Assembly (NCBI GenBank): GCA_907163375.1
Contig: CAJQUW010006858.1
Location: forward strand, 1 to 64,000
Direction: 5' to 3'
Length of the DNA: 64,000 nt
Source: Prostheceraeus crozeri
Lineage: Eukaryota; Platyhelminthes; Polycladida; Euryleptidae
Shown here: positions 1-64,000 of the stretch, one piece after another
How positions within the stretch are numbered: position 1 is the stretch's first letter
Layout of the letters: the number at the start of each line of letters is the position of its first letter
Program-made: the position numbers and the translations under genes
The notes under the pieces: generated by a model
The model's database searches: none
What the model saw: only the letters and a program-made list of their open reading frames with translations
What the model was told of the DNA's origin: nothing

Positions 1-2110
1 AGCAAGGGGACCAGTCCTCGTATGAAATAGGCTCCTCAAGCGCGACCACATGTACATGTGAAAATGTCGAATTACAGCCAATGATATTTGACATTTTGGA
101 ATACGGGGGACGAAACGTCTCCTCATGACAGCGAATAAGACGAGGAAAGCCGCTTTTGAGTGTGGAGCATGCATCTGGTGGATCATGTTACGGAATAACC
201 ATCCGATAGCAAAGGGGGACCAGTCCTCGTCTGATATAGGTCTCTCAGGGCGACACATGTACATGTAAGAATGACGAATTTCAGTGAGTTATTGACACTT
301 TTGAATACGGCCGAAACGTCCCTCATAGACAGCGATATGACCCCCGAGGAAAGGGCCGCTTTGAGGTGGGGTGCATGCATCTGTGGGACATGTTACGGAT
401 AGCATCCGATAGCAGGGGACAGTCCTCGTATGATATAGGTCCTCAGGCGACTCATGTACATGTAAATGTCGAATTTCAGTGATATTTGACATTTTGAATA
501 CGATGAAAGTCTCCTCATGAACAGCGATAAGACGAGGAAAGCCGATTTGAGTGTGGAGCATGCATCTGTGGACATGTACGGATAACATCCGATAGCAAGG
601 GGACCAGTCCTCGTATGATATAGGTCCTCAAGCCGACACATGTACATGTAAATGTCGAATTACAGTGATATTTGACATTTTGAATACGATGAAAGTCTCC
701 TCATGACAGCGATAAGACGAGGAAAGCCGATTTGAGTGTGGAGCATGCATCTGTGGACATGTACGGATAACATCCGATAGCAAGGGACCAGTCTCGTATG
801 ATATAGGTCCTCAGGCGACACATGTACATGTAAATGTCGAATTTCAGTGATATTTGACATTTTGAATACGATGAAAGTCTCCTCATGACAGCGATAAGAC
901 GAGGAAAGCCGCTTTGAGTGTGGAGCATGCATCTGTGGACATGTACGGATAGCATCTGATAGCAAGGGGACCAGTCCTCGTATGATATAGGTCCTCAAGC
1001 CGACACATGTACATGTAAATGTCGAATTACAGTGATATTTGACATTTTGAATACGACGAAAGTCTCCTCATGACAGCGATAAGACGAGGAAAGCCGCTTT
1101 GAGTGTGGAGCATGCATCTGTGGACATGTACGGATAACATCCGATAGCAAGGGACCAGTCCTCGTATGATATAGGTCCTCACGGCGACACATGTACATGT
1201 AAATGTCGAATTTCAGTGATATTTGACATTTTGAATACGACGAAAGTCTCCTCATGACAGCGATAAGACGAGGAAAGCCGATTTGAGTGTGGAGCATGCA
1301 TCTTTGGACATGTACGGATAGCATCCGATAGCAAGGGGACCAGTCCTCGTATGATATAGGTCCTCAAGGCGACACATGTACATGTAAATGTCGAATTTCA
1401 GTGATATTTGACATTTTGAATACGATGAAAGTCTCCTCATGACAGCGATCAGACGAGGAAAGCCGATTTGAGTGTGGAGCATGCATCTGTGGACATGTAC
1501 GGATAGCATCCGATAGCAAGGGGACCAGTCCTCGTATGATATAGGTCCTCAAGGCGACACATGTACATGTAAATGTCGAATTACGTGATATTTGACATTT
1601 TGAATACGATGAAAGTCTCCTCATGACAGCGATAAGACGAGGAAAGCCGATTTGAGTGTGGAGCATGCATCTGTGGACATGTACGGATAACATCCGATAG
1701 CAAGGGGACCAGTCCTCGTATGATATAGGTCCTCAAGGCGACACATGTACATGTAAATGTCGAATTACAGTGATATTTGACATTTTGAATACGATGAAAG
1801 TCTCCTCATGACAGCGATAAGACGAGGAAAGCCGCTTTGAGTGTGGAGCATGCATCTGTGGACATGTACGGATAACATCCGATAGCAAGGGGACCAGTCC
1901 TCGTATGATATAGGTCCTCAAGGCGACACATGTACATGTAAATGTCGAATTTCAGTGATATTTGACATTTTGAATACGATGAAAGTCTCCTCATGACAGC
2001 GATAAGACGAGGAAAGCCGCTTTGAGTGTGGAGCATGCATCTGTGGACATGTACGGATAACATCCGATAGCAAGGGGACCAGTCCTCGATTGATATAGGT
2101 CCTATTTAAC
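1..2110. repeat. Tandem satellite array, ~184-bp unit, about 11 copies
   Basis: Head-to-tail copies of a unit of about 184 bp fill this stretch. Landmarks such as GATAGCAAGGGGACCAGTCC and ACATGTACATGTAAATGTCG recur every 182-185 bp. Later copies are nearly identical, while roughly the first 400 bases carry many single-base insertions and deletions, as expected of a poorly polished contig end. The array ends near 2110, and one degenerate fragment of the same motif recurs near 2140. Long open frames on the minus strand here are artefacts of repetition and do not look like proteins. Confidence 0.95.
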
Positions 2111-5100
2111 TAATATGTTTTAAAACTATCAAACATCGGACCAGTCCTCGCTTGAAGTAGGTCCCATTTAACTAATAATTTTTGAAACCATTGAAATTAA
2201 GCCGGAGGAGCTACTTTTCATAATGTTAATGCAAAATTGATTTATTGAAATATATTAATGAATAAGAATAGGTTTTGTTTAAACATGTAGAAATGTATTC
2301 TAATGAACTTGGTTAAATGACGTCATAAACGGTAGCGAATGAGGATGCGAGGATTGATTGACGAATTACAATCCGAGGATTTGCATCCGATGAAGGAGTT
2401 GTATCTGAATATATGAAACAGGTGTTTCTTCAGAATTAACTAAGGTCTTCATCCCCGGTGACGTGTGGTGCTTGTCATGCATTCACTTACGAAGGTGTTT
2501 GAGTATGTGTTGTCAAATGCTTAATCTAAGTATGTGAGTTCATTGATGTCCTAGTGAATACTAAATGTTATTTTTATTAAGAACCGGAGTGTTTGTTATC
2601 TGAATGAATTTATCTGAAACAATGAATCTCAATTGTTTTCGCTCGCTTATGGAGGTAAGTTATTCCTTAAGTCCCACGGAATGTCAACCGATCAAGGTCC
2701 CTAACTAGGCAGGCCCAGTATAAACAACCAGTCAGTCAAGACCGCGAACGTCAAAGAAAAGTAACAGCATCGAAAACGAGAGGAGTTTATTGACATCATG
2801 CAGTCCTTAATAATGGACAGCATGATCAAAACAAAGTTAACGCAATTCATTACAATTAAGTTCACAAGAGACGAAGTGAACAGCTATTGCCAGAAAATCG
2901 CACTTGCTTAATTAACACATATCAAACTACCATTCATTCGTCACCATTGTTGTGAATGGCTTTTGTTATCAATCACAACTGTCTTAAGATTCGGCATCGA
3001 TGTCGTGCTGTCGATGTACGACAGTGTTCTTCTAGCTGCTGGGAACACTGTCCTAACTACCCATGACGCGCAGTCATCGCTTTATTACATTCCCAGTGTT
3101 CGCTCAGCAGCAGGGGAGTTGCAGTTATGAGGTTAATGAAGCATTCATCTGCTATGTAGTTGAACTACATTTTGCTGCTTCTGAAATCTTGATACACTAT
3201 AAGCAGGATCCATGCGGCAGAGCATGGTTTACAAAAGCTTCAACAGAGTTATTTTTTTAAGAAAAATGCGACCACATTTCGGCATTTATTGCCAAACAAA
3301 CATGTTTGTCACATGTTCAATGAAAATTTAGCTCAGGTTCTTGCTCTTTATTTTCCTACAGACAGTGGGACAGAAGAGTCGCTTGCGTCATGTGAATATT
3401 ACATGTGAACATAGAGTAGGGATTGGTCGAGTGTCGACTCAAAAAGTATCTGTAATAAGTCAAAATTTTTATATGAAAATATTCAGTTTTCTGCGGAGAT
3501 TGCGTTCCCATGGTCCAGAAAAATATTATATTTTGCACATTTATGTACTACCGAGATGACGCCCCTATATAAGAAGTATGAAACAAGTTGGATATCTAAG
3601 GAAATGAATATTTGCTAACAAGCATCGTAACTAAGCGGAAATTATGCTGATTATCAAGAAAATCTAATAAACGGCATTATAATGGAAGTCTTCATAAAAA
3701 ATCGAGATCTTATTTGCTTTCTTAGATGAAATTTCACGTTTTTAATTCAACTTTCATCGGCATGAATTGATGATTCACTAAATTCATGTTTCACTTCTTG
3801 AATCTGAATGGTGATGTGGAACCATTTACATCTTCTTTAGTTAATTGAAGTCATTGTCTTTGATTGTTGTTTTGCTCTAGCAGTGGCAGGTTGGGTATGA
3901 TATGATCACGCTTAAGAAGATTCTTTTGAGGTTCAGCATAAAAGCAATAGCAGGTCATCGAGTTGCTAATTTAACAAACAGTTCACCTCTCCAAGGCTGT
4001 CAGACACTGACGATCTGTGTATTAATATCATTTTTCTGCATTATGTTATCATTATTAGTCAATACCGTTGCAATTTCTTCAAAACTGCATAAATGTGCAT
4101 TTCCCACATTTGGAAACAATTTCAAATGTATTCACCTCGAGTTCATTTAATAAAATCGAATCTGTATACACATTGGGGATTTAATAAATGCTGAGTTACC
4201 ACTCTACCTAATGTACTTACTATCTGCATGTGACTTTATGCAGTACGTACACGCGGGTAGACGATTTACATAGATAGGCCTATCTTAATGAGATTTACAT
4301 GCAAAAACTCGATTGGCATGTTTCGTCTACCACTGATAACTATTGCAAATTGAATTACAATAATTGAATCGTAGACTTGCGGAGTCGAATTATAGAAAAG
4401 AAATTAGTTGTACGAGTAGAATAGTAATGATCTAGTTCCAAGAATTACCCATTATAGCTTGCGAAGTATCAAGGAACGCGCGGAATTACGCACTAAATAA
4501 CCCATAAAGAGAAATCCAACATTACGAAAACAAAATCACTCACCATATAAAATAGTGCCTTGCCAGAGCAATTAGATAATTATTAGTAAGAAAGATGCAC
4601 CTTTAAGTTATTGCTTATACACAATTCTTCGCGTTTATCAGCATGAATAGATTATAACACACAGTAAGTCATAGTGTAGCTGCCCTGGTACTTCCAACAA
4701 AATCACAGTTCTTCGTCACGGGTATATTCATTCGACTTGTACATATTACTTCATTCAAATACCATAATAAACTCGGGATGGCACCAGGTTGCTAAGCATT
4801 TACAATTCTAAAATTTTACTGATGCTCTAATTACTATGTAATCAATTTGCGCTGCCATTACAAATACAAAGCTTGATGCAGTAAAACAAAATTTCACAGA
4901 ATTCTTCTACACTCCCACTAGAACTTGATCGTGATCTGATTTCAGTATCAATGATTTCATTTATAACTTCATGCATTTAAAATGTCAATAGTCAATTGCG
5001 TTAATGCAGAATTCAGAAGAAAAAGTATTGGAATCAAAGCGATTTAAAAATCCCAACAATTGAATTATTTCAAAACTAAACATTACAGTTAAGTAATATT

Positions 5101-5250
5101 TAACAAGTTTGTGGATGCTGCGTTCTAAAATAGATTACTTCTTAGAAATTTCTGAATTAACACGCAGCTTGACATTTCTGACTAGTCCATCGTCATCGGC
5201 ATTCGATTCAATAACATCGCCAAGTGGCCGCAAATTTCAAGTTAAGTTTA
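2111..5250. other. Stretch without recognisable genes
   Basis: AT-rich sequence with only short unrelated open frames. The one local structure seen is a 10-bp perfect stem (3020-3029 pairing with 3043-3052) around a 13-nt loop. No transposon ends or protein motifs were recognised. Confidence 0.5.
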
Positions 5251-5256
5251 TGTCTT

Positions 5257-7384
5257 TCACCAGCACAATATCGCCGACTTCCATGTTTCTTTGCGGCTAG
5301 TGCCACTTTTGTCGCAGATAGATTTGTGACATGCATTCACTTCTCCAATGAGAACAGCATTGTTCGAGTAAAACTGTACTCTTCCCCACCGTTTCTGCAG
5401 GCATAAGTCCGATCGATTAAACTCACCAGGAGGAGGTTGCGGCACACTGGACTTGGTGGTGAGAATATGGTTTGTGATGAGGGGTTCAATTGTCTGTGGA
5501 TGATCAATCTCACTCACAGCGACTGTTCACAATTGCCATGACGTCGTAGAACACTGTGCGCAATGATGAGTCGTCGAGCTTCTTGGGACACGATGATAGT
5601 TTGGAATTCAGTGCACCTCTAACTGTTCGTATTTGGCGTTCCCATACTCAACCAGGGTGGCTAGAGTCAGGTGAATTCAGGATGAAATCGCATTGTCTCT
5701 CAGCAAGGTACCTCGTATTTTGATCATTGTTCAATGACTTGAACTCATTCACTGCATCTACGAAATTTCTTCCTTGGTCACAACGGATTTGTCTCACAGC
5801 TCCTCGAATCGATATAAAGCATCGCAAAGAATTTATAAATGAGTCAGTCGACATACATCGACCATTGCGATGTGAATCTCCCTGGAGCACATAATGTGAA
5901 TAGGAGTCCGTATCGTTTCACTTGTTAGCGTCCTTGTTTCACCATAAATGGATCAAAGCAGTCCATGCCGCAAAAGTTGAAGGGTGGCGACGGTTCCACT
6001 CGATCCGTTGGTAGATTGGCCATCATCTGTAATTCAGTTGGCCGCCTTTGCTTTCTGCAGGTGACGCACAGTCGAATGAAATAACCGATCACTTTGCTGC
6101 CTCCAACAATCCAGTAGCCAAGGGATCGCAGGTTGTTGAGGGCCAGGCCTCTGCCTTGGTGATGAACTTGCGAATGTGCGTAAGACAGGATGAAATTAGC
6201 CACATGATGGTCCTTAGGAAGAATCACGATATGCCTGTAGTGAACGGAAAGATCAGCATTTTAAGGCGCCCACCAACGCAGATAAGATATTTTTGAAAAC
6301 CGGTTCAAATGATGCAGAGAATCTGTTTTTGGCAATGACTTTCCAGACGTTAGAATAAGTTGCTTCTCTTGAAAAACATCTTTCTGCATAAACTCGATAA
6401 TGCACTGCTCTGCTTTCAGTCTTTCTTCAACATTAGGATAGTGAATTCCTGGAATCCCAACTGACTTTCTCTTGATTCTTGCTATGACAGATACTGACTT
6501 CGTCTAACTAGAGAATCTGGAAAGATCAAGCTGAAAGTGTCCTGAGACGTCAGTACGGAGAGACCTCAGTAATTTCACGTCTGGATAATTGATCTGGAGT
6601 TCAACATCATGTATTCAAATTCAATTCACTCAGTCTTAGAAATTCGGGACCAGCTAACCATGAAGACAAAATTTCAGCTACTCTCAAACCACCGGAAACG
6701 TGATCTGCTGGATTCGTGGAGGTGTCAACACATTGCCATTGCAAAGGGTTGCATAGTTCCCTACTCAGCTTGACTCTATTGGCGACGAATGTATGGAATC
6801 TTCTGGACTCATTGTTTATGCAGCCAAGATCAACTTTGGAATCGGTCCAAAAATATTCTTTGGTGACAGGCATGTCAAGTTCTTTCTTGAGAAGGAAACT
6901 CATCTTAGCAGATAAGAGAGCAGCATTCAGTTCCAGACGTGGAATCGTCACAGTTCGTTTGGGAGACTCTAGCTTTCCCAATCAAGAAGGAGCAATAAAC
7001 ATTCAGGTGTGACTGTGCGCATATAAGAACATTGGCCATAACCTGCACAGCTCGCATCAGAAATGTGATGAAGTTCAATGGACTGAAGCGTTTCAGCTGA
7101 CACGGGAATTAAACATCGTGAAACCGACAGACTGTTTAGAATCTGTAGATCCTTAATCCACTTATCCCATTCTTGTCTGATTGCTGGCGTGGAAATTTCA
7201 TCCCAATCGATGCCATTCTGACACATTTTGTCGGATACGTTTGCCAATGAAGGTAAAAGGAGCGAGGAATCCAAGAGGATGGAAAATGGAAGCTACGAAC
7301 GATGAAATCACTCTTGTGGGGATGCATTAAGCGAATCAAATCGAAAACGGAAGGAATATGTCTGAGCATTCCAAGAAATTCCAA
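5257..7384 (-). pseudogene. BEL/Pao LTR retrotransposon pol remnant
   Basis: Minus-strand fragments appear in the order expected for a BEL/Pao pol gene. 7384-7136 holds the end of the reverse-transcriptase region. 7274-6607 holds the RNase H-type region, with motifs such as IPRLELNAALL and FWTDS. 6227-5925 holds the integrase zinc-binding segment (H, H, then CVTCRKQR). 5890-5648 holds part of the integrase core (IRCDQGRNF). 5517-5257 holds the C-terminal domain with PPGEFNRSDL and QKRWGRVQ. Frames change several times and stops intervene, so it is dead. No LTRs were identified, and the gag, protease and most of the RT are missing. The family assignment rests on the RNase H and C-terminal motifs. 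Confidence 0.85.
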
Positions 7385-7955
7385 GGACGTGACCAGGGTT
7401 CGTACGGTTTTTGAAAGTTTGTAAATTTTGAAGAAAAAAAGTTCAAGGCCCTTGAAACTTAGTGAATTTCACGATTTTTCAGAAAAGTTTGTGATTTTTT
7501 AATTGTATCACTAAAATTTCTGCTTTCATGACTTTAAACACCACGAAGGCAGGCCTTCCACTGTCGTAAAGATCCCAAAGTTGGTTCGTCACAGAATCAT
7601 AAAAAAACATGGAATATAGTTTTACGGATAATTTTACGAAATTCATGAAAGCATTTGTCAGGTGAATTGTGGATTGACGGAACGAACTATAAAATGTCCT
7701 TGAATCAGGACTGTGGAAGTAGCTATAATTCAAGTTTGGAATCACGTTCATGTATCTGGAATCATATCCATTGCATAAAATGCATAGCTGCTATAAGAAA
7801 TGTGTGAATTGGACGTCGAGCTATACATAGTAGATCTATGTGCCTGTGCACTCCTTAAAATACTCGAGAATGTGTGAAGACAACTGTTCTCTCGAAGAAT
7901 TAACGGGTGCGACCTGATGGTTTTTGTTACAGTTTGTTTCCTGACGGTGGCTAAG
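7385..7955. other. Stretch without recognisable genes
   Basis: AT-rich sequence between the BEL/Pao remnant and a hAT-like remnant. A 90-codon minus-strand frame (7479-7751) has no family resemblance that I can see. Confidence 0.4.
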
Positions 7956-7959
7956 CCTC

Positions 7960-8880
7960 ACTTCAATTTTGGATCAATGGGACAACTTGAATCAGCATTT
8001 TTTCGAATATCTTCCATCACAGACAGAATTCCGAAGCACTGTCCTGTCAACTGACCTCTACAAACAGGTCGCAAGTGATCTTTAAAATACTTGATTCATG
8101 TTTTGCATTTACTATTGACATTTCTTTTGCTGGAATTGATGCAGAAGTGTATCAAGAAGAAGTTGCTAACTGGATCTGACAAGACGGGGAAAACATAGAA
8201 GCTTGTTGTGAATCTGGCAAAATTGATGGAGCAAAGCCTGAAAATAGAAAGTCTGTCACGAAGGCAATGTTGAAACGAACACCATACCGCATTTACTGAA
8301 TAATGCAGTTTGTGAAAATGACGTGGAGAAATACAATATTATTTGTGTTGATATCTTCGTGATGGTTGTCAGCAAGTTGCAAGTCTCTTCCCTTTGATTA
8401 ATGGTACTACGGGACGTATACGGGACCCGGATAACCGTCGTGATCTGAAACCGCTATCCTCAATGTCCTGTATAGGCTATATCTGGAGTCACTGAAGTCT
8501 GTGTTGAACACTACATTCCCACGTTTGACTGGACAATCAGGAACTGGATCAAAAGAAAATATATGCATTGAGGAATTAATGGAGACTCTATCAGCTTAAA
8601 ACGAATATTTTGTCATTTCATTGCTCTTCCATGTCATAAGATGGATTTCGAGGAATGCCTCAAAATTCACGCTGAAAAGTGTTCAAGTAGAACATGATCT
8701 GTCCTATCTCTGTGAAGAATCATCAGGATAAAGAAGAATCGATCAATATTGGGGAGAGGTATCAAAAATCACAGACGAGTTTGGAAATCCAAAGTTTAGG
8801 TGTTAATCAAATCTAGCAAGAGGTGTACTAATTCTTAGTCAAGGTGATGCGGTTCCTAAATCAGGCTTTTCGCCTAATAG
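7960..8880 (+). pseudogene. Possible hAT-superfamily transposase remnant, C-terminal half
   Basis: Conceptual translation across several frames gives a stretch rich in Leu and aromatic residues. It ends with a segment resembling the hAT C-terminal dimerisation region (near 8790-8870: LARGVLILSQGDAVPKSGFS). That motif normally reads L, hydrophobic run, small residue, NA or DA, then GFS. Stops and frameshifts interrupt the frame throughout. There are no terminal repeats to confirm it, so the assignment depends on one motif. Confidence 0.4.
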
Positions 8881-9064
8881 AGCCATCGTAGATGTTCTCG
8901 GGTGGCTCCCTGGATGAAAAGTGCCTATGGTTCATTATATCATGCATTTGCTTTGCCTTGCGATTTGAACTAATGCATATACCGTATATCTTCGAATAAT
9001 AGCCGCCCTCGAATAATAACCGTCTTCGAAAAGTAGCCGCACCTCTTAACAGGGGTTTGTAATA

Positions 9065-9225
9065 CAGTAGGATTTGCCTAATCCGCCTTCGCCTAATCCG
9101 CCAGTTCGTGTAATTCGCCACTTTTTTTCTGGTCCGGACAGAGTCATATTGATCTACCCAGTTTGCGTAATCCGCCACTTCTCTCATGGTCCCTTGAGGT
9201 GGCGGATTAGACGAATTCTACTGTA
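9065..9225. repeat. MITE nested in pogo-like element 1
   Basis: About 160 bp bounded by inverted repeats: CAGTAGGATTTGCCTAATCCGCC-like at the left, GGCGGATTAGACGAATTCTACTG-like at the right, each next to TA. A further internal copy of the TAATCCGCCA motif lies near 9170. It has no coding capacity, and it interrupts the repeated AGTAGCCGC subterminal region of the host element. Confidence 0.8.
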
Positions 9226-9472
9226 GTAGCCGCCCTCGAGTAGTAGCCGCGGCGACTATTCGAGGCAACAGTTCTAGAGAACTTAGCAGAGCCTATATGC
9301 TTATTCATACACCAGTACTCATATTCTTCGAAGCAAAATAAAGCATTACATGTTTAAGGTAAATATTTATTTCCATGTAGGAATAATTGTAAAAAATTGA
9401 TAATTACAAAATGGATAATTGATAATTACCTGAATATGACAGGCATGTTTTCTAACTGACAAATTAATTAAA

Positions 9473-10420
9473 TGTCAATAGAGTCTTCAGATGTGCATGT
9501 TTCATCAGACGCTCTGGAGTCATCACTGTCGTCATTGCACGAAGCCGAACTGTTGTTGTCAATATCAACAGCAACGTAACTGTTTTGGGTCTAGGGACAG
9601 AATTGAATCTCTGGCACTTTCAGCTGTGTTTCCCTTTTTGGTGCAGTGGATTACTTCAGGGTCAGCGTTTCATCAGGTCATGGTCAGTTTCATTTGCATC
9701 CATCCATTCGTACTCATTTCGATGATCACACCTCGGCAATCTTTGACATCCTGTGGAATTCTTTTACCTTTTAAGACAATCAATGGTTTGAGCTTTCGCC
9801 CATCAGCCATGGCTCCGAGAGCAACCGTCACTCGGTTTTTCTTGTGGCCGGTTGTGAGAATAGGAACAGTTTTGACGCCTTTCGAATCAATCGATTTCGT
9901 ACCGGGCATATCGGCCCATATGGCAGTCTCATCCATATTCCCAATGTACTCTGGCTTAATTCCATGCTTGATTCTCTGTTCCAAGCAGAATTCCACAAAA
10001 TTGAATTGGTAGTCGCTGTCCAGTTGTTGTATTTTGGCGCATCACAAAGTCAAATCTTCTGAGGAATTTATCCACCCATCCTCGAGATGCTTTGAATACT
10101 AGATCTTTTGCGATAGATATTGCCTTCAACGCGATCGATTTACGTGTCACTCTGACATACTTTGCTTGCTGATCCATTATCCACTCGGCTAGTTGTTCTT
10201 CAACGTCATTCGCTAGCAATGGCTTTCGTCCACCACCTTTCAGTCTGCATCTTTTCTGTTTTCCTGAATTTTCCTTCAGGTTGTCTTTTTGTTGAGTTCA
10301 TTGCCTAATCTGCTTCTCATCAATACCGAGTTGTCGAGCCACAGGTCGTTTTCCAATTTTCTTCCCAAGTTCAATGGCTTTGTTTTTAAACGTAGACTAA
10401 AAAAGAGTATGATCGCTTTG
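9473..10420 (-). pseudogene. pogo-like transposase, internally deleted
   Basis: Reading on the minus strand, an N-terminal helix-turn-helix segment (about 10420-10270) is followed by a CENP-B-type HTH (10219-10030). The first part of the DDE_1 catalytic domain comes next (9996-9673), with the first catalytic Asp in the motif NMDETAIWADMPG. The reading then jumps to a Ser/Asp-rich acidic tail (9570-9473). The segment that should hold the second and third catalytic acids is missing, and frameshifts are present. The protein cannot be catalytic. It resembles the Tigger/pogo branch of Tc1/mariner. Confidence 0.85.
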
Positions 10421-10432
10421 GCATCTTGACCG

Positions 10433-10566
10433 AGAAACCGGCACTGGTTGAATGAAGCTGGCTTGCACTGATAACTGATTAAGCAAGACGTTGTGACAAC
10501 CGGCACTGGTTGAATGAAGCTGGCTAGCACTGATAACTGATTAATTAAGCATGACGTTGTGACAGA
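10433..10566. repeat. Two-copy direct tandem duplication, ~70 bp
   Basis: A unit of about 70 bp starting AACCGGCACTGGTTGAATGA and ending near GACGTTGTGACA occurs twice in a row, with a few substitutions and a 4-bp insertion in the second copy. It lies in the 5' part of pogo-like element 1, upstream of its transposase remnant. Confidence 0.8.
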
Positions 10567-10829
10567 GTATCAGAGATTAACCAATCACGACCAGGCTACG
10601 GTATTCCCCAACAGCATGCAACACTCGTAAATTTCTTGGAAATCCTGAGCCACGCTGCCAATAACAGCCGTCAGTATTGCTCCATGCTCAGTTTTGTATT
10701 GTTCTTGGTAATGGAAGTTACTGATAAATGAGACTTTTAAATAGTAGCCGCCCTCGAATAATAACCGCACCCGAAATGTACAGTTTTTAATAGTAGCCGC
10801 GGCTATTATTCGAAGAAATACGGTACTCG

Positions 10830-12405
10830 CATATTACCAATATTATTGAACTGCCGCCAACGACAGGCAGCAAAGCGATGAAAGCTGAAGCTCAGCAAAG
10901 TATGCAGCTTCCAATACAGTCAAGTGCATTACGTGGGAGAGTTAATGAGTACAAGGAAGAGATGAAGAATGAAATGATTTTTCTTAAAATTGAAATGATG
11001 TATTCTGCTAATCTAGTGATGCTTTTTTCTTCGACCAATTTAAACTTCAACCAATTTAATTGTTTTGCTGCCATTAAGTGAGTTGATACTTTGACATAGA
11101 TTGTATCAGCTGCTATTGTATTAGTGATACTATTGTGAGTTTCATTCTTGTGATCGAGATCGTCCGACCAAATATGATTTAAATATTTGCTTTTTACTTA
11201 TTAAGATAGTTTTATTTCTAAAGCTTTAATACATGTTTTTTTAAAGTAAATATCTAACTGTTGACGTCAGTAATTATTCAAGAGCAACCATGTACATGTA
11301 TACTGTTGTTTCCTATCACATTTCATCTATCGAGATTATCCAATTTAGCCATTTAGATGTAATTACTTTATTTTACATATCTGCGTTTTTTATGCTTGTT
11401 TTTTCATCAGCAAATGGCAGTTGTTTGTTTTTCCATCAATAAATATCATATGCTTCAATATGTTTTGGACATCATTGTGCGCATGCATGCAGCGTTTCTT
11501 ATTTCAATATATTTTTCTCATGCGTTAATATATGAAATGAATTATTTTGCAATCAGTTGATGGCGGCATAACTGTCAATAGTAATTCGGTAAAAGTGTCT
11601 TGTAGCTGAATTTGCTAGGGGTTTCATCTCGCCGGAATAGCATCTACCCCATTATATTTGTGAATAAAGGGTTTGTGAAAGGTTTTCAACCAAATTGCTT
11701 CGGGTAGTATGTTGCCAAATTTTCGGGTCGGTTCAAAATTATGACTCGGGATCGGATGGAAGGTGGTTGGGTTGGGTTCGGGTGTCAATTCATTCATTCA
11801 ATTGCATATTTAGTGCCATATTTATTACCAAAGCATGTTTTGAAGTTCCCTTCGTAATTGAACCTTGAGTGTTGAAAATACGGGTAAAAGAACGGTGGTC
11901 AGTGACAATTACGAATTTCAAACCACACATGAACTTATGCAATCGTTTGACTCATCAGTGAATTACTAATGTTTCTTTCTGCGTCAATATTATACAGGAT
12001 ATCCGATTTCACTCTGCTACAATTTGCGGGATACTCAAATAACAGGTGATCCCTCTTGCTCAAGCATTCCACCAATCGCATAGTCGGATGCGTTACACAC
12101 CAATCAGTCTAGTCGAATAACAGGAGTCCAAAAAAGGTTTCAATTTCTTGTTAAAAAATCTTCCTTTAGTCTCTGTAAAGCTCCGCTATGTGACTTGGTT
12201 CAGCCAAAATCTATACCTTTTCTGCACAATTCGAACAGAGATGAGGCGAGACGGGCTAAGTTCGGACTGAATCTACTATACTATTGAAGGCAACCAAAAA
12301 TAGAATGCGCAGTTCAAGCTGATTGGTGAGATCAGAAGCAGATATTATTGGAGTGAATTTGGCCTGATCAGGTTGAATACCTTACCTGGAAAGCAAGTAT
12401 GCCAA
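10830..12405. other. Stretch without recognisable genes
   Basis: AT-rich, with two short unrelated open frames around 10880-11080. Nothing assignable was seen. Confidence 0.4.
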
Positions 12406-12410
12406 GTACC

Positions 12411-12640
12411 TTATTTCCTTGACCTTGAAAATACTGTCTTGTTAATTTTGACATTGAATTTGATCAAACGATCTAAGAGTGCTGAAAGGGCTTTATCGTG
12501 TTCGTACTCATTGCATCCGTAAACAAGCAGATCGTCTTGGTGCGAAACATTATCAGGGAGCCCTTCAATGACGTTGTCCATGACTGACTGAAAGACAGAA
12601 AATGAAGCATGCAAAACAAAAGGTATCTAGTAGCAGATAT
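12411..12640 (-). pseudogene. Gypsy-type reverse transcriptase fragment
   Basis: About 70 codons on the minus strand match the RT palm of Ty3/Gypsy elements. F-x-x-x-MD-x-VIEGLP is followed by HQDDLLVYG, which corresponds to the catalytic YxDD motif with Tyr replaced by His. EHDKALSALLDRL and a KFNVKIN-type segment follow. Sequence on both sides does not continue the domain in any frame I could follow, so this is a short fossil. Confidence 0.75.
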
Positions 12641-12649
12641 TGAAATTTG

Positions 12650-13980
12650 TAATGATCTAATGATTGGCATAAATGAACTTAGGAAGATACAAGAAGGACT
12701 TCTACACCAGTAATAATGTTATGATTAGGGCAATTTCTTATGACCTTAAAAAACTCAAAATGTGACCTAAACATGACCCAAAAATTGTAAATTGTAGTTT
12801 GTCATTATTTTAAAATCTGAAAATATATCAAAAGTTATGTTTCCATTTTCAGGCAAAAAGTTAAAAGTTCAATTTAGGACAAAACGATTTTTCTACAAAA
12901 CAGTAATATAATTTACTTCATTTGATGTTAAAAAGTCTTTGCATAGCATTGTATTCAACATGGAGAATAACGCTCTACCGAAGCAGCGGCTGGCTGTCTA
13001 GGGAAGGCAGACGACACGAGCCAATCCTGGAGCCGCCGGTAACATTCACATCTGTAGGCAATGCATTCATTGGAACTGTTCTCAGACTGTATCGCGCTGC
13101 TGAGAAGACCAATATTGCGTCATTCTGCAACCATCGGTTATTTCTATATCTACTTCCCGGTAACTCTAACAGTTTAAGACTACAGCAAAATGATCAAAAT
13201 ATCAGTAAATATGATGAGACACAAAAAATATGACAATATTACCTTACCCTAAAAATGTGACAAAAATTCATTCCTAGTTATGACAAAAAAATTCATAGTT
13301 ATGGGAGATCTCTTATTCTTCTCTAATCATGCATTTCATAGGGTTGAAGCAATGTGCAGCTGAAGTTTTTATGTTTTTAGAAAGTTTGGAATCTTTAGAA
13401 ACGATTACTTGAACTCTTATTGCAGCACTTGGTCACAAGCCTATCAAGTCGCCTTGATAAACCCACATTTATGTGGTGTATGTCAACAAAATCATGTTGA
13501 GTGTAATAAGGTATACACAGTGTTGCCACTTCTGTGCGCGAAAAAAGATATTTAGGTGTGAAAATGTTGTGAGGATTATATTTGTGGATCACCTGTAAAG
13601 ATGACATATTAAGCAGTTTTGTATTGTTGAACAGATTTTGCATGGTTTTCCCATTTTTCACACAACAACGAAAAATACTGAGAATACGTAGAACTGAATA
13701 AAATTTCCTTTGACCGAGTAACTGCGCTGAACGATACAAAGAAGTAAAATGTGTGTGTGTGCATGTGTGCTCACATAAGCCCAATTTTCTACATCACAGC
13801 AACCAGCTATCTCAACATCTAGTGCACAATACACTAATTTTTTATTTTCTTTTACAGTTGTATTTAGGGTCGATAGCTTTGCACACGTTACAATTGCATT
13901 CTTCATTGTTTTTTCTTTTATTAATCGAAATCATTTTTCTTCCTGGTTTAGTAAAAAAGTCACTGGAATGTTTTATTTAT
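12650..13980. other. Stretch without recognisable genes; repeat-like
   Basis: Contains short repeated phrases (TTATGACCTTAAAAAACTCA near 12738; TATGACAAAAA-type near 13230-13300) that suggest the edges of an unclassified non-autonomous element. Frames at 12922-13233 and 13395-13906 show no recognisable motifs. Confidence 0.3.
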
Positions 13981-13987
13981 TTTTTGT

Positions 13988-14162
13988 TTCAAGTGTTCAT
14001 TGTGTCATGATCTTTATGTGGGACAGAGCTGTCGACCTGCTAAACTTCGATGTCAAGAACATGAACGTAGTATTCGTAACAGAGATTCCACGAGTGCTTT
14101 GAGTGAACATCATCTAAAATTTCACGCCAATAGAGAGATGGAAATGAGTGATTCTAACTAGG
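13988..14162 (+). pseudogene. Penelope-like element GIY-YIG endonuclease fragment
   Basis: About 58 codons on the plus strand read as the C-terminal endonuclease of a Penelope-like retroelement. A Cys-x2-Cys segment is followed by DLYVGQSCRP (the GIY-YIG start), then CQEHERSIRNRDSTSALSEH, which carries the family's conserved Arg, His and Ser-Ala-Leu residues. A stop follows soon after. No reverse transcriptase was found upstream. A second, independent copy of the same domain lies at 42969-43380 on the other strand. Confidence 0.8.
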
Positions 14163-15398
14163 AGATTCTTATTCAACAATTCAATGCCATTCTTTTCCAG
14201 AATGGCTGAAGCCCGCTTCATAGCGATGAAAATGCCTAAACTTAATTGACGTCATGAACAGAGTTGATGAGTTGCCAATACTATTCCGCTGATTTATTTA
14301 ATGGACTTAACCATTTTCAAAATGTTTTGAATTATTTGGTTATGTCTGGTGTGTTTGGTTTTCCGAACTTTTGTGCATAATCGCTTTATTTCACGTACCT
14401 AGTAAACATAAATTTTTAAGAAGTGAGAGTTTTGTCATACGTTTCAAATATCTAGCATGCTTCAAAAGTATCCAAAAATGTCCTGGTGAAAGATTTTCGA
14501 AACATCGGGCTCAACTTGTAGTTCATTATTTTAATTTATTGCTTGAAAAAGGCGATGGGTATATTCTGATCTGTATATATTATCTCTTTTTCTTTGCAGG
14601 TACGAGACCTCAATCTCCTAAGCAGACGCAATGGAATAGAACAAGGAGAGTGAATTGAAATTGTCATGAATGATGAGAGATGATGCGAAAGTGCGTAAGT
14701 GTATTGTTTTTATACATAGTTGAACAATATGAATAGTACATGACACCGTGTGTACCGTAGACAACTAACAACAATAGTCACTAACGATATTCTCAATTCA
14801 TATATATGGGCTGTAATGATGTGTAATTGCCAACGGACATCTGATGCATGCAATTTCTTTTCTTATACTAAATATCCATATTTTTCTTAATTTCTGAAAT
14901 TGAATGACCATTGATATTATGATCAATACAGTGGAACCTCCAAAAGCGGAATGCGGAGTGTTCGATGAACTACTTGCCATCTATTAGACCTTACATTCAT
15001 AACAAAGCGGAATGCGGAGCACTAATGAGTTACCGGCTCACTCAATCAACCTTAAATAATCTAATGAGAAGCGGAGTAGCTGAACAATTATTATGTTGAA
15101 AATCGTCACGCAATCTTGAAAATCGTTCAAACTACTTCTGTAAAAAACTGCTCAAAAAATCATGAATACTTTTTTCGCACCTTCGATTCATGCATAATTT
15201 GAAGAATTTTGGCAGAAGGGACTTCTATAACTAAGGACTTCTATAAATTCCTCTATCTATCGATTGTTGTCAGATTCCGGATTTGTGGCAGCTAATTCTG
15301 CACTGAGTAAGGCCTCATCGTCTGCGTCAGTTTCCGCAGTCACATATGCCTCTGAAAGAGAAGATTGTTGCTTTTTGGGCATCAAGAATCCGGCTTTC

Positions 15399-15971
15399 TC
15401 AAAATATCTGGCCACTGTTGAAGTGTTGTTCAACGTGTTGAATGCGTTCGCCAGCCGTAGGTAAGCCCTGAGAATTATGACCTGACAAGGGGTTTTCTTC
15501 CAACATGCATATGTTAGCCGTATGTTTGTGCAAATATTTGCGGTAGCGAATTTTTAGCGCTTTTTCGTTTCCTTGATCCACGGGCTTTACCACACTCGTA
15601 CAATTTGGGGGTAACCATTCAACGCGCATGTTGGTAAGACTATCTTCACACTCCCCCACTCCATGGGAATGTGCACTGAAGTTGTCTAAGAAAAGAATTC
15701 CATGTCGGTTCTCACTTTTAAGTTTTGTGTTGAATTCCAATAGCCAGTCACGAAAGATTTCCCAATTCATCCACGCCTTCTTATTCGATTTCCAAGAGAT
15801 ACACGAAGGAAGTCTTTTGGGCTCATTCCCTATTGCCTTAAAAGCACGAGGTGTCGGAGAGTTATTCACAACGATCATTCTTTCCATGTGACCATCGATA
15901 GCAGCGACAATGTAAACAGTAATGCGTTTCTTGCTGACTTTGGTTCCAGCGGGATCATCCCCTTCCAACAA
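15399..15971 (-). pseudogene. Tigger-like transposase, catalytic domain
   Basis: This minus-strand piece of 190 codons has the DDE_1 catalytic core of pogo/Tigger transposases. KKRITVYIVAAIDGHMER is the post-first-Asp strand region. LFLDNFSAHSH holds the second Asp. EWLPPNCTSVVKPVDQGN holds the third acidic position, with the typical TS-x-x-QP/KPxDQG pattern. The frame stays open to the insertion point of the Harbinger element at 15984. The N-terminal part of the same gene resumes at 19111, so the gene was intact through this region when it was hit. Confidence 0.85.
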
Positions 15972-16360
15972 GAGCGTTTTCTAAAGCCCCAGTCCCACTG
16001 TCACGATTTTTGAGTGCGAACTAATACGAACCGACATTCGTTGTGCATCGCTTGACATCGTATTGATTATCATTAGTTCGCTGTCACTTCCGTACTAGAT
16101 CGGCCACATTCGCAGGCGGATACGATTGTTTTGGACATGTTCAAAACAATCGCAGGGACTCTGCGAATGAAAGCATGTTCGTATTAATTCGTTTAACATC
16201 GTTTTGGCTCGTGTTAATTATTATTAGTTATTATCTCATCTTGTCAGTTCCTAGCGCATCCCTACTAGTTCGCAATCGATATAAAATATGCACTCGTAGC
16301 ATGACTGCTTGATTCAGTGCCTCAAACACACTTGAAAACTACTGGTGTTGCCACTTGCTG

Positions 16361-17650
16361 ATGGCATTTCTTAATTCTCAGACATTACATCTACTGAATG
16401 CTCTTTTAACAGCCCAACAACAGCATGCTGACGACATTGACAGTGTAGTCAGGTTGGTCTTCATGCGATGTCAGAAACGGCGGAGAAGGCATTGGGTTCG
16501 ACAGTGGCTGATCAGAAGACCGCTTTATGGCATATATGAAAAACTGATGGGAGAATTGGAGCGCGAAGATGTGGCAGGATTCCGCAACTTCACCCGCATG
16601 GACCCAAATAAATTTTGTGAGCTGCTGCAGAAACTCAATCACCGCATTAGGAAGCAGAATACCTGGTACAGGAAGTCACTGGATCCAGCTCTGAAGTTAT
16701 CTGTTACACTCCGCTACTTTGCTACAGGTGAAAGCTATCATTCCCTAATGTACAGCTTCAGAGTTGCTCATAACACAATCTCGAAGATTGTGCGAGAAGT
16801 GAGTTGTGCCATTGTGGAGGAATTGGCATCTGAAGTCATATCCTGTCCAACATCATCCGAAGAGTGGCTAGCAGTTGCGGATGGATTTGCGGCGAGATGG
16901 CAGTTCTTCCATGCCCTCGGTGCACTAGATGGCAAGCATGTACCAATCAGATGCCCTGCAAATGGCGGATCCTTATACTACAACTATAAAGGATTCCACT
17001 CGATTATTCTGATGGCCCTTGTAGATGCAGAATACAAGTTCATTTGGATCGATGTCGGGACGGCTGGCTCCCACTCCGATGCCCAAGTCTTCAATCACAG
17101 TGAACTGAAAGACGCCATCGAAGATGGTATGATTGGTTTCCCTGATGCTTCACCCCTTCCTGGCGACGACAAAGACACGCCATTCTTTCTGATTGGGGAT
17201 GATGCATTTGCACTCAGGACATGGTTTATGAAGCCCTACTCAACCCGAAGCCTTCAACGTGATGAACGCATCTTCAATTATAGACTCTCCAGGGGAAGAC
17301 GAATAGTGGAGAACGGTTCCGGAATTTTGGCCAATCGATTCCGATGCCTCTTGACAACAATGCGGCAGACTCCAGAGACAGTGACCAAAATTGTAGAAGC
17401 ATGTGTGTGCCTACACAATCTAATGCGCATTTGGTCCACCGGCTTGATACTATGCGATGTCGATCATGAAGATGAGAATCACAAATTTGTTCCTGGTGAT
17501 TGGAGGGATGGTCGGCAGATGTCGGCTGTGAATAAGCCAGTCGGTGGGAACCGAGCAAGCGTTGCAGCCAAAGCTGAACGTGATTATCTGAAGAACTATT
17601 ATAACTCTGATGCTGGTAGTGTTGAATGGCAGGACCGAATGGTTGCCTGA
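16361..17650 (+). CDS. PIF/Harbinger transposase (DDE_4, HARBI1-like), intact
   Basis: About 429 codons without interruption. The N-terminal half is helical, including YRKSLDPALKLSVTLRYFAT, the segment before the DDE core in this family. The catalytic core follows. The first Asp lies in ALGALDGKHVPI (window position ~16920), the second in FIWIDVGTAGSHSDAQVF (~17040), and the Glu in SRGRRIVENGSGILANRF (~17300). It ends with the conserved ACVCLHNLMR. Length and motif spacing fit a full-length nuclease that cuts and joins element ends in the nucleus with the Myb/MADF partner. With intact TIRs the element could be mobile if the partner is supplied. Confidence 0.92.
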   Translation: MAFLNSQTLHLLNALLTAQQQHADDIDSVVRLVFMRCQKRRRRHWVRQWLIRRPLYGIYEKLMGELEREDVAGFRNFTRMDPNKFCELLQKLNHRIRKQNTWYRKSLDPALKLSVTLRYFATGESYHSLMYSFRVAHNTISKIVREVSCAIVEELASEVISCPTSSEEWLAVADGFAARWQFFHALGALDGKHVPIRCPANGGSLYYNYKGFHSIILMALVDAEYKFIWIDVGTAGSHSDAQVFNHSELKDAIEDGMIGFPDASPLPGDDKDTPFFLIGDDAFALRTWFMKPYSTRSLQRDERIFNYRLSRGRRIVENGSGILANRFRCLLTTMRQTPETVTKIVEACVCLHNLMRIWSTGLILCDVDHEDENHKFVPGDWRDGRQMSAVNKPVGGNRASVAAKAERDYLKNYYNSDAGSVEWQDRMVA

Positions 17651-18229
17651 TCAGTTTAAATGCTGCTATTTAGGGAATTGTAGAAAATCAGACATTGATT
17701 TACACTGAATAAAAAGTCCTTTTATTGAGTCTATACATGTATATTGATGAAGTCTTTTTTGAAATTATTTTAGATTAAATGAAAAGCGACAGATCATATT
17801 CTTCTGCATTTTCATTCAAGTCATTTTCAATGGAAGCTTTTACAAATTTAGATTGTGATGATCGAATTATGATGCTGGATGTTGCATTGTGGAATTTCAA
17901 AGCAATACTTTTGTGATGATAGTGAATCATAATATTGAATAGGCCTAGAAAAAATAGAACAATCATAATCAATGAAATTAGTATTGTTTTGGTAGTCTGA
18001 GGAAAGATAGACAAATACATTAGGCTACATGGACTGAGATGAAAATGAAGTCAAAAGAAAGGATAATGACACTTCAAGAAACCGAACTAGTAATTTGGAT
18101 TGAACAGAGCCCATTTGACCATTTAGCATTGATTTATGCCCATCCCTTGATTAATCAAAATGAGTAGAAAAAGGGATTGTTTCTAAGGTTTCGTTAAATG
18201 CTTGTTCACGAAAAAAGCAAATCATAAAG

Positions 18230-18670
18230 CGCCTCATCATAGTTGCATCAGAAAAAGACATTGCTGGTAAAATTCTTGATATGCTTCTGCCTGATATGCT
18301 GTAGGTACCAATTAAGAAGCCTTGTCCCAGTGACATGGCCCAACTCTTCTGCCTTGGTGTCTCACAGTGATTTCTTCCTAGCAGAGTCCTTGTAAGAAAC
18401 ATCAGATTTGTCAAATAATTCAGGATTATCTTTCAACCATTCTATGATGGACATTTCTTGTTCTCGGGTCAAGCTGATTGGATTGGCCTTCTTTCGTCTT
18501 TTTGGTCCAGTATCTTGCAACTCATTCTCCTTTGATTGCTGACTTTCTTCATCACTTGAACGCTGGCTTTCTTCATCTGGAGTTGAAGTGCCCTCCGGTG
18601 TGACAATGGGCATGGACATCTTCGTCTTCTTGCCTCCCTGGGCCTTCACTTTATGAACGTTTGGCATCAT
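18230..18670 (-). pseudogene. Harbinger accessory Myb/MADF-like DNA-binding protein, frameshifted
   Basis: The 102-codon frame ending at 18362 has a basic, Ser/Glu-rich N-terminus with an RRKK stretch. A helical segment follows, with LTREQEMSIIEWLKDNPELF. A second frame (about 18360-18235) continues with AEELGHVTGTRLLNWYLQ-type residues typical of MADF/Myb modules, then meets stops. This is the expected partner of the Harbinger transposase, which it would guide to the element ends and the nucleus. A frameshift near 18365 and a stop near 18265 break it here. Confidence 0.7.
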
Positions 18671-19110
18671 GGATGATTGAAGCGTAGTCTGTATGCGATA
18701 GTGCTGAAGATCTTCAGGACGACTAAAAATCGCAGTGTATGCCTGCGATATTTAAACAGTCGTAAACCACCGCACTGGTGCGTGTTGCATCTCATTGGTT
18801 CGCACTGATTTCTATTGCTTTCTATTTATTCTCATCGACTCCGTATCATGTCCCACAGCAACCGCACTGCGTCCCTGACGCTACCAAGCTTCATCCGTAT
18901 GACATCGAATTGCGTCGTGTCAAATCCTAATCGTTCCTGCTATGTTCTCATCGATTTGCACAGATTTTTGTACCAGGTCGCATCAATTCTGTCTTGAGGA
19001 AAAACTAATGCGGATGTCAACCAAAATCGTCACTATTCGCAGACGATTCCATTCTGTTTAATTCGTATTAGTTCGCACTCAAAAATCGCGACAGTGGGAC
19101 TGGGGCTTTA

Positions 19111-19291
19111 CCAGTAACCTCCCAAAACAATCCAACTTCACCATTGAAAACATTCTTGAATTATATTCCTCGAGTAGTGTTGGGAGTTTGTCTTTGAATT
19201 CTTTGGCTATTTGAATGGGAGCACTAGCGTTCTCCTTGTAACGCCTTGCATACAACTTAAGAGCGTGAACGAAGCACCTCAAGCCGACCAT
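19111..19291 (-). pseudogene. Tigger-like transposase 2, segment upstream of the catalytic core
   Basis: The minus strand carries ASAPIQIAKEFKDKLPTLLE followed by EYNSR and, after a frameshift, an FNxxxxGLFW-like phrase. This matches the region around the first catalytic Asp of Tigger transposases (normally VFNxDExGLFW). It is the upstream half of the gene whose catalytic remainder lies at 15399-15971. The acidic residue expected in that motif is not visible, so the copy was already decaying or carries sequence errors. Confidence 0.6.
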
Positions 19292-19493
19292 TGGAAGATT
19301 GAGATCATCTTTGTTGAATGAAAGTTTTTGATACCGTAGACTTTACACAGTTTTTTTCAGTCTTTCAATTGTATTTTCTAGAAATTTTTAAGAATTTTAC
19401 TCAAATTTTGATAAATTAATCTTACAGGTATAAACATTGAATAGATGACAATAATGATATAATTCAAAATTCGGAATACATTTTTTTAATTTG

Positions 19494-19540
19494 AAAGTGT
19501 GTAAAGTCACCCCATATGTTGGGGTGACTTTACACACTTT
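19494..19540. repeat. Perfect 21-bp inverted repeat at the pogo-like element 3 boundary
   Basis: AAAGTGTGTAAAGTCACCCC plus A at 19494-19514 is the exact complement of 19520-19540, with a 5-nt spacer. The right half is the left terminal repeat of pogo-like element 3. The left half may be the abutting terminus of another copy, or a duplicated end. Confidence 0.8.
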
Positions 19541-19789
19541 AAACTTTTCAAGGTAGAAGTATGTGAGAATCAAGATTTATGTTAACTAAGGACTTCTACG
19601 TGCTGACTTTACACATTTTACATGTTTTAAAAAAAGAAAAATTTTCGCATATGTGCAGTAGTGTATTGTTAACTGATTACCGGTAACTGACAGTGAAAAT
19701 AGGAAGATTACAAAAGGTTATCCCGAAGGTTACAAAAGGTTGTCATAAGGTCATACCAAAGAAGTATAAAAATGTCATAAAATGTCATC

Positions 19790-20290
19790 AGAATGCAAAC
19801 GTCAAATGTCCGATGCGAGAAAAATAAATTCGGCCCTTCTTCACATGTGTCATCTTTCTCTGGCCAAACGTATGTCGTCTCTCTGACATGCCTCAAAAAC
19901 TGGACAGTAAAATCAGCATTTCCATAGATATTGACAATTGTTCCCACGTAAGTCTTCTGTTTCGTAAATCTGACTAACACCCAACCTCCAATCTTCAAAG
20001 CACCGAGCTTTGGAATCCTGGTAATTCCAGAAGCACCGCCATTTTCTTTGTCACTGCAGTTACTGTCTTCATCGGTTTCCATGTCATTTTCATCTTCCTC
20101 TTCTGAGGCGTCACATTCACTTTCTTCGCTAGATTCGTCTTCTGTGGTGTCGGATTCTTCACTTGTCTCATTGGTCTTCTTTTTCGACGTTGATGCTGAG
20201 GCTCCTTGGATTTCTGATATAGAGATTGACTTTCCAGGTTCAACATTTATTTTCTTTTTTTTTTGAACGATTGTACCTTGCATTAGGTGG
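19790..20290 (-). pseudogene. pogo-like transposase 3, acidic C-terminal tail
   Basis: An open frame on the minus strand encodes a long Ser/Glu/Asp-rich stretch. It is followed by a small beta-rich segment with GGWVLVRFTKQKTYVGTIV and VRETTYVWPEKDDT, as found at the C-terminus of many invertebrate pogo transposases. The frame runs straight on from ARYNRS of the upstream catalytic part, so a deletion has removed the remainder of the catalytic core between them. Confidence 0.7.
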
Positions 20291-20897
20291 CCCACCATTG
20301 CACCACGAATCCCACATATGTTCTGCTTTGAATACTACATACATAGGCAACACTGTCCCTGACGCTGTTCCAGAAAACATATTTGAAGTGCAACTTTTAG
20401 TTTGATTCATGATTCTTTCGGGATATTTCGAACCTCGTTTAAAAACCAGCTTCTGCCTACCGGGATCATCTGAAACATTTGTTTCGTCGTAGTTTATAAT
20501 ATGAGAAGCTGGTACACCAGCCAAACTTTCAGAAGGATGATCGAAATAGATGTTAATATCATCAGAATTAACTTCCCCGCGAATGGTTTTGATATTTTGT
20601 GCCTGTCTCAGCGATAATTGATCTTTATTTCTCTTCAGAAAGCTGTTCACCCACTCAACGCCAGGCAGATTATTCTTGAAGCACTTAACATTTCTGCCTT
20701 CTTTATCTAGGATCCTCTTTGCAATCATTCGGATATCCAAAAGAGATAATGGGCAACTCCATTCTCCACATGTTTGTATTACTTTTATCAAGGATGATTC
20801 AGTTTCTTTTGACAAAGCAGTTTGACCACCAGGTGTTAAAGGATGTTTTCCTTTGGACGTTTTTTGAATAGTGCTAAAGGAAATACCATGCTTCTCC
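20290..20897 (-). pseudogene. pogo-like transposase 3, central part, cut by the Polinton insertion
   Basis: This holds the CENP-B-like HTH region (around DIRMIAKRILDKEGRNVKCF, VEWVNSFLKRNKDQLSLR) and the start of the DDE_1 domain with IINYDETNVSDDPGR, which carries the first catalytic Asp. It ends at KAEHMWDSWCNGGPPNARYN. Codons beyond 20897 come from the Polinton terminus and are not part of this gene. Its true N-terminal codons are on the far side of the insertion, at 42292-42410. The later catalytic acids are lost in an internal deletion. Confidence 0.85.
20892..20897. repeat. 6-bp target-site duplication (left), TTCTCC
   Basis: TTCTCC directly abuts the terminal AGTAGTAAGC of the Polinton and recurs at 42292-42297 after the opposite terminus. 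A 6-bp duplication is the usual product of Polinton integrases. Confidence 0.9.
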
Positions 20898-21640
20898 AGT
20901 AGTAAGCAAAACTCCACTTCTGGACCGCGCAAGATGGCCGCCATCGCTGACGTCCCCCCCCCTTCAGCGTGAAATTCTGCATCGGTATGGTGAATTTGAA
21001 CGCCATCGGAGAGAAAAATTTTCGCTGACTCCCCCCCCCTCTGGACAGCTCGCTTCGATTTTGCCTTCCAGTGAACGGATTTTGTCGTGCCATAGCTCGT
21101 TTGAAAGCTAAGAGTGAGACAAATTCACTGAAAGAATCGGCTTGTTCCTATCTGTCTTCGTTTAGATGTGAGACGCCATTTAAGATTTTGGGACATTGGT
21201 GAAAAACGACAGAGTTAGAATTTGGGACGTTTTGGGCTGTAGCACCAAAACGAAGGCTCGGATGGGAAAACGGATTTCAGATTTGGAATCAGCGTGAAAT
21301 TCTTTATCTGTATGGTGAGTTTCAAGTCAATCGGCGAGAAAAAGTTTCGCTGACGTCCCCCCCCCTCTGGACAGCTCGCTTCGATCTTGGCTTCCAGTGG
21401 ACGGATTTTGTCGTGCAATAGCTCGTTTGAAAGCTAAGAGTGAGACAAATTCAGTGAAAGAAACGGCTTGTTCCTATCTGTCTTCATTTAGATGTGAGAC
21501 GCCATTTAAGATTTTGGGACATTGGCGAAAAACGACAGAGTTAGAATTTGGGACTTTTTGGGCTGTAGCTTCAAAACGAAGCATCGGATGGGAAAACGGA
21601 GGCCAGATTTGGAATCAGCTTGATGTTATTGTCCAATGAG
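20898..21640. repeat. Left terminal region with poly-C tracts and a 326-bp tandem repeat
   Basis: After AGTAGTAAGC come a segment AAGATGGCCGCCATC and GACGT next to a run of C. A unit of about 326 bp follows: its CTGGACAGCTCGCTTCGAT start occurs at 21041 and again at 21367, and the second copy is cut at about 21622. Compared with the right terminus, 414 bp are missing between the poly-C run and TTCAGCGTG (about 20960). Short open frames in these repeats are not considered genes. Confidence 0.85.
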
Positions 21641-21672
21641 GATCATCATCCAATGAGAATCAAGCATTTCTG

Positions 21673-21680
21673 TATAAATA
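21673..21680 (+). promoter_or_regulatory. TATA box, left-arm rightward promoter
   Basis: TATAAATA stands 106 bp upstream of the leader ATG at 21779 and about 30 bp upstream of a TCATTC sequence that could serve as an initiator. It is the only strong TATA motif in front of the long rightward gene cluster, so it may drive a polycistronic or alternatively spliced transcript. The mirrored copy is at 41095-41102. Confidence 0.6.
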
Positions 21681-21778
21681 GCGAGCCTTCCACAGTGAGA
21701 ATCATTCCATCGTTGAATCATACGAGTGACGGACGCACATTTTCTCTCTCTAGTTCCCTGTTCTATTATCCAACTAAA

Positions 21779-22553
21779 ATGGTAAGTCGCTACTTTCCTC
21801 CCTCTCCTCCCTTGAACGTAAACTTAATACAATCTTTTTTCATTTTCAGTCATCCACTCCATCTGCTGCACTAGTAGGACAAAATGGCGGTCAAACGTTA
21901 CAAGGTTCGCTACGGTCAGATCATCTACAACTGAGGCCAGTGGAAGAAACAACCAAGGTACATAATCCTACACCGCTACAGCGTAAATTTAAACAAGTCT
22001 TGCGTTATGACGATCATAGCGTAGTACTCCAAACGGGAATGCTCCCTTCCACGGATGTCAAGATAATGCGCAATCAGTATGGGGACTACATACTGATCCC
22101 CGTGAGTCCGTACATTCGCCACCAACTTGATATTATTGAGGAGTATGTGACATTAAATATGGACATTCCTACTCCTCTTGCTCAAGAGTGGAAGGCTAGA
22201 GATGACAAGGATACTCCCTATAGAAAGATTTGGGATGGTAATCACATTTGCCTACCGGTATCACATTGGTGTACTTACTATAAGAAGGAGGGAGATCAAT
22301 CAATAGCCATCAGATGTGATGAGCTCGGAGAAGGTACTTGGGATATCCTTTTCAAAGTGAATGGGCTATATTATGGTCGACACAAGGATAATAAAATAGC
22401 CTCTCTCTCCATGCATATGGAATCCATCCTATATATTCCAAAACCACCAACGTGGACGACATAATTGATCAAATCCTTAACAGCAGTGGTACGAAGCGCA
22501 AGTCGGAGAAGAATGCTACATCAAAACGCAAATCAAAGAAGGAGAATTACTAG
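21779..22553 (+). pseudogene. SSB-like protein gene, left arm: start-codon intron, 1-bp frameshift
   Basis: The ATG at 21779-21781 is followed at once by a donor GTAAGT. An acceptor TTTTCAG ends at 21849, giving a 68-bp intron, and the coding frame is open from 21850. A segment near the C-terminus (FKVNGLYYGRHKDNKIASLS) resembles beta-strand patterns of a small Polinton protein family that I tentatively link to single-stranded-DNA binding. The last ~30 residues are Lys-rich. Here a CC/CCC homopolymer difference at 22447 shifts the frame and truncates the product at 22464. The right-arm copy is intact to the stop equivalent to 22551. It is the first gene of the rightward cluster. The function is an inference and remains uncertain. 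Confidence 0.6.
21782..21849 (+). other. Spliceosomal intron between codons 1 and 2
   Basis: A consensus donor GTAAGT follows the ATG directly, and TTTTTTCATTTTCAG closes the 68-bp intron. The downstream frame opens in phase 0. No ATG lies between 21850 and the conserved protein start, so splicing is the simplest way to supply one. The mirrored intron is at 40926-40993. Confidence 0.75.
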
Positions 22554-22587
22554 CCCTTTCCTAACTCTACCCTATGACAATTCGCTT

Positions 22588-22713
22588 ATGTGCTTTGAGT
22601 GTCGTAGACGTGGTCTTATTAGATACATTTTACTTCTTCGTTGCCATCATATCATTTGTGTATTTTGTCGTGAAAAGCATCGATGTAATTCTTCATTTTG
22701 CAATATGTTATAG
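22588..22713 (+). CDS. Small RING-like zinc-binding microprotein
   Basis: The 41-residue product from ATG 22588 has the spacing CFEC, then RCHHIICVFC, then CNSSFC. This is a Cys/His pattern of the RING or zinc-ribbon type with eight metal ligands in a very short chain. An alternative frame from 22574 (about 51 codons) would give a hydrophobic membrane-like peptide over the same bases. The zinc-ligand pattern makes the first reading more likely. Upstream in-frame codons overlap the tail of the SSB-like gene. The function is unknown, and the identical copy lies at 40061-40186. Confidence 0.5.
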   Translation: MCFECRRRGLIRYILLLRCHHIICVFCREKHRCNSSFCNML

Positions 22714-22746
22714 AACGCTTCCTTAGATGTGTAATTTCCGTTTTAG

Positions 22747-23295
22747 GCTTCTATCATCATTTTTATGGATTGTGAGGGTGAACCTGTACAGGAGCTCAGT
22801 GCTATTGCTATGAACAATTGGACATATCAGATTGTTAGTGTCTATCATCAACATGCCAACTGCGATCCCAATGTTGATCAATGGGCGAGAAAACACATTC
22901 ATGGACTTAATCTGAAATATTTGCAAGACTATGGCTTTTCTTGTGAGAGTGCTCTTCTTATTGACTTTAAACGATGGTTAGCTGCTTTCAATGTTATACG
23001 CATCTTTTGTAATAATCCTGGTAAGGAGAGGAAAGTATTTCCCAATCTAATCATTGATGATATTTTGCTCCCGCCTTGGGATAGTAGAGTGAATCAACAT
23101 TATCATGAAGTCACGAAACGTTTTAAGGATTTGTGTGTTCCTATTTTGTCTGTTCGTTGTAGTAGCTACGTTCATAACCAATGCTTCTTTCCTCCTTACC
23201 TCAACACTGCCAAAGTCCTGTATGGTTATCATTGCTCGCTGTATGATAGTTATCAGCTGTATCTATTTTATCTCTTTCAAACCATTGATTTATAA
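22747..23295 (+). CDS. DEDD-exonuclease-like Polinton protein, probably spliced 5' end
   Basis: The frame carries IIFMDCEGEPVQEL, which looks like the first beta strand and D-x-E motif of DEDD-type 3'-5' exonucleases. HIHGLN follows, and near the C-terminus YHCSLYDSY resembles the third motif. Only ATG 22765 is available in the open frame, and starting there would remove the beta strand. A TAG stands immediately before GCT at 22747, preceded by CCGTTTTAG, a 3' splice site. Joining the leader ATG (21779-21781) to 22747 gives an in-frame extended start. Later acidic positions are not all evident, so catalysis is unproven. It belongs to a widespread family of Polinton proteins of unknown role, possibly DNA processing. 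Confidence 0.6.
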   Translation, partial: ASIIIFMDCEGEPVQELSAIAMNNWTYQIVSVYHQHANCDPNVDQWARKHIHGLNLKYLQDYGFSCESALLIDFKRWLAAFNVIRIFCNNPGKERKVFPNLIIDDILLPPWDSRVNQHYHEVTKRFKDLCVPILSVRCSSYVHNQCFFPPYLNTAKVLYGYHCSLYDSYQLYLFYLFQTIDL

Positions 23296-23382
23296 TGCAT
23301 GCTTGTTACCGTTATTCAATAAATGTTACTATGAGAAGAGTTGTTGTTTTCATGCAATGGATGGGTTAGTTAAAGGGCGATC

Positions 23383-23793
23383 ATGTCTTTCTCAAACGAC
23401 TGCGGAACATTACGTTTTCATAGGCAAAGTTTAAAAGGAGCTGTTCAAGATTATGTGATAAATTTTCATAAAGATGAGACCGACATCGAAGCAGTGGTCG
23501 ATGATGCTAGCACTCTATTTCTAGAGTTAATGAATACATTCTCTGATAGCATTATCATGGCGCGATTAGTTGCGAAAATTAAGTTTAGTCATTTTGGAAA
23601 GGAAGAGGTGGAAAGTCGCTCTTTCCATTTTGCTTCTTATTCAATGGAAGTGGTAGATCACCCCGAAGAATTTTTTAAAAGACATATGATAAAAATTGCT
23701 GAACGTCTTAACGCATTTAACCATCATGGTAGCAGTCTAGTGATTGAAGCGATTTCAGATATTCACATTCAACTTTCCATAAAGAAAAATTGA
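23383..23793 (+). CDS. Conserved Polinton protein of unknown function (136 aa)
   Basis: Intact in both arms. The protein is mixed alpha/beta with no membrane segment. The pattern of a central acidic helix region, a KIKFSHFG strand, an FFKRHMIKIAERLNAF helix and a C-terminal SSLVIEAISDIHIQL strand recalls a small protein common upstream of PolB or zinc-finger genes in Polintons. The start ATG follows a CGATC context, and its stop overlaps the region preceding the next gene by a few bases. No catalytic motif is visible. The role is unknown; a DNA-replication or virion role is guesswork. Confidence 0.6.
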   Translation: MSFSNDCGTLRFHRQSLKGAVQDYVINFHKDETDIEAVVDDASTLFLELMNTFSDSIIMARLVAKIKFSHFGKEEVESRSFHFASYSMEVVDHPEEFFKRHMIKIAERLNAFNHHGSSLVIEAISDIHIQLSIKKN

Positions 23794-23795
23794 AA

Positions 23796-24119
23796 ATGCA
23801 GTGGTACTTGATTGTAGCACAACTGGTTTTCGAGCTATGTCTGCTCACTCTCGAAGTATATTCCTTCTGTACATGCGTCTATTATTTAGAAAAGGCTAGC
23901 AAATTCATATCTTCAAAAAGACTTGCTATAGACATCAGTAACGGTGAAACTATGTGTTGCGATGTATGTAAGCGAAAGGATGGAAATGAAAAGCGCATCT
24001 TCAAGAGATGTAAGCATGCTTTTTGTCAACGCTGTTTCATACGTAATTGCATTCAACTTTGCCAATGTAACCACTGTGACATTGCTCATTTCGAGTGTCA
24101 CTTATGTCGCAATAGTTAG
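23796..24119 (+). CDS. Membrane-anchored RING-like zinc protein (107 aa)
   Basis: The N-terminal 25 residues (YLIVAQLVFELCLLTLEVYS) form a likely membrane segment. A compact zinc module follows: CCDVC, then FKRCKHAFCQRCFI, then CIQLCQCNHC and HFECHLC, with the C-x-H-x2-C-x2-C core of RING fingers. A membrane RING protein could act as an E3 ubiquitin ligase. That is inferred only from the ligand pattern. The start at ATG 23796 follows directly on the previous stop. Left copy intact, right copy frameshifted. Confidence 0.65.
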   Translation: MQWYLIVAQLVFELCLLTLEVYSFCTCVYYLEKASKFISSKRLAIDISNGETMCCDVCKRKDGNEKRIFKRCKHAFCQRCFIRNCIQLCQCNHCDIAHFECHLCRNS

Positions 24120-24170
24120 TACCTATGCAAATGTGGTAAAGATAGGTTTTAGCAAAGACTAACACGGAAA

Positions 24171-24527
24171 ATGGCGAAACGTAAAATGACGAAACGTAAA
24201 AGTCAAAAGTTTTCTTCAGCCATTCAAGCTCTCCGACGAATGAAAGCAAATCAGCGATACAATGCTATACGACATGCTAACGATAAATTCATTTGTGAAA
24301 TTATTTCTCATGTGAGGAAGTTGAGGACGAAGAAATTAGCGCCAAAACAACGAAAGTTACTTAAGCGATATGCTACGAAATTGCGTTTCATCTCCAATCC
24401 TAAAGTCGCCCTTCAAAGAAAGAGGAAAACTCTAACACAAAAGGGCGGTTTCCTTTCAGCAATACTTCCAATGATAGCTCCTGCCGTGGGCAACCTATTG
24501 GGAAATATCTTTGGCTCTAAGCGTTAA
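24171..24527 (+). CDS. Small basic core/virion protein with glycine-hydrophobic tail (118 aa)
   Basis: The N-terminal two-thirds is very rich in Lys and Arg. After QKGG the C-terminus turns hydrophobic (FLSAILPMIAPAVGNLLGNI), an arrangement typical of small adenovirus-core-like or membrane-active peptides in adintoviruses. A homologue with the same QRGG-hydrophobic tail precedes the other genes in the second element (51805-52200). A possible 3' splice site GGTTTTAG ends at 24152, 18 nt upstream and in frame with the ATG. The likely role is DNA condensation or membrane disruption in the particle. Confidence 0.6.
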   Translation: MAKRKMTKRKSQKFSSAIQALRRMKANQRYNAIRHANDKFICEIISHVRKLRTKKLAPKQRKLLKRYATKLRFISNPKVALQRKRKTLTQKGGFLSAILPMIAPAVGNLLGNIFGSKR

Positions 24528-24558
24528 TTATGCAAATGTTGAGTCTCAAAGTAATAAA

Positions 24559-25176
24559 ATGGATTTCAGACTTCAATGTGATAAAGTTCTGACTGTATCA
24601 GGTCCATCTCATGCAGGTAAAACTGTTTTCACGCTGAATTTATTGGATAAAAGAAGGGAGTTGTTTAAGGAACCTATCAATCGAGTGATTTGGTGTTATG
24701 GTATTTATCAACCGTCGCTGTTTCAGGAATTGCAAAGTCGCAACTTTATTCGACATGAAGGAATTATTCCAGTGGATAAACTTCAGTCTAATGATGTTGT
24801 TGTATTGGATGATTTATTAAAAGAAAGTAAGAATTCAAAAGATGTTACAGATATGTTCACTCGCGCAGCACACCATAAAAGGTGTTTTATCATCTATATT
24901 ACACAAAATTTGTTTCCTGATGGAAAAGAAGCTCGTACACGAAACCTGAATACACACTATTATGCTATTTTCAAGAATCCGCGAGATAAAAGTCAATTTG
25001 AAATTTTAGCGCGACAAGTTGCACCCAGAGGATCAAAAGCCTTAATTGAAATTTTTCAAGCAGCTACTGAAAAACCGCACGGTTACCTATTCATTGACTT
25101 TACGCAAGAGTGTCCGGAAGAATTTAGATTTCGAAGTGATATTTTGAAAACTCCCATGATTATCTACAAACTATGA
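24559..25176 (+). CDS. Genome-packaging ATPase (FtsK/HerA type)
   Basis: The 205-residue protein carries a Walker A loop GPSHAGKT close to its N-terminus and a Walker B strand VVVLDDLL about 60 residues later. IIYITQNLF follows as the sensor-like strand, then the conserved KPHGYLFIDFTQECPE. This is the standard layout of Polinton and adintovirus packaging ATPases, which drive genome DNA into preformed capsids. I chose ATG 24559; the frame is open upstream but has no ATG. The stop overlaps the ATG of the next gene (ATGAG). Intact and nearly identical in both arms, and homologous to 53206-53841. Confidence 0.9.
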   Translation: MDFRLQCDKVLTVSGPSHAGKTVFTLNLLDKRRELFKEPINRVIWCYGIYQPSLFQELQSRNFIRHEGIIPVDKLQSNDVVVLDDLLKESKNSKDVTDMFTRAAHHKRCFIIYITQNLFPDGKEARTRNLNTHYYAIFKNPRDKSQFEILARQVAPRGSKALIEIFQAATEKPHGYLFIDFTQECPEEFRFRSDILKTPMIIYKL

Positions 25177-25865
25177 GTTCTTATTCTCGCATGATTGTTA
25201 TTCCTCAGGATGAATATGTACAATTGACTGCCATGCAGCAAGTAAAGCAACCTCTTGCAAATCAAATGTATAGGAAAGAAATAGACTATCAGCAAAATGT
25301 TCACATCAAAGATCCACATCGTGCTGTATTATTACAATCGGAAACTGTTGAGCAATTGAAAAACTTGAAGAATAAGATGCGTGACTCTGTATCGACTGCT
25401 ACACCTTTAGCATCTCGCGCACATGCCATATCTCTTTTCAACAGTATTGAACCCCATCTCAATGTAAATGATAGAGGAGAAATCATTACAGATGAAAATA
25501 AAGTGATTGATGCTTCACGTTATGAAGACTTGATTCAGTATGCGACACGTAGAAAGCGCCGTCAGGGCTATGTTCCACCTGGTTGGTCATACTTTCTTAA
25601 ACTATTGAAAAAGCATAATGTGCCAAAATTTGCTTTAAATAATGAGACATTGAAAGAACTTGATTCAACAGTGGCTACTACTCCAATGCTTCAGGCGATG
25701 AAAATGCCAACAAATTGGTTTAAGACGTCACCTGCTACATCCCCTCCCACACTCACTAAGCAAACAAGAGGAAGAACTCGACGTAGATCTACATCGCCAC
25801 TAAAACTGGTAAAAGGAAAACGTAAAACAGCTCCTCCTAGGAAATACATGTTCTCAGACTATTAA
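25173..25865 (+). CDS. Conserved unknown protein downstream of the ATPase (230 aa)
   Basis: It begins with IVIPQDEYVQL, has a central charged helical region and a conserved IEPHLNVNDRGEIITDENK segment. A GWSYFLKLLKKHNVP-like helix follows, with a basic Ser/Thr/Pro-rich C-terminus. A broken homologue sits at the same place in the second element (53881-54525), so linkage to the ATPase is conserved. It starts within the ATPase stop by a 4-bp overlap. One substitution (RGEII versus RGKII) separates the arms. No enzymatic motif is seen; a virion or packaging partner role would fit position. Confidence 0.65.
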   Translation: MSSYSRMIVIPQDEYVQLTAMQQVKQPLANQMYRKEIDYQQNVHIKDPHRAVLLQSETVEQLKNLKNKMRDSVSTATPLASRAHAISLFNSIEPHLNVNDRGEIITDENKVIDASRYEDLIQYATRRKRRQGYVPPGWSYFLKLLKKHNVPKFALNNETLKELDSTVATTPMLQAMKMPTNWFKTSPATSPPTLTKQTRGRTRRRSTSPLKLVKGKRKTAPPRKYMFSDY

Positions 25866-25866
25866 T

Positions 25867-26082
25867 ATGAAGCAGATGTGTTGCTTGCCATGTAATGAGC
25901 CGCCAGAGGTGAATGTCGTTGTCACTTGCACTTGCTGCGCCAGCTCTCATAATGAAACCCCTAAGCAATGTGAACACGATCGCAAAACCGCTAAAGCTAA
26001 ATGCTGCAGTTGTTGTAAATGTAGAAAGGCAAGAAAACAAAAAGATGAGAAGGAGGAAAAAGAGTCAGCCGTCATCGACTGA
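25867..26082 (+). CDS. Cys-rich microprotein overlapping the integrase start (71 aa)
   Basis: It starts one base after the preceding stop. The product has about 13 cysteines in pairs (CCLPC, CTCC, CCSCCKC) and a highly charged Lys/Glu C-terminus. The last 38 bases overlap the integrase frame starting at 26045. The density of cysteines suggests zinc binding or disulfides. The position of the ATG, the length and its conservation in the other arm argue for a gene. The arms are too similar for conservation to count as selection, so it remains a candidate. Confidence 0.45.
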   Translation: MKQMCCLPCNEPPEVNVVVTCTCCASSHNETPKQCEHDRKTAKAKCCSCCKCRKARKQKDEKEEKESAVID

Positions 26083-27131
26083 ACGTTTGAAGTCAATCTA
26101 TTATGATGTAAAACATCCGGCAGGATTTGCATCTATCAAGAAATTATCAAAAGCGAGTGGTCTTCCACAATCACAAGTGAAACGATGGTTAAAGGGTCAG
26201 GCTACCTATACACTCCACAAACAAGCGAAAAAGAAGTACCGCACCCGCCATTATATTGTTCATGACATCGATGAACAGTGGCAAGCAGATTTGTGTGATG
26301 TTGCCTCCATTTCAAAACATAACTCGGGCAATAATTTTATTTTAACCGTCATTGATATTTTCTCGCGTTATGCGTGGGCTCAACCTTTAAAAACTAAAGA
26401 AGGGAAAGGAGTAGCAAAAGCATTCCAAACAATTTTTCGAGAAGGTCGCATTCCAAAAAGAATTCAGAGTGATCAAGGAAAAGAGTTTGAAAATCAGCAT
26501 GTGACAAGATTATTTGAGAGGCATGACATTGAGTTGTTTAGTGTAAAGAGCGCTTATAAAGCTGCACTCGTTGAACGTTTTAATCGCACATTAAAAAATC
26601 GCTTGTGGCGACATTTTACTGCCAACTTGACACAAAATTGGACAAAGGTTCTACAAGATACACTCCATGCCTACAATCACTCTATCCATCGTTCTATTGG
26701 ACTCAGACCAGTAGATGTAAATGCTGACAATGTAGATAAAGTGCGCGAATCATTCCAACGTAAACGCACTCATGTGAAAAGTGATGTGAAAATTGGCGAT
26801 AAAGTTCGTATCTCAAAAGTGAAAAGTGTTTTTGCTAAAGGGTACCTCCCGAATTGGACAGAGGAGGTATTTACAGTATCAAGGATTAATCAAAGACTCT
26901 CCGACCACCTACAAGTTGAAAGATTACGATAATGAAGAAATTGAGGGTAGCTTTTACCGCGATGAGATTGAGGTAGTCACTGAAAGTGAAACATATTTGG
27001 TAGAGAAAATCATTCGATGTAAAAAACGGCAAGGTGAAGAATGGTGTCTTGTTAAATGGACTGGTTATCCTTCAAGTATGAACTCTTGGATGCGTCGTGC
27101 CGACATCTTTCATCTAAGTGATCGACAGTGA
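26045..27131 (+). pseudogene. Polinton integrase (rve core + chromodomain), left arm, 2-bp frameshift
   Basis: The retroviral-type integrase has its catalytic acids in WQADLCD, IQSDQGKEF and ALVERFNRTLK. A C-terminal chromodomain follows (YLVEKIIRCKKRQGEEW, LVKWTGYP, MNSWM). I chose ATG 26045 (MRRRKKSQ); the frame is open upstream through the Cys-rich overlap. A run of A at 26892-26894 is two bases shorter than in the right arm and splits the frame just before the chromodomain. The right-arm copy is intact. Integrase would cut the AGT termini and join them to host DNA with a 6-bp stagger. Confidence 0.9.
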
Positions 27132-27172
27132 TTCATGCAAAGTTGTAACTAACAATGTTTAGGGTTTGAGCT

Positions 27173-27628
27173 ATGAATCCAACTGCCTCATTTTATTCAC
27201 GACCCTCCTACGTAAGTGGCGGAGGACAAATTTACATCGGTGCTCGCCGCCAACGTGGAGGTAGCATACTTGGTGCACTGAAATCTGTTGTAGCACCTCT
27301 CATATCCAATGTCGGTAGATCTTTAAAACGAAATGTTTTAAGTAATGCCGTTGGCTTTGCTGGTGATGTTGCTAGTGATCTTTCCAGAGGTAGAAGTTTT
27401 AAGAGCAGTTTGTTGAATCGTGGGAAGGAACGCGGTTTAAAAACATTGAAGCAGACCATTGCTGGTGTTACTCAAGGAAAGAAATCACCTAAACGAATGA
27501 ATAAAGGAAGGAGGAAACATCGCGGAGCTGGTAAGGTGCGATCTTCAGTCAAAAGGCATTCACGCAAACGTCGTAGAGGCTCTAATCATTCATCAGGCGC
27601 TAAACGACGACGCTGCTATAACTTCTAA
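27173..27628 (+). CDS. Adenovirus pX/pVI-like basic virion protein (151 aa)
   Basis: An N-terminal Tyr/Gly-rich stretch leads to RRQRGGSILGALKSVVAPLI, an amphipathic helix preceded by a double glycine. A DVASDLSRGRSFKSSLLNRG segment shared by adintovirus and adomavirus core-like proteins follows. The last 40 residues are almost all Lys, Arg, Gly and Ser. It probably binds DNA in the virion or disrupts membranes after protease cleavage; GG sites are typical of adenain-class targets. Intact in both arms, just upstream of the capsid gene with a 2-bp gap. Confidence 0.75.
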   Translation: MNPTASFYSRPSYVSGGGQIYIGARRQRGGSILGALKSVVAPLISNVGRSLKRNVLSNAVGFAGDVASDLSRGRSFKSSLLNRGKERGLKTLKQTIAGVTQGKKSPKRMNKGRRKHRGAGKVRSSVKRHSRKRRRGSNHSSGAKRRRCYNF

Positions 27629-27630
27629 TC

Positions 27631-28908
27631 ATGGAGTGTAAAACTTCCGGTTTTTGTTTGTTTGATCAACAAGCCATACAGACAGATATTCTTAGTTCAA
27701 GTATTGTAGATTATCATCCTCGAACAGCTGAGAATGCTGGCCCCATTGAATTTGTTATTCCTGGTGGTAGTGATGACTACATAGATTTGAGTTATGCGAT
27801 GCTTGATTTGAGGTTTAGAATTCAGCAAGCAGATGGAACTGCTATTGACGATGCACATAAAGTTGGACTGAACAATTTACCATTGACTACATTACTTCGC
27901 GATGTTTCTCTAACGATTGGAGAGCAGCAGGTGGAAGGTGGTCAAAGCGATTATCCCTATAAATCATATTTCAATCATGTATCACAGTTTCATCCAGCAG
28001 CACAAAAAAGTCATATGGAAGCCATGGGATGGTACAGAGATGAAGCAGGAAACTTTGATGTTGAAACAAACAGTGGCTTTGTAAAGCGATCTGCTATGAT
28101 TAAAGATAGTAGAGTATGTCAGCTATATGGTCCGCTGAATTTAGACTTCTTTAGACAGTCAAAGTTTTTACTCTGTAATACCAGCATGCGACTCAAGCTG
28201 ACATTGAATAAGCCTGAATTTGCGCTGAATGCATTTGCTAAAGTTGACAATTTTAGAATTCATGTGGAAGATATTGCACTTTACATTCGTCGAGTAGTAC
28301 CGAATCCAAGTGTCATTAGAGGGCATGCTGAAGGCCTTAACCGCCAAAATGCCATTTACCCCGTTCAGCATACAAAGCTTCTCACCTTTACAATTCCGAA
28401 AGATCAAAAGAGTTTCATGAAAGATGGCCTCTTTCCATCGGAAGCACCGAAGCTCCTCATGGTGGCAATGGTTGAAAATGATGCATTTAATGGTAATATA
28501 AAGAAGAATCCTTTCAATTTTAAACACAATCAGTTAAGTGAAATTGCTTTACGTGTAAATGGTGTGAGTCATCCTGGTCCACCCTACAAACCAGATTTTG
28601 CTTCGGATCAATTTATGCGCAGTTATGTTGATTTTATGGATGTTTTTGGCTTTTACAATACGGATGACACCAACGGACTGACTATGAAAGAGTTTAAGAG
28701 TGGATATACTATTTATGCATTTGATTTGACTGCTGACAGCGATATTAGTGCACCCTATCGTCAAGCGAACGTGCCTCATAATATTCGTTTGGATTTGACG
28801 TTCAAAAGAACACTACCTGAGACGATCAATGTATTAATTTATGCAGTCTTCGATTCAAATATTGAAATTACAAAGTATCGTGACGTGATTCTTCAGTATA
28901 ATCGTTAA
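27631..28908 (+). CDS. Major capsid protein, double-jelly-roll hexon type (425 aa)
   Basis: Length and context match adintovirus and Polinton hexons. The N-terminal strand block contains FVIPGGSDDYIDLSYAM, a hallmark of the first jelly roll. GWYRDEAG and RQSKFLLCNTSMRLKLTLN follow, then the transition region NAIYPVQHTKLLTFTIPK and the second jelly roll, with KKNPFNFKHNQL and FGFYNTDDTNGLTM. There are no interruptions. The stop shares one base with the protease ATG (TAATG). Trimers of this protein would build an icosahedral shell. One amino acid differs between the arms (GNFDV here, GKFDV there). Confidence 0.9.
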   Translation: MECKTSGFCLFDQQAIQTDILSSSIVDYHPRTAENAGPIEFVIPGGSDDYIDLSYAMLDLRFRIQQADGTAIDDAHKVGLNNLPLTTLLRDVSLTIGEQQVEGGQSDYPYKSYFNHVSQFHPAAQKSHMEAMGWYRDEAGNFDVETNSGFVKRSAMIKDSRVCQLYGPLNLDFFRQSKFLLCNTSMRLKLTLNKPEFALNAFAKVDNFRIHVEDIALYIRRVVPNPSVIRGHAEGLNRQNAIYPVQHTKLLTFTIPKDQKSFMKDGLFPSEAPKLLMVAMVENDAFNGNIKKNPFNFKHNQLSEIALRVNGVSHPGPPYKPDFASDQFMRSYVDFMDVFGFYNTDDTNGLTMKEFKSGYTIYAFDLTADSDISAPYRQANVPHNIRLDLTFKRTLPETINVLIYAVFDSNIEITKYRDVILQYNR

Positions 28909-29369
28909 TGAGTTGGTTGACTGCTGACGATATTAAGACTAAAGTGCAGCGTAATGCAGACGAAGCGACGTTGAAAGCTTTCGATAATGTCTATTCACTC
29001 GATACCTTACCACCTGCAGTAAATCACTATCCCATCTTTATTGTGCTAAACACTCATTCACAGAATTTAGGCGGTGAGCATTGGAAAGCGATCTTTATTG
29101 GAGAAGACCGACGTGGTGAACTATTTGACTCTCTTGCTCAACCTCCAAATATACCAACACAGCAGTGGTTGAGAAAACATACGCGTCAATATCAGCGAAA
29201 TGAACGCATACTACAACATCCACTTTCATCAACGTGTGGTGCTTTTGTACTGTACTTCATCTTAAGACGTTTACATGTATCTCGATTTGCATCTGTTATT
29301 CAAAACTTTTCATGTAATCCATCCTCTAATGAAAAAATGATTTGTAAGTTCTATCATGATTTGAAATAA
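28908..29369 (+). CDS. Adenain-like cysteine protease (153 aa)
   Basis: The catalytic His lies in GGEHWKAIFI and the acidic partner in ELFDSLAQPP. The nucleophile Cys lies in the classic HPLSSTCGAFVLYF context. The length is short for the family, but all three motifs are present and evenly spaced. It overlaps the capsid gene by one base and would mature capsid and core proteins. A polyadenylation signal AATAAA at 29365-29370 overlaps its stop. On the right arm one substitution creates a stop two codons earlier. Confidence 0.88.
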   Translation: MSWLTADDIKTKVQRNADEATLKAFDNVYSLDTLPPAVNHYPIFIVLNTHSQNLGGEHWKAIFIGEDRRGELFDSLAQPPNIPTQQWLRKHTRQYQRNERILQHPLSSTCGAFVLYFILRRLHVSRFASVIQNFSCNPSSNEKMICKFYHDLK

Positions 29370-29400
29370 AAACATCATGTTGGAAAAATTGTTTTTTATT
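29365..29400. terminator. Convergent polyadenylation signals
   Basis: AATAAA on the plus strand (29365-29370) serves the rightward capsid-protease cluster. TTTATT at 29395-29400 is AATAAA on the minus strand and overlaps the stop of the TBP-like gene. The two transcription units therefore end tail to tail within 36 bp. Confidence 0.65.
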
Positions 29401-29941
29401 TTACACTCCGCTGGGTACGTACATACTCAATGAGATAGTCTAGGATCATATTTGCTTGTACATGAGATTTTAGTCCAGTAATGATCACTTTACTATTATG
29501 AAAGATTGCCACATGCACAGGTAACCAACAACTAATGAGAGCTGCAGGAAAAAGTTCGGGTTCATAACACAAACTGTAACTGCTGGTACGAATCTTCAAA
29601 AATGATAGACTGTCACTCAATTGAGTAGAGATCACCATATTGTCCACAGTCAGATTCGACATCACACACCTCTCCCTCTTCCATATCCGACGTAGTAGTC
29701 TTTGTAGCTCTAAGCGCATTGACTGCGCCGATGAATGAGAAAGGGCGCCGAGAATCTGTACAGTCCCATTTGGGAAGAGTTGAAGATTCCGTGAATTGTT
29801 CATCTTCACCACTAACATTTGAGGACGGCCCGGGTAATACTTGCTGTTTGGAAGCTGTTGGTGTAATGTTGTGAGATCGATTTTGGTGTAGAGTCTGAAG
29901 CGACGGAGAATGTTGACGATGGTGTAGCGATGGCGCTTCAT
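29396..29941 (-). CDS. TATA-binding protein (TBP) homologue, 181 aa, left arm
   Basis: The product is one TBP core long and shows both direct repeats. Repeat 1 (residues ~7-86) has IDLTTLHQQLPNSKYYP and LQLFPNGTVQILGALSHSSA. Repeat 2 (~97-176) has LTVDNMVIST, CYEPELFPAALIS and VAIFHNSKVIITGLKSH. YEPELFP (126-132) is the most conserved TBP signature. Three of the four DNA-intercalating Phe positions are kept (F56, F131, F147); the fourth is Pro40. ATG 29941 gives exactly the core length; the longer frame upstream is unlikely. A TATAAAAG lies 43 bp ahead of the start. The likely role is to recruit transcription machinery to the element's own TATA promoters. Intact and identical in the mirrored copy. 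Confidence 0.85.
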   Translation of the reverse strand: MKRHRYTIVNILRRFRLYTKIDLTTLHQQLPNSKYYPGRPQMLVVKMNNSRNLQLFPNGTVQILGALSHSSAQSMRLELQRLLRRIWKRERCVMSNLTVDNMVISTQLSDSLSFLKIRTSSYSLCYEPELFPAALISCWLPVHVAIFHNSKVIITGLKSHVQANMILDYLIEYVRTQRSVK

Positions 29942-30263
29942 GATGAAAGAATGAGTAAATTGAGCGATGTACCTTCCTTTTATACTTTTCCCAACTACCT
30001 TGATGAAATGTGAAGTTAGTATGAAGTTGGGAATGATAGAGTTGAATTCGCCGATTGTTGACGCGCAGCCAGATGCGATTTCCAATACGTGAATGTCTTT
30101 TCATATAGAAGTATTTCAAGTCCTTCATGATATGATGTAGAGATTGAAAATGACGATAAGATAAAGCAAACTCTCTTCTCACATTTCCAGTTGAATCTTT
30201 GAAATAGACGTTTCGATCATGATCCGTTTCAATACGTTGTAGGGAATCTAATTTCCAACTCAT
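29613..30263 (-). CDS. PC4-like protein A with long overlap into the TBP gene (216 aa)
   Basis: The first ~110 residues have two similar modules. One is VYFKDSTGNVRREFALSYRH with FQSLHHIMKDL. The other is NRIWLRVNNRRIQLYH with FTFHQGSWEKYKRKVHRSI. Each fits the strands-plus-helix signature of the PC4/p15 transcription coactivator, L-x4-(W/F)-x2-(L/Y) followed by a conserved Asp or Ser. The assignment is tentative. The remaining ~105 codons overlap the TBP gene in another frame and encode a His/Ser/Gln-rich then acidic tail without stops. Whether that extension is translated is open. It lies upstream of TBP on the same strand, and a second paralogue precedes it. Confidence 0.5.
   Translation of the reverse strand: MSWKLDSLQRIETDHDRNVYFKDSTGNVRREFALSYRHFQSLHHIMKDLKYFYMKRHSRIGNRIWLRVNNRRIQLYHSQLHTNFTFHQGSWEKYKRKVHRSIYSFFHHEAPSLHHRQHSPSLQTLHQNRSHNITPTASKQQVLPGPSSNVSGEDEQFTESSTLPKWDCTDSRRPFSFIGAVNALRATKTTTSDMEEGEVCDVESDCGQYGDLYSIE
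29977..29984 (-). promoter_or_regulatory. TATA box ahead of the TBP-like gene
   Basis: On the minus strand TATAAAAG sits 43 bp upstream of the TBP ATG, at a distance that would place the start site 10-15 nt before it. The same bases encode Tyr-Lys-Arg of the upstream gene, so chance is possible. The mirrored copy is at 32787-32794. Confidence 0.45.
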
Positions 30264-30285
30264 GATGTGTGGTAGTCATGTCTGA

Positions 30286-30572
30286 TTAAGATTTGCATAG
30301 TAGGGCGATGAACTCACGACGAATAAATGTCATGATGGAGCGATGTATATATCTTCTATACTTCTCCCAATTGTATTTGCGAAATGAGAAACAGTTTGCG
30401 GAATGAGAATGGTAGATTTGAATTTCATTTCTGTAATGTTGAAGCCAAACTTGATCACCCAAGGAGATGAATCTTAATGTTTCAAAATATTCCAAATCCC
30501 TCATGATATCATTGAGGTTGACAAATTGTCGCCATGTTAATGTAATTTCTCTTGATGTATGACCATGAGAAT
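30286..30572 (-). pseudogene. PC4-like protein B, truncated at the palindrome axis
   Basis: The conserved frame runs from the loop (FKNSHGHTSREITLTWRQF) through LNDIMRDLEYFETLRF, LGDQVWLQHYRNEIQIYH and FSFRKYNWEKYRRYIHRSI to a stop at 30286. It matches PC4-like protein A position by position, so the two are tandem paralogues. The first ~20 codons are missing: beyond 30572 the DNA turns into the mirror image of this same gene. The axis of the palindrome therefore lies inside this gene, and neither arm has a complete copy. Confidence 0.7.
30488..30572. other. Palindrome loop (85 bp unique spacer)
   Basis: This is the only unique sequence of the inverted duplication. It is flanked by TTTCAAAA at 30480-30487 and TTTTGAAA at 30573-30580, the innermost paired bases. 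It is entirely coding sequence of PC4-like protein B on the minus strand. Confidence 0.85.
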
Positions 30573-30713
30573 TTTTGAAACATTAAGATTCATCTCCTTG
30601 GGTGATCAAGTTTGGCTTCAACATTACAGAAATGAAATTCAAATCTACCATTCTCATTCCGCAAACTGTTTCTCATTTCGCAAATACAATTGGGAGAAGT
30701 ATAGAAGATATAT
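30573..30713 (+). pseudogene. PC4-like protein B, right-arm copy, part 1 (before mariner)
   Basis: Inverse copy of the left-arm gene beginning at FETLRF and running to EKYRRYI, where the mariner is inserted. The gene continues at 32426-32485 after the mariner. It lacks its 5' part because of the palindrome junction. Confidence 0.75.
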
Positions 30714-30714
30714 A

Positions 30715-32423
30715 CGTGGTGTGATCCAAAATGTCCCGGACTAACCTACTTGCAGATAACCTGTGATAACGAATACTACTTCAGATGTAAATTTAGGTCT
30801 TTAAGGCATGAGAAATATGGTCGCCGAAATTTTTCCGGTCAGTTTTCTATTTTTAAAAAATATTTTTACATTTTAACATGAATTTCTGTATTTTCTGAAT
30901 TGATCGAGATCCGATTTGTCTTATTGTTATAGTTAGATTGATTTTGATTTGTACCTTATTTGACGGATATCTTTGCCATGAATATTGCACGTCTTTTGTT
31001 AATTGCTTCATGTGTTACGATATCAATCAGTGAAGTTCATTCAGCACGCATTCATTAAGAAATTCGTGTCAACGATGGTTCTTTGTTCTATCAGTTTTCA
31101 TGATGGATGTGACAAGCGTGTCTTCAGTCGAATATCGCAGTGTGATACGATACCTCCTGATCCGCGGCTTCGCTAATGGTGACATTCTAAAGGAATTAAG
31201 CCTGGCATATGGAAGCAAAGCTCCATCGAGAACTACTGCTTATTTCTGGATAAGCGAATTTAAACGCGGAAGACAATCTGTGGAGCAAGATTTTTCAACT
31301 GTTGGTCGGCCGCAGGAGATTCCGGAAGAGAAATCGAGTCAGTGCGATGAAGTGATTACAGCACACAGAAGGATAACCATCCGTGAGTTGTCAAGAGAGT
31401 TGCGAATCAGTTATCACTCCTGTTATGACATCATCGAAAGACTTGGATATCGCAAACTGGCATCACGTTTCGTACCGAAGTTTCTGTCACCTGAAATGAA
31501 GGAGAACAGACTTCTGGCGGCACAGTCAAATTTGGATCTCCTCGAAATGCACGGAGATCAGTTTCTGAACTGCATCCTTACAGAGGATGAAACACCTTTA
31601 AGTTTGTATCTGCCTCAAAGTAAGCGAGAATCTGCAGAGTGGCGAAAATCAGGCGAGTCTGCCCCTTTGAAAATGCGATCCGGAACAACATATCGCCGGT
31701 CGTTGATGCTGACGGTCTTTTGGAACGCTTCGGGAATCCAACTGGTTGACTTTGCGGATAAAGGAGTAAGAATCAATAGCGAATATTATTCCAATCTGTT
31801 ATCTGAAGCGAGGAAGAAAATGAGAAAGCCACGAAACATTCCCCTCTACTTGCTTCATGACAATGCTCCGATTCACACCTCGCAGGAGACAACCAATGCC
31901 TTAACGAGAAACGGATTTCAACTATTGAGCCATCCTCCTTATTCACCTGACTTGGCCCCAAGTGACTTCTATCTGTTTAGATTCCTCAAAAAGCATCTTC
32001 GTGGACACCATTTTGAATCGCCAGTTGAACTGCGGGATGCAGTTACTGAGTTTTTTGATTCTTTGACACCGGAATTTTTTCATAAAGCTTTTTGTGAATT
32101 GAGACTTCGTTGGCAAAAAGTGACGAATGCTAACGGCTCATACATTGAAAAGTAAACTGTTTTCTGGAACAAAACATTTGTTTTTCCGTTAATTATTAGT
32201 CAGGTTATTAGTGATAGCTTAACTGTCAAGTTAATCTAAATATATTAATTCTAAATCGCTAGAATTTATAGGAAAATCTTGAAATTCAGACAAAAATGTT
32301 TGAAAAATGTTGAGAAACCATATTTCTCATGCCTTAAAGACCTAAATTTACATCTGAAGTAGTATTCGTTATCACAGGTTATCTGCAAGTAGGTTAGTCC
32401 GGGACATTTTGGATCACACCACG
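30715..32423. mobile_element. Intact mariner-type transposon in the right arm
   Basis: The 1709-bp element has perfect 107-bp terminal inverted repeats (30715-30821 and 32317-32423), starting CGTGGTGTGATCCAAAATGT. TA flanks both ends (30713-30714; 32424-32425). It sits in the right copy of PC4-like gene B only. Removing it with one TA restores the mirror image exactly. TIRs of this length are long for mariners. Their perfect identity points to a recent insertion, later than formation of the palindrome. Confidence 0.95.
31100..32155 (+). CDS. Mariner transposase, DD34D, intact (351 aa)
   Basis: N-terminal HTH region (residues ~10-110) with IRYLLIRGFANGDI and TIRELSRELRISYHSCYDII. The catalytic acids lie in CILTEDETPL, YLLHDNAPIHTS and PYSPDLAPSDFYLF. 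Exactly 34 residues separate the second and third Asp, the mariner signature. The full-length frame has no stops and perfect TIRs on either side, so it may be active. The start is ATG 31100 (a second ATG follows directly). Confidence 0.95.
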   Translation: MMDVTSVSSVEYRSVIRYLLIRGFANGDILKELSLAYGSKAPSRTTAYFWISEFKRGRQSVEQDFSTVGRPQEIPEEKSSQCDEVITAHRRITIRELSRELRISYHSCYDIIERLGYRKLASRFVPKFLSPEMKENRLLAAQSNLDLLEMHGDQFLNCILTEDETPLSLYLPQSKRESAEWRKSGESAPLKMRSGTTYRRSLMLTVFWNASGIQLVDFADKGVRINSEYYSNLLSEARKKMRKPRNIPLYLLHDNAPIHTSQETTNALTRNGFQLLSHPPYSPDLAPSDFYLFRFLKKHLRGHHFESPVELRDAVTEFFDSLTPEFFHKAFCELRLRWQKVTNANGSYIEK

Positions 32424-32425
32424 TA

Positions 32426-32485
32426 CATCGCTCCATCATGACATTTATTCGTCGTGAGTTCATCGCCCTACTATGCAAATCTTAA
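32426..32485 (+). pseudogene. PC4-like protein B, right-arm copy, part 2 (after mariner)
   Basis: Continues the gene cut by the mariner and ends at the TAA at 32483-32485, mirroring the left copy at 30286. Confidence 0.7.
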
Positions 32486-32507
32486 TCAGACATGACTACC
32501 ACACATC

Positions 32508-33158
32508 ATGAGTTGGAAATTAGATTCCCTACAACGTATTGAAACGGATCATGATCGAAACGTCTATTTCAAAGATTCAACTGGAAATGTGAGAAGAGAG
32601 TTTGCTTTATCTTATCGTCATTTTCAATCTCTACATCATATCATGAAGGACTTGAAATACTTCTATATGAAAAGACATTCACGTATTGGAAATCGCATCT
32701 GGCTGCGCGTCAACAATCGGCGAATTCAACTCTATCATTCCCAACTTCATACTAACTTCACATTTCATCAAGGTAGTTGGGAAAAGTATAAAAGGAAGGT
32801 ACATCGCTCAATTTACTCATTCTTTCATCATGAAGCGCCATCGCTACACCATCGTCAACATTCTCCGTCGCTTCAGACTCTACACCAAAATCGATCTCAC
32901 AACATTACACCAACAGCTTCCAAACAGCAAGTATTACCCGGGCCGTCCTCAAATGTTAGTGGTGAAGATGAACAATTCACGGAATCTTCAACTCTTCCCA
33001 AATGGGACTGTACAGATTCTCGGCGCCCTTTCTCATTCATCGGCGCAGTCAATGCGCTTAGAGCTACAAAGACTACTACGTCGGATATGGAAGAGGGAGA
33101 GGTGTGTGATGTCGAATCTGACTGTGGACAATATGGTGATCTCTACTCAATTGAGTGA
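32508..33158 (+). CDS. PC4-like protein A, right-arm copy
   Basis: Mirror copy of 29613-30263 with the identical protein. As in the left arm, the last ~105 codons overlap the TBP-like gene in a different frame. It starts at ATG 32508, just inside the end of paralogue B. Confidence 0.5.
   Translation: MSWKLDSLQRIETDHDRNVYFKDSTGNVRREFALSYRHFQSLHHIMKDLKYFYMKRHSRIGNRIWLRVNNRRIQLYHSQLHTNFTFHQGSWEKYKRKVHRSIYSFFHHEAPSLHHRQHSPSLQTLHQNRSHNITPTASKQQVLPGPSSNVSGEDEQFTESSTLPKWDCTDSRRPFSFIGAVNALRATKTTTSDMEEGEVCDVESDCGQYGDLYSIE
32787..32794 (+). promoter_or_regulatory. TATA box ahead of the TBP-like gene, right arm
   Basis: TATAAAAG, 43 bp upstream of the ATG at 32830 and inside the coding sequence of PC4-like protein A. 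Confidence 0.45.
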
Positions 33159-33375
33159 CAGTCTATCATTTTTGAAGATTCGTACCAGCAGTTACAGTTT
33201 GTGTTATGAACCCGAACTTTTTCCTGCAGCTCTCATTAGTTGTTGGTTACCTGTGCATGTGGCAATCTTTCATAATAGTAAAGTGATCATTACTGGACTA
33301 AAATCTCATGTACAAGCAAATATGATCCTAGACTATCTCATTGAGTATGTACGTACCCAGCGGAGTGTAAAATAA
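32830..33375 (+). CDS. TBP homologue, right-arm copy (181 aa)
   Basis: Mirror copy of 29396-29941 with the same amino-acid sequence, including the YEPELFP signature. Both copies are intact, so the element holds two identical TBP-like genes transcribed away from the axis. Confidence 0.85.
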   Translation: MKRHRYTIVNILRRFRLYTKIDLTTLHQQLPNSKYYPGRPQMLVVKMNNSRNLQLFPNGTVQILGALSHSSAQSMRLELQRLLRRIWKRERCVMSNLTVDNMVISTQLSDSLSFLKIRTSSYSLCYEPELFPAALISCWLPVHVAIFHNSKVIITGLKSHVQANMILDYLIEYVRTQRSVK

Positions 33376-33407
33376 AAAACAATTTTTCCAACATGATGTT
33401 TTTATTT

Positions 33408-33863
33408 CTAATCATGATAGAACTTACAAATCATTTTTTCATTAGAGGATGGATTACATGAAAAGTTTTGAATAACAGATGCAAATCGAGATACATGTAA
33501 ACGTCTTAAGATGAAGTACAGTACAAAAGCACCACACGTTGATGAAAGTGGATGTTGTAGTATGCGTTCATTTCGCTGATATTGACGCGTATGTTTTCTC
33601 AACCACTGCTGTGTTGGTATATTTGGAGGTTGAGCAAGAGAGTCAAATAGTTCACCACGTCGGTCTTCTCCAATAAAGATCGCTTTCCAATGCTCACCGC
33701 CTAAATTCTGTGAATGAGTGTTTAGCACAATAAAGATGGGATAGTGATTTACTGCAGGTGGTAAGGTATCGAGTGAATAGACATTATCGAAAGCTTTCAA
33801 CGTCGCTTCGTCTGCATTACGCTGCACTTTAGTCTTAATATCGTCAGCAGTCAACCAACTCAT
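33408..33863 (-). CDS. Adenain-like protease, right-arm copy (151 aa)
   Basis: Mirror copy of 28908-29369 with the same catalytic His, Asp and Cys motifs. A single T-to-A change makes the stop two codons earlier; this lies after the catalytic domain and is likely harmless. Confidence 0.88.
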   Translation of the reverse strand: MSWLTADDIKTKVQRNADEATLKAFDNVYSLDTLPPAVNHYPIFIVLNTHSQNLGGEHWKAIFIGEDRRGELFDSLAQPPNIPTQQWLRKHTRQYQRNERILQHPLSSTCGAFVLYFILRRLHVSRFASVIQNFSCNPSSNEKMICKFYHD

Positions 33864-35140
33864 TAACGATTATACTGAAGAATCACGTCACGATACTTTG
33901 TAATTTCAATATTTGAATCGAAGACTGCATAAATTAATACATTGATCGTCTCAGGTAGTGTTCTTTTGAACGTCAAATCCAAACGAATATTATGAGGCAC
34001 GTTCGCTTGACGATAGGGTGCACTAATATCGCTGTCAGCAGTCAAATCAAATGCATAAATAGTATATCCACTCTTAAACTCTTTCATAGTCAGTCCGTTG
34101 GTGTCATCCGTATTGTAAAAGCCAAAAACATCCATAAAATCAACATAACTGCGCATAAATTGATCCGAAGCAAAATCTGGTTTGTAGGGTGGACCAGGAT
34201 GACTCACACCATTTACACGTAAAGCAATTTCACTTAACTGATTGTGTTTAAAATTGAAAGGATTCTTCTTTATATTACCATTAAATGCATCATTTTCAAC
34301 CATTGCCACCATGAGGAGCTTCGGTGCTTCCGATGGAAAGAGGCCATCTTTCATGAAACTCTTTTGATCTTTCGGAATTGTAAAGGTGAGAAGCTTTGTA
34401 TGCTGAACGGGGTAAATGGCATTTTGGCGGTTAAGGCCTTCAGCATGCCCTCTAATGACACTTGGATTCGGTACTACTCGACGAATGTAAAGTGCAATAT
34501 CTTCCACATGAATTCTAAAATTGTCAACTTTAGCAAATGCATTCAGCGCAAATTCAGGCTTATTCAATGTCAGCTTGAGTCGCATGCTGGTATTACAGAG
34601 TAAAAACTTTGACTGTCTAAAGAAGTCTAAATTCAGCGGACCATATAGCTGACATACTCTACTATCTTTAATCATAGCAGATCGCTTTACAAAGCCACTG
34701 TTTGTTTCAACATCAAATTTTCCTGCTTCATCTCTGTACCATCCCATGGCTTCCATATGACTTTTTTGTGCTGCTGGATGAAACTGTGATACATGATTGA
34801 AATATGATTTATAGGGATAATCGCTTTGACCACCTTCCACCTGCTGCTCTCCAATCGTTAGAGAAACATCGCGAAGTAATGTAGTCAATGGTAAATTGTT
34901 CAGTCCAACTTTATGTGCATCGTCAATAGCAGTTCCATCTGCTTGCTGAATTCTAAACCTCAAATCAAGCATCGCATAACTCAAATCTATGTAGTCATCA
35001 CTACCACCAGGAATAACAAATTCAATGGGGCCAGCATTCTCAGCTGTTCGAGGATGATAATCTACAATACTTGAACTAAGAATATCTGTCTGTATGGCTT
35101 GTTGATCAAACAAACAAAAACCGGAAGTTTTACACTCCAT
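33863..35140 (-). CDS. Major capsid protein, right-arm copy (425 aa)
   Basis: Mirror copy of 27631-28908, intact. It differs at one residue (GKFDV in place of GNFDV). It overlaps the protease start by one base, as in the left arm. Confidence 0.9.
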   Translation of the reverse strand: MECKTSGFCLFDQQAIQTDILSSSIVDYHPRTAENAGPIEFVIPGGSDDYIDLSYAMLDLRFRIQQADGTAIDDAHKVGLNNLPLTTLLRDVSLTIGEQQVEGGQSDYPYKSYFNHVSQFHPAAQKSHMEAMGWYRDEAGKFDVETNSGFVKRSAMIKDSRVCQLYGPLNLDFFRQSKFLLCNTSMRLKLTLNKPEFALNAFAKVDNFRIHVEDIALYIRRVVPNPSVIRGHAEGLNRQNAIYPVQHTKLLTFTIPKDQKSFMKDGLFPSEAPKLLMVAMVENDAFNGNIKKNPFNFKHNQLSEIALRVNGVSHPGPPYKPDFASDQFMRSYVDFMDVFGFYNTDDTNGLTMKEFKSGYTIYAFDLTADSDISAPYRQANVPHNIRLDLTFKRTLPETINVLIYAVFDSNIEITKYRDVILQYNR

Positions 35141-35142
35141 GA

Positions 35143-35598
35143 TTAGAAGTTATAGCAGCGTCGTCGTTTAGCGCCTGATGAATGATTAGAGCCTCTACGA
35201 CGTTTGCGTGAATGCCTTTTGACTGAAGATCGCACCTTACCAGCTCCGCGATGTTTCCTCCTTCCTTTATTCATTCGTTTAGGTGATTTCTTTCCTTGAG
35301 TAACACCAGCAATGGTCTGCTTCAATGTTTTTAAACCGCGTTCCTTCCCACGATTCAACAAACTGCTCTTAAAACTTCTACCTCTGGAAAGATCACTAGC
35401 AACATCACCAGCAAAGCCAACGGCATTACTTAAAACATTTCGTTTTAAAGATCTACCGACATTGGATATGAGAGGTGCTACAACAGATTTCAGTGCACCA
35501 AGTATGCTACCTCCACGTTGGCGGCGAGCACCGATGTAAATTTGTCCTCCGCCACTTACGTAGGAGGGTCGTGAATAAAATGAGGCAGTTGGATTCAT
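35143..35598 (-). CDS. pX/pVI-like basic virion protein, right-arm copy
   Basis: Mirror copy of 27173-27628 with an identical product: double-glycine amphipathic helix followed by a basic tail. Confidence 0.75.
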   Translation of the reverse strand: MNPTASFYSRPSYVSGGGQIYIGARRQRGGSILGALKSVVAPLISNVGRSLKRNVLSNAVGFAGDVASDLSRGRSFKSSLLNRGKERGLKTLKQTIAGVTQGKKSPKRMNKGRRKHRGAGKVRSSVKRHSRKRRRGSNHSSGAKRRRCYNF

Positions 35599-35639
35599 AG
35601 CTCAAACCCTAAACATTGTTAGTTACAACTTTGCATGAA

Positions 35640-36728
35640 TCACTGTCGATCACTTAGATGAAAGATGTCGGCACGACGCATCCAAGAGTTCATACTTGAA
35701 GGATAACCAGTCCATTTAACAAGACACCATTCTTCACCTTGCCGTTTTTTACATCGAATGATTTTCTCTACCAAATATGTTTCACTTTCAGTGACTACCT
35801 CAATCTCATCGCGGTAAAAGCTACCCTCAATTTCTTCATTATCGTAATCTTTCAACTTGTAGGTGGTCGGAGAGTCTTTTTGATTAATCCTTGATACTGT
35901 AAATACCTCCTCTGTCCAATTCGGGAGGTACCCTTTAGCAAAAACACTTTTCACTTTTGAGATACGAACTTTATCGCCAATTTTCACATCACTTTTCACA
36001 TGAGTGCGTTTACGTTGGAATGATTCGCGCACTTTATCTACATTGTCAGCATTTACATCTACTGGTCTGAGTCCAATAGAACGATGGATAGAGTGATTGT
36101 AGGCATGGAGTGTATCTTGTAGAACCTTTGTCCAATTTTGTGTCAAGTTGGCAGTAAAATGTCGCCACAAGCGATTTTTTAATGTGCGATTAAAACGTTC
36201 AACGAGTGCAGCTTTATAAGCGCTCTTTACACTAAACAACTCAATGTCATGCCTCTCAAATAATCTTGTCACATGCTGATTTTCAAACTCTTTTCCTTGA
36301 TCACTCTGAATTCTTTTTGGAATGCGACCTTCTCGAAAAATTGTTTGGAATGCTTTTGCTACTCCTTTCCCTTCTTTAGTTTTTAAAGGTTGAGCCCACG
36401 CATAACGCGAGAAAATATCAATGACGGTTAAAATAAAATTATTGCCCGAGTTATGTTTTGAAATGGAGGCAACATCACACAAATCTGCTTGCCACTGTTC
36501 ATCGATGTCATGAACAATATAATGGCGGGTGCGGTACTTCTTTTTCGCTTGTTTGTGGAGTGTATAGGTAGCCTGACCCTTTAACCATCGTTTCACTTGT
36601 GATTGTGGAAGACCACTCGCTTTTGATAATTTCTTGATAGATGCAAATCCTGCCGGATGTTTTACATCATAATAGATTGACTTCAAACGTTCAGTCGATG
36701 ACGGCTGACTCTTTTTCCTCCTTCTCAT
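35640..36728 (-). CDS. Polinton integrase with chromodomain, right-arm copy, intact
   Basis: Here the frame is uninterrupted from the basic N-terminus through the D, D, E core to the chromodomain, about 362 residues from ATG 36728. The five-A run that the left arm has as three A is intact. This copy alone could supply a full integrase for the element, whose ends and 6-bp duplication show that such an enzyme acted. Confidence 0.92.
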   Translation of the reverse strand: MRRRKKSQPSSTERLKSIYYDVKHPAGFASIKKLSKASGLPQSQVKRWLKGQATYTLHKQAKKKYRTRHYIVHDIDEQWQADLCDVASISKHNSGNNFILTVIDIFSRYAWAQPLKTKEGKGVAKAFQTIFREGRIPKRIQSDQGKEFENQHVTRLFERHDIELFSVKSAYKAALVERFNRTLKNRLWRHFTANLTQNWTKVLQDTLHAYNHSIHRSIGLRPVDVNADNVDKVRESFQRKRTHVKSDVKIGDKVRISKVKSVFAKGYLPNWTEEVFTVSRINQKDSPTTYKLKDYDNEEIEGSFYRDEIEVVTESETYLVEKIIRCKKRQGEEWCLVKWTGYPSSMNSWMRRADIFHLSDRQ

Positions 36729-36906
36729 CTTTTTGTTTTCTTGCCTTTCTACATTTACAACAACTGCAGCATTTAGCTTTAGCGGTTTTGCGATCGTGTT
36801 CACATTGCTTAGGGGTTTCATTATGAGAGCTGGCGCAGCAAGTGCAAGTGACAACGACATTCACCTCTGGCGGCTCATTACATGGCAAGCAACACATCTG
36901 CTTCAT
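36691..36906 (-). CDS. Cys-rich microprotein, right-arm copy
   Basis: Mirror copy of 25867-26082, same product, again overlapping the integrase start. Confidence 0.45.
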   Translation of the reverse strand: MKQMCCLPCNEPPEVNVVVTCTCCASSHNETPKQCEHDRKTAKAKCCSCCKCRKARKQKDEKEEKESAVID

Positions 36907-36907
36907 A

Positions 36908-37600
36908 TTAATAGTCTGAGAACATGTATTTCCTAGGAGGAGCTGTTTTACGTTTTCCTTTTACCAGTTTTAGTGGCGATGTAGATCTACGTCGAGTTCT
37001 TCCTCTTGTTTGCTTAGTGAGTGTGGGAGGGGATGTAGCAGGTGACGTCTTAAACCAATTTGTTGGCATTTTCATCGCCTGAAGCATTGGAGTAGTAGCC
37101 ACTGTTGAATCAAGTTCTTTCAATGTCTCATTATTTAAAGCAAATTTTGGCACATTATGCTTTTTCAATAGTTTAAGAAAGTATGACCAACCAGGTGGAA
37201 CATAGCCCTGACGGCGCTTTCTACGTGTCGCATACTGAATCAAGTCTTCATAACGTGAAGCATCAATCACTTTATTTTCATCTGTAATGATTTTTCCTCT
37301 ATCATTTACATTGAGATGGGGTTCAATACTGTTGAAAAGAGATATGGCATGTGCGCGAGATGCTAAAGGTGTAGCAGTCGATACAGAGTCACGCATCTTA
37401 TTCTTCAAGTTTTTCAATTGCTCAACAGTTTCCGATTGTAATAATACAGCACGATGTGGATCTTTGATGTGAACATTTTGCTGATAGTCTATTTCTTTCC
37501 TATACATTTGATTTGCAAGAGGTTGCTTTACTTGCTGCATGGCAGTCAATTGTACATATTCATCCTGAGGAATAACAATCATGCGAGAATAAGAACTCAT
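36908..37600 (-). CDS. Conserved unknown protein downstream of ATPase, right-arm copy
   Basis: Mirror copy of 25173-25865. One residue differs (RGKII here). It overlaps the ATPase stop by four bases. Confidence 0.65.
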   Translation of the reverse strand: MSSYSRMIVIPQDEYVQLTAMQQVKQPLANQMYRKEIDYQQNVHIKDPHRAVLLQSETVEQLKNLKNKMRDSVSTATPLASRAHAISLFNSIEPHLNVNDRGKIITDENKVIDASRYEDLIQYATRRKRRQGYVPPGWSYFLKLLKKHNVPKFALNNETLKELDSTVATTPMLQAMKMPTNWFKTSPATSPPTLTKQTRGRTRRRSTSPLKLVKGKRKTAPPRKYMFSDY

Positions 37601-38214
37601 AGTTTGTAGATAATCATGGGAGTTTTCAAAATATCACTTCGAAATCTAAATTCTTCCGGACACTCTTGCGTAAAGTCAATGAATAGGTAACCGTGCGGTT
37701 TTTCAGTAGCTGCTTGAAAAATTTCAATTAAGGCTTTTGATCCTCTGGGTGCAACTTGTCGCGCTAAAATTTCAAATTGACTTTTATCTCGCGGATTCTT
37801 GAAAATAGCATAATAGTGTGTATTCAGGTTTCGTGTACGAGCTTCTTTTCCATCAGGAAACAAATTTTGTGTAATATAGATGATAAAACACCTTTTATGG
37901 TGTGCTGCGCGAGTGAACATATCTGTAACATCTTTTGAATTCTTACTTTCTTTTAATAAATCATCCAATACAACAACATCATTAGACTGAAGTTTATCCA
38001 CTGGAATAATTCCTTCATGTCGAATAAAGTTGCGACTTTGCAATTCCTGAAACAGCGACGGTTGATAAATACCATAACACCAAATCACTCGATTGATAGG
38101 TTCCTTAAACAACTCCCTTCTTTTATCCAATAAATTCAGCGTGAAAACAGTTTTACCTGCATGAGATGGACCTGATACAGTCAGAACTTTATCACATTGA
38201 AGTCTGAAATCCAT
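37597..38214 (-). CDS. Packaging ATPase, right-arm copy
   Basis: Mirror copy of 24559-25176, intact, with the same Walker A (GPSHAGKT) and Walker B (VVVLDDLL). Confidence 0.9.
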   Translation of the reverse strand: MDFRLQCDKVLTVSGPSHAGKTVFTLNLLDKRRELFKEPINRVIWCYGIYQPSLFQELQSRNFIRHEGIIPVDKLQSNDVVVLDDLLKESKNSKDVTDMFTRAAHHKRCFIIYITQNLFPDGKEARTRNLNTHYYAIFKNPRDKSQFEILARQVAPRGSKALIEIFQAATEKPHGYLFIDFTQECPEEFRFRSDILKTPMIIYKL

Positions 38215-38245
38215 TTTATTACTTTGAGACTCAACATTTGCATAA

Positions 38246-38602
38246 TTAACGCTTAGAGCCAAAGATATTTCCCAATAGGTTGCCCACGGCAGGAGCTATC
38301 ATTGGAAGTATTGCTGAAAGGAAACCGCCCTTTTGTGTTAGAGTTTTCCTCTTTCTTTGAAGGGCGACTTTAGGATTGGAGATGAAACGCAATTTCGTAG
38401 CATATCGCTTAAGTAACTTTCGTTGTTTTGGCGCTAATTTCTTCGTCCTCAACTTCCTCACATGAGAAATAATTTCACAAATGAATTTATCGTTAGCATG
38501 TCGTATAGCATTGTATCGCTGATTTGCTTTCATTCGTCGGAGAGCTTGAATGGCTGAAGAAAACTTTTGACTTTTACGTTTCGTCATTTTACGTTTCGCC
38601 AT
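38246..38602 (-). CDS. Small basic core/virion protein, right-arm copy
   Basis: Mirror copy of 24171-24527, identical product. Confidence 0.6.
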   Translation of the reverse strand: MAKRKMTKRKSQKFSSAIQALRRMKANQRYNAIRHANDKFICEIISHVRKLRTKKLAPKQRKLLKRYATKLRFISNPKVALQRKRKTLTQKGGFLSAILPMIAPAVGNLLGNIFGSKR

Positions 38603-38653
38603 TTTCCGTGTTAGTCTTTGCTAAAACCTATCTTTACCACATTTGCATAGGTA

Positions 38654-38978
38654 CTAACTATTGCGACATAAGTGACACTCGAAATGAGCAATGTCACAGT
38701 GGTTACATTGGCAAAGTTGAATGCAATTACGTATGAAACAGCGTTGACAAAAAGCATGCTTACATCTCTTGAAGATGCGCTTTTCATTTCCATCCTTTCG
38801 CTTACATACATCGCAACACATAGTTTTCACCGTTACTGATGTCTATAGCAAGTCTTTTTGAAGATATGAATTTGCTAGCCTTTTCTAAATAATAGACGCA
38901 TGTACAGAAGGAATATACTTCGAGAGTGAGCAGACATAGCTCGAAAACCAGTTGTGCTACAATCAAGTACCACTGCAT
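38654..38978 (-). pseudogene. Membrane RING-like protein, right-arm copy, 1-bp frameshift
   Basis: Compared with 23796-24119, one extra A in the homopolymer at 38824-38827 shifts the frame just before the first zinc ligands. The membrane segment stays but the RING-like part is lost. Because the change is in a homopolymer, a sequencing error is as likely as a mutation. Confidence 0.7.
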
Positions 38979-38980
38979 TT

Positions 38981-39391
38981 TCAATTTTTCTTTATGGAAA
39001 GTTGAATGTGAATATCTGAAATCGCTTCAATCACTAGACTGCTACCATGATGGTTAAATGCGTTAAGACGTTCAGCAATTTTTATCATATGTCTTTTAAA
39101 AAATTCTTCGGGGTGATCTACCACTTCCATTGAATAAGAAGCAAAATGGAAAGAGCGACTTTCCACCTCTTCCTTTCCAAAATGACTAAACTTAATTTTC
39201 GCAACTAATCGCGCCATGATAATGCTATCAGAGAATGTATTCATTAACTCTAGAAATAGAGTGCTAGCATCATCGACCACTGCTTCGATGTCGGTCTCAT
39301 CTTTATGAAAATTTATCACATAATCTTGAACAGCTCCTTTTAAACTTTGCCTATGAAAACGTAATGTTCCGCAGTCGTTTGAGAAAGACAT
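38981..39391 (-). CDS. Conserved Polinton protein (136 aa), right-arm copy
   Basis: Mirror copy of 23383-23793, identical product. Confidence 0.6.
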   Translation of the reverse strand: MSFSNDCGTLRFHRQSLKGAVQDYVINFHKDETDIEAVVDDASTLFLELMNTFSDSIIMARLVAKIKFSHFGKEEVESRSFHFASYSMEVVDHPEEFFKRHMIKIAERLNAFNHHGSSLVIEAISDIHIQLSIKKN

Positions 39392-39478
39392 GATCGCCCT
39401 TTAACTAACCCATCCATTGCATGAAAACAACAACTCTTCTCATAGTAACATTTATTGAATAACGGTAACAAGCATGCA

Positions 39479-40027
39479 TTATAAATCAATGGTTTGAAAG
39501 AGATAAAATAGATACAGCTGATAACTATCATACAGCGAGCAATGATAACCATACAGGACTTTGGCAGTGTTGAGGTAAGGAGGAAAGAAGCATTGGTTAT
39601 GAACGTAGCTACTACAACGAACAGACAAAATAGGAACACACAAATCCTTAAAACGTTTCGTGACTTCATGATAATGTTGATTCACTCTACTATCCCAAGG
39701 CGGGAGCAAAATATCATCAATGATTAGATTGGGAAATACTTTCCTCTCCTTACCAGGATTATTACAAAAGATGCGTATAACATTGAAAGCAGCTAACCAT
39801 CGTTTAAAGTCAATAAGAAGAGCACTCTCACAAGAAAAGCCATAGTCTTGCAAATATTTCAGATTAAGTCCATGAATGTGTTTTCTCGCCCATTGATCAA
39901 CATTGGGATCGCAGTTGGCATGTTGATGATAGACACTAACAATCTGATATGTCCAATTGTTCATAGCAATAGCACTGAGCTCCTGTACAGGTTCACCCTC
40001 ACAATCCATAAAAATGATGATAGAAGC
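39479..40027 (-). CDS. DEDD-exonuclease-like protein, right-arm copy
   Basis: Mirror copy of 22747-23295, with the same upstream TAG and 3' splice site context. Confidence 0.6.
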   Translation of the reverse strand, partial: ASIIIFMDCEGEPVQELSAIAMNNWTYQIVSVYHQHANCDPNVDQWARKHIHGLNLKYLQDYGFSCESALLIDFKRWLAAFNVIRIFCNNPGKERKVFPNLIIDDILLPPWDSRVNQHYHEVTKRFKDLCVPILSVRCSSYVHNQCFFPPYLNTAKVLYGYHCSLYDSYQLYLFYLFQTIDL

Positions 40028-40060
40028 CTAAAACGGAAATTACACATCTAAGGAAGCGTT

Positions 40061-40186
40061 CTATAACATATTGCAAAATGAAGAATTACATCGATGCTTT
40101 TCACGACAAAATACACAAATGATATGATGGCAACGAAGAAGTAAAATGTATCTAATAAGACCACGTCTACGACACTCAAAGCACAT
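40061..40186 (-). CDS. RING-like zinc microprotein, right-arm copy
   Basis: Mirror copy of 22588-22713, identical zinc-ligand pattern. Confidence 0.5.
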   Translation of the reverse strand: MCFECRRRGLIRYILLLRCHHIICVFCREKHRCNSSFCNML

Positions 40187-40220
40187 AAGCGAATTGTCAT
40201 AGGGTAGAGTTAGGAAAGGG

Positions 40221-40996
40221 CTAGTAATTCTCCTTCTTTGATTTGCGTTTTGATGTAGCATTCTTCTCCGACTTGCGCTTCGTACCACTGCTGTTAAGGA
40301 TTTGATCAATTATGTCGTCCACGTTGGGTGGTTTTGGAATATATAGGATGGATTCCATATGCATGGAGAGAGAGGCTATTTTATTATCCTTGTGTCGACC
40401 ATAATATAGCCCATTCACTTTGAAAAGGATATCCCAAGTACCTTCTCCGAGCTCATCACATCTGATGGCTATTGATTGATCTCCCTCCTTCTTATAGTAA
40501 GTACACCAATGTGATACCGGTAGGCAAATGTGATTACCATCCCAAATCTTTCTATAGGGAGTATCCTTGTCATCTCTAGCCTTCCACTCTTGAGCAAGAG
40601 GAGTAGGAATGTCCATATTTAATGTCACATACTCCTCAATAATATCAAGTTGGTGGCGAATGTACGGACTCACGGGGATCAGTATGTAGTCCCCATACTG
40701 ATTGCGCATTATCTTGACATCCGTGGAAGGGAGCATTCCCGTTTGGAGTACTACGCTATGATCGTCATAACGCAAGACTTGTTTAAATTTACGCTGTAGC
40801 GGTGTAGGATTATATACCTTGGTTGTTTCTTCCACTGGCCTCAGTTGTAGATGATCTGACCGTAGCGAACCTTGTAACGTTTGACCGCCATTTTGTCCTA
40901 CTAGTGCAGCAGATGGAGTGGATGACTGAAAATGAAAAAAGATTGTATTAAGTTTACGTTCAAGGGAGGAGAGGGAGGAAAGTAGCGACTTACCAT
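40221..40996 (-). CDS. SSB-like protein, right-arm copy, intact, with start-codon intron
   Basis: The second exon (40221-40925) is open to the basic Lys-rich C-terminus. With the ATG at 40994-40996 and the 68-bp intron 40926-40993 it encodes about 235 residues. This copy shows the tail that the left arm loses by a one-base deletion. One substitution (KVYNPT versus KVHNPT) also separates the arms. The function remains tentative. Confidence 0.65.
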
Positions 40997-41094
40997 TTTA
41001 GTTGGATAATAGAACAGGGAACTAGAGAGAGAAAATGTGCGTCCGTCACTCGTATGATTCAACGATGGAATGATTCTCACTGTGGAAGGCTCGC

Positions 41095-41102
41095 TATTTA
41101 TA
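41095..41102 (-). promoter_or_regulatory. TATA box, right-arm leftward promoter
   Basis: Mirror of 21673-21680 (TATAAATA on the minus strand), 98 bp upstream of the leader ATG. Confidence 0.6.
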
Positions 41103-41134
41103 CAGAAATGCTTGATTCTCATTGGATGATGATC

Positions 41135-42291
41135 CTCATTGGACAATAACATCAAGCTGATTCCAAATCTGAAATCCGTTTTCCCATCCGATGCTTCGTT
41201 TTGAAGCTACAGCCCAAAACGTCCCAAATTCTAACTCTGTCGTTTTTCGCCAATGTCCCAAAATCTTAAATGGCGTCTCACATCTAAATGAAGACAGATA
41301 GGAACAAGCCGTTTCTTTCACTGAATTTGTCTCACTCTTAGCTTTCAAACGAGCTATTGCACGACAAAATCCGTCCACTGGAAGCCAAGATCGAAGCGAG
41401 CTGTCCAGAGGGGGGGGGACGTCAGCGAAACTTTTTCTCGCCGATTGACTTGAAACTCACCATACAGATAAAGAATTTCACGCTGATTCCAAATCTGAAA
41501 TCCGTTTTCCCATCCGAGCCTTCGTTTTGGTGCTACAGCCCAAAACGTCCCAAATTCTAACTCTGTCGTTTTTCACCAATGTCCCAAAATCTTAAATGGC
41601 GTCTCACATCTAAACGAAGACAGATAGGAACAAGCCGATTCTTTCAGTGAATTTGTCTCACTCTTAGCTTTCAAACGAGCTATGGCACGACAAAATCCGT
41701 TCACTGGAAGGCTAAATCGAAGCGAGCTGTCCAGAGGGGGGGGGGAGTCAGCGAAAATTTTTCTCTCCGATGGCGTTCAAATTCACCATACCGATGCAGA
41801 ATTTCACGCTGAATCCGAATCTGGCCTCCGTTTTCTCATCCGATGCTTCGTTTGGGCGCTACACACCAAAACGTGCCAAATTTTAACTCTGCCAAAATTT
41901 TGAAGAAACATTTTTTCTCGCCGATTGACTTCAAATTCACCATACCGATGCGGAATTTTACGCTGATCACGAATCTAAAGTCCGTTTCACCATTCCATCA
42001 CGCCAACCTAGACGGTCGCCCACGTCAACCTAGACGGTCGCCCACGTCAACCTAGGCGGTCGGCCACGTCAACCCATACGAGACCAACACATCCGAGTCT
42101 CACACTCTGTCGTTTTCGAGGGGGGGGGGGAGTCAGCGAACATGTTGTGAACGTGAACCAACCTGGCCGGCACACCACGACAGACCACAACCTCTGTCGT
42201 TCCAGAGGGAGGGGGAGGGGAGGGGGAGGGGGGGGACGTCAGCGATGGCGGCCATCTTGCGCGGTCCAGAAGTGGAGTTTTGCTTACTACT
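41135..42291. repeat. Right terminal region, longer by 414 bp than the left
   Basis: Contains the same 326-bp tandem units as the left terminus. It also has a segment absent at left: a third diverged unit, a 22-bp tandem repeat (AACCTAGACGGTCGCCCACG-type, about three copies, 42007-42073) and long G runs near 42120 and 42205-42238. It ends with GCTTACTACT at 42291. Confidence 0.85.
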
Positions 42292-42297
42292 TTCTCC
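42292..42297. repeat. 6-bp target-site duplication (right), TTCTCC
   Basis: Matches 20892-20897 exactly and abuts the opposite terminus. Confidence 0.9.
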
Positions 42298-42410
42298 TGA
42301 CATTTACGTAACGAAAGTCCCTGTTCATAGTCCTTTACAGCCTCAGTAATTTTCTCTTTGTCGTAATCACGATATTTTCGAGACCCAAGTTCTCGTCAAT
42401 AATTTCGTGG
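42292..42410 (-). pseudogene. pogo-like transposase 3, N-terminal part beyond the Polinton
   Basis: The minus strand reads GSRKYRDYDKEKITEAVKDY followed by EQGLSLRKCQEK and then meets the Polinton terminus. This is the N-terminal HTH (psq-type) of pogo-like transposases. The next expected residues (HGISFSTIQ) are found at 20891 on the other side, which fixes the insertion point within the codons spanning the TTCTCC duplication. An early stop near the N-terminus (after MPRNY) shows the gene was already decaying or that bases are wrong. Confidence 0.85.
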
Positions 42411-42666
42411 CATTATCTAAAATTAAAAAATAAGATATTACGGTAGTCTATATCATATCAAATCAAGATAAGATGTTACATTTATATCATATCATATCAT
42501 ATTAAATCATGCCATATCAATTAGTGAATTCTCCCTTTCCCATTGATTGTGATACCAAACCTTGTGACTTTGGAATGTAGATTTAAATTGGCAAGCCCTT
42601 TCTCATGACTCAGCTCAGGTAGTGACATACCGTAATGACATCAGGTAGTGTGTAAAGTCACCCCAA

Positions 42667-42965
42667 GCATGTTAATTTTTTCATAAAATAGATATATATA
42701 ACAATAAAAAACACTCAGAACAAATATCTCTAATGATTCTGAAACGTAGGATTATGGTCCATAAAAAGCAATCCGAATGAAAATGCAACTTTCCGTCAAT
42801 ATGAGCCAATAAGAAGTTTGCACGTTGCCAAAAAATTGATATTTTTTACGCATTATATTTTATTGATTCATAAATACCAGTTATGCTGATAAAAAGTTAT
42901 CTACACATTTTTATTATCGTCTGATAACCCGTTCTACGGTATTTTTATTTTTCATTTTTCGCGTA
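42667..42965. other. Stretch without recognisable genes
   Basis: AT-rich sequence between the pogo-like terminus and a Penelope fragment. Nothing assignable. Confidence 0.4.
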
Positions 42966-42968
42966 AAG

Positions 42969-43380
42969 TTAAAAAGTTTTTAAAGGTAAAAACATAACCC
43001 ACCGTTTCGGGTATTCACCCGTCCTCAAGGGCATCTGCGGTAAAAGTGAATGAAGTAGATGAAGACTTTCTGCGGATGATGTGATCAAGATTAAAAAAAT
43101 CGATAGTTCATATTTGCGATTGATATGCGGAGAAAGACGTTTAATGTAATTCGCTTCCATCAAGCGAGTATCGTGAGGGTCAGAACACTTATCAAGAACA
43201 GTCAAATCAAGATCATTGATAGTCAAGTCACGTGTTTGCTGCTTGTGAAGAACGTGATCAGTCAGAGCACTACTAGAGTTTCTACTATGCAAACTACGAC
43301 TATGCTCCATAAAACGAAGTTTAAGTGGCCTGTTACTCATGCCAATATAAAATTGCATACATAAGTTGCATGCATAGAAT
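42969..43380 (-). pseudogene. Penelope-like element GIY-YIG endonuclease fragment
   Basis: The minus strand carries a Cys-x2-Cys lead followed by FYIGMSNRPLKLRFMEH and NSSSALTDHVL, the GIY-YIG core of Penelope-like retroelements. DTRLMEANYIKRLSPHINRK follows, with the Glu and Leu-x-P-x-xN typical of the domain's end. No reverse transcriptase is visible nearby. About 130 codons are open, so the piece is young or partly preserved. A related fragment is at 13988-14162. Confidence 0.85.
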
Positions 43381-43389
43381 TAAATATTT

Positions 43390-44150
43390 TGTTTATCTGC
43401 TTCGGTTTGCTAGAAGTGTGATTAATACGAAACTGACGGCACATCGAGGAACCTATTAAGTGGGCAAGAAGGAATTCCTAATTCCTTACAGAGATAGGAA
43501 GAAAAGTCGTGCGTCGCTTGCGGATTAATGTGAGTTCCAGCAAAGTGCTTCGATTGCCAAAATTCCTTCAGATTCGAAGACTTCAGATCATTGCCCACAA
43601 GTTTTCTCCATAATGTAGGCCCTTCCGATCATTATTAAAAAAAAGTAGCAGGCGCACGAAAATTAGTTCACTTGATGTTTTCACATCCTCTCCTCGGCAT
43701 TGCTCACTGTGTAGTGCATACTTTGAATCGAAGCCAGGCATCGATGTGTGTTTTGGTGTGTGCGAAGTGATATCACAGCACGCACGCATCTCTCACTGGC
43801 TCTGGTGTCCCCTGCTGACAGCTTATTGTTTGCCATTTCCAATAGCAAGTGATACACGAATTATCCATTTCGAGAAGGAGCAAGTTGATGTGCCATTTCG
43901 ACATTAAGGTTGCATACAATTCTTCCTTTCTAGGAAACCGAAGCGCGCGCAGATGAATCTAATTCTGTGGTTGCATGTAAATTTGTATATGACATGACGG
44001 CTCATACAGTTCAAGTTTTCTGGCAAGTAATTACCTAAGTCACAGTTCGCATGTTTTTTTTGTTTTCTTTTTATTTCTTTGACTATTGCATACTGTTTTC
44101 TTTGGTTTGCTAACTAGTTTGACTGGGAAAGTGCACTTATCAATCAATTT
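43390..44150. other. Stretch without recognisable genes
   Basis: No convincing frame or repeat; the minus-strand frame at 43583-43789 shows no motifs. Confidence 0.35.
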
Positions 44151-44156
44151 ACAGAT

Positions 44157-44500
44157 TTATCTGTCCGTACGGTCATTAATGAGATTGAAATGCAGTAGAC
44201 TACAGTTTCCTTTTTCAGTTTTCTTATATTGAAGATTGAGATGTTTTTCTGCGAAAGATTCTGCGACACTTTGCAAGATTGGCCCGGTAATCACACAATG
44301 ACTTTCTCTTGATTTCCTAACCAATGCAAGCACGAGGTCATCAAGGCCTTCAGTCTTTAATTTTGCGACTCTCTTTCGAGAATCATTCAATTCCTGCGGA
44401 TTCATTGCTAGAAGCTTGTTGATTTGCTTCTTCACCCTGCAAACAGCTCCGATGGATGAATTATACTTCTTCGATGCATCGACATACTACATGTTCTTTT
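44157..44500 (-). pseudogene. Tigger-like transposase N-terminal DNA-binding fragment
   Basis: The minus strand reads YVDASKKYNSSIGAVCRVKK, then ELNDSRKRVAKLKTEGLDDL and GPILQSVAESFAEKHLN. These correspond to the first HTH and the CENP-B-type HTH of Tigger/jerky-like transposases. The catalytic part is missing. It differs from the three other pogo-type remnants in the window, so it is another family. Confidence 0.75.
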
Positions 44501-44660
44501 GTAAATCGGCAGCTACAAAATGTATGTTAAAATCAGGGCTACCACTCTTCCGGTTTTTTTAGAATAAACTAAGTAGTGAGAAAATGTTTTGCCGGGGAAC
44601 AAATCATTTGGATTTTGAACAATTTAAAGTTTGAAAGGGGTTCTTCAGGATTGTGAAATG

Positions 44661-44851
44661 GTCCTTTTGAGACTGCGAAGGGACCCCTTTAAGATCGTGA
44701 GGGGCCCTTTTGAGACTGCGAAGGGACCCCTTTAAGATCGTGGGGGGGCCCTTTTGAGACTGCGAAGGGACCCTCTAAGATCGTGGGGACCCTTTTGAAA
44801 TTGTGAAAGGACCCTTTTGAGACTGCGAAGGGGCCCTTTTGAGACTGCGAG
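44661..44851. repeat. Minisatellite, ~43-bp unit
   Basis: Four to five copies of a unit containing CCTTTTGAGACTGCGAAGGG and CTTTAAGATCGTG, with spacings of 43-44 bp. Copies differ mainly in the length of the G and C runs. Confidence 0.85.
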
Positions 44852-44870
44852 AAAGTGCTTTATACATTTC

Positions 44871-46275
44871 AGGAGGTTTCGCTTGCAGAGCATAGAATAC
44901 ATCAAAATTCTAGTAGTTATACTATCAAAAGTCTGGAGGTTTCGCCTTCAGGGCTTTGAAAATATCAAAATTCTACTAGGTAGGTGCGGGTAATATGAGA
45001 CACTTAACGAATATCTTCGAAAAAAGATGCTTCCTGCAAATATTTTGGAATAATGAAGGTGGTTATTTTTGATGTGATCACTAGCTTCAAACACAAAATT
45101 TAAGCGAAATCGGCTGCATACTTCCGCTTGTGTGATAAAAACACAAGTGATATACGAATTTTTGTAGATCAAAAATAGGGCTGATGTAAAATTTAGATTT
45201 CAGTACAGCTATTATTTTATCATCAATCAAGTTTTCTCATGAATTTAAATGGATTGGATATAGAAGCTGGGGTCTTGTGCTATGCTTAAAATATTGCACT
45301 TTTTCAATTTAAGAATTTTATCAAATATTTTGCATAGCTTTTAAAATAAGATCTGTATGGCTGGTAATATGGGACACTCTAAGTCTCTCCACCTTAATAA
45401 ACCTCATCGTGTGAGCGACAAAGATGAACTGCAGCTGGGAGACCAAAGATATCCGGTGTCTTGACTGCCTCCAACTATGTTTCCGAAGTTCAACAATCAC
45501 AGAAGAAAAACGAATCCACTCCTAGAAACAAAGGTAAAGAAAAAAGGCCTATGAGGAAAACAAAATCTCGAAATATCTCCAATCCAACTCAACCTGTTGT
45601 AATGGATACATAGCCTCAAACATAAACAAGTGACCCAAGTAACTTCTGTCAGTTCTGTGATGGGGAGTACAGTGATGACCTAAGTTGTGGTCTTCAAAAG
45701 CTGTGAAGAAGACCTGTGAATTGATTTGATACTTAATAGACTCTCTGATAATTCGTTTCATTCGTCGTTCAAGATAAAACAAGAGTTTACTGGGAATGTT
45801 TTTATCTTATTGATGGTGGAAATTTTTCAAAGTACCCTAATTTTGAGAAATCCTAAAAGAGGGATATATTGAACATTCATTCTATTCATCTAGCTAAATA
45901 TTATGGAATTATACAGTCAGAGGTTTATCCCAAAAGCCTGAAGGTTTTTCCTGCGACGCTTTATTAAACATCAAAATTCTACCCGTTGTACTCCAAAAAG
46001 GTGGAGGTTTCTCCTGCGAAGCCTTATAAAACATCAAAACACCACTAGTTGCACTCCCAAAAGGCTCTAGGTTTTGCCTGCGGCTCTTTATAAAACATTA
46101 AAATTCAACTGGTTATCCTCCCAAAAGGGTGCAGGTTTTGCCTGCGGCTCTTTATAAAACCTTAAAATTCAACTGGTTATCCTCCCAAAAGGGTGTAGGT
46201 TTTGCCTGCGGCTCTTTATAAAACATCAAAACTCTACTAGTTGCACTCATAAAAGGCTGGAAGTTTTGTCTGTGA
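44871..46275. repeat. 64-bp minisatellite in two blocks separated by ~0.9 kb
   Basis: A unit with GGTTTTGCCTGCGGCTCTTT, AAAACATCAAAATTC and CCCAAAAGG occurs about twice at 44871-44985 and five to six times at 45925-46275, with a 64-bp period where best preserved (46069 to 46133). The interval between the blocks begins and ends with related GGTAATATG-G/A-GACAC phrases, so an unrelated insertion may have split one array. Confidence 0.75.
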
Positions 46276-46279
46276 TTCT

Positions 46280-49200
46280 TTGCCTCAAAATGGTTGAGCT
46301 CTAATTATTATTATCTATGGCCTTAATGCATTATAATCAATGCATTTTTAGTCGCAGCATATGGCATATAGTGTGTAGGCGCATAAAGATTCATAACTTT
46401 TTAAAATTGAATCTTGGATTACTTGTAATCATATCAAAGCTGAAAATGGGCCCCAGAAAAAGTACCGTTTGGGCCCCTAGAAGATATCTTCCGGATTTTT
46501 TTCTGACACCTAGTTCTCATCCCAGGATTCAGAAAATGTGCTGTTTAAATAATTTACGATGGGTAGTGCGCTGGCATTCCATCCTGCATGAAGATATTCC
46601 TGTCCTTCATAACATTCGGTATATTTTATGCAGCATAGAAATTTTCACACGATGATGAAAATCATCCCAGCAGTCATTTAGAATGGAATATAATGCTTAC
46701 TAATTTAAATTATTAGTTAAAGTAGTCCTAATGAGGACTGATGGCGTTCTCCAATCCGCAAGTGTACAAAGGCAATGCTACTGTAACCATTGGATTAATC
46801 AGTTCTTAAAAGAACTCAATGTAGCTTTCTCGTGGCAACGAATTAAAATTGATCAGCTTTGGCCCAATATCTGGTAAAAATGGAAATCTTAAGACTTGTA
46901 CTAATACCATAGATTCCAAACACTGCCGTATACACGTTCAAAACAGACGTCTAATATGCTGTACCGACTACCGATGTTGATAGTGGAAATAGAATAAGAC
47001 AATGGTCACCATAGGTTAAGGAAATTAAAAATGGAAATTATAAAACAACAGGAAACCGATGAATAGAAATTGGGAAAGTGGAGATAAAATATGGAAATAC
47101 AACGATGCTACTACACCGATTACAAGTGAACTATATCTGACACTACACAAAGTGGATAATGGTAAGAGTGGATAAGTGGAAAGTGGATAATGGAGGTAAA
47201 CAATAGAACTACAATGACACTCTACTACACCGAAAGCAATGAAATCATACACACTATACCTAAGACTAAACATGGAAAATACTATTTCTTCACTTGAATT
47301 TGTTATCGCCAGTTTCTTCATCCGTCTATAGTACTTCATGTAATTCCACATTTCTTCATTTGAATTACAATACATCGACCACTACTTCAGCTACCGATTA
47401 AGGGATATAAAACAATAGTGCAGTCCGTCAGTCATCAGCAGGTACTCGTCTAGTTGTGTTTCGACCCTTAACCTGAAAACTCAAACCCAGACGAGCGGGG
47501 TCCCACACATAGTGGCTGACAAAATACTGAATAGGTAATGATATGTCTTGAAAGATATGTCACAAAGATAAATCAGACATCATTCAATTGTTGCGTTTCC
47601 CACATGTAAACTGATCCTGTCATAAAATTCATCCCATCAATAAATACAGTATGCATTTTGCGATCCGCACATATAAACAAATCCTGTACATCAATCTTTG
47701 CCTTTTCGATTCCCACAAGTAAACAGATCCTGTTCATCCTCGAATCCCATAAAGATGTAATCGCTGTGTGATAAATATGTAATCCGCCTTTACACAAACT
47801 TCGCCTCATACATCAAGACTTAACAATGGGAGCTCTCTCATCTCCCGTAAGCCACGCTAAGCGCTCTGTATTCACTCTTCAACGCCCCCCCCCCCCCCAG
47901 GAAGACTTTACCACACATTCTCGATTTCTTGAAAGAATGATGGCTCTCTCAAAGAAAATGCCTGCCTAAGCATTTAGACCGCGCTGACCATGGATTTTGT
48001 ATAAAGATATTTGCTGTGACCAGACCGCTCTGCTGAAGCGGTCTTCCAAACGTAGAACAGCTGAACAGCAATTTCCTAGTGGTTTCATAAAAATTCTTCA
48101 CAACAAAGACGGGATCTTGCACCGTGTGACGTCATGGCACGATAAATAGAAAAGGGCAAAGCTGCACGAGAATAGTGCATTATAAATTTGAATGTAAATC
48201 TTTTGATCGAAGTGAAGAAATTTCTCTTTGAAACATTTAAATAAAATCATCCATAGGCCTACATGTAGATTATTCGATTATATGCAGTCTTGTTATCGAG
48301 CTGAAATCGTCAATCGTTCTATAACTTCATACTGATTTTGTTTTGGGGGAAGGGTAGAGCTGTCTTTGTAATACACTCTGTCTAACCTTCGAAAACGGTT
48401 CTCCTGAAAATAGTAGCTGCTCTAGTCATGTATTCTAGTGCACCTTGATGAAACTGATGATCGAATAAGCATCAGTAATAATTTAATACATTTACTTGCT
48501 AACTGTGACGATTCAGAAGCATCTTGATTAGAAGAGACCCAATTTCTGCCTTAACGGTTTCAAAACCTGCCGGGTTATGTGATATCGAATGATCGCAAGT
48601 TTCTTACTTTGAGGGGCCCACGACTATGTAATCTAGGGGGGGCCCATTCCGATTTGACTTTCCGGTTTTTATTTTTGATAAGAGTGGCAACCCCGTAAAA
48701 TGCAAAATGAACTAGGAGGATTGAGACATTAGCTGTCGATGTGAAAACGAAGCGTCGAATGTTTTTTGTCACCGATCTCGAGTTAACGTAGACAGTTCGT
48801 ATGAGATCAATGAACGGGAACGAAATGAGTGCAGCATATTTACAGTCATGTCATGAAATTTCCATGGAATTCGCAACGCCGATGGCAACCATTTTCCGAG
48901 TACAACATGTCTATCTCATTTCTCATGATTAGCTGAGGGTCATTGCCAACAAATGAGTTCTTTTCTAGAACCTCAACAGAGGGAACTTTCTTTGATTTGA
49001 AGGAGGGTTCCTTTCAAAGATTTGATGTGGTTTAACCTGACATAAAATACAAAATATAAGAATTGTTTAAACGGTGCATTATGCAGTGTATTTACAATAT
49101 GTATGTATCATAGTTTAAACAGAACATTCATTTCAAGGCTACCATCATTGGTTTATGCAATAAAAGTAGACCCCTACATGAATATAAATTATTGTCGTCA

Positions 49201-49980
49201 AATAAAATGATTTAGAGCATGTTGTTAAATCATGCAGAAGCGGAGTGCACTAAATCCCCGAAAACTCCGCTTCTAGAGATGTCACTGTATCTTGTTATAA
49301 TATCTTTCTGCTCCTGAAGATAGCAGTGCTCAGCTACTGAAATATATTGCCAGCAATATTAGCTGGTGGTGTACCGATTAATTGGCCGATAATTGACACG
49401 TCAGAGCGATAGTCGGTTGATTATTTGCCGACTAGTAGACTTTCGGGAGATTTGTGTTAATGTTAAACAAAAAAGTGACTGATTGGATGACAAGATTTCA
49501 ATTTTTTAGATGATAATTTGTTGATTTTTTACACGTACACTGTTAGGGCTACTGGACTACAAATCTGAAGTCAAGCGTCTTGACTTCGCTTTATCATTAC
49601 GATAATTAAATTCCAATTTTCATATATAGATGACATAGGCTGGCAAAAAATTATTTTCGCAGATTGTGATGTATAGATGATTTTTTTCGCCGCGTCTGGG
49701 TGGAAGAGCTCTCACAGAGTGAGAATATGACCGGAGTTTCTAGTCTGGTCCCGTTAACCAAGACCCAGACATTTCGGTCCTGTTGCAATTTTCATTTTAC
49801 GACCCCGGCCCGACCAATTAGTTTCAGTCACTAAGCTTGGCCCTGCCCGTCACATGTTTAAATTAAAGAATATGTTGGCCAATTATGCTTGAATAATCCA
49901 TTATGATGTGTTTTCGTGTTCAGAATGAAGCCATATGAGTATTCATAAGCTTATATGAGTAGTGAAAACTGTGCCATACT
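46280..49980. other. Long stretch without recognisable genes
   Basis: Only short, low-quality frames occur here (for example 46317-46655 and 47025-47375). A C run lies at 47887-47899. Around 49235-49290 there is a Tigger-like terminal sequence (AGAAGCGGAG and CTCCGCTTCTAGAG close to CACTGTATC), perhaps a solitary or MITE-like end. No coding region is supported. Confidence 0.45.
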
Positions 49981-49984
49981 ATGA

Positions 49985-50120
49985 GAGGGATAGGTACATG
50001 GATGGGTACATGTATAAATTCTGTGTTATGAATGGGAACATGGATAGGTACATGTAAAATTCAGTGTTATTAATAGGAACATGTATGACTTCTGTCTCAC
50101 TGGATAGGTGCATGTGTTTG
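49985..50120. repeat. Short degenerate direct repeats, GGTACATGTA-rich
   Basis: Phrases such as GATAGGTACATGGATGGG, GAACATGGATAGGTACATG and AATTCTGTGTTATGAATGGG recur two to four times. They sit shortly before the first gene of the second Polinton-class element and may be its decayed terminal repeats, though no inverted partner was found. Confidence 0.5.
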
Positions 50121-50325
50121 GTACAATCGGTTGAGTACATTGTGTTTCGGAACGTCTATGAGCGAACTTGTGTGACTTCGTTCTGAGTACTTGGGTACGT
50201 ACCGATAGACGTCCGTTGTTTGATTTTGAATGAGTTTGCTCAATTGCGACTATTGTGACTATTGCAACCATTGTAATCAAGATGATAGTCACATTGATTT
50301 TCCTTTTTACGTAGACAAACTAAGC

Positions 50326-50333
50326 TATAAATA
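50326..50333 (+). promoter_or_regulatory. TATA box ahead of the UBA-RING gene
   Basis: TATAAATA, 23 bp upstream of ATG 50349. The same octamer precedes the first gene in each arm of the palindromic element. Confidence 0.5.
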
Positions 50334-50348
50334 TGAGATAGTTGTTTG

Positions 50349-50859
50349 ATGACATACATAATGATGACTAGTATCCCAACGTCCTGGGTTGTCGCAAGAG
50401 ACCTTGGATATTCGTTCAAAGCTATAGAAACTGTAACAAATCTCATTGAAAATATCAACGCTGGTGATTTAGTTGATCTACTAATGGATCTAGATGAGCA
50501 TGCTATGAATCATAATTTGGATCGTAGGTGGATAGGGGATTTCTCCATGCTACACTGCAATGATAGTGAAATTAGGAGGATGAAATTGGAACGATATGGA
50601 AAGAAGGAGACATTTGACAGTGATTTAATAAATAGTTCTCCCAATAAAATTGACTTCAGATGGAAATTAGAAGAAGAGACATTTAAATTATTATGTGAAC
50701 AGAACTGCGTTAAGTGTTTTAAACGGGAACGGTCCCTTCTCTTTTTACCATGTTCTCATAACGTTATGTGTTCTACATGTTATGTACCCTTTGAAACTAC
50801 ATCTTGTCCCCTTTGTGATCAAGAAATATTTTCAACAGTCACTGTATATATTGATATAT

Positions 50860-50912
<53 letters not shown>

Positions 50913-50966
50913 ATATATATAATATCACTCATATATATCATGATGAGTCATCATGCACGTCTGTAA
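50349..50966 (+). CDS. UBA-like + C-terminal RING protein (IAP-like E3 ligase)
   Basis: The N-terminal ~45 residues (ARDLGYSFKAIETVTNLIEN and GDLVDLLMDL) look like a UBA domain. A linker with charged helices follows, then a C3HC4 RING: CVKCFKRERSLLFLPCSHNV, MCSTC, SCPLC, with the LPC-x-H pattern of inhibitor-of-apoptosis RINGs. No BIR repeat is present. It would ubiquitinate host or viral targets in the cytoplasm; anti-apoptotic function is a guess. After FSTVTVYI, where IAP-type RING proteins normally end, the frame runs into an AT microsatellite and adds ~35 Tyr/Ile-rich residues. Confidence 0.75.
50860..50908. repeat. (AT)n microsatellite within the UBA-RING gene end
   Basis: About 45 bp of alternating AT. 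Read in frame it yields repeated Tyr-Ile and removes the original stop of the UBA-RING gene. Confidence 0.95.
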
Positions 50967-51179
50967 TTGGTTACTATTGAGTCTTTGTGTGGCTTTTCTA
51001 TATAAGGAGGACATTGTACCGTTCTATTTCAAGCATAATTTGAGGCTAGTACAATGTCAATCAGCATGTCGTTCACTACCAACATTCCCATGTCGTTCAC
51101 TCCCAACACTACCATACCAGTATATTCTATTCTGCCGTAAATATAACTGGTTATAAAGTGGATTTGGTGGATTTGATGG

Positions 51180-51670
51180 AGGGAATAGTTAAGTATTTCC
51201 GCTGCGAAGAGGACGTTGTGGTGCAGAGAATGTTAATGAGAGTCGTGAACAACGCTCTTACACGAGTTGCAAGATTTTGACTCCATGAAGTATTTCGCCC
51301 ACTAGCTGAAACTGAGATTGTGCCGGAATACTCTCGCTGCTACTGCAGCAGTATCCAACGGAAACATAACACATGTCTCCATGACATTATCACCTCCAGC
51401 TACTTTGACGAGAAGGGTGAGAAATGTTAATTGGACTTGTTCACTGAATCGCCATCAATAAGCATCAATGTGGCTGCTCAAGGACATTCTGAGGTGATCA
51501 GTTTGCGGGCATACTATGCCAATATACTAAAAACTTTCCATTCAAAGTCCTGCTGTATGTGCTGTCCTATTTCAAAGCATCTAATGAAAGACATTGAGCA
51601 GCTCATAACTGCTACCAATCAGACTCTAGCCGATGTGAGTGTATATCAGTTTCCATCTTCAACTTGTTAA
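51180..51670 (+). pseudogene. Unrecognised coding remnant
   Basis: Frames in this region (best at 51431-51670, 79 codons: HSKSCCMCCPISKHLMKDIE) look like decayed coding sequence with Cys clusters, lying between the RING gene and the basic-protein gene. No family was recognised. It may correspond to one of the small genes at this position in the palindromic element. Confidence 0.3.
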
Positions 51671-51804
51671 TTGTTTTGTGTAATTTTATAAGTACCAGCA
51701 ACAAACTCTGCGTGATATGTGAATGCTTGCAAGCTTTTGTGTATAATGTTGTAGGTACTAAGCAAAAATTGTAATTGTATTATCTATTTCCATATTAGAA
51801 TAAA

Positions 51805-52200
51805 ATGTCTGTAAAACGCAAGGCATCTTCTCGTCAATCGAAACGCTCCTTCAAACCTTCAAGTCAGTTTAAAAAGGCGTTGCGAAAGTTGAACAGGATG
51901 CATGATAATAAGTGTAAATTGATTCAAAATTCAAGTGATGATTTCATTCGTGATTTAGCTTTTGCAATACACAAATGTCTACCTGTTTACAAGCCTCTAT
52001 TGAATGCTGGCTCTTTGAATAGCATGAATAGCATAAAAAAGTTTTCAAATCTAAGGAGCAGTGATAAGGAAAGGCGAAACTTAATTCAGCGCGGTGGTAG
52101 TGGGTTTCTAAGTATGTTAAATGATATAGGAAACAGTATTAATGGTGTAACCAATAGTCCGCTTGGAAGGATTGCAGCAACTGCTGCAATGTTAATATAA
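51805..52200 (+). CDS. Small basic core/virion protein, second element (131 aa)
   Basis: It begins with a Lys/Arg/Ser-rich stretch, has a central helix (DDFIRDLAFAIHKCLPVYKP) and, after IQRGGSG, a hydrophobic C-terminus. The layout matches the 118-aa protein at 24171-24527, including the GG preceding FLS. A 3' splice site, TTTCCATATTAG, lies six bases upstream and in frame with the ATG, a parallel to the palindromic element. Likely a DNA-condensing or membrane-active virion protein. Intact. Confidence 0.6.
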   Translation: MSVKRKASSRQSKRSFKPSSQFKKALRKLNRMHDNKCKLIQNSSDDFIRDLAFAIHKCLPVYKPLLNAGSLNSMNSIKKFSNLRSSDKERRNLIQRGGSGFLSMLNDIGNSINGVTNSPLGRIAATAAMLI

Positions 52201-52351
52201 CGTTAACGAATCATAAAGTGACACGTCATCACTTTGATCGATGAGTCATATATAGGTGTATATAAGGAAGACGCTTTAATGATATTTCATCACTTTCAAG
52301 TGACAATTCATTTGCGCTGGTTGAAAGCTCCGAATTAGTACTTGTTGAAAC

Positions 52352-52936
52352 ATGACTCAGAAAATGTATACAATCAGAGAGGAAGGTGACGCTTTTGAGC
52401 AAGATCTCTCGAAGATTCGTCCGACACGAAAGGTTCAAGGGATTGGAAATGCATTCTACTATCAAACCTTGAATTATGGTGATGATGGCTTTTATCTTCA
52501 AGTTCCATTTTTCCACAGTAATGGCATGTCTACATCAGGGTATAGCAATATGAGACAAATGCGAGTGACTTTTCCAAAATGGCAACAGGTGACTATAAAA
52601 CTATAGACTCTTTCGCGAAAGAATGTGTTGAGCTGCCTGAAAGTGCTCCCACTCATTGGAGAAAGGCATTAGAGGAAGGAGTTGGTTACAAGGAATTGCC
52701 GGAATTCGATACTGTTTTTAAAATTATCGGATCATTTTCAAGCATTCGATCTCTTTGCAAACGCGATGAAATGTGAGGATCTCAAACGGGGTCGGTATAT
52801 GGGCTTAGTGCACGTTAACGGACTTTATATTGGCTCACATGGTTCGACTGGTAAAGTCGCATCTTTACAAATGAAGGTTCTTCAACTAGTCTATGAACCA
52901 CTACCAATTGATAAATGCTTAATTAACATTGATTAG
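52352..52936 (+). pseudogene. SSB-like protein, second element, frameshifted
   Basis: Three overlapping frames (52352-52606, 52579-52776, 52682-52936) together resemble the first gene of the palindromic arms. The shared part is GRYMGLVHVNGLYIGSHGST followed by KVASLQMKVLQLVYEP. At least two frameshifts break it. After the stop at 52934 the same frame stays open to about 53168 with a basic SKKRGRKSKD segment, like the Lys-rich tail of the homologue, so the stop may also be a lesion. Confidence 0.65.
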
Positions 52937-53205
52937 ACTGCCTCAAGTGATGGGAAGGAAGAGAGCAAAAAGCGAGGGCGGAAATCTAAAGATTGGAATC
53001 TAAAATTGAAGTTGAAGCGCCAAGATGCTGACTTGAAAACTTTCTATAATCCTAATTTTGATGAGGAAACACATGTTTTAATTTGTAAATGCAAATTGAA
53101 AGTTTCTATTCTGAATGTAAATAAACGTGATCTGGAATATGTGTCTGTTTTTTGTTCTAGGCAAAATTAGCGGGATGATGAGTTTAATGTTAATGGAATT
53201 ATAAG

Positions 53206-53841
53206 ATGACAGATTTTCGTCTATTCACTGATCGCACAATGTGTGTCGCTGGACCAAGTCAGTCCGGTAAAACTACATTTGTAACTGAATTGCTACAATA
53301 TAGAAATGAAATGTTTAACAAGGAAATTAAGAGAGTCAAATGGTATTATGGAATATTTCAACCACAACTACATTCTGCAGTTCGCCAGAAAGGTTATGAG
53401 GTGAAGCAAGAGTTGCCATCAACTGAGGATATCAAAGCAGGTTACTTACTAGTATTAGATGATCTATTACGTGAAAGCAAATCTTCAAAGGATGTAACTG
53501 AAATGTTCATTCAAACTGCACATCATAGGGAAGCTTTTATTATCTACATCACCCAAAACATCTTCGATGGAGGGAAAGAGCAAAGAACTAGAAGTTTGAA
53601 TACACTTTGTTTGGCAATATTTAAAAATCCAAGAGATAGCAGTCAGATACATCATCTCAGTAGACAGATATTACCTCAACAACCTAAAGTACTTTCAAAA
53701 ATATATGAAGATGTAACAAAGAAACCACATGGCTATCTATTTATTGATCTAACCCAGGAATGTCCGGAACGACTTCGATTTCGAACAAATATCATACCTA
53801 ATTCCGCTGAACCAATGATAGTTTTCTCGGTTCACAGTTAG
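53206..53841 (+). CDS. Packaging ATPase, second element, intact (211 aa)
   Basis: Walker A GPSQSGKTTF, Walker B LLVLDDLLRESKSSKDVTEM, then IIYITQNIF and KKPHGYLFIDLTQECPE. These line up along the whole length with the ATPase of the palindromic element. A strong 3' splice site (TGTTTTTTGTTCTAG, ending 53160) in the upstream region suggests a spliced 5' leader. It is the only large gene of this element without damage. Confidence 0.9.
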   Translation: MTDFRLFTDRTMCVAGPSQSGKTTFVTELLQYRNEMFNKEIKRVKWYYGIFQPQLHSAVRQKGYEVKQELPSTEDIKAGYLLVLDDLLRESKSSKDVTEMFIQTAHHREAFIIYITQNIFDGGKEQRTRSLNTLCLAIFKNPRDSSQIHHLSRQILPQQPKVLSKIYEDVTKKPHGYLFIDLTQECPERLRFRTNIIPNSAEPMIVFSVHS

Positions 53842-53880
53842 TTTTAAGCAATGTACTTTGTTGCCTTATTATTTTCAAAC

Positions 53881-54525
53881 ATGTCGTATTCAAAGATGGT
53901 AGTCATTCCTCAAGAGGAGTATGTACAATTGACTACATTACAAAGTGCACAGGAAGTCAAAATATAGATCAACCTATTACGAATCAACTTAAGGAACTAA
54001 CACAAAAGGATATGGAAATTCAGAAGATTAAGGATCCCTATCGACGAATGCAGTTAGCAGCTGAAAACATTGATGAGAGGCAACATTCGTGACAAGTTGC
54101 GACGATTTTTAACCTTATCAACACCTCGACCATATCGTGTGCGCGCTGAGCGATTATTTGACTTCATTGAACCACATGTGAAGTTCAATGAGAGGGGAGA
54201 TAATAGATGAAACAACTGGTGATATTATTAGAAATAGTCACATAGATGACCTTCTACAGTATGCTGTCAGAGATGTAAGGCGAAAACTAGGTCACTACAA
54301 GGGTGGACATATTTTCAGAAAATTTTATCTGATCAAAATGTACCTCACAATATTATTGGAGGACCGACTGTGAATGAGTTGGATAAGGGTCACTTACAAG
54401 ATGGATCAAAAAGTAAAACACCCACGATGCCGGTCAAGCGAGAGCTTCATGATCCCGGTGATCTTCAACCAAAAAGAGCTACTAGGCGCTCAATGCGTGT
54501 TGTGAAGGAGTATAGTAAATATTAA
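53881..54525 (+). pseudogene. Conserved unknown protein downstream of ATPase, second element
   Basis: Starts MVVIPQEEYVQLTTLQSA, then breaks. In shifted frames it continues with QPITNQLKEL, IKDPYRRMQLA, FIEPHVKFNERGEIIDETTG and a basic tail ending VVKEYSKY. These segments align in order with the 230-aa protein of the arms. At least three frame changes make it nonfunctional. Confidence 0.75.
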
Positions 54526-54534
54526 GCAAATATG

Positions 54535-55530
54535 AATTAAGCCTTGATTCTCTCATATCATGTCGTTACAAAAATTTTGCTGCTGTTTGAAATCTGCGCT
54601 CGAAGGTAAAGGAGAAGGGGGCATAGAGGTTGATATGGATAGTGGAATATGCTTACCTCTTGAATTTTCAGAATCGCTCGAATCAGGAGACATATCATGC
54701 AAATATTGCTCTTCCAGAATATCATCTGTAGCCTCATCTAACTGGCTATCATGATCTTGATCTTGATCTGCATCATCAACGTGACTTTCGTCTTCAATTT
54801 CTCCATTGACACAGTCATTACTTTGCAGGATGTCTTCAAGCTCAATTTCTTCATCAACGTATTGAAACAGTTGTCTCACTGCTGCAACGGTAGCAGCACG
54901 GCGCGTTCGTTCAGTAATTTCTTACGTCTCATCTCTTGTTCCCACCTTATCACCCGACGATTAGATGGGAATTGTCCAATCAATTCCATTCGAGTCGTCA
55001 CGCGTAATAGGATAATGCATACACTGTTCGGTTTCAATCAATGTTGGTGACTGTATATCCACTTGTGCAGCGTGAGAGTGCACAGTCAGTGAAAGTGTAT
55101 CAAAGAGAAGTTACTATAGTGTATGCGTATTTGTCCAGTCGAAGCCGTTGAGTTATGCTAACACACGTGAACTCATTATTATTCTTGCATGTACTTATCT
55201 GTATGATTACTTAGAATGATTATTTTAGATAGTATTCATTTCTTAAGTGGACAATACTTGGCTATTTCGACATCAGTTATCGCCTTTTATGAATGCGTAT
55301 ACATGTTAATGCATATGGGGTGGAAAATACACCCCATCTGTAAGTTACCAATGTTTGTGTCATTAAAAAATATGGCCTACTTATGTGTGATCCAAATTAT
55401 GCACAGTAGTCAATGTTAATTGTGTAGTAAAGTCATGGAATATCATTCGCCAATACTTAATAGCCTTCCGATAATCCACGAATAAATTTGTAATGGGGTG
55501 GACAAACCACCCCAAACATAAACTAACCTT
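54535..55530. other. Unassigned insertion between ORF8-like gene and integrase remnant
   Basis: Replaces the region where the integrase N-terminus should be. It contains an acidic minus-strand frame (54553-54879, Asp/Glu/Ser-rich, preceded by RRVIRWEQEMRRKKLLNER in another frame), reminiscent of the N-terminus of some DNA-transposon proteins but not identified. Two small hairpins of the form GGGGTG...CACCCC lie at 55319-55337 and 55495-55513. It is probably a transposon fragment. Confidence 0.4.
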
Positions 55531-55640
55531 TAACCGTAATAGATATTTTATCTCGCTATGCTTGGGCACGTGCGCTGAAATATAAACGAGGACCAGAAGT
55601 TGAAGCGGCTTTTCAGAGCATTTTCGATGAGGGGCGTGTT
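55530..55640 (+). pseudogene. Integrase core fragment, second element
   Basis: About 37 codons read TVIDILSRYAWARALKYKRG and FQSIFDEGRVPQRIQT, aligning with the segment before the second catalytic Asp of the palindromic element's integrase. Everything after IQT (second Asp, Glu, chromodomain) is deleted, and the frame fuses into the pX-like gene. Confidence 0.8.
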
Positions 55641-55977
55641 CCGCAAAGAATACAGACCTTTAGATTTTGGTGCAAATGTTGCAGCTGATGCGCTTCAAGG
55701 TGAGGATATTGGTGAATCTATGAAAATGCGCGCGCAGCAATCTGCTATAGACGCATTAGATGAGTTAACAAAGACGAGATGTACCGTTCGGAAGAAGCGT
55801 AGGAAGTCAAGACAAGTTGGATCCGGTCGAGTTACTAAGCAAAGACGCAGGAAAAGTAAAAAGCCGACTAGAGCAGCACGTTCTAAATCTAGACGTCGAG
55901 TGAAAACAAGAAAGCGCAAACGAAATTCCACAGCGACTAGAAACAAGTCAAAACGAAGGAAGACAACATATTTGTAG
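55640..55977 (+). CDS. pX/pVI-like basic virion protein, second element, 5' end replaced
   Basis: From DFGANVAADALQGEDIGESM the sequence matches the DVASDLSRGRSFKSS region of the arms' pX-like protein. It ends with about 60 residues that are mostly Lys, Arg, Ser and Thr. The normal N-terminus with the double-glycine helix is gone: a deletion joined the integrase remnant in frame at about 55660. No ATG of its own precedes the pX part. Confidence 0.65.
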
Positions 55978-56118
55978 AGCTAATACGATGCAGAGTATCA
56001 ATTCGGTTTTGTGTTTCTTCGATTCTCCCCCTCATCAGACAGACATCATCTCAACAATTGTAGACATAGTCCTTACTTACTTTACTTTATCCTTTTAGCG
56101 TCTTCGTTTCCCCTATGA

Positions 56119-56988
56119 CTAGAGGGTTTGACGTTTGATCAACCGTCTCCAATGGTTTCGATCCTGGGCGTCCTCTTCTGTCGCACCAATCCTCGTCAGA
56201 TCATCTTTGACGTTTGCGAGCCAAGTCTTCTTCGGCCTTCCTCGAGGACGCGCTCCTTCCACCACGATGTCCAGTACACGACCAAGGGCTCCTTCTCCGT
56301 TTCTCCTCTTCACATGCCCGAACCACCTCAGTCTTTTCTCCGTGATCACTTCTTCCAACGGGCTAATGCCACACCGACATGCCACTTCACTGCTGGAGAT
56401 GTTATCAGCCAGTGATATGCCGCACATGTAGCGTAGCATTCTCCTGTCGCATGCCCGTAATTGATGTTGCAGTCTTTCTGTCAGATTCCAGGACTCCGCA
56501 CCGTAGAGCAACACAGATCTCACACAAGTGCTGTATACAGTGGCTCTGCACTTCAGCGGGATATGACAGTTGCGTAGAAGACTGGCAAGCTCTTTCCACT
56601 TCTTCCACGCTGATGCAACTCTTGCTTTAACAGCTCGCTCTGATCCGCCGTTGCATGCGAGGAAGTCGCCGAGGTAACAGAAATCGTACACTTCATCCAT
56701 TTCTTGGTCATCACTCTCATAATCGTCTTCATGAGCGCTGCTTAGCACAGTTGGGGAGCGAGACCATGTAGGACAGCGGAAATCGACCACGTAACAAATG
56801 CTTCTCAAGCCGCTGCAGCGCTTGTGGCACCACCTGTTGCATTGACCACAGAGGACCGAGTTGACGCCAACACTCCTTCCACACACACCGCAAGGATACC
56901 TGCCTCCGCGAATGGGTTCGCTGGGTTCCTTTCCGCTCACCATGTATTTGGTCTTCCCGATGTTGACTTTCATACCACACTTTTCCAA
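56119..56988 (-). pseudogene. LINE C-terminal region with zinc finger
   Basis: In the frame following the RT domain: CGMKVNIGKTKYMVSG, then CGVCGRSVGVNSVLCGQCNR and CHKRCSGL, a PHD-like Cys/His cluster, then the C-terminal helical RT thumb and end region (LLYGAESWNLTERL, RLRWFGHVKR). It overlaps the frame of the upstream RT by a few codons, so a frameshift at about 56975 separates them. Confidence 0.85.
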
Positions 56989-57959
56989 TCTCTCCTTCCA
57001 GTGCCCAAACCTCTGACTTCCGTCTTGCTCTCACCAGTCAGAACCAGATCGTCGGCGTATAAGAGCTCCCAGACACCTCCGATCATGCAGTCTCTGGTTG
57101 CCTCCTCCATCACTAGGATGAAGAGAAGTTGGCTGAGAGCGGATCCTTGATGTAGTCCAACGTTGATCCCGAACTCGTCAGATACACCCCCTGCGACGTT
57201 GACTTGTGATTTCGAACCGACATACAGTGACATGACGACATCGATGAGTCGCTCCGGAACACCTTGACGGCGAAATGCCCATGCGACTGTACATCTGGGT
57301 ACCCGGTCGAAGGCCTTCTGCAGGTCGACGAAGATGTGATGGAGTCTCTTCTTCTTTTCCAAAAACTTTTCTTGCAGTCTCCTAACGATGAAGAGTGCGT
57401 CGTTGCAGGATTTTCCTGGACGATAGGCGAACTGCGTGTCCCCGATGCAGACCATTTTCCTCAGACGCTTATCCAGCATCTTCTCGAAGATCTTCATCCC
57501 GTGCTCCAGAAGACGTAGTCCTCTGTACTCGGTGCATTGGAGGGGATCGCCCTTTCCTTTGTACAGAGCGACCGTTAGGCTCTTCCTCCATTCTTGTGGA
57601 CAGACTCCAGTCTTCATGATGTCGTTGAAGATGGAGTGAAGCACCTTCACCGCTGGTTCACCTGCCAGCTTGTACATGTCGCCTGAGACTCTTGTCGGAC
57701 CAGGGGCCTTTCTGTTCTTGAGACTTCGGATAGCTGCTCTAACGTCTTCTAACGTGAAATCTTCGATTGGCCCTTCCACTGGTGTGGTGTCTTCCAACTC
57801 AGTTTCGTTCTCTTCGTTCGAAACTCTCTCAAAATGTTTCTTCCACACTTCTCTCACCTCGTCGACTTTCACATGCAGTGATCCGCTTTCATCTCTGATG
57901 TAATCTGTTCCCTCGATGTCCTTCGTGTCCTTCTTCATTTCAGCTGCTACTCGAAACAT
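56970..57959 (-). pseudogene. LINE reverse transcriptase domain
   Basis: Contains RT motifs in order: ALYKGKGDPLQCTEYRGLRL, FAYRPGKSC, HHIFVDLQKAFDRVPR (motif A with catalytic Asp), GLHQGSALSQLLF (motif B) and ELLYADDLVL (motif C, YADD). The adjoining frames indicate one frameshift on each side. These single-base breaks may be sequencing errors, since the domains themselves are well kept. Confidence 0.88.
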
Positions 57960-58004
57960 CTTGTTCCTACCTTCCGGTGTAGATAGGTCCGCGCTCCACG
58001 ACTC

Positions 58005-59165
58005 TCAGGATTTCCGCTGCGCAACAGCAACACAGCGCTTCGCTTCCCGCTTCTTGTGGCGATAGTCTGCCCTATCTGCATCACAACCTGATTTCTGCCA
58101 CTTTTTGTAAGCAGCCTTTTTGTCCTTAATACTCTGTTGCACTGACTCATTCCACCACCAGGTCTCTCTTTCTCTCCCTCTGTAGCCTTTCGTTACACCA
58201 GAAACTTCCTCACCGGCCTTTGTGATGCTCGTGACAAGGTTGGAGTAACCGCTTTCTTCGCCTTCTTGGCCTTCCATATTTCTCGTGAGTGCTTCTTCGA
58301 ATTCCTTTCTTTTCTCTTCGTTCTTCAGTTTCCATATTTTGATTCTTTCAGCATAAGTCTTTTTCCTTCTTGTACAATCTTTCAGTTCTATGTCCGCTCT
58401 CGTCAGTCTGTGCTGGGTTAGACATTCTTCACCAGGAATAGACGTGCAATCCAGAACTCTGGCTCCAGACATTTTCCTCATCATGAGTAAATCGATCTGT
58501 GTTTCTGCACCACCGTCCTTGTAGGTAATCAGTTTTTCTCTGTCTTTCCTGAACATAGTATTAAGGATTTTCAAGCTGTGGTTCTTGCACACGTTCAGCA
58601 CCATTTCGCCTTCTGCGTTGCGGTTTCCGAATCCATAGAGGCCGAGCACCTCCTCGTAGCCGGCGATGTCGGTACCAATGTGAGCGTTGACATCTCCACC
58701 TACGAAAAGACCATCACCAGAAGGTATGCTGCCGATCTTCTCCTCAACCGTCTCCCAGAAAGCTTCCTTCTCGTCAAGCGGCCTGCCGATCTGTGGCGCG
58801 TAGAAAGAGAATACATGCCATACTGCATCGGCCAGAACAAGTTTCAGACTCATGAGCCTGTCACTGTGTCGGTTCACCTCGATGACTCTGTCTGCCAGCT
58901 CATGCCTTGCCATTATGCCTACACCATTCGAACTGTGTCCATTTCCCACATACCAAAGCTTGTACTTCTGATCCCCGCTACCTAAAGTAGTGCAGCCTTC
59001 GTTTCTGTACCTCACCTCCTGCAAACAACATATGTCAACCTTCCTTCTTGCGAGCATGTCCACGACGTCTCTGCTTCTTCCCCGTAAAGTGCCAACATTG
59101 GCCGTAGCCACTTTCAGTCTTTGAGTGGATTTATAATTATTACCAGATCTGGTGATTCTTCGCAC
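58005..59165 (-). pseudogene. LINE apurinic-like endonuclease domain
   Basis: About 386 codons. The N-terminal part matches the exonuclease-endonuclease-phosphatase fold: VATANVGTLRGR, DICCLQEVRY (catalytic Glu), FSFYAPQIGRPL, FVGGDVNAHIGTD (Asp and Asn) and LMMRKMSGAR, with TQHRLTRADIEL near the end (His). A basic linker rich in WKLKNEEKRKEF follows. The domain nicks target DNA for reverse transcription. It continues into the RT in a different frame near 57960-58005. Confidence 0.88.
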
Positions 59166-60523
59166 CCTCTACCTATCTAAGAGCTGCCAGGAACTGAGGG
59201 CCATTCTGTTGGTTTCCATTGATCATAAAAGTTTGAAGCGGATTTTTTTACACCTCGGATGCCCTTCCTGACAGGCAACCCTCCCCATTTATCCGGGCTT
59301 GGGACCGGCTGTTTCTCGGTCAGAGCAGGCACACGTACTCCAGCTGCATCCTTTTTAGGGGGTACAGGGGAACCAGTAGCCGGGCTTCTAACCCGTACAA
59401 AGCAGCCCCGACCGGTACTTAAGGCTGGGTTAAGTCCCCACAACAAATATCGATGGTAACCAACAGCCTATTCAGTTAGATATCTGCCAATCCTCAAGAT
59501 TATATTGACTGTCAATCCATTGATTTAGAGTTGTGTATACAAATTAAGAAGACTGATGGTACCAATATTGATTCAACTAAGGATAAAGTGGAATTGACAA
59601 ATCTTCCTATTGCCAGTCTGTTCTCAGATGTGTATCTAATGTTGAATGACAAACAGATTGAAGGAGGGGATCGAGCATATCCATATGGAGCATACATACA
59701 TACAATGACGCAATTTCAAAAGCAAGCTAAACAGTCACACTTGCAAGTTTCTGGGTGGTATGATGATCAGCAAGGGAAATTTGATGATGTCTCAAATACA
59801 GGGTTAAAAAGACGAATGGATTTAACAGCTGATTCAAAGGAATTATACTTGAAAGGACCTGTCTATCTTGATTTCCTTCGTCAATCTAGATATCTGCTAT
59901 CACAGGTTAAAATGCAAATAAAATTTATTTGTGCAAATCCTGAGTTCGCGTTAATGGCTTTTGGAGCTACAAACTATCAAATCAACATAAGTAATGCCGT
60001 GCTCAATGTAAAGCGAGTAACAATGAACCCGTCAGTTATCAACGAGCATGCGACAGGATTGAGGAAAAACAATGCAATATATCCAGTTGATCAGTGTGTT
60101 GACAAACTTCACAATTAGTGCGGGATCATCCTCACATGCCTACCCAAATCAAATCTTTTTCCCACTACAATGCCAAAGGCGGTGTATATCACATTTGTGG
60201 AAAATGAGGCATTCGCTGGTGCTTTTGAAAGGAATCCATTCAATTTCCAACACTTTAATGTTAGCAAACTAGCACTCTACCAGGATGGGAAATTTGTATC
60301 TTGCAAAGCATATGAGCCTAATTTCAAAGATGGCAAATTCGCACGTGAATATGGCTCTACTTTCACCGCCCTCAACATGTTTAATACAGATGATTTAAAT
60401 GGAATTACAATGGATATGTACAAGAATGGCTACTTCTTCATTATGTACAATCTCACAGCAGATGCAGATCTAGGTGGTGAAAGCGTAGGAGTTACAAAGC
60501 CTGGAAATCTACGACTGGAGGTA

Positions 60524-60564
60524 TCATTTGAGTCGACTCAAATGAAAGGTGACTAGTCACCTTT
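60524..60564. repeat. Two abutting perfect palindromes (22 bp and 20 bp)
   Basis: 60524-60545 is self-complementary around GAGTCGACTC. 60545-60564 is self-complementary around GTGACTAGTCAC. They share one base, replace the C-terminal codons of the capsid gene and are followed by further inverted segments (GCTATC-TAT-GATAGC at about 60595-60610). Confidence 0.9.
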
Positions 60565-60655
60565 GAAGAAAAAAATTTTCTTGTCTCATTTACGCTATCT
60601 ATGATAGCAAAGTTGAGATAACAAGAATGAGAGACATGACTGTCAGCTATCAGAG

Positions 60656-61118
60656 ATGAGTAACTTAAGCAACATAGAAATCTTGAGGAAAATGAGGAAA
60701 GCTCATCCCTACTCCAAGACAATATTTCTCAATGTCTTTTCTAGAGATAATTTACCTGATTCAATTCCTTTCTGTCCTTGTTCGCTTATCATCAATACGG
60801 ATACCAACAATCTTCCCGGAAAACATTGGATTGCTGTATACATCAATCGTTGTAAAGTGGCCGAATACTTTGACTCTCTTATTCAACCTCGTTTACATGA
60901 TATCGCATTATGGATGAACAGGTTCTCCTGGACTGTTAGGAAAGTGACATCGTTCCCACTTCAAAGTAATACATCTCATGTGCGGTGGCTATCTACTCTA
61001 TTTTGTCAACGAGAGACCATTGAAAAATAACTGTAAAAGTGTTTTAGAACTATTTTCGAAGGACTGTGATAAAAATGATGTAATTCTTACTAAATATGTC
61101 GAAACAGTTTTGAAATAA
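60656..61118 (+). pseudogene. Adenain-like protease, second element, frameshifted
   Basis: The first frame (60656-61030) has the His motif PGKHWIAVYI and the acidic motif AEYFDSLIQP. The catalytic Cys segment (CGGYLLYFVNERPL) is present but in another frame after about 60975, running to a stop at 61116. An AATAAA at 61114-61119 follows as poly(A) signal. One indel therefore separates otherwise complete catalytic motifs. Confidence 0.82.
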
Positions 61119-61189
61119 AGTTTTATGTTGTATCATTAACTTGCTCCCTTTTTCCAAAACAAGGGTTTATAAGGAAAACAAAAACATAT

Positions 61190-62040
61190 TCATATTTCAT
61201 TATCTATTCACATATATACAAAATCTACAATTTGGTTTCCATGAAACATTTTTTCAAATCACATATGATGGGAGGTACATCACTTATGTCTTTGATGCCG
61301 GTTTTCACAATCTTTCCATTATGGAACACATGATGCCTCTCCTCAAAGAGGGCATTATGCCAGACATGATAAGCTCCAATGGCCGCAGGTTTATGTATTT
61401 TATTATCGATGTAGCACTCTATATCTGCATGAATTACTAAAGGAGGACTTAGTTGATATTCCATGCTACTTGTTAGTACTTTTAGATATGAGGGCATTTT
61501 TTCTATTTGTGCTTTTTCACGAATGCAAAACTGGAAGTGTCGTTTTAGTGTTGTCTTATATGTGAATGACTGAGTGCATCTTTCTCAGAAGTATTTATGC
61601 CTTTTTAAAGTTCTCCTATACAATCTTGACAGCTTTGGAATTCCACAATAGTGTGCTGCTCCATTGTTTAGAACTAGCAAAATATTAGCCGTTTGCCTAC
61701 CAGTAAAGTTACTGTTGTATCGAACACCTTTGAGTCCATTTTCATAAAAGTGAAAGTTAATTTTGATATCATTATTTTTCTCAAATTTAGGAATGTCTTT
61801 GATTGATACTGGTGTGGAAATGCCTTCCATATTTAGCTCAGATGTCCACTTACTATATGATTTTATTTCATTCCTTGAAGAAGGCACTTCATTATAATGC
61901 AATATTGATAAACTGCATGTAGGAAGCAATCACTTGCTTTTGAATTAACATTAATGACAGCTCTAGAGTTTTTTAACTGCTTTGGTAGAGGAAATGATTG
62001 TCCACCTGACAGTATTGGACTTGTTATTACATTGAACTCT
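61190..62040 (-). pseudogene. Polinton DNA polymerase B, N-terminal remnant
   Basis: Minus-strand frames read, in order: INVNSKASDCFLHAV, ELNMEGISTPVSIKDIPKFE, IKINFHFYENG, a zinc-binding His region, and MPSYLKVLTSS leading to PPLVIHADIECYI with HKPAAIGAYHV. The last holds the D-x-E of the proofreading exonuclease. This is the N-terminal arrangement of Polinton protein-primed PolB genes. The polymerase domain itself is missing: the remnant stops close to the 3' end of the protease. Stops and frameshifts occur throughout. Confidence 0.7.
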
Positions 62041-62060
62041 ATATTTTATAATCATCTATA

Positions 62061-63455
62061 CGTAGTGACAAAAAGAATGAAACAAGTCCTGATATGAATA
62101 CTTATGACTTAAACTTGGTTGTACTGTACGTTTGTTTGTTGTTTGTAAAAGGAGAACTCGATTGCTTTACTCAAAAACATTTAATTTGATACTCATGATT
62201 TTATCAACTTAAGTTAGAAACGGGTGTGACCAACGCGAGCATCCAAACAGGCATCGATGCGTGAGGGCATGGATGAGCACAGTCGCTGGATGAATGCCAG
62301 GTCTAAGAGGTTCCACTGCTCGATCAGTCTGTCGGCCAACATCTTCAAAGACACTGGTGGGTGGTTGTACCTCTCCCTCACTCTGCGACCAAGTTCATCC
62401 CAGCAGTGCTCGATGGGGGTGAGGTCGGGAGAACGTGAGGGCCATTCCAAGGTTGGGATTCCATTGCTTGCTATCCTGTTAGAGACCACAGAAGCGCGAT
62501 GGGGCCTTGCGTTGTCATCCTGAAAAATCAATTGATTCGATGTCACTGCTGGAACCACGACCGGTGTCACGATCTCGTCGGCATATCGCTGTCCTGTCAA
62601 TGTTCCTTTCAATACGATTGCTGGTGTTTTTCCATTGTGCCAGATACCGGCCCAAACCATGACACTACCGCCGCCGTATCGGTCGTGTTCTTTGACGCAA
62701 CATGGAGCAAATCGTTCACTTGGCAAGCGATGAACACGGATCCGACCATCGTTGAAATTGAGAGTAAACCTCGATCCATCAGTCCAGAGCACACGTTCCC
62801 ACTGACTGTCACTCAACGACTGATGACCTTGACACCACGTCACTCGTCTCCTTCGATGTTCCAGGCTCAGCGGAATTCTCACAGCGGGTCGTCGAGACTG
62901 TACACCAGCTTCTCGCAATCTTCGATATGCAGTTCGAACGCTACAGGCAACGTTCCCAGCAACCTTCCAGTACACAATTAGCTTCGGGACGGACACAAAT
63001 CTGTTTCTTTTAGCAGCTAAAACTAAGCGTGCATCTGTCCGCTTGGATGTACCCTTGGTCTTCCTGATCCGTTCTTCTTTTCCATATTTCCTTCTGCTTT
63101 CCAACGACACCACCACCTCCATACAACGACCCTTGAAATTTTCAATTCTTTCGGAACAGTTGTAGAACTTTGCCCACAACGCATCATCCCAATTGCCATT
63201 CCTCTGGTAAAGTTATCGTGCGCCATTTCATAAGTCAAATCTGGTCAGCAGTAGGTGGTGATTCTGTTCAACTTCTAGCTGTTACTGTGATCAATATCAA
63301 ATTTTGAAATTTGATGGTCCTATATAATTTCCCTTATCATATGGAGTTCAATGGTGATACATAGAAAGCGAGATATCATCTCAAACCATAGAAAAAAATG
63401 AAACGAACTTCCATTCAAGTCAATGATAGTTGGTTTCATTATTTATGTCAGTGAG
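62061..63455. mobile_element. Tc1-like transposon
   Basis: Ends related by inverted similarity (left TACGTAGTGACAAAAAGAAT, right the complement of TACTCACTGACATAAATAAT, both running on to GAAAC) are flanked by TA at 62059-62060 and 63456-63457. The element is 1395 bp and carries one transposase gene on the minus strand. It lies just outside the PolB remnant of the second Polinton. Confidence 0.85.
62214..63238 (-). pseudogene. Tc1-like transposase, one frameshift
   Basis: The N-terminal HTH (TRGMAIGMMRCGQSSTTVPK, WRWWCRWKAEG) is in one frame (63238-63023). The remainder is in another (to 62214), with SVRTAYRRLREAGVQSRRP, catalytic WTDGSRF, IFQDDNARPHRA and EWPSRSPDLTPIEHCWDEL. The DD34E set is complete in the main frame. 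A single indel around 63020-63180 separates the DNA-binding part. The element may be young or wrongly sequenced at that point. Confidence 0.9.
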
Positions 63456-63459
63456 TATA

Positions 63460-63553
63460 TAATCCAATTGCTGCCCTTTCTCGTGAAGGCTTCAATATGA
63501 TTTATCAGACTATTTAGATGATCCTGAAACCAAGCATCATAGTCATAAATATA
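63460..63553. other. Short spacer between two DNA transposons
   Basis: Fewer than 100 bases of AT-rich sequence without features. Confidence 0.4.
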
Positions 63554-64000
63554 CAGTGCTATCAAAAAGTCCCTTTCCTATTTCAAATTAATGTAACTTT
63601 GATAATATTCAATTTTTTTGCACGGTTTAAAGACTGATTTGTAGCCAGAACGCTCAAGTTTTACCCTAAGTCATTTAATGTAATCAAATTTACAGAGAAA
63701 GTGAATCATGATATATCGAAATATGGCAAAATAAGGTAAATAACAGTACAACCAAGTACATTTGATATTATTTTCAATCTTATAGCTTTTTCAAACAAAC
63801 TGATTAGCAACTGATAGCAACAAACAAATTTGCGCACTATTGTTGGAATCAATAGAATCAATTACTTTTCTACAGTATCTCCATCATAATCAATGCAACG
63901 TCTTAGACGATCCTCGAAACAACTGTTTACTCTGTGCAGAATGTCTGAGTGAACATTCGGTGATTCTTCCACAATGGAAGTTTTCAGTTCATTCAAGTTG
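63554..64000. mobile_element. Tc1/mariner-like transposon, left end only, runs off the window
   Basis: After TA at 63552-63553 comes CAGTGCTATCAAAAAGTCCC, typical of the terminal repeats of mariner-like elements. At 64000-63867 on the minus strand the reading NLNELKTSIVEESPNVHSDI, then CFEDRLRRCIDYDGD, then a stop, is the C-terminus of a Tc/mariner-like transposase. The rest lies beyond the window. Confidence 0.7.

Follow-up and report, generated by a model that had tools for sequence, protein, structure and literature searches.

A gene within a virus-like element of the flatworm Prostheceraeus crozeri encodes a protein that is near certainly a homologue of the TATA-binding protein (TBP). Among 61 relatives, the first of its two repeats is remodelled in a conserved way and the second keeps most DNA contacts together with the stirrup, and the repeat-1 half of the gene is dual-coding with an overlapping open reading frame (ORF) of 216 aa. 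We lean towards reading it as a captured and re-specialised TBP that brings host Pol II to TATA-initiator promoters of the element itself. In that role the product would bind TATA DNA and nucleate a pre-initiation complex. All coordinates (Table 1) refer to the window, which is the whole 64-kb stretch of DNA analysed.

The assignment to TBP is carried by sequence profiles and by predicted structure. Pfam family PF00352 matched the 181-aa protein at E=1.3e-19 (70.2 bits, above the gathering cut-off of 22.9), phmmer found TBPs in the PDB at E=5.8e-12, and a profile built from the protein and its relatives found them at 1.4e-25. All 10 matches in an NCBIfam scan were TBP models, each under its curated cut-off. 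The predicted structure (AF2; Foldseek/VIA-align) is a two-repeat TBP saddle, and in the Foldseek comparison with the PDB rows 1-44 were TBP chains, with about 19-27% identity in TBP rows. An earlier note on this DNA, made from the letters, had described an intact 181-residue TBP core and named a profile search and a structure prediction as checks; the scores lie far above background and the saddle fold was obtained. Its coordinates, length and integrity hold, and the strand, which it did not give, is minus (plus frame 1 contains many stops); the overlapping 216-aa frame and the lack of a PolB-sized ORF are likewise absent from it. As described there, the minus-strand translation is built of two repeats, the second of which contains YEPELFP, and the ILG and ITG turns are followed by GALSH and GLKSH. 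Of the four intercalating Phe it has three: 116, 190 and 207 are kept, and 99, within NPKRF, is Pro. Residue numbers, and the roles of the contact residues, are those of yeast TBP, with intercalating Phe at 99, 116, 190 and 207. Some divergent cellular TBPs also lack an intercalating Phe, and the set of four was therefore not used to define TBP. In the left arm the TBP frame is open further upstream, to a TTG at 30085.

Table 1. Features of the window and the basis of their assignment.
Feature	Position	Strand	Copy in left arm	Basis or remark
Palindromic insertion, whole	20898..42291	.		direct repeat TTCTCC at 20892..20897 and 42292..42297
TBP homologue, left-arm copy	complement(29396..29941)	-		181 aa from ATG; Pfam TBP, AF2 fold, Foldseek/VIA-align
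TBP homologue, right-arm copy	32830..33375	+		same protein; arm comparison
216-aa ORF, left copy	29613..30263	-		N-terminal Whirly/PUR/MRP-like predicted fold and low-confidence tail
216-aa ORF, right copy	32508..33158	+		same ORF
TATA-initiator pair, left, inside 216-aa ORF	29949..29984	-		TATAAAAG and TCATTC, first T to A 32 nt
TATA-initiator pair near TBP, right copy	32787..32822	+		same as left
TATA-initiator pair before long gene block, left arm	21673..21707	+		TATAAATAG and TCATTC, first T to A 31 nt
TATA-initiator pair before gene block, right arm	41068..41102	-		same as left
Predicted 68-nt GT..AG intron	40926..40993	-	21782..21849 (+)	directly after ORF1 start codon; joins in frame
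Candidate adenain-like cysteine protease	33408..33863	-	28908..29369 (+)	Peptidase_C48 0.001, Peptidase_C5 0.048
Candidate major capsid protein, 425 aa	33863..35140	-	27631..28908	gene order
Integrase, rve core and chromodomain, 406 aa	35640..36860	-		Pfam rve 1.3e-10, Chromo 6.4e-07
Candidate A32-like packaging ATPase	37597..38262	-	24511..25176	weak matches to AAA_14 (0.0077) and Pox_A32 (0.028), neither reaching its cut-off
Candidate adenovirus pX-like core protein	38246..38602	-	24171..24527	Adeno_PX 0.0024, below cut-off
Mariner-type element	30715..32423	+		transposase 31100..32155, Pfam Transposase_1 4.7e-13; TA duplication; near palindrome centre

The carrier is an insertion of 21.4 kb, whose terminal inverted repeats (TIRs) start AGTAGTAAGC and are flanked by a 6-bp TSD, TTCTCC. 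Its two arms are 99.85% identical, differing at 14 of 9,390 aligned columns (5 of them gaps); none of the 14 lies inside the TBP gene, and the protein is the same in both arms, in agreement with the earlier note. When the flanks are joined they give a single open frame through the insertion site (20240..20897 plus 42292..42500, minus strand), so the palindrome was inserted as a unit. An assembly artefact was rejected as the source of the palindrome, since the outer flanks differ, share the 6-bp duplication and join into an open frame. The element has the form of an inverted dimer of two 9.4-kb gene arms, integrated as one unit, which is reminiscent of the palindromic defective genomes known among protein-primed viruses. 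Before the mariner-type insertion, the arms would have flanked a loop of 85 nt (30488..30572). Since TBP is a cellular gene, a host TBP or TRF gene merely lying beside viral sequence was considered. The gene has no intron in the window, however, and both palindrome arms carry it within the limits set by the TSD, with the candidate protease on one side and the palindrome centre on the other, which leaves that reading scarcely credible.

The gene content of the element points to the Polinton/Maverick and adintovirus group, with which it shares an integrase of rve core plus chromodomain, TIRs, a 6-bp TSD, and candidate protease, ATPase and capsid genes. The virus-like nature that the earlier note ascribed to the carrier is upheld by the integrase and the termini, and its capsid gene is a candidate. 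We presume the 425-aa ORF to be the major capsid protein from its place in the gene order; it had no Pfam or NCBIfam match, and its PHROG row was weak and unrelated (0.0047). The protease scores are those of the left copy, and both are below their cut-offs. Unlike Polintons and adintoviruses, the window element has no PolB-sized ORF, and it has palindromic gene arms, a TBP and a Whirly-like gene. An intact PolB is more than 1000 aa long; because no ORF of the element exceeds 425 aa, an intact PolB is absent, and no PolB match occurred among the 28 ORFs scanned (10 of which span the left end of the element or lie beyond it). The element is therefore termed a PolB-lacking Polinton/adintovirus-type element, not a complete Polinton.

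Several further features of the element and its surroundings were recorded. In the left arm, ORF1 (21940..22464) and the integrase (25913..27131) are either shortened or split, the integrase by a frameshift. A Cys/His-rich ORF at 23790..24119 (+), RING-finger-like by eye and with no Pfam RING match, is shorter in the right arm (38802..38984). Close to each outer end, the element contains tandem 326-bp sub-repeats (20964..21623 and 41152..41891; 2.0 and 2.3 copies). The open frame interrupted by the element looks DDE transposase-like by eye, and its left part has no Pfam match. The window opens with a satellite-like array (1..2103; unit 185 bp, 11.2 copies), and the sequence on either side of the element (15399..17650, 50346..50966, 56970..59165, 62214..63179) contains transposases of the DDE_1, DDE_Tnp_4 and Tc1 types, a RING-finger ORF and a reverse transcriptase adjoined by an endonuclease ORF. 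The mobile elements and the predicted intron mark the host as a eukaryote.

Relatives of the 181-aa protein numbered 24 in a single search and 123 with a profile, of which 120 were listed; Pfam TBP matched 25/25 rows of family alignment A1 (E up to 1). The contact residues were surveyed in 61 of the 120 listed relatives (P0001-P0061). Repeat 2 is largely kept: E186, E188, F190, P191 and F207 are found in all 61, N159, V161 and T215 in 60, and L189 in 53. Its alterations concern L205, which is Thr or Ala in 61/61, and V213, which is Val in 9/61 and mostly Ile or Met elsewhere. Repeat 1 keeps F116 (61/61) and N69 (48/48 non-gap), and its other contacts are replaced in a consistent manner: F99 by Pro in 55/55 non-gap relatives, V71 by His, Met or Leu in 52/52 non-gap, V122 by Gln and T124 by Leu, Met or Ile in all 61, and L114 by Gln in 50/61 (Leu in 9/61). 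The stretch aligned with NPKRF ends in RP in 55/55, reads xGRP in 50/55 and RGRP in 34/55; the window itself has PGRP, not RGRP. RGRP is the core of the AT-hook motif, which serves as a lead for the xGRP stretch. With F99 and other repeat-1 contacts lost, the viral TBP could have ceased to bind TATA.

The same pattern of conservation bears on the main rival to recruitment for transcription, a decoy or inhibitor that keeps the TFIIB stirrup, has lost normal DNA recognition, and sequesters TFIIB or caps TATA boxes, thereby damping host transcription. EPELFP, presumably the TFIIB contact, is present in the window, and the invariance of its E186, E188, F190 and P191, together with the replaced repeat-1 contacts and L205, is what such a protein would display. 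A pure decoy, however, would not need N159, V161, F190, P191, F207 and T215, kept in 60-61 of 61, or F116, kept in 61/61, and TATA-initiator pairs occur within the element itself; we regard the decoy as unlikely.

As for its source, the EPELFP of the window protein includes Leu and its NPKR equivalent includes Arg, as in the microsporidian TBP row and unlike the two archaeal rows shown, which have EPEQFP/DPDQFP in both repeats; the TBP is on this account of eukaryotic type. The only canonical row in the tree is a microsporidian TBP segment, and it sits on a branch of more than 6 changes per column, too long for the donor to be placed. Scans of viral contigs with TBP alignments A1, A3 and A4, the capsid candidate and the ATPase gave no confirmed locus, a genome-contig scan gave one 26%-identical match, where a contig of a bacterial MAG ends (L001), and P0010, the sole relative tried against a phage collection, had no match there. 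A branch of this length, and the fact that some other genes of the element differ in frame between the arms, would suit a captured host TBP decaying without function, but the gene is intact in both arms, specific residues are kept at about 100% in 61 relatives, and the overlapping frame is full-length in 5 relatives; decay is extremely improbable.

This overlapping frame belongs to the 216-aa ORF, whose tail (residues 111-216, of low model confidence) is read from the DNA of TBP repeat 1, but in a different frame. Its 108 open codons were matched in 0/20,000 synonymous simulations. The predicted fold of the N-terminal domain looks Whirly/PUR/MRP-like, at 7-12% identity across 13 such rows, and folds of this kind are common in single-stranded nucleic-acid handling. 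The protein had no relevant match among Pfam and PDB sequences; it differs from Whirly, PUR-alpha and MRP proteins in having no sequence-profile support and in a tail encoded within a TBP gene. An identity with PC4 at the sequence level was likewise rejected in view of these searches, a related fold being suggested by predicted structure alone. A short paralogue of the N-terminal domain (39% identity; 30286..30504, minus, and 30559..30744, plus) forms an inverted pair at the palindrome centre (arms 30345..30487 and 30573..30715). P0121, on a jgi contig of 10,296 bases, is 99%-identical to the 216-aa protein and labelled hypothetical protein.

The overlap also touches the length of the relatives. 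Among the 120 listed, 49 are shorter than 100 aa and hold repeat 2, and P0072, 98% identical to the window TBP, is yet also 88 aa. A start at the Met of the window that matches P0072 leaves an overlap of 50 nt with the 216-aa ORF, and gene callers have an overlap limit. Gene overlap accounts for the short relatives more simply than an intron or a frameshift.

The fold of the neighbour, and the position of both overlapping genes next to the palindrome centre, could also indicate a DNA-bending or replication/packaging factor, in which the saddle and its Whirly-like partner act on the termini or the palindrome centre. The conserved EPELFP stirrup, however, is explained by TFIIB contact and not by replication, and there is no PolB-sized ORF in the element, so this role appears quite improbable.

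The promoter evidence comes from a pattern in which TATAAAW is followed, 29-33 nt downstream, by the A of TCAKTY; the choice of pattern was made with the first sites already in view. It has four matches in the 64 kb, two per arm, and none in the 40,390 bp of flank, where a relaxed TATA adds one match at 5813. For this post-hoc pattern 0.047 matches are expected per arm by chance, and at least 2 occurred in 1/1,000 Markov shuffles. The TBP ATG follows 43 nt after the first T of one pair (29949..29984), and the pair at 21673 lies 106 nt upstream of the ORF1 start codon. Against a promoter reading, the density of TATA in the arm (0.91 per kb) is not above that of the flanks (left 0.91, right 3.92). 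A TATA box before every gene was rejected: of 16 starts, some surely untrue, TBP only had one within 200 nt upstream, and the ORF1 pair was detected only beyond 200 nt upstream. At the protein level, I-K-x8-H is a trace compatible with the TBP promoter, readable where at least 22 residues precede N69. It occurs in 5/14 long-enough relatives (5/6 in the clade of the window protein together with its neighbour clade) and in none of the 8 long-enough rows of the large other clade (36 rows). Since 9/14 long-enough relatives are without it, the trace can apply to no more of the family than the part around the window protein.

With two such pairs in each arm, the element lends some support to the suggestion in the earlier note that the TBP would let it control its own promoters. 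They also bear on a recruiter of Pol III or an alternative polymerase through TFIIIB (Brf), in the manner of human Brf2-TBP. Foldseek rank 1 is a TBP in a Brf2 complex, with top E-values close together, and TFIIB and Brf use overlapping surfaces of TBP, but the predicted spliced leader of ORF1 and its TATA-initiator pair are Pol II features, and we hold this recruiter to be very improbable. Because the pairs resemble common core promoters of host type, they may be served by the TBP of the host, with the viral TBP doing something else.

Elements of the Polinton/adintovirus type presumably depend on the host for Pol II and general transcription factors. In the reading that we favour, such an element would have captured a eukaryotic-type TBP gene and then re-specialised it. 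Repeat 2 would bind the TATA half-site, and repeat 1 would read a different 3' half or hold the 3' half with its xGRP stirrup. The viral TBP would then recruit host TFIIB and Pol II, favouring the element's own TATA-initiator promoters, that of TBP included, which would amount to positive autoregulation. Family membership, fold, dual coding and promoter layout come from computation; DNA binding, TFIIB recruitment and regulation are inferred. The Whirly-like overlapping protein may be its partner, binding single-stranded DNA and carrying an acidic tail, for which PC4/Whirly proteins acting as co-activators offer a model. A more elaborate scheme, tentative and rather doubtful at present, would be a private initiation module used by a family of virus-like mobile elements, with repeat 1 of the TBP rebuilt around an AT-hook-like xGRP stirrup, a TBP gene that also encodes, in a second frame, the acidic tail of a Whirly/PC4-like co-activator, and a TATA-initiator TBP promoter inside the coding region of that partner, forming a self-reinforcing switch from host to element transcription.

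Compared with cellular TBP (PF00352), the window protein shares the two repeats, the saddle, the EPELFP stirrup and three of four intercalating Phe, but it has diverged to about 19-27% identity, has xGRP for NPKRF and has replaced V122, T124 and mostly L114, and its gene is dual-coding and carried on a mobile element. Structure matches in BFVD included TBP-like proteins of Heterosigma akashiwo virus and Terrestrivirus and the abalone asfa-like virus B263R homologue, the best row being a 189-aa protein (TM by target 0.65, 20% identity). A virus-encoded TBP fold is thus common to the window and the Nucleocytoviricota, whose genomes are far larger than the element and often encode their own RNA polymerase. 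As the earlier note had stated for large DNA viruses, viral TBPs are already on record, in passages of the respective papers, for Nucleocytoviricota (PMC4602308), mirusviruses (PMC10132985, PMC12768974), mirusvirus-like integrated elements (PMC10675990) and nimaviruses (WSSV wsv303; PMC10871703). According to these passages, mirusviruses are predicted to reproduce in nuclei and nimaviruses can be integrated; the window shares with them a TBP in a DNA virus, but their genomes are large, and the passages draw no link to Polinton-type elements. In a full-text literature search, none of the matches listed described a TBP or a Whirly-like gene in a Polinton or adintovirus, and an earlier description of the TBP is possible; the text of PMC11071296 contains neither 'TATA' nor 'TBP', and that of PMC11071308 no 'TATA'.

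If the favoured reading is true, a core-promoter factor is carried by an element that, at about 20 kb, is far below the size of the TBP-bearing viruses cited here. It would provide a small natural system in which to study how the specificity of TBP evolves half by half, and how an integrated virus separates its own transcription from that of the host. The dual-coding arrangement, in which the second gene may encode a nucleic-acid-binding protein, is itself unusual, and more than 100 relatives of the TBP allow comparative tests.
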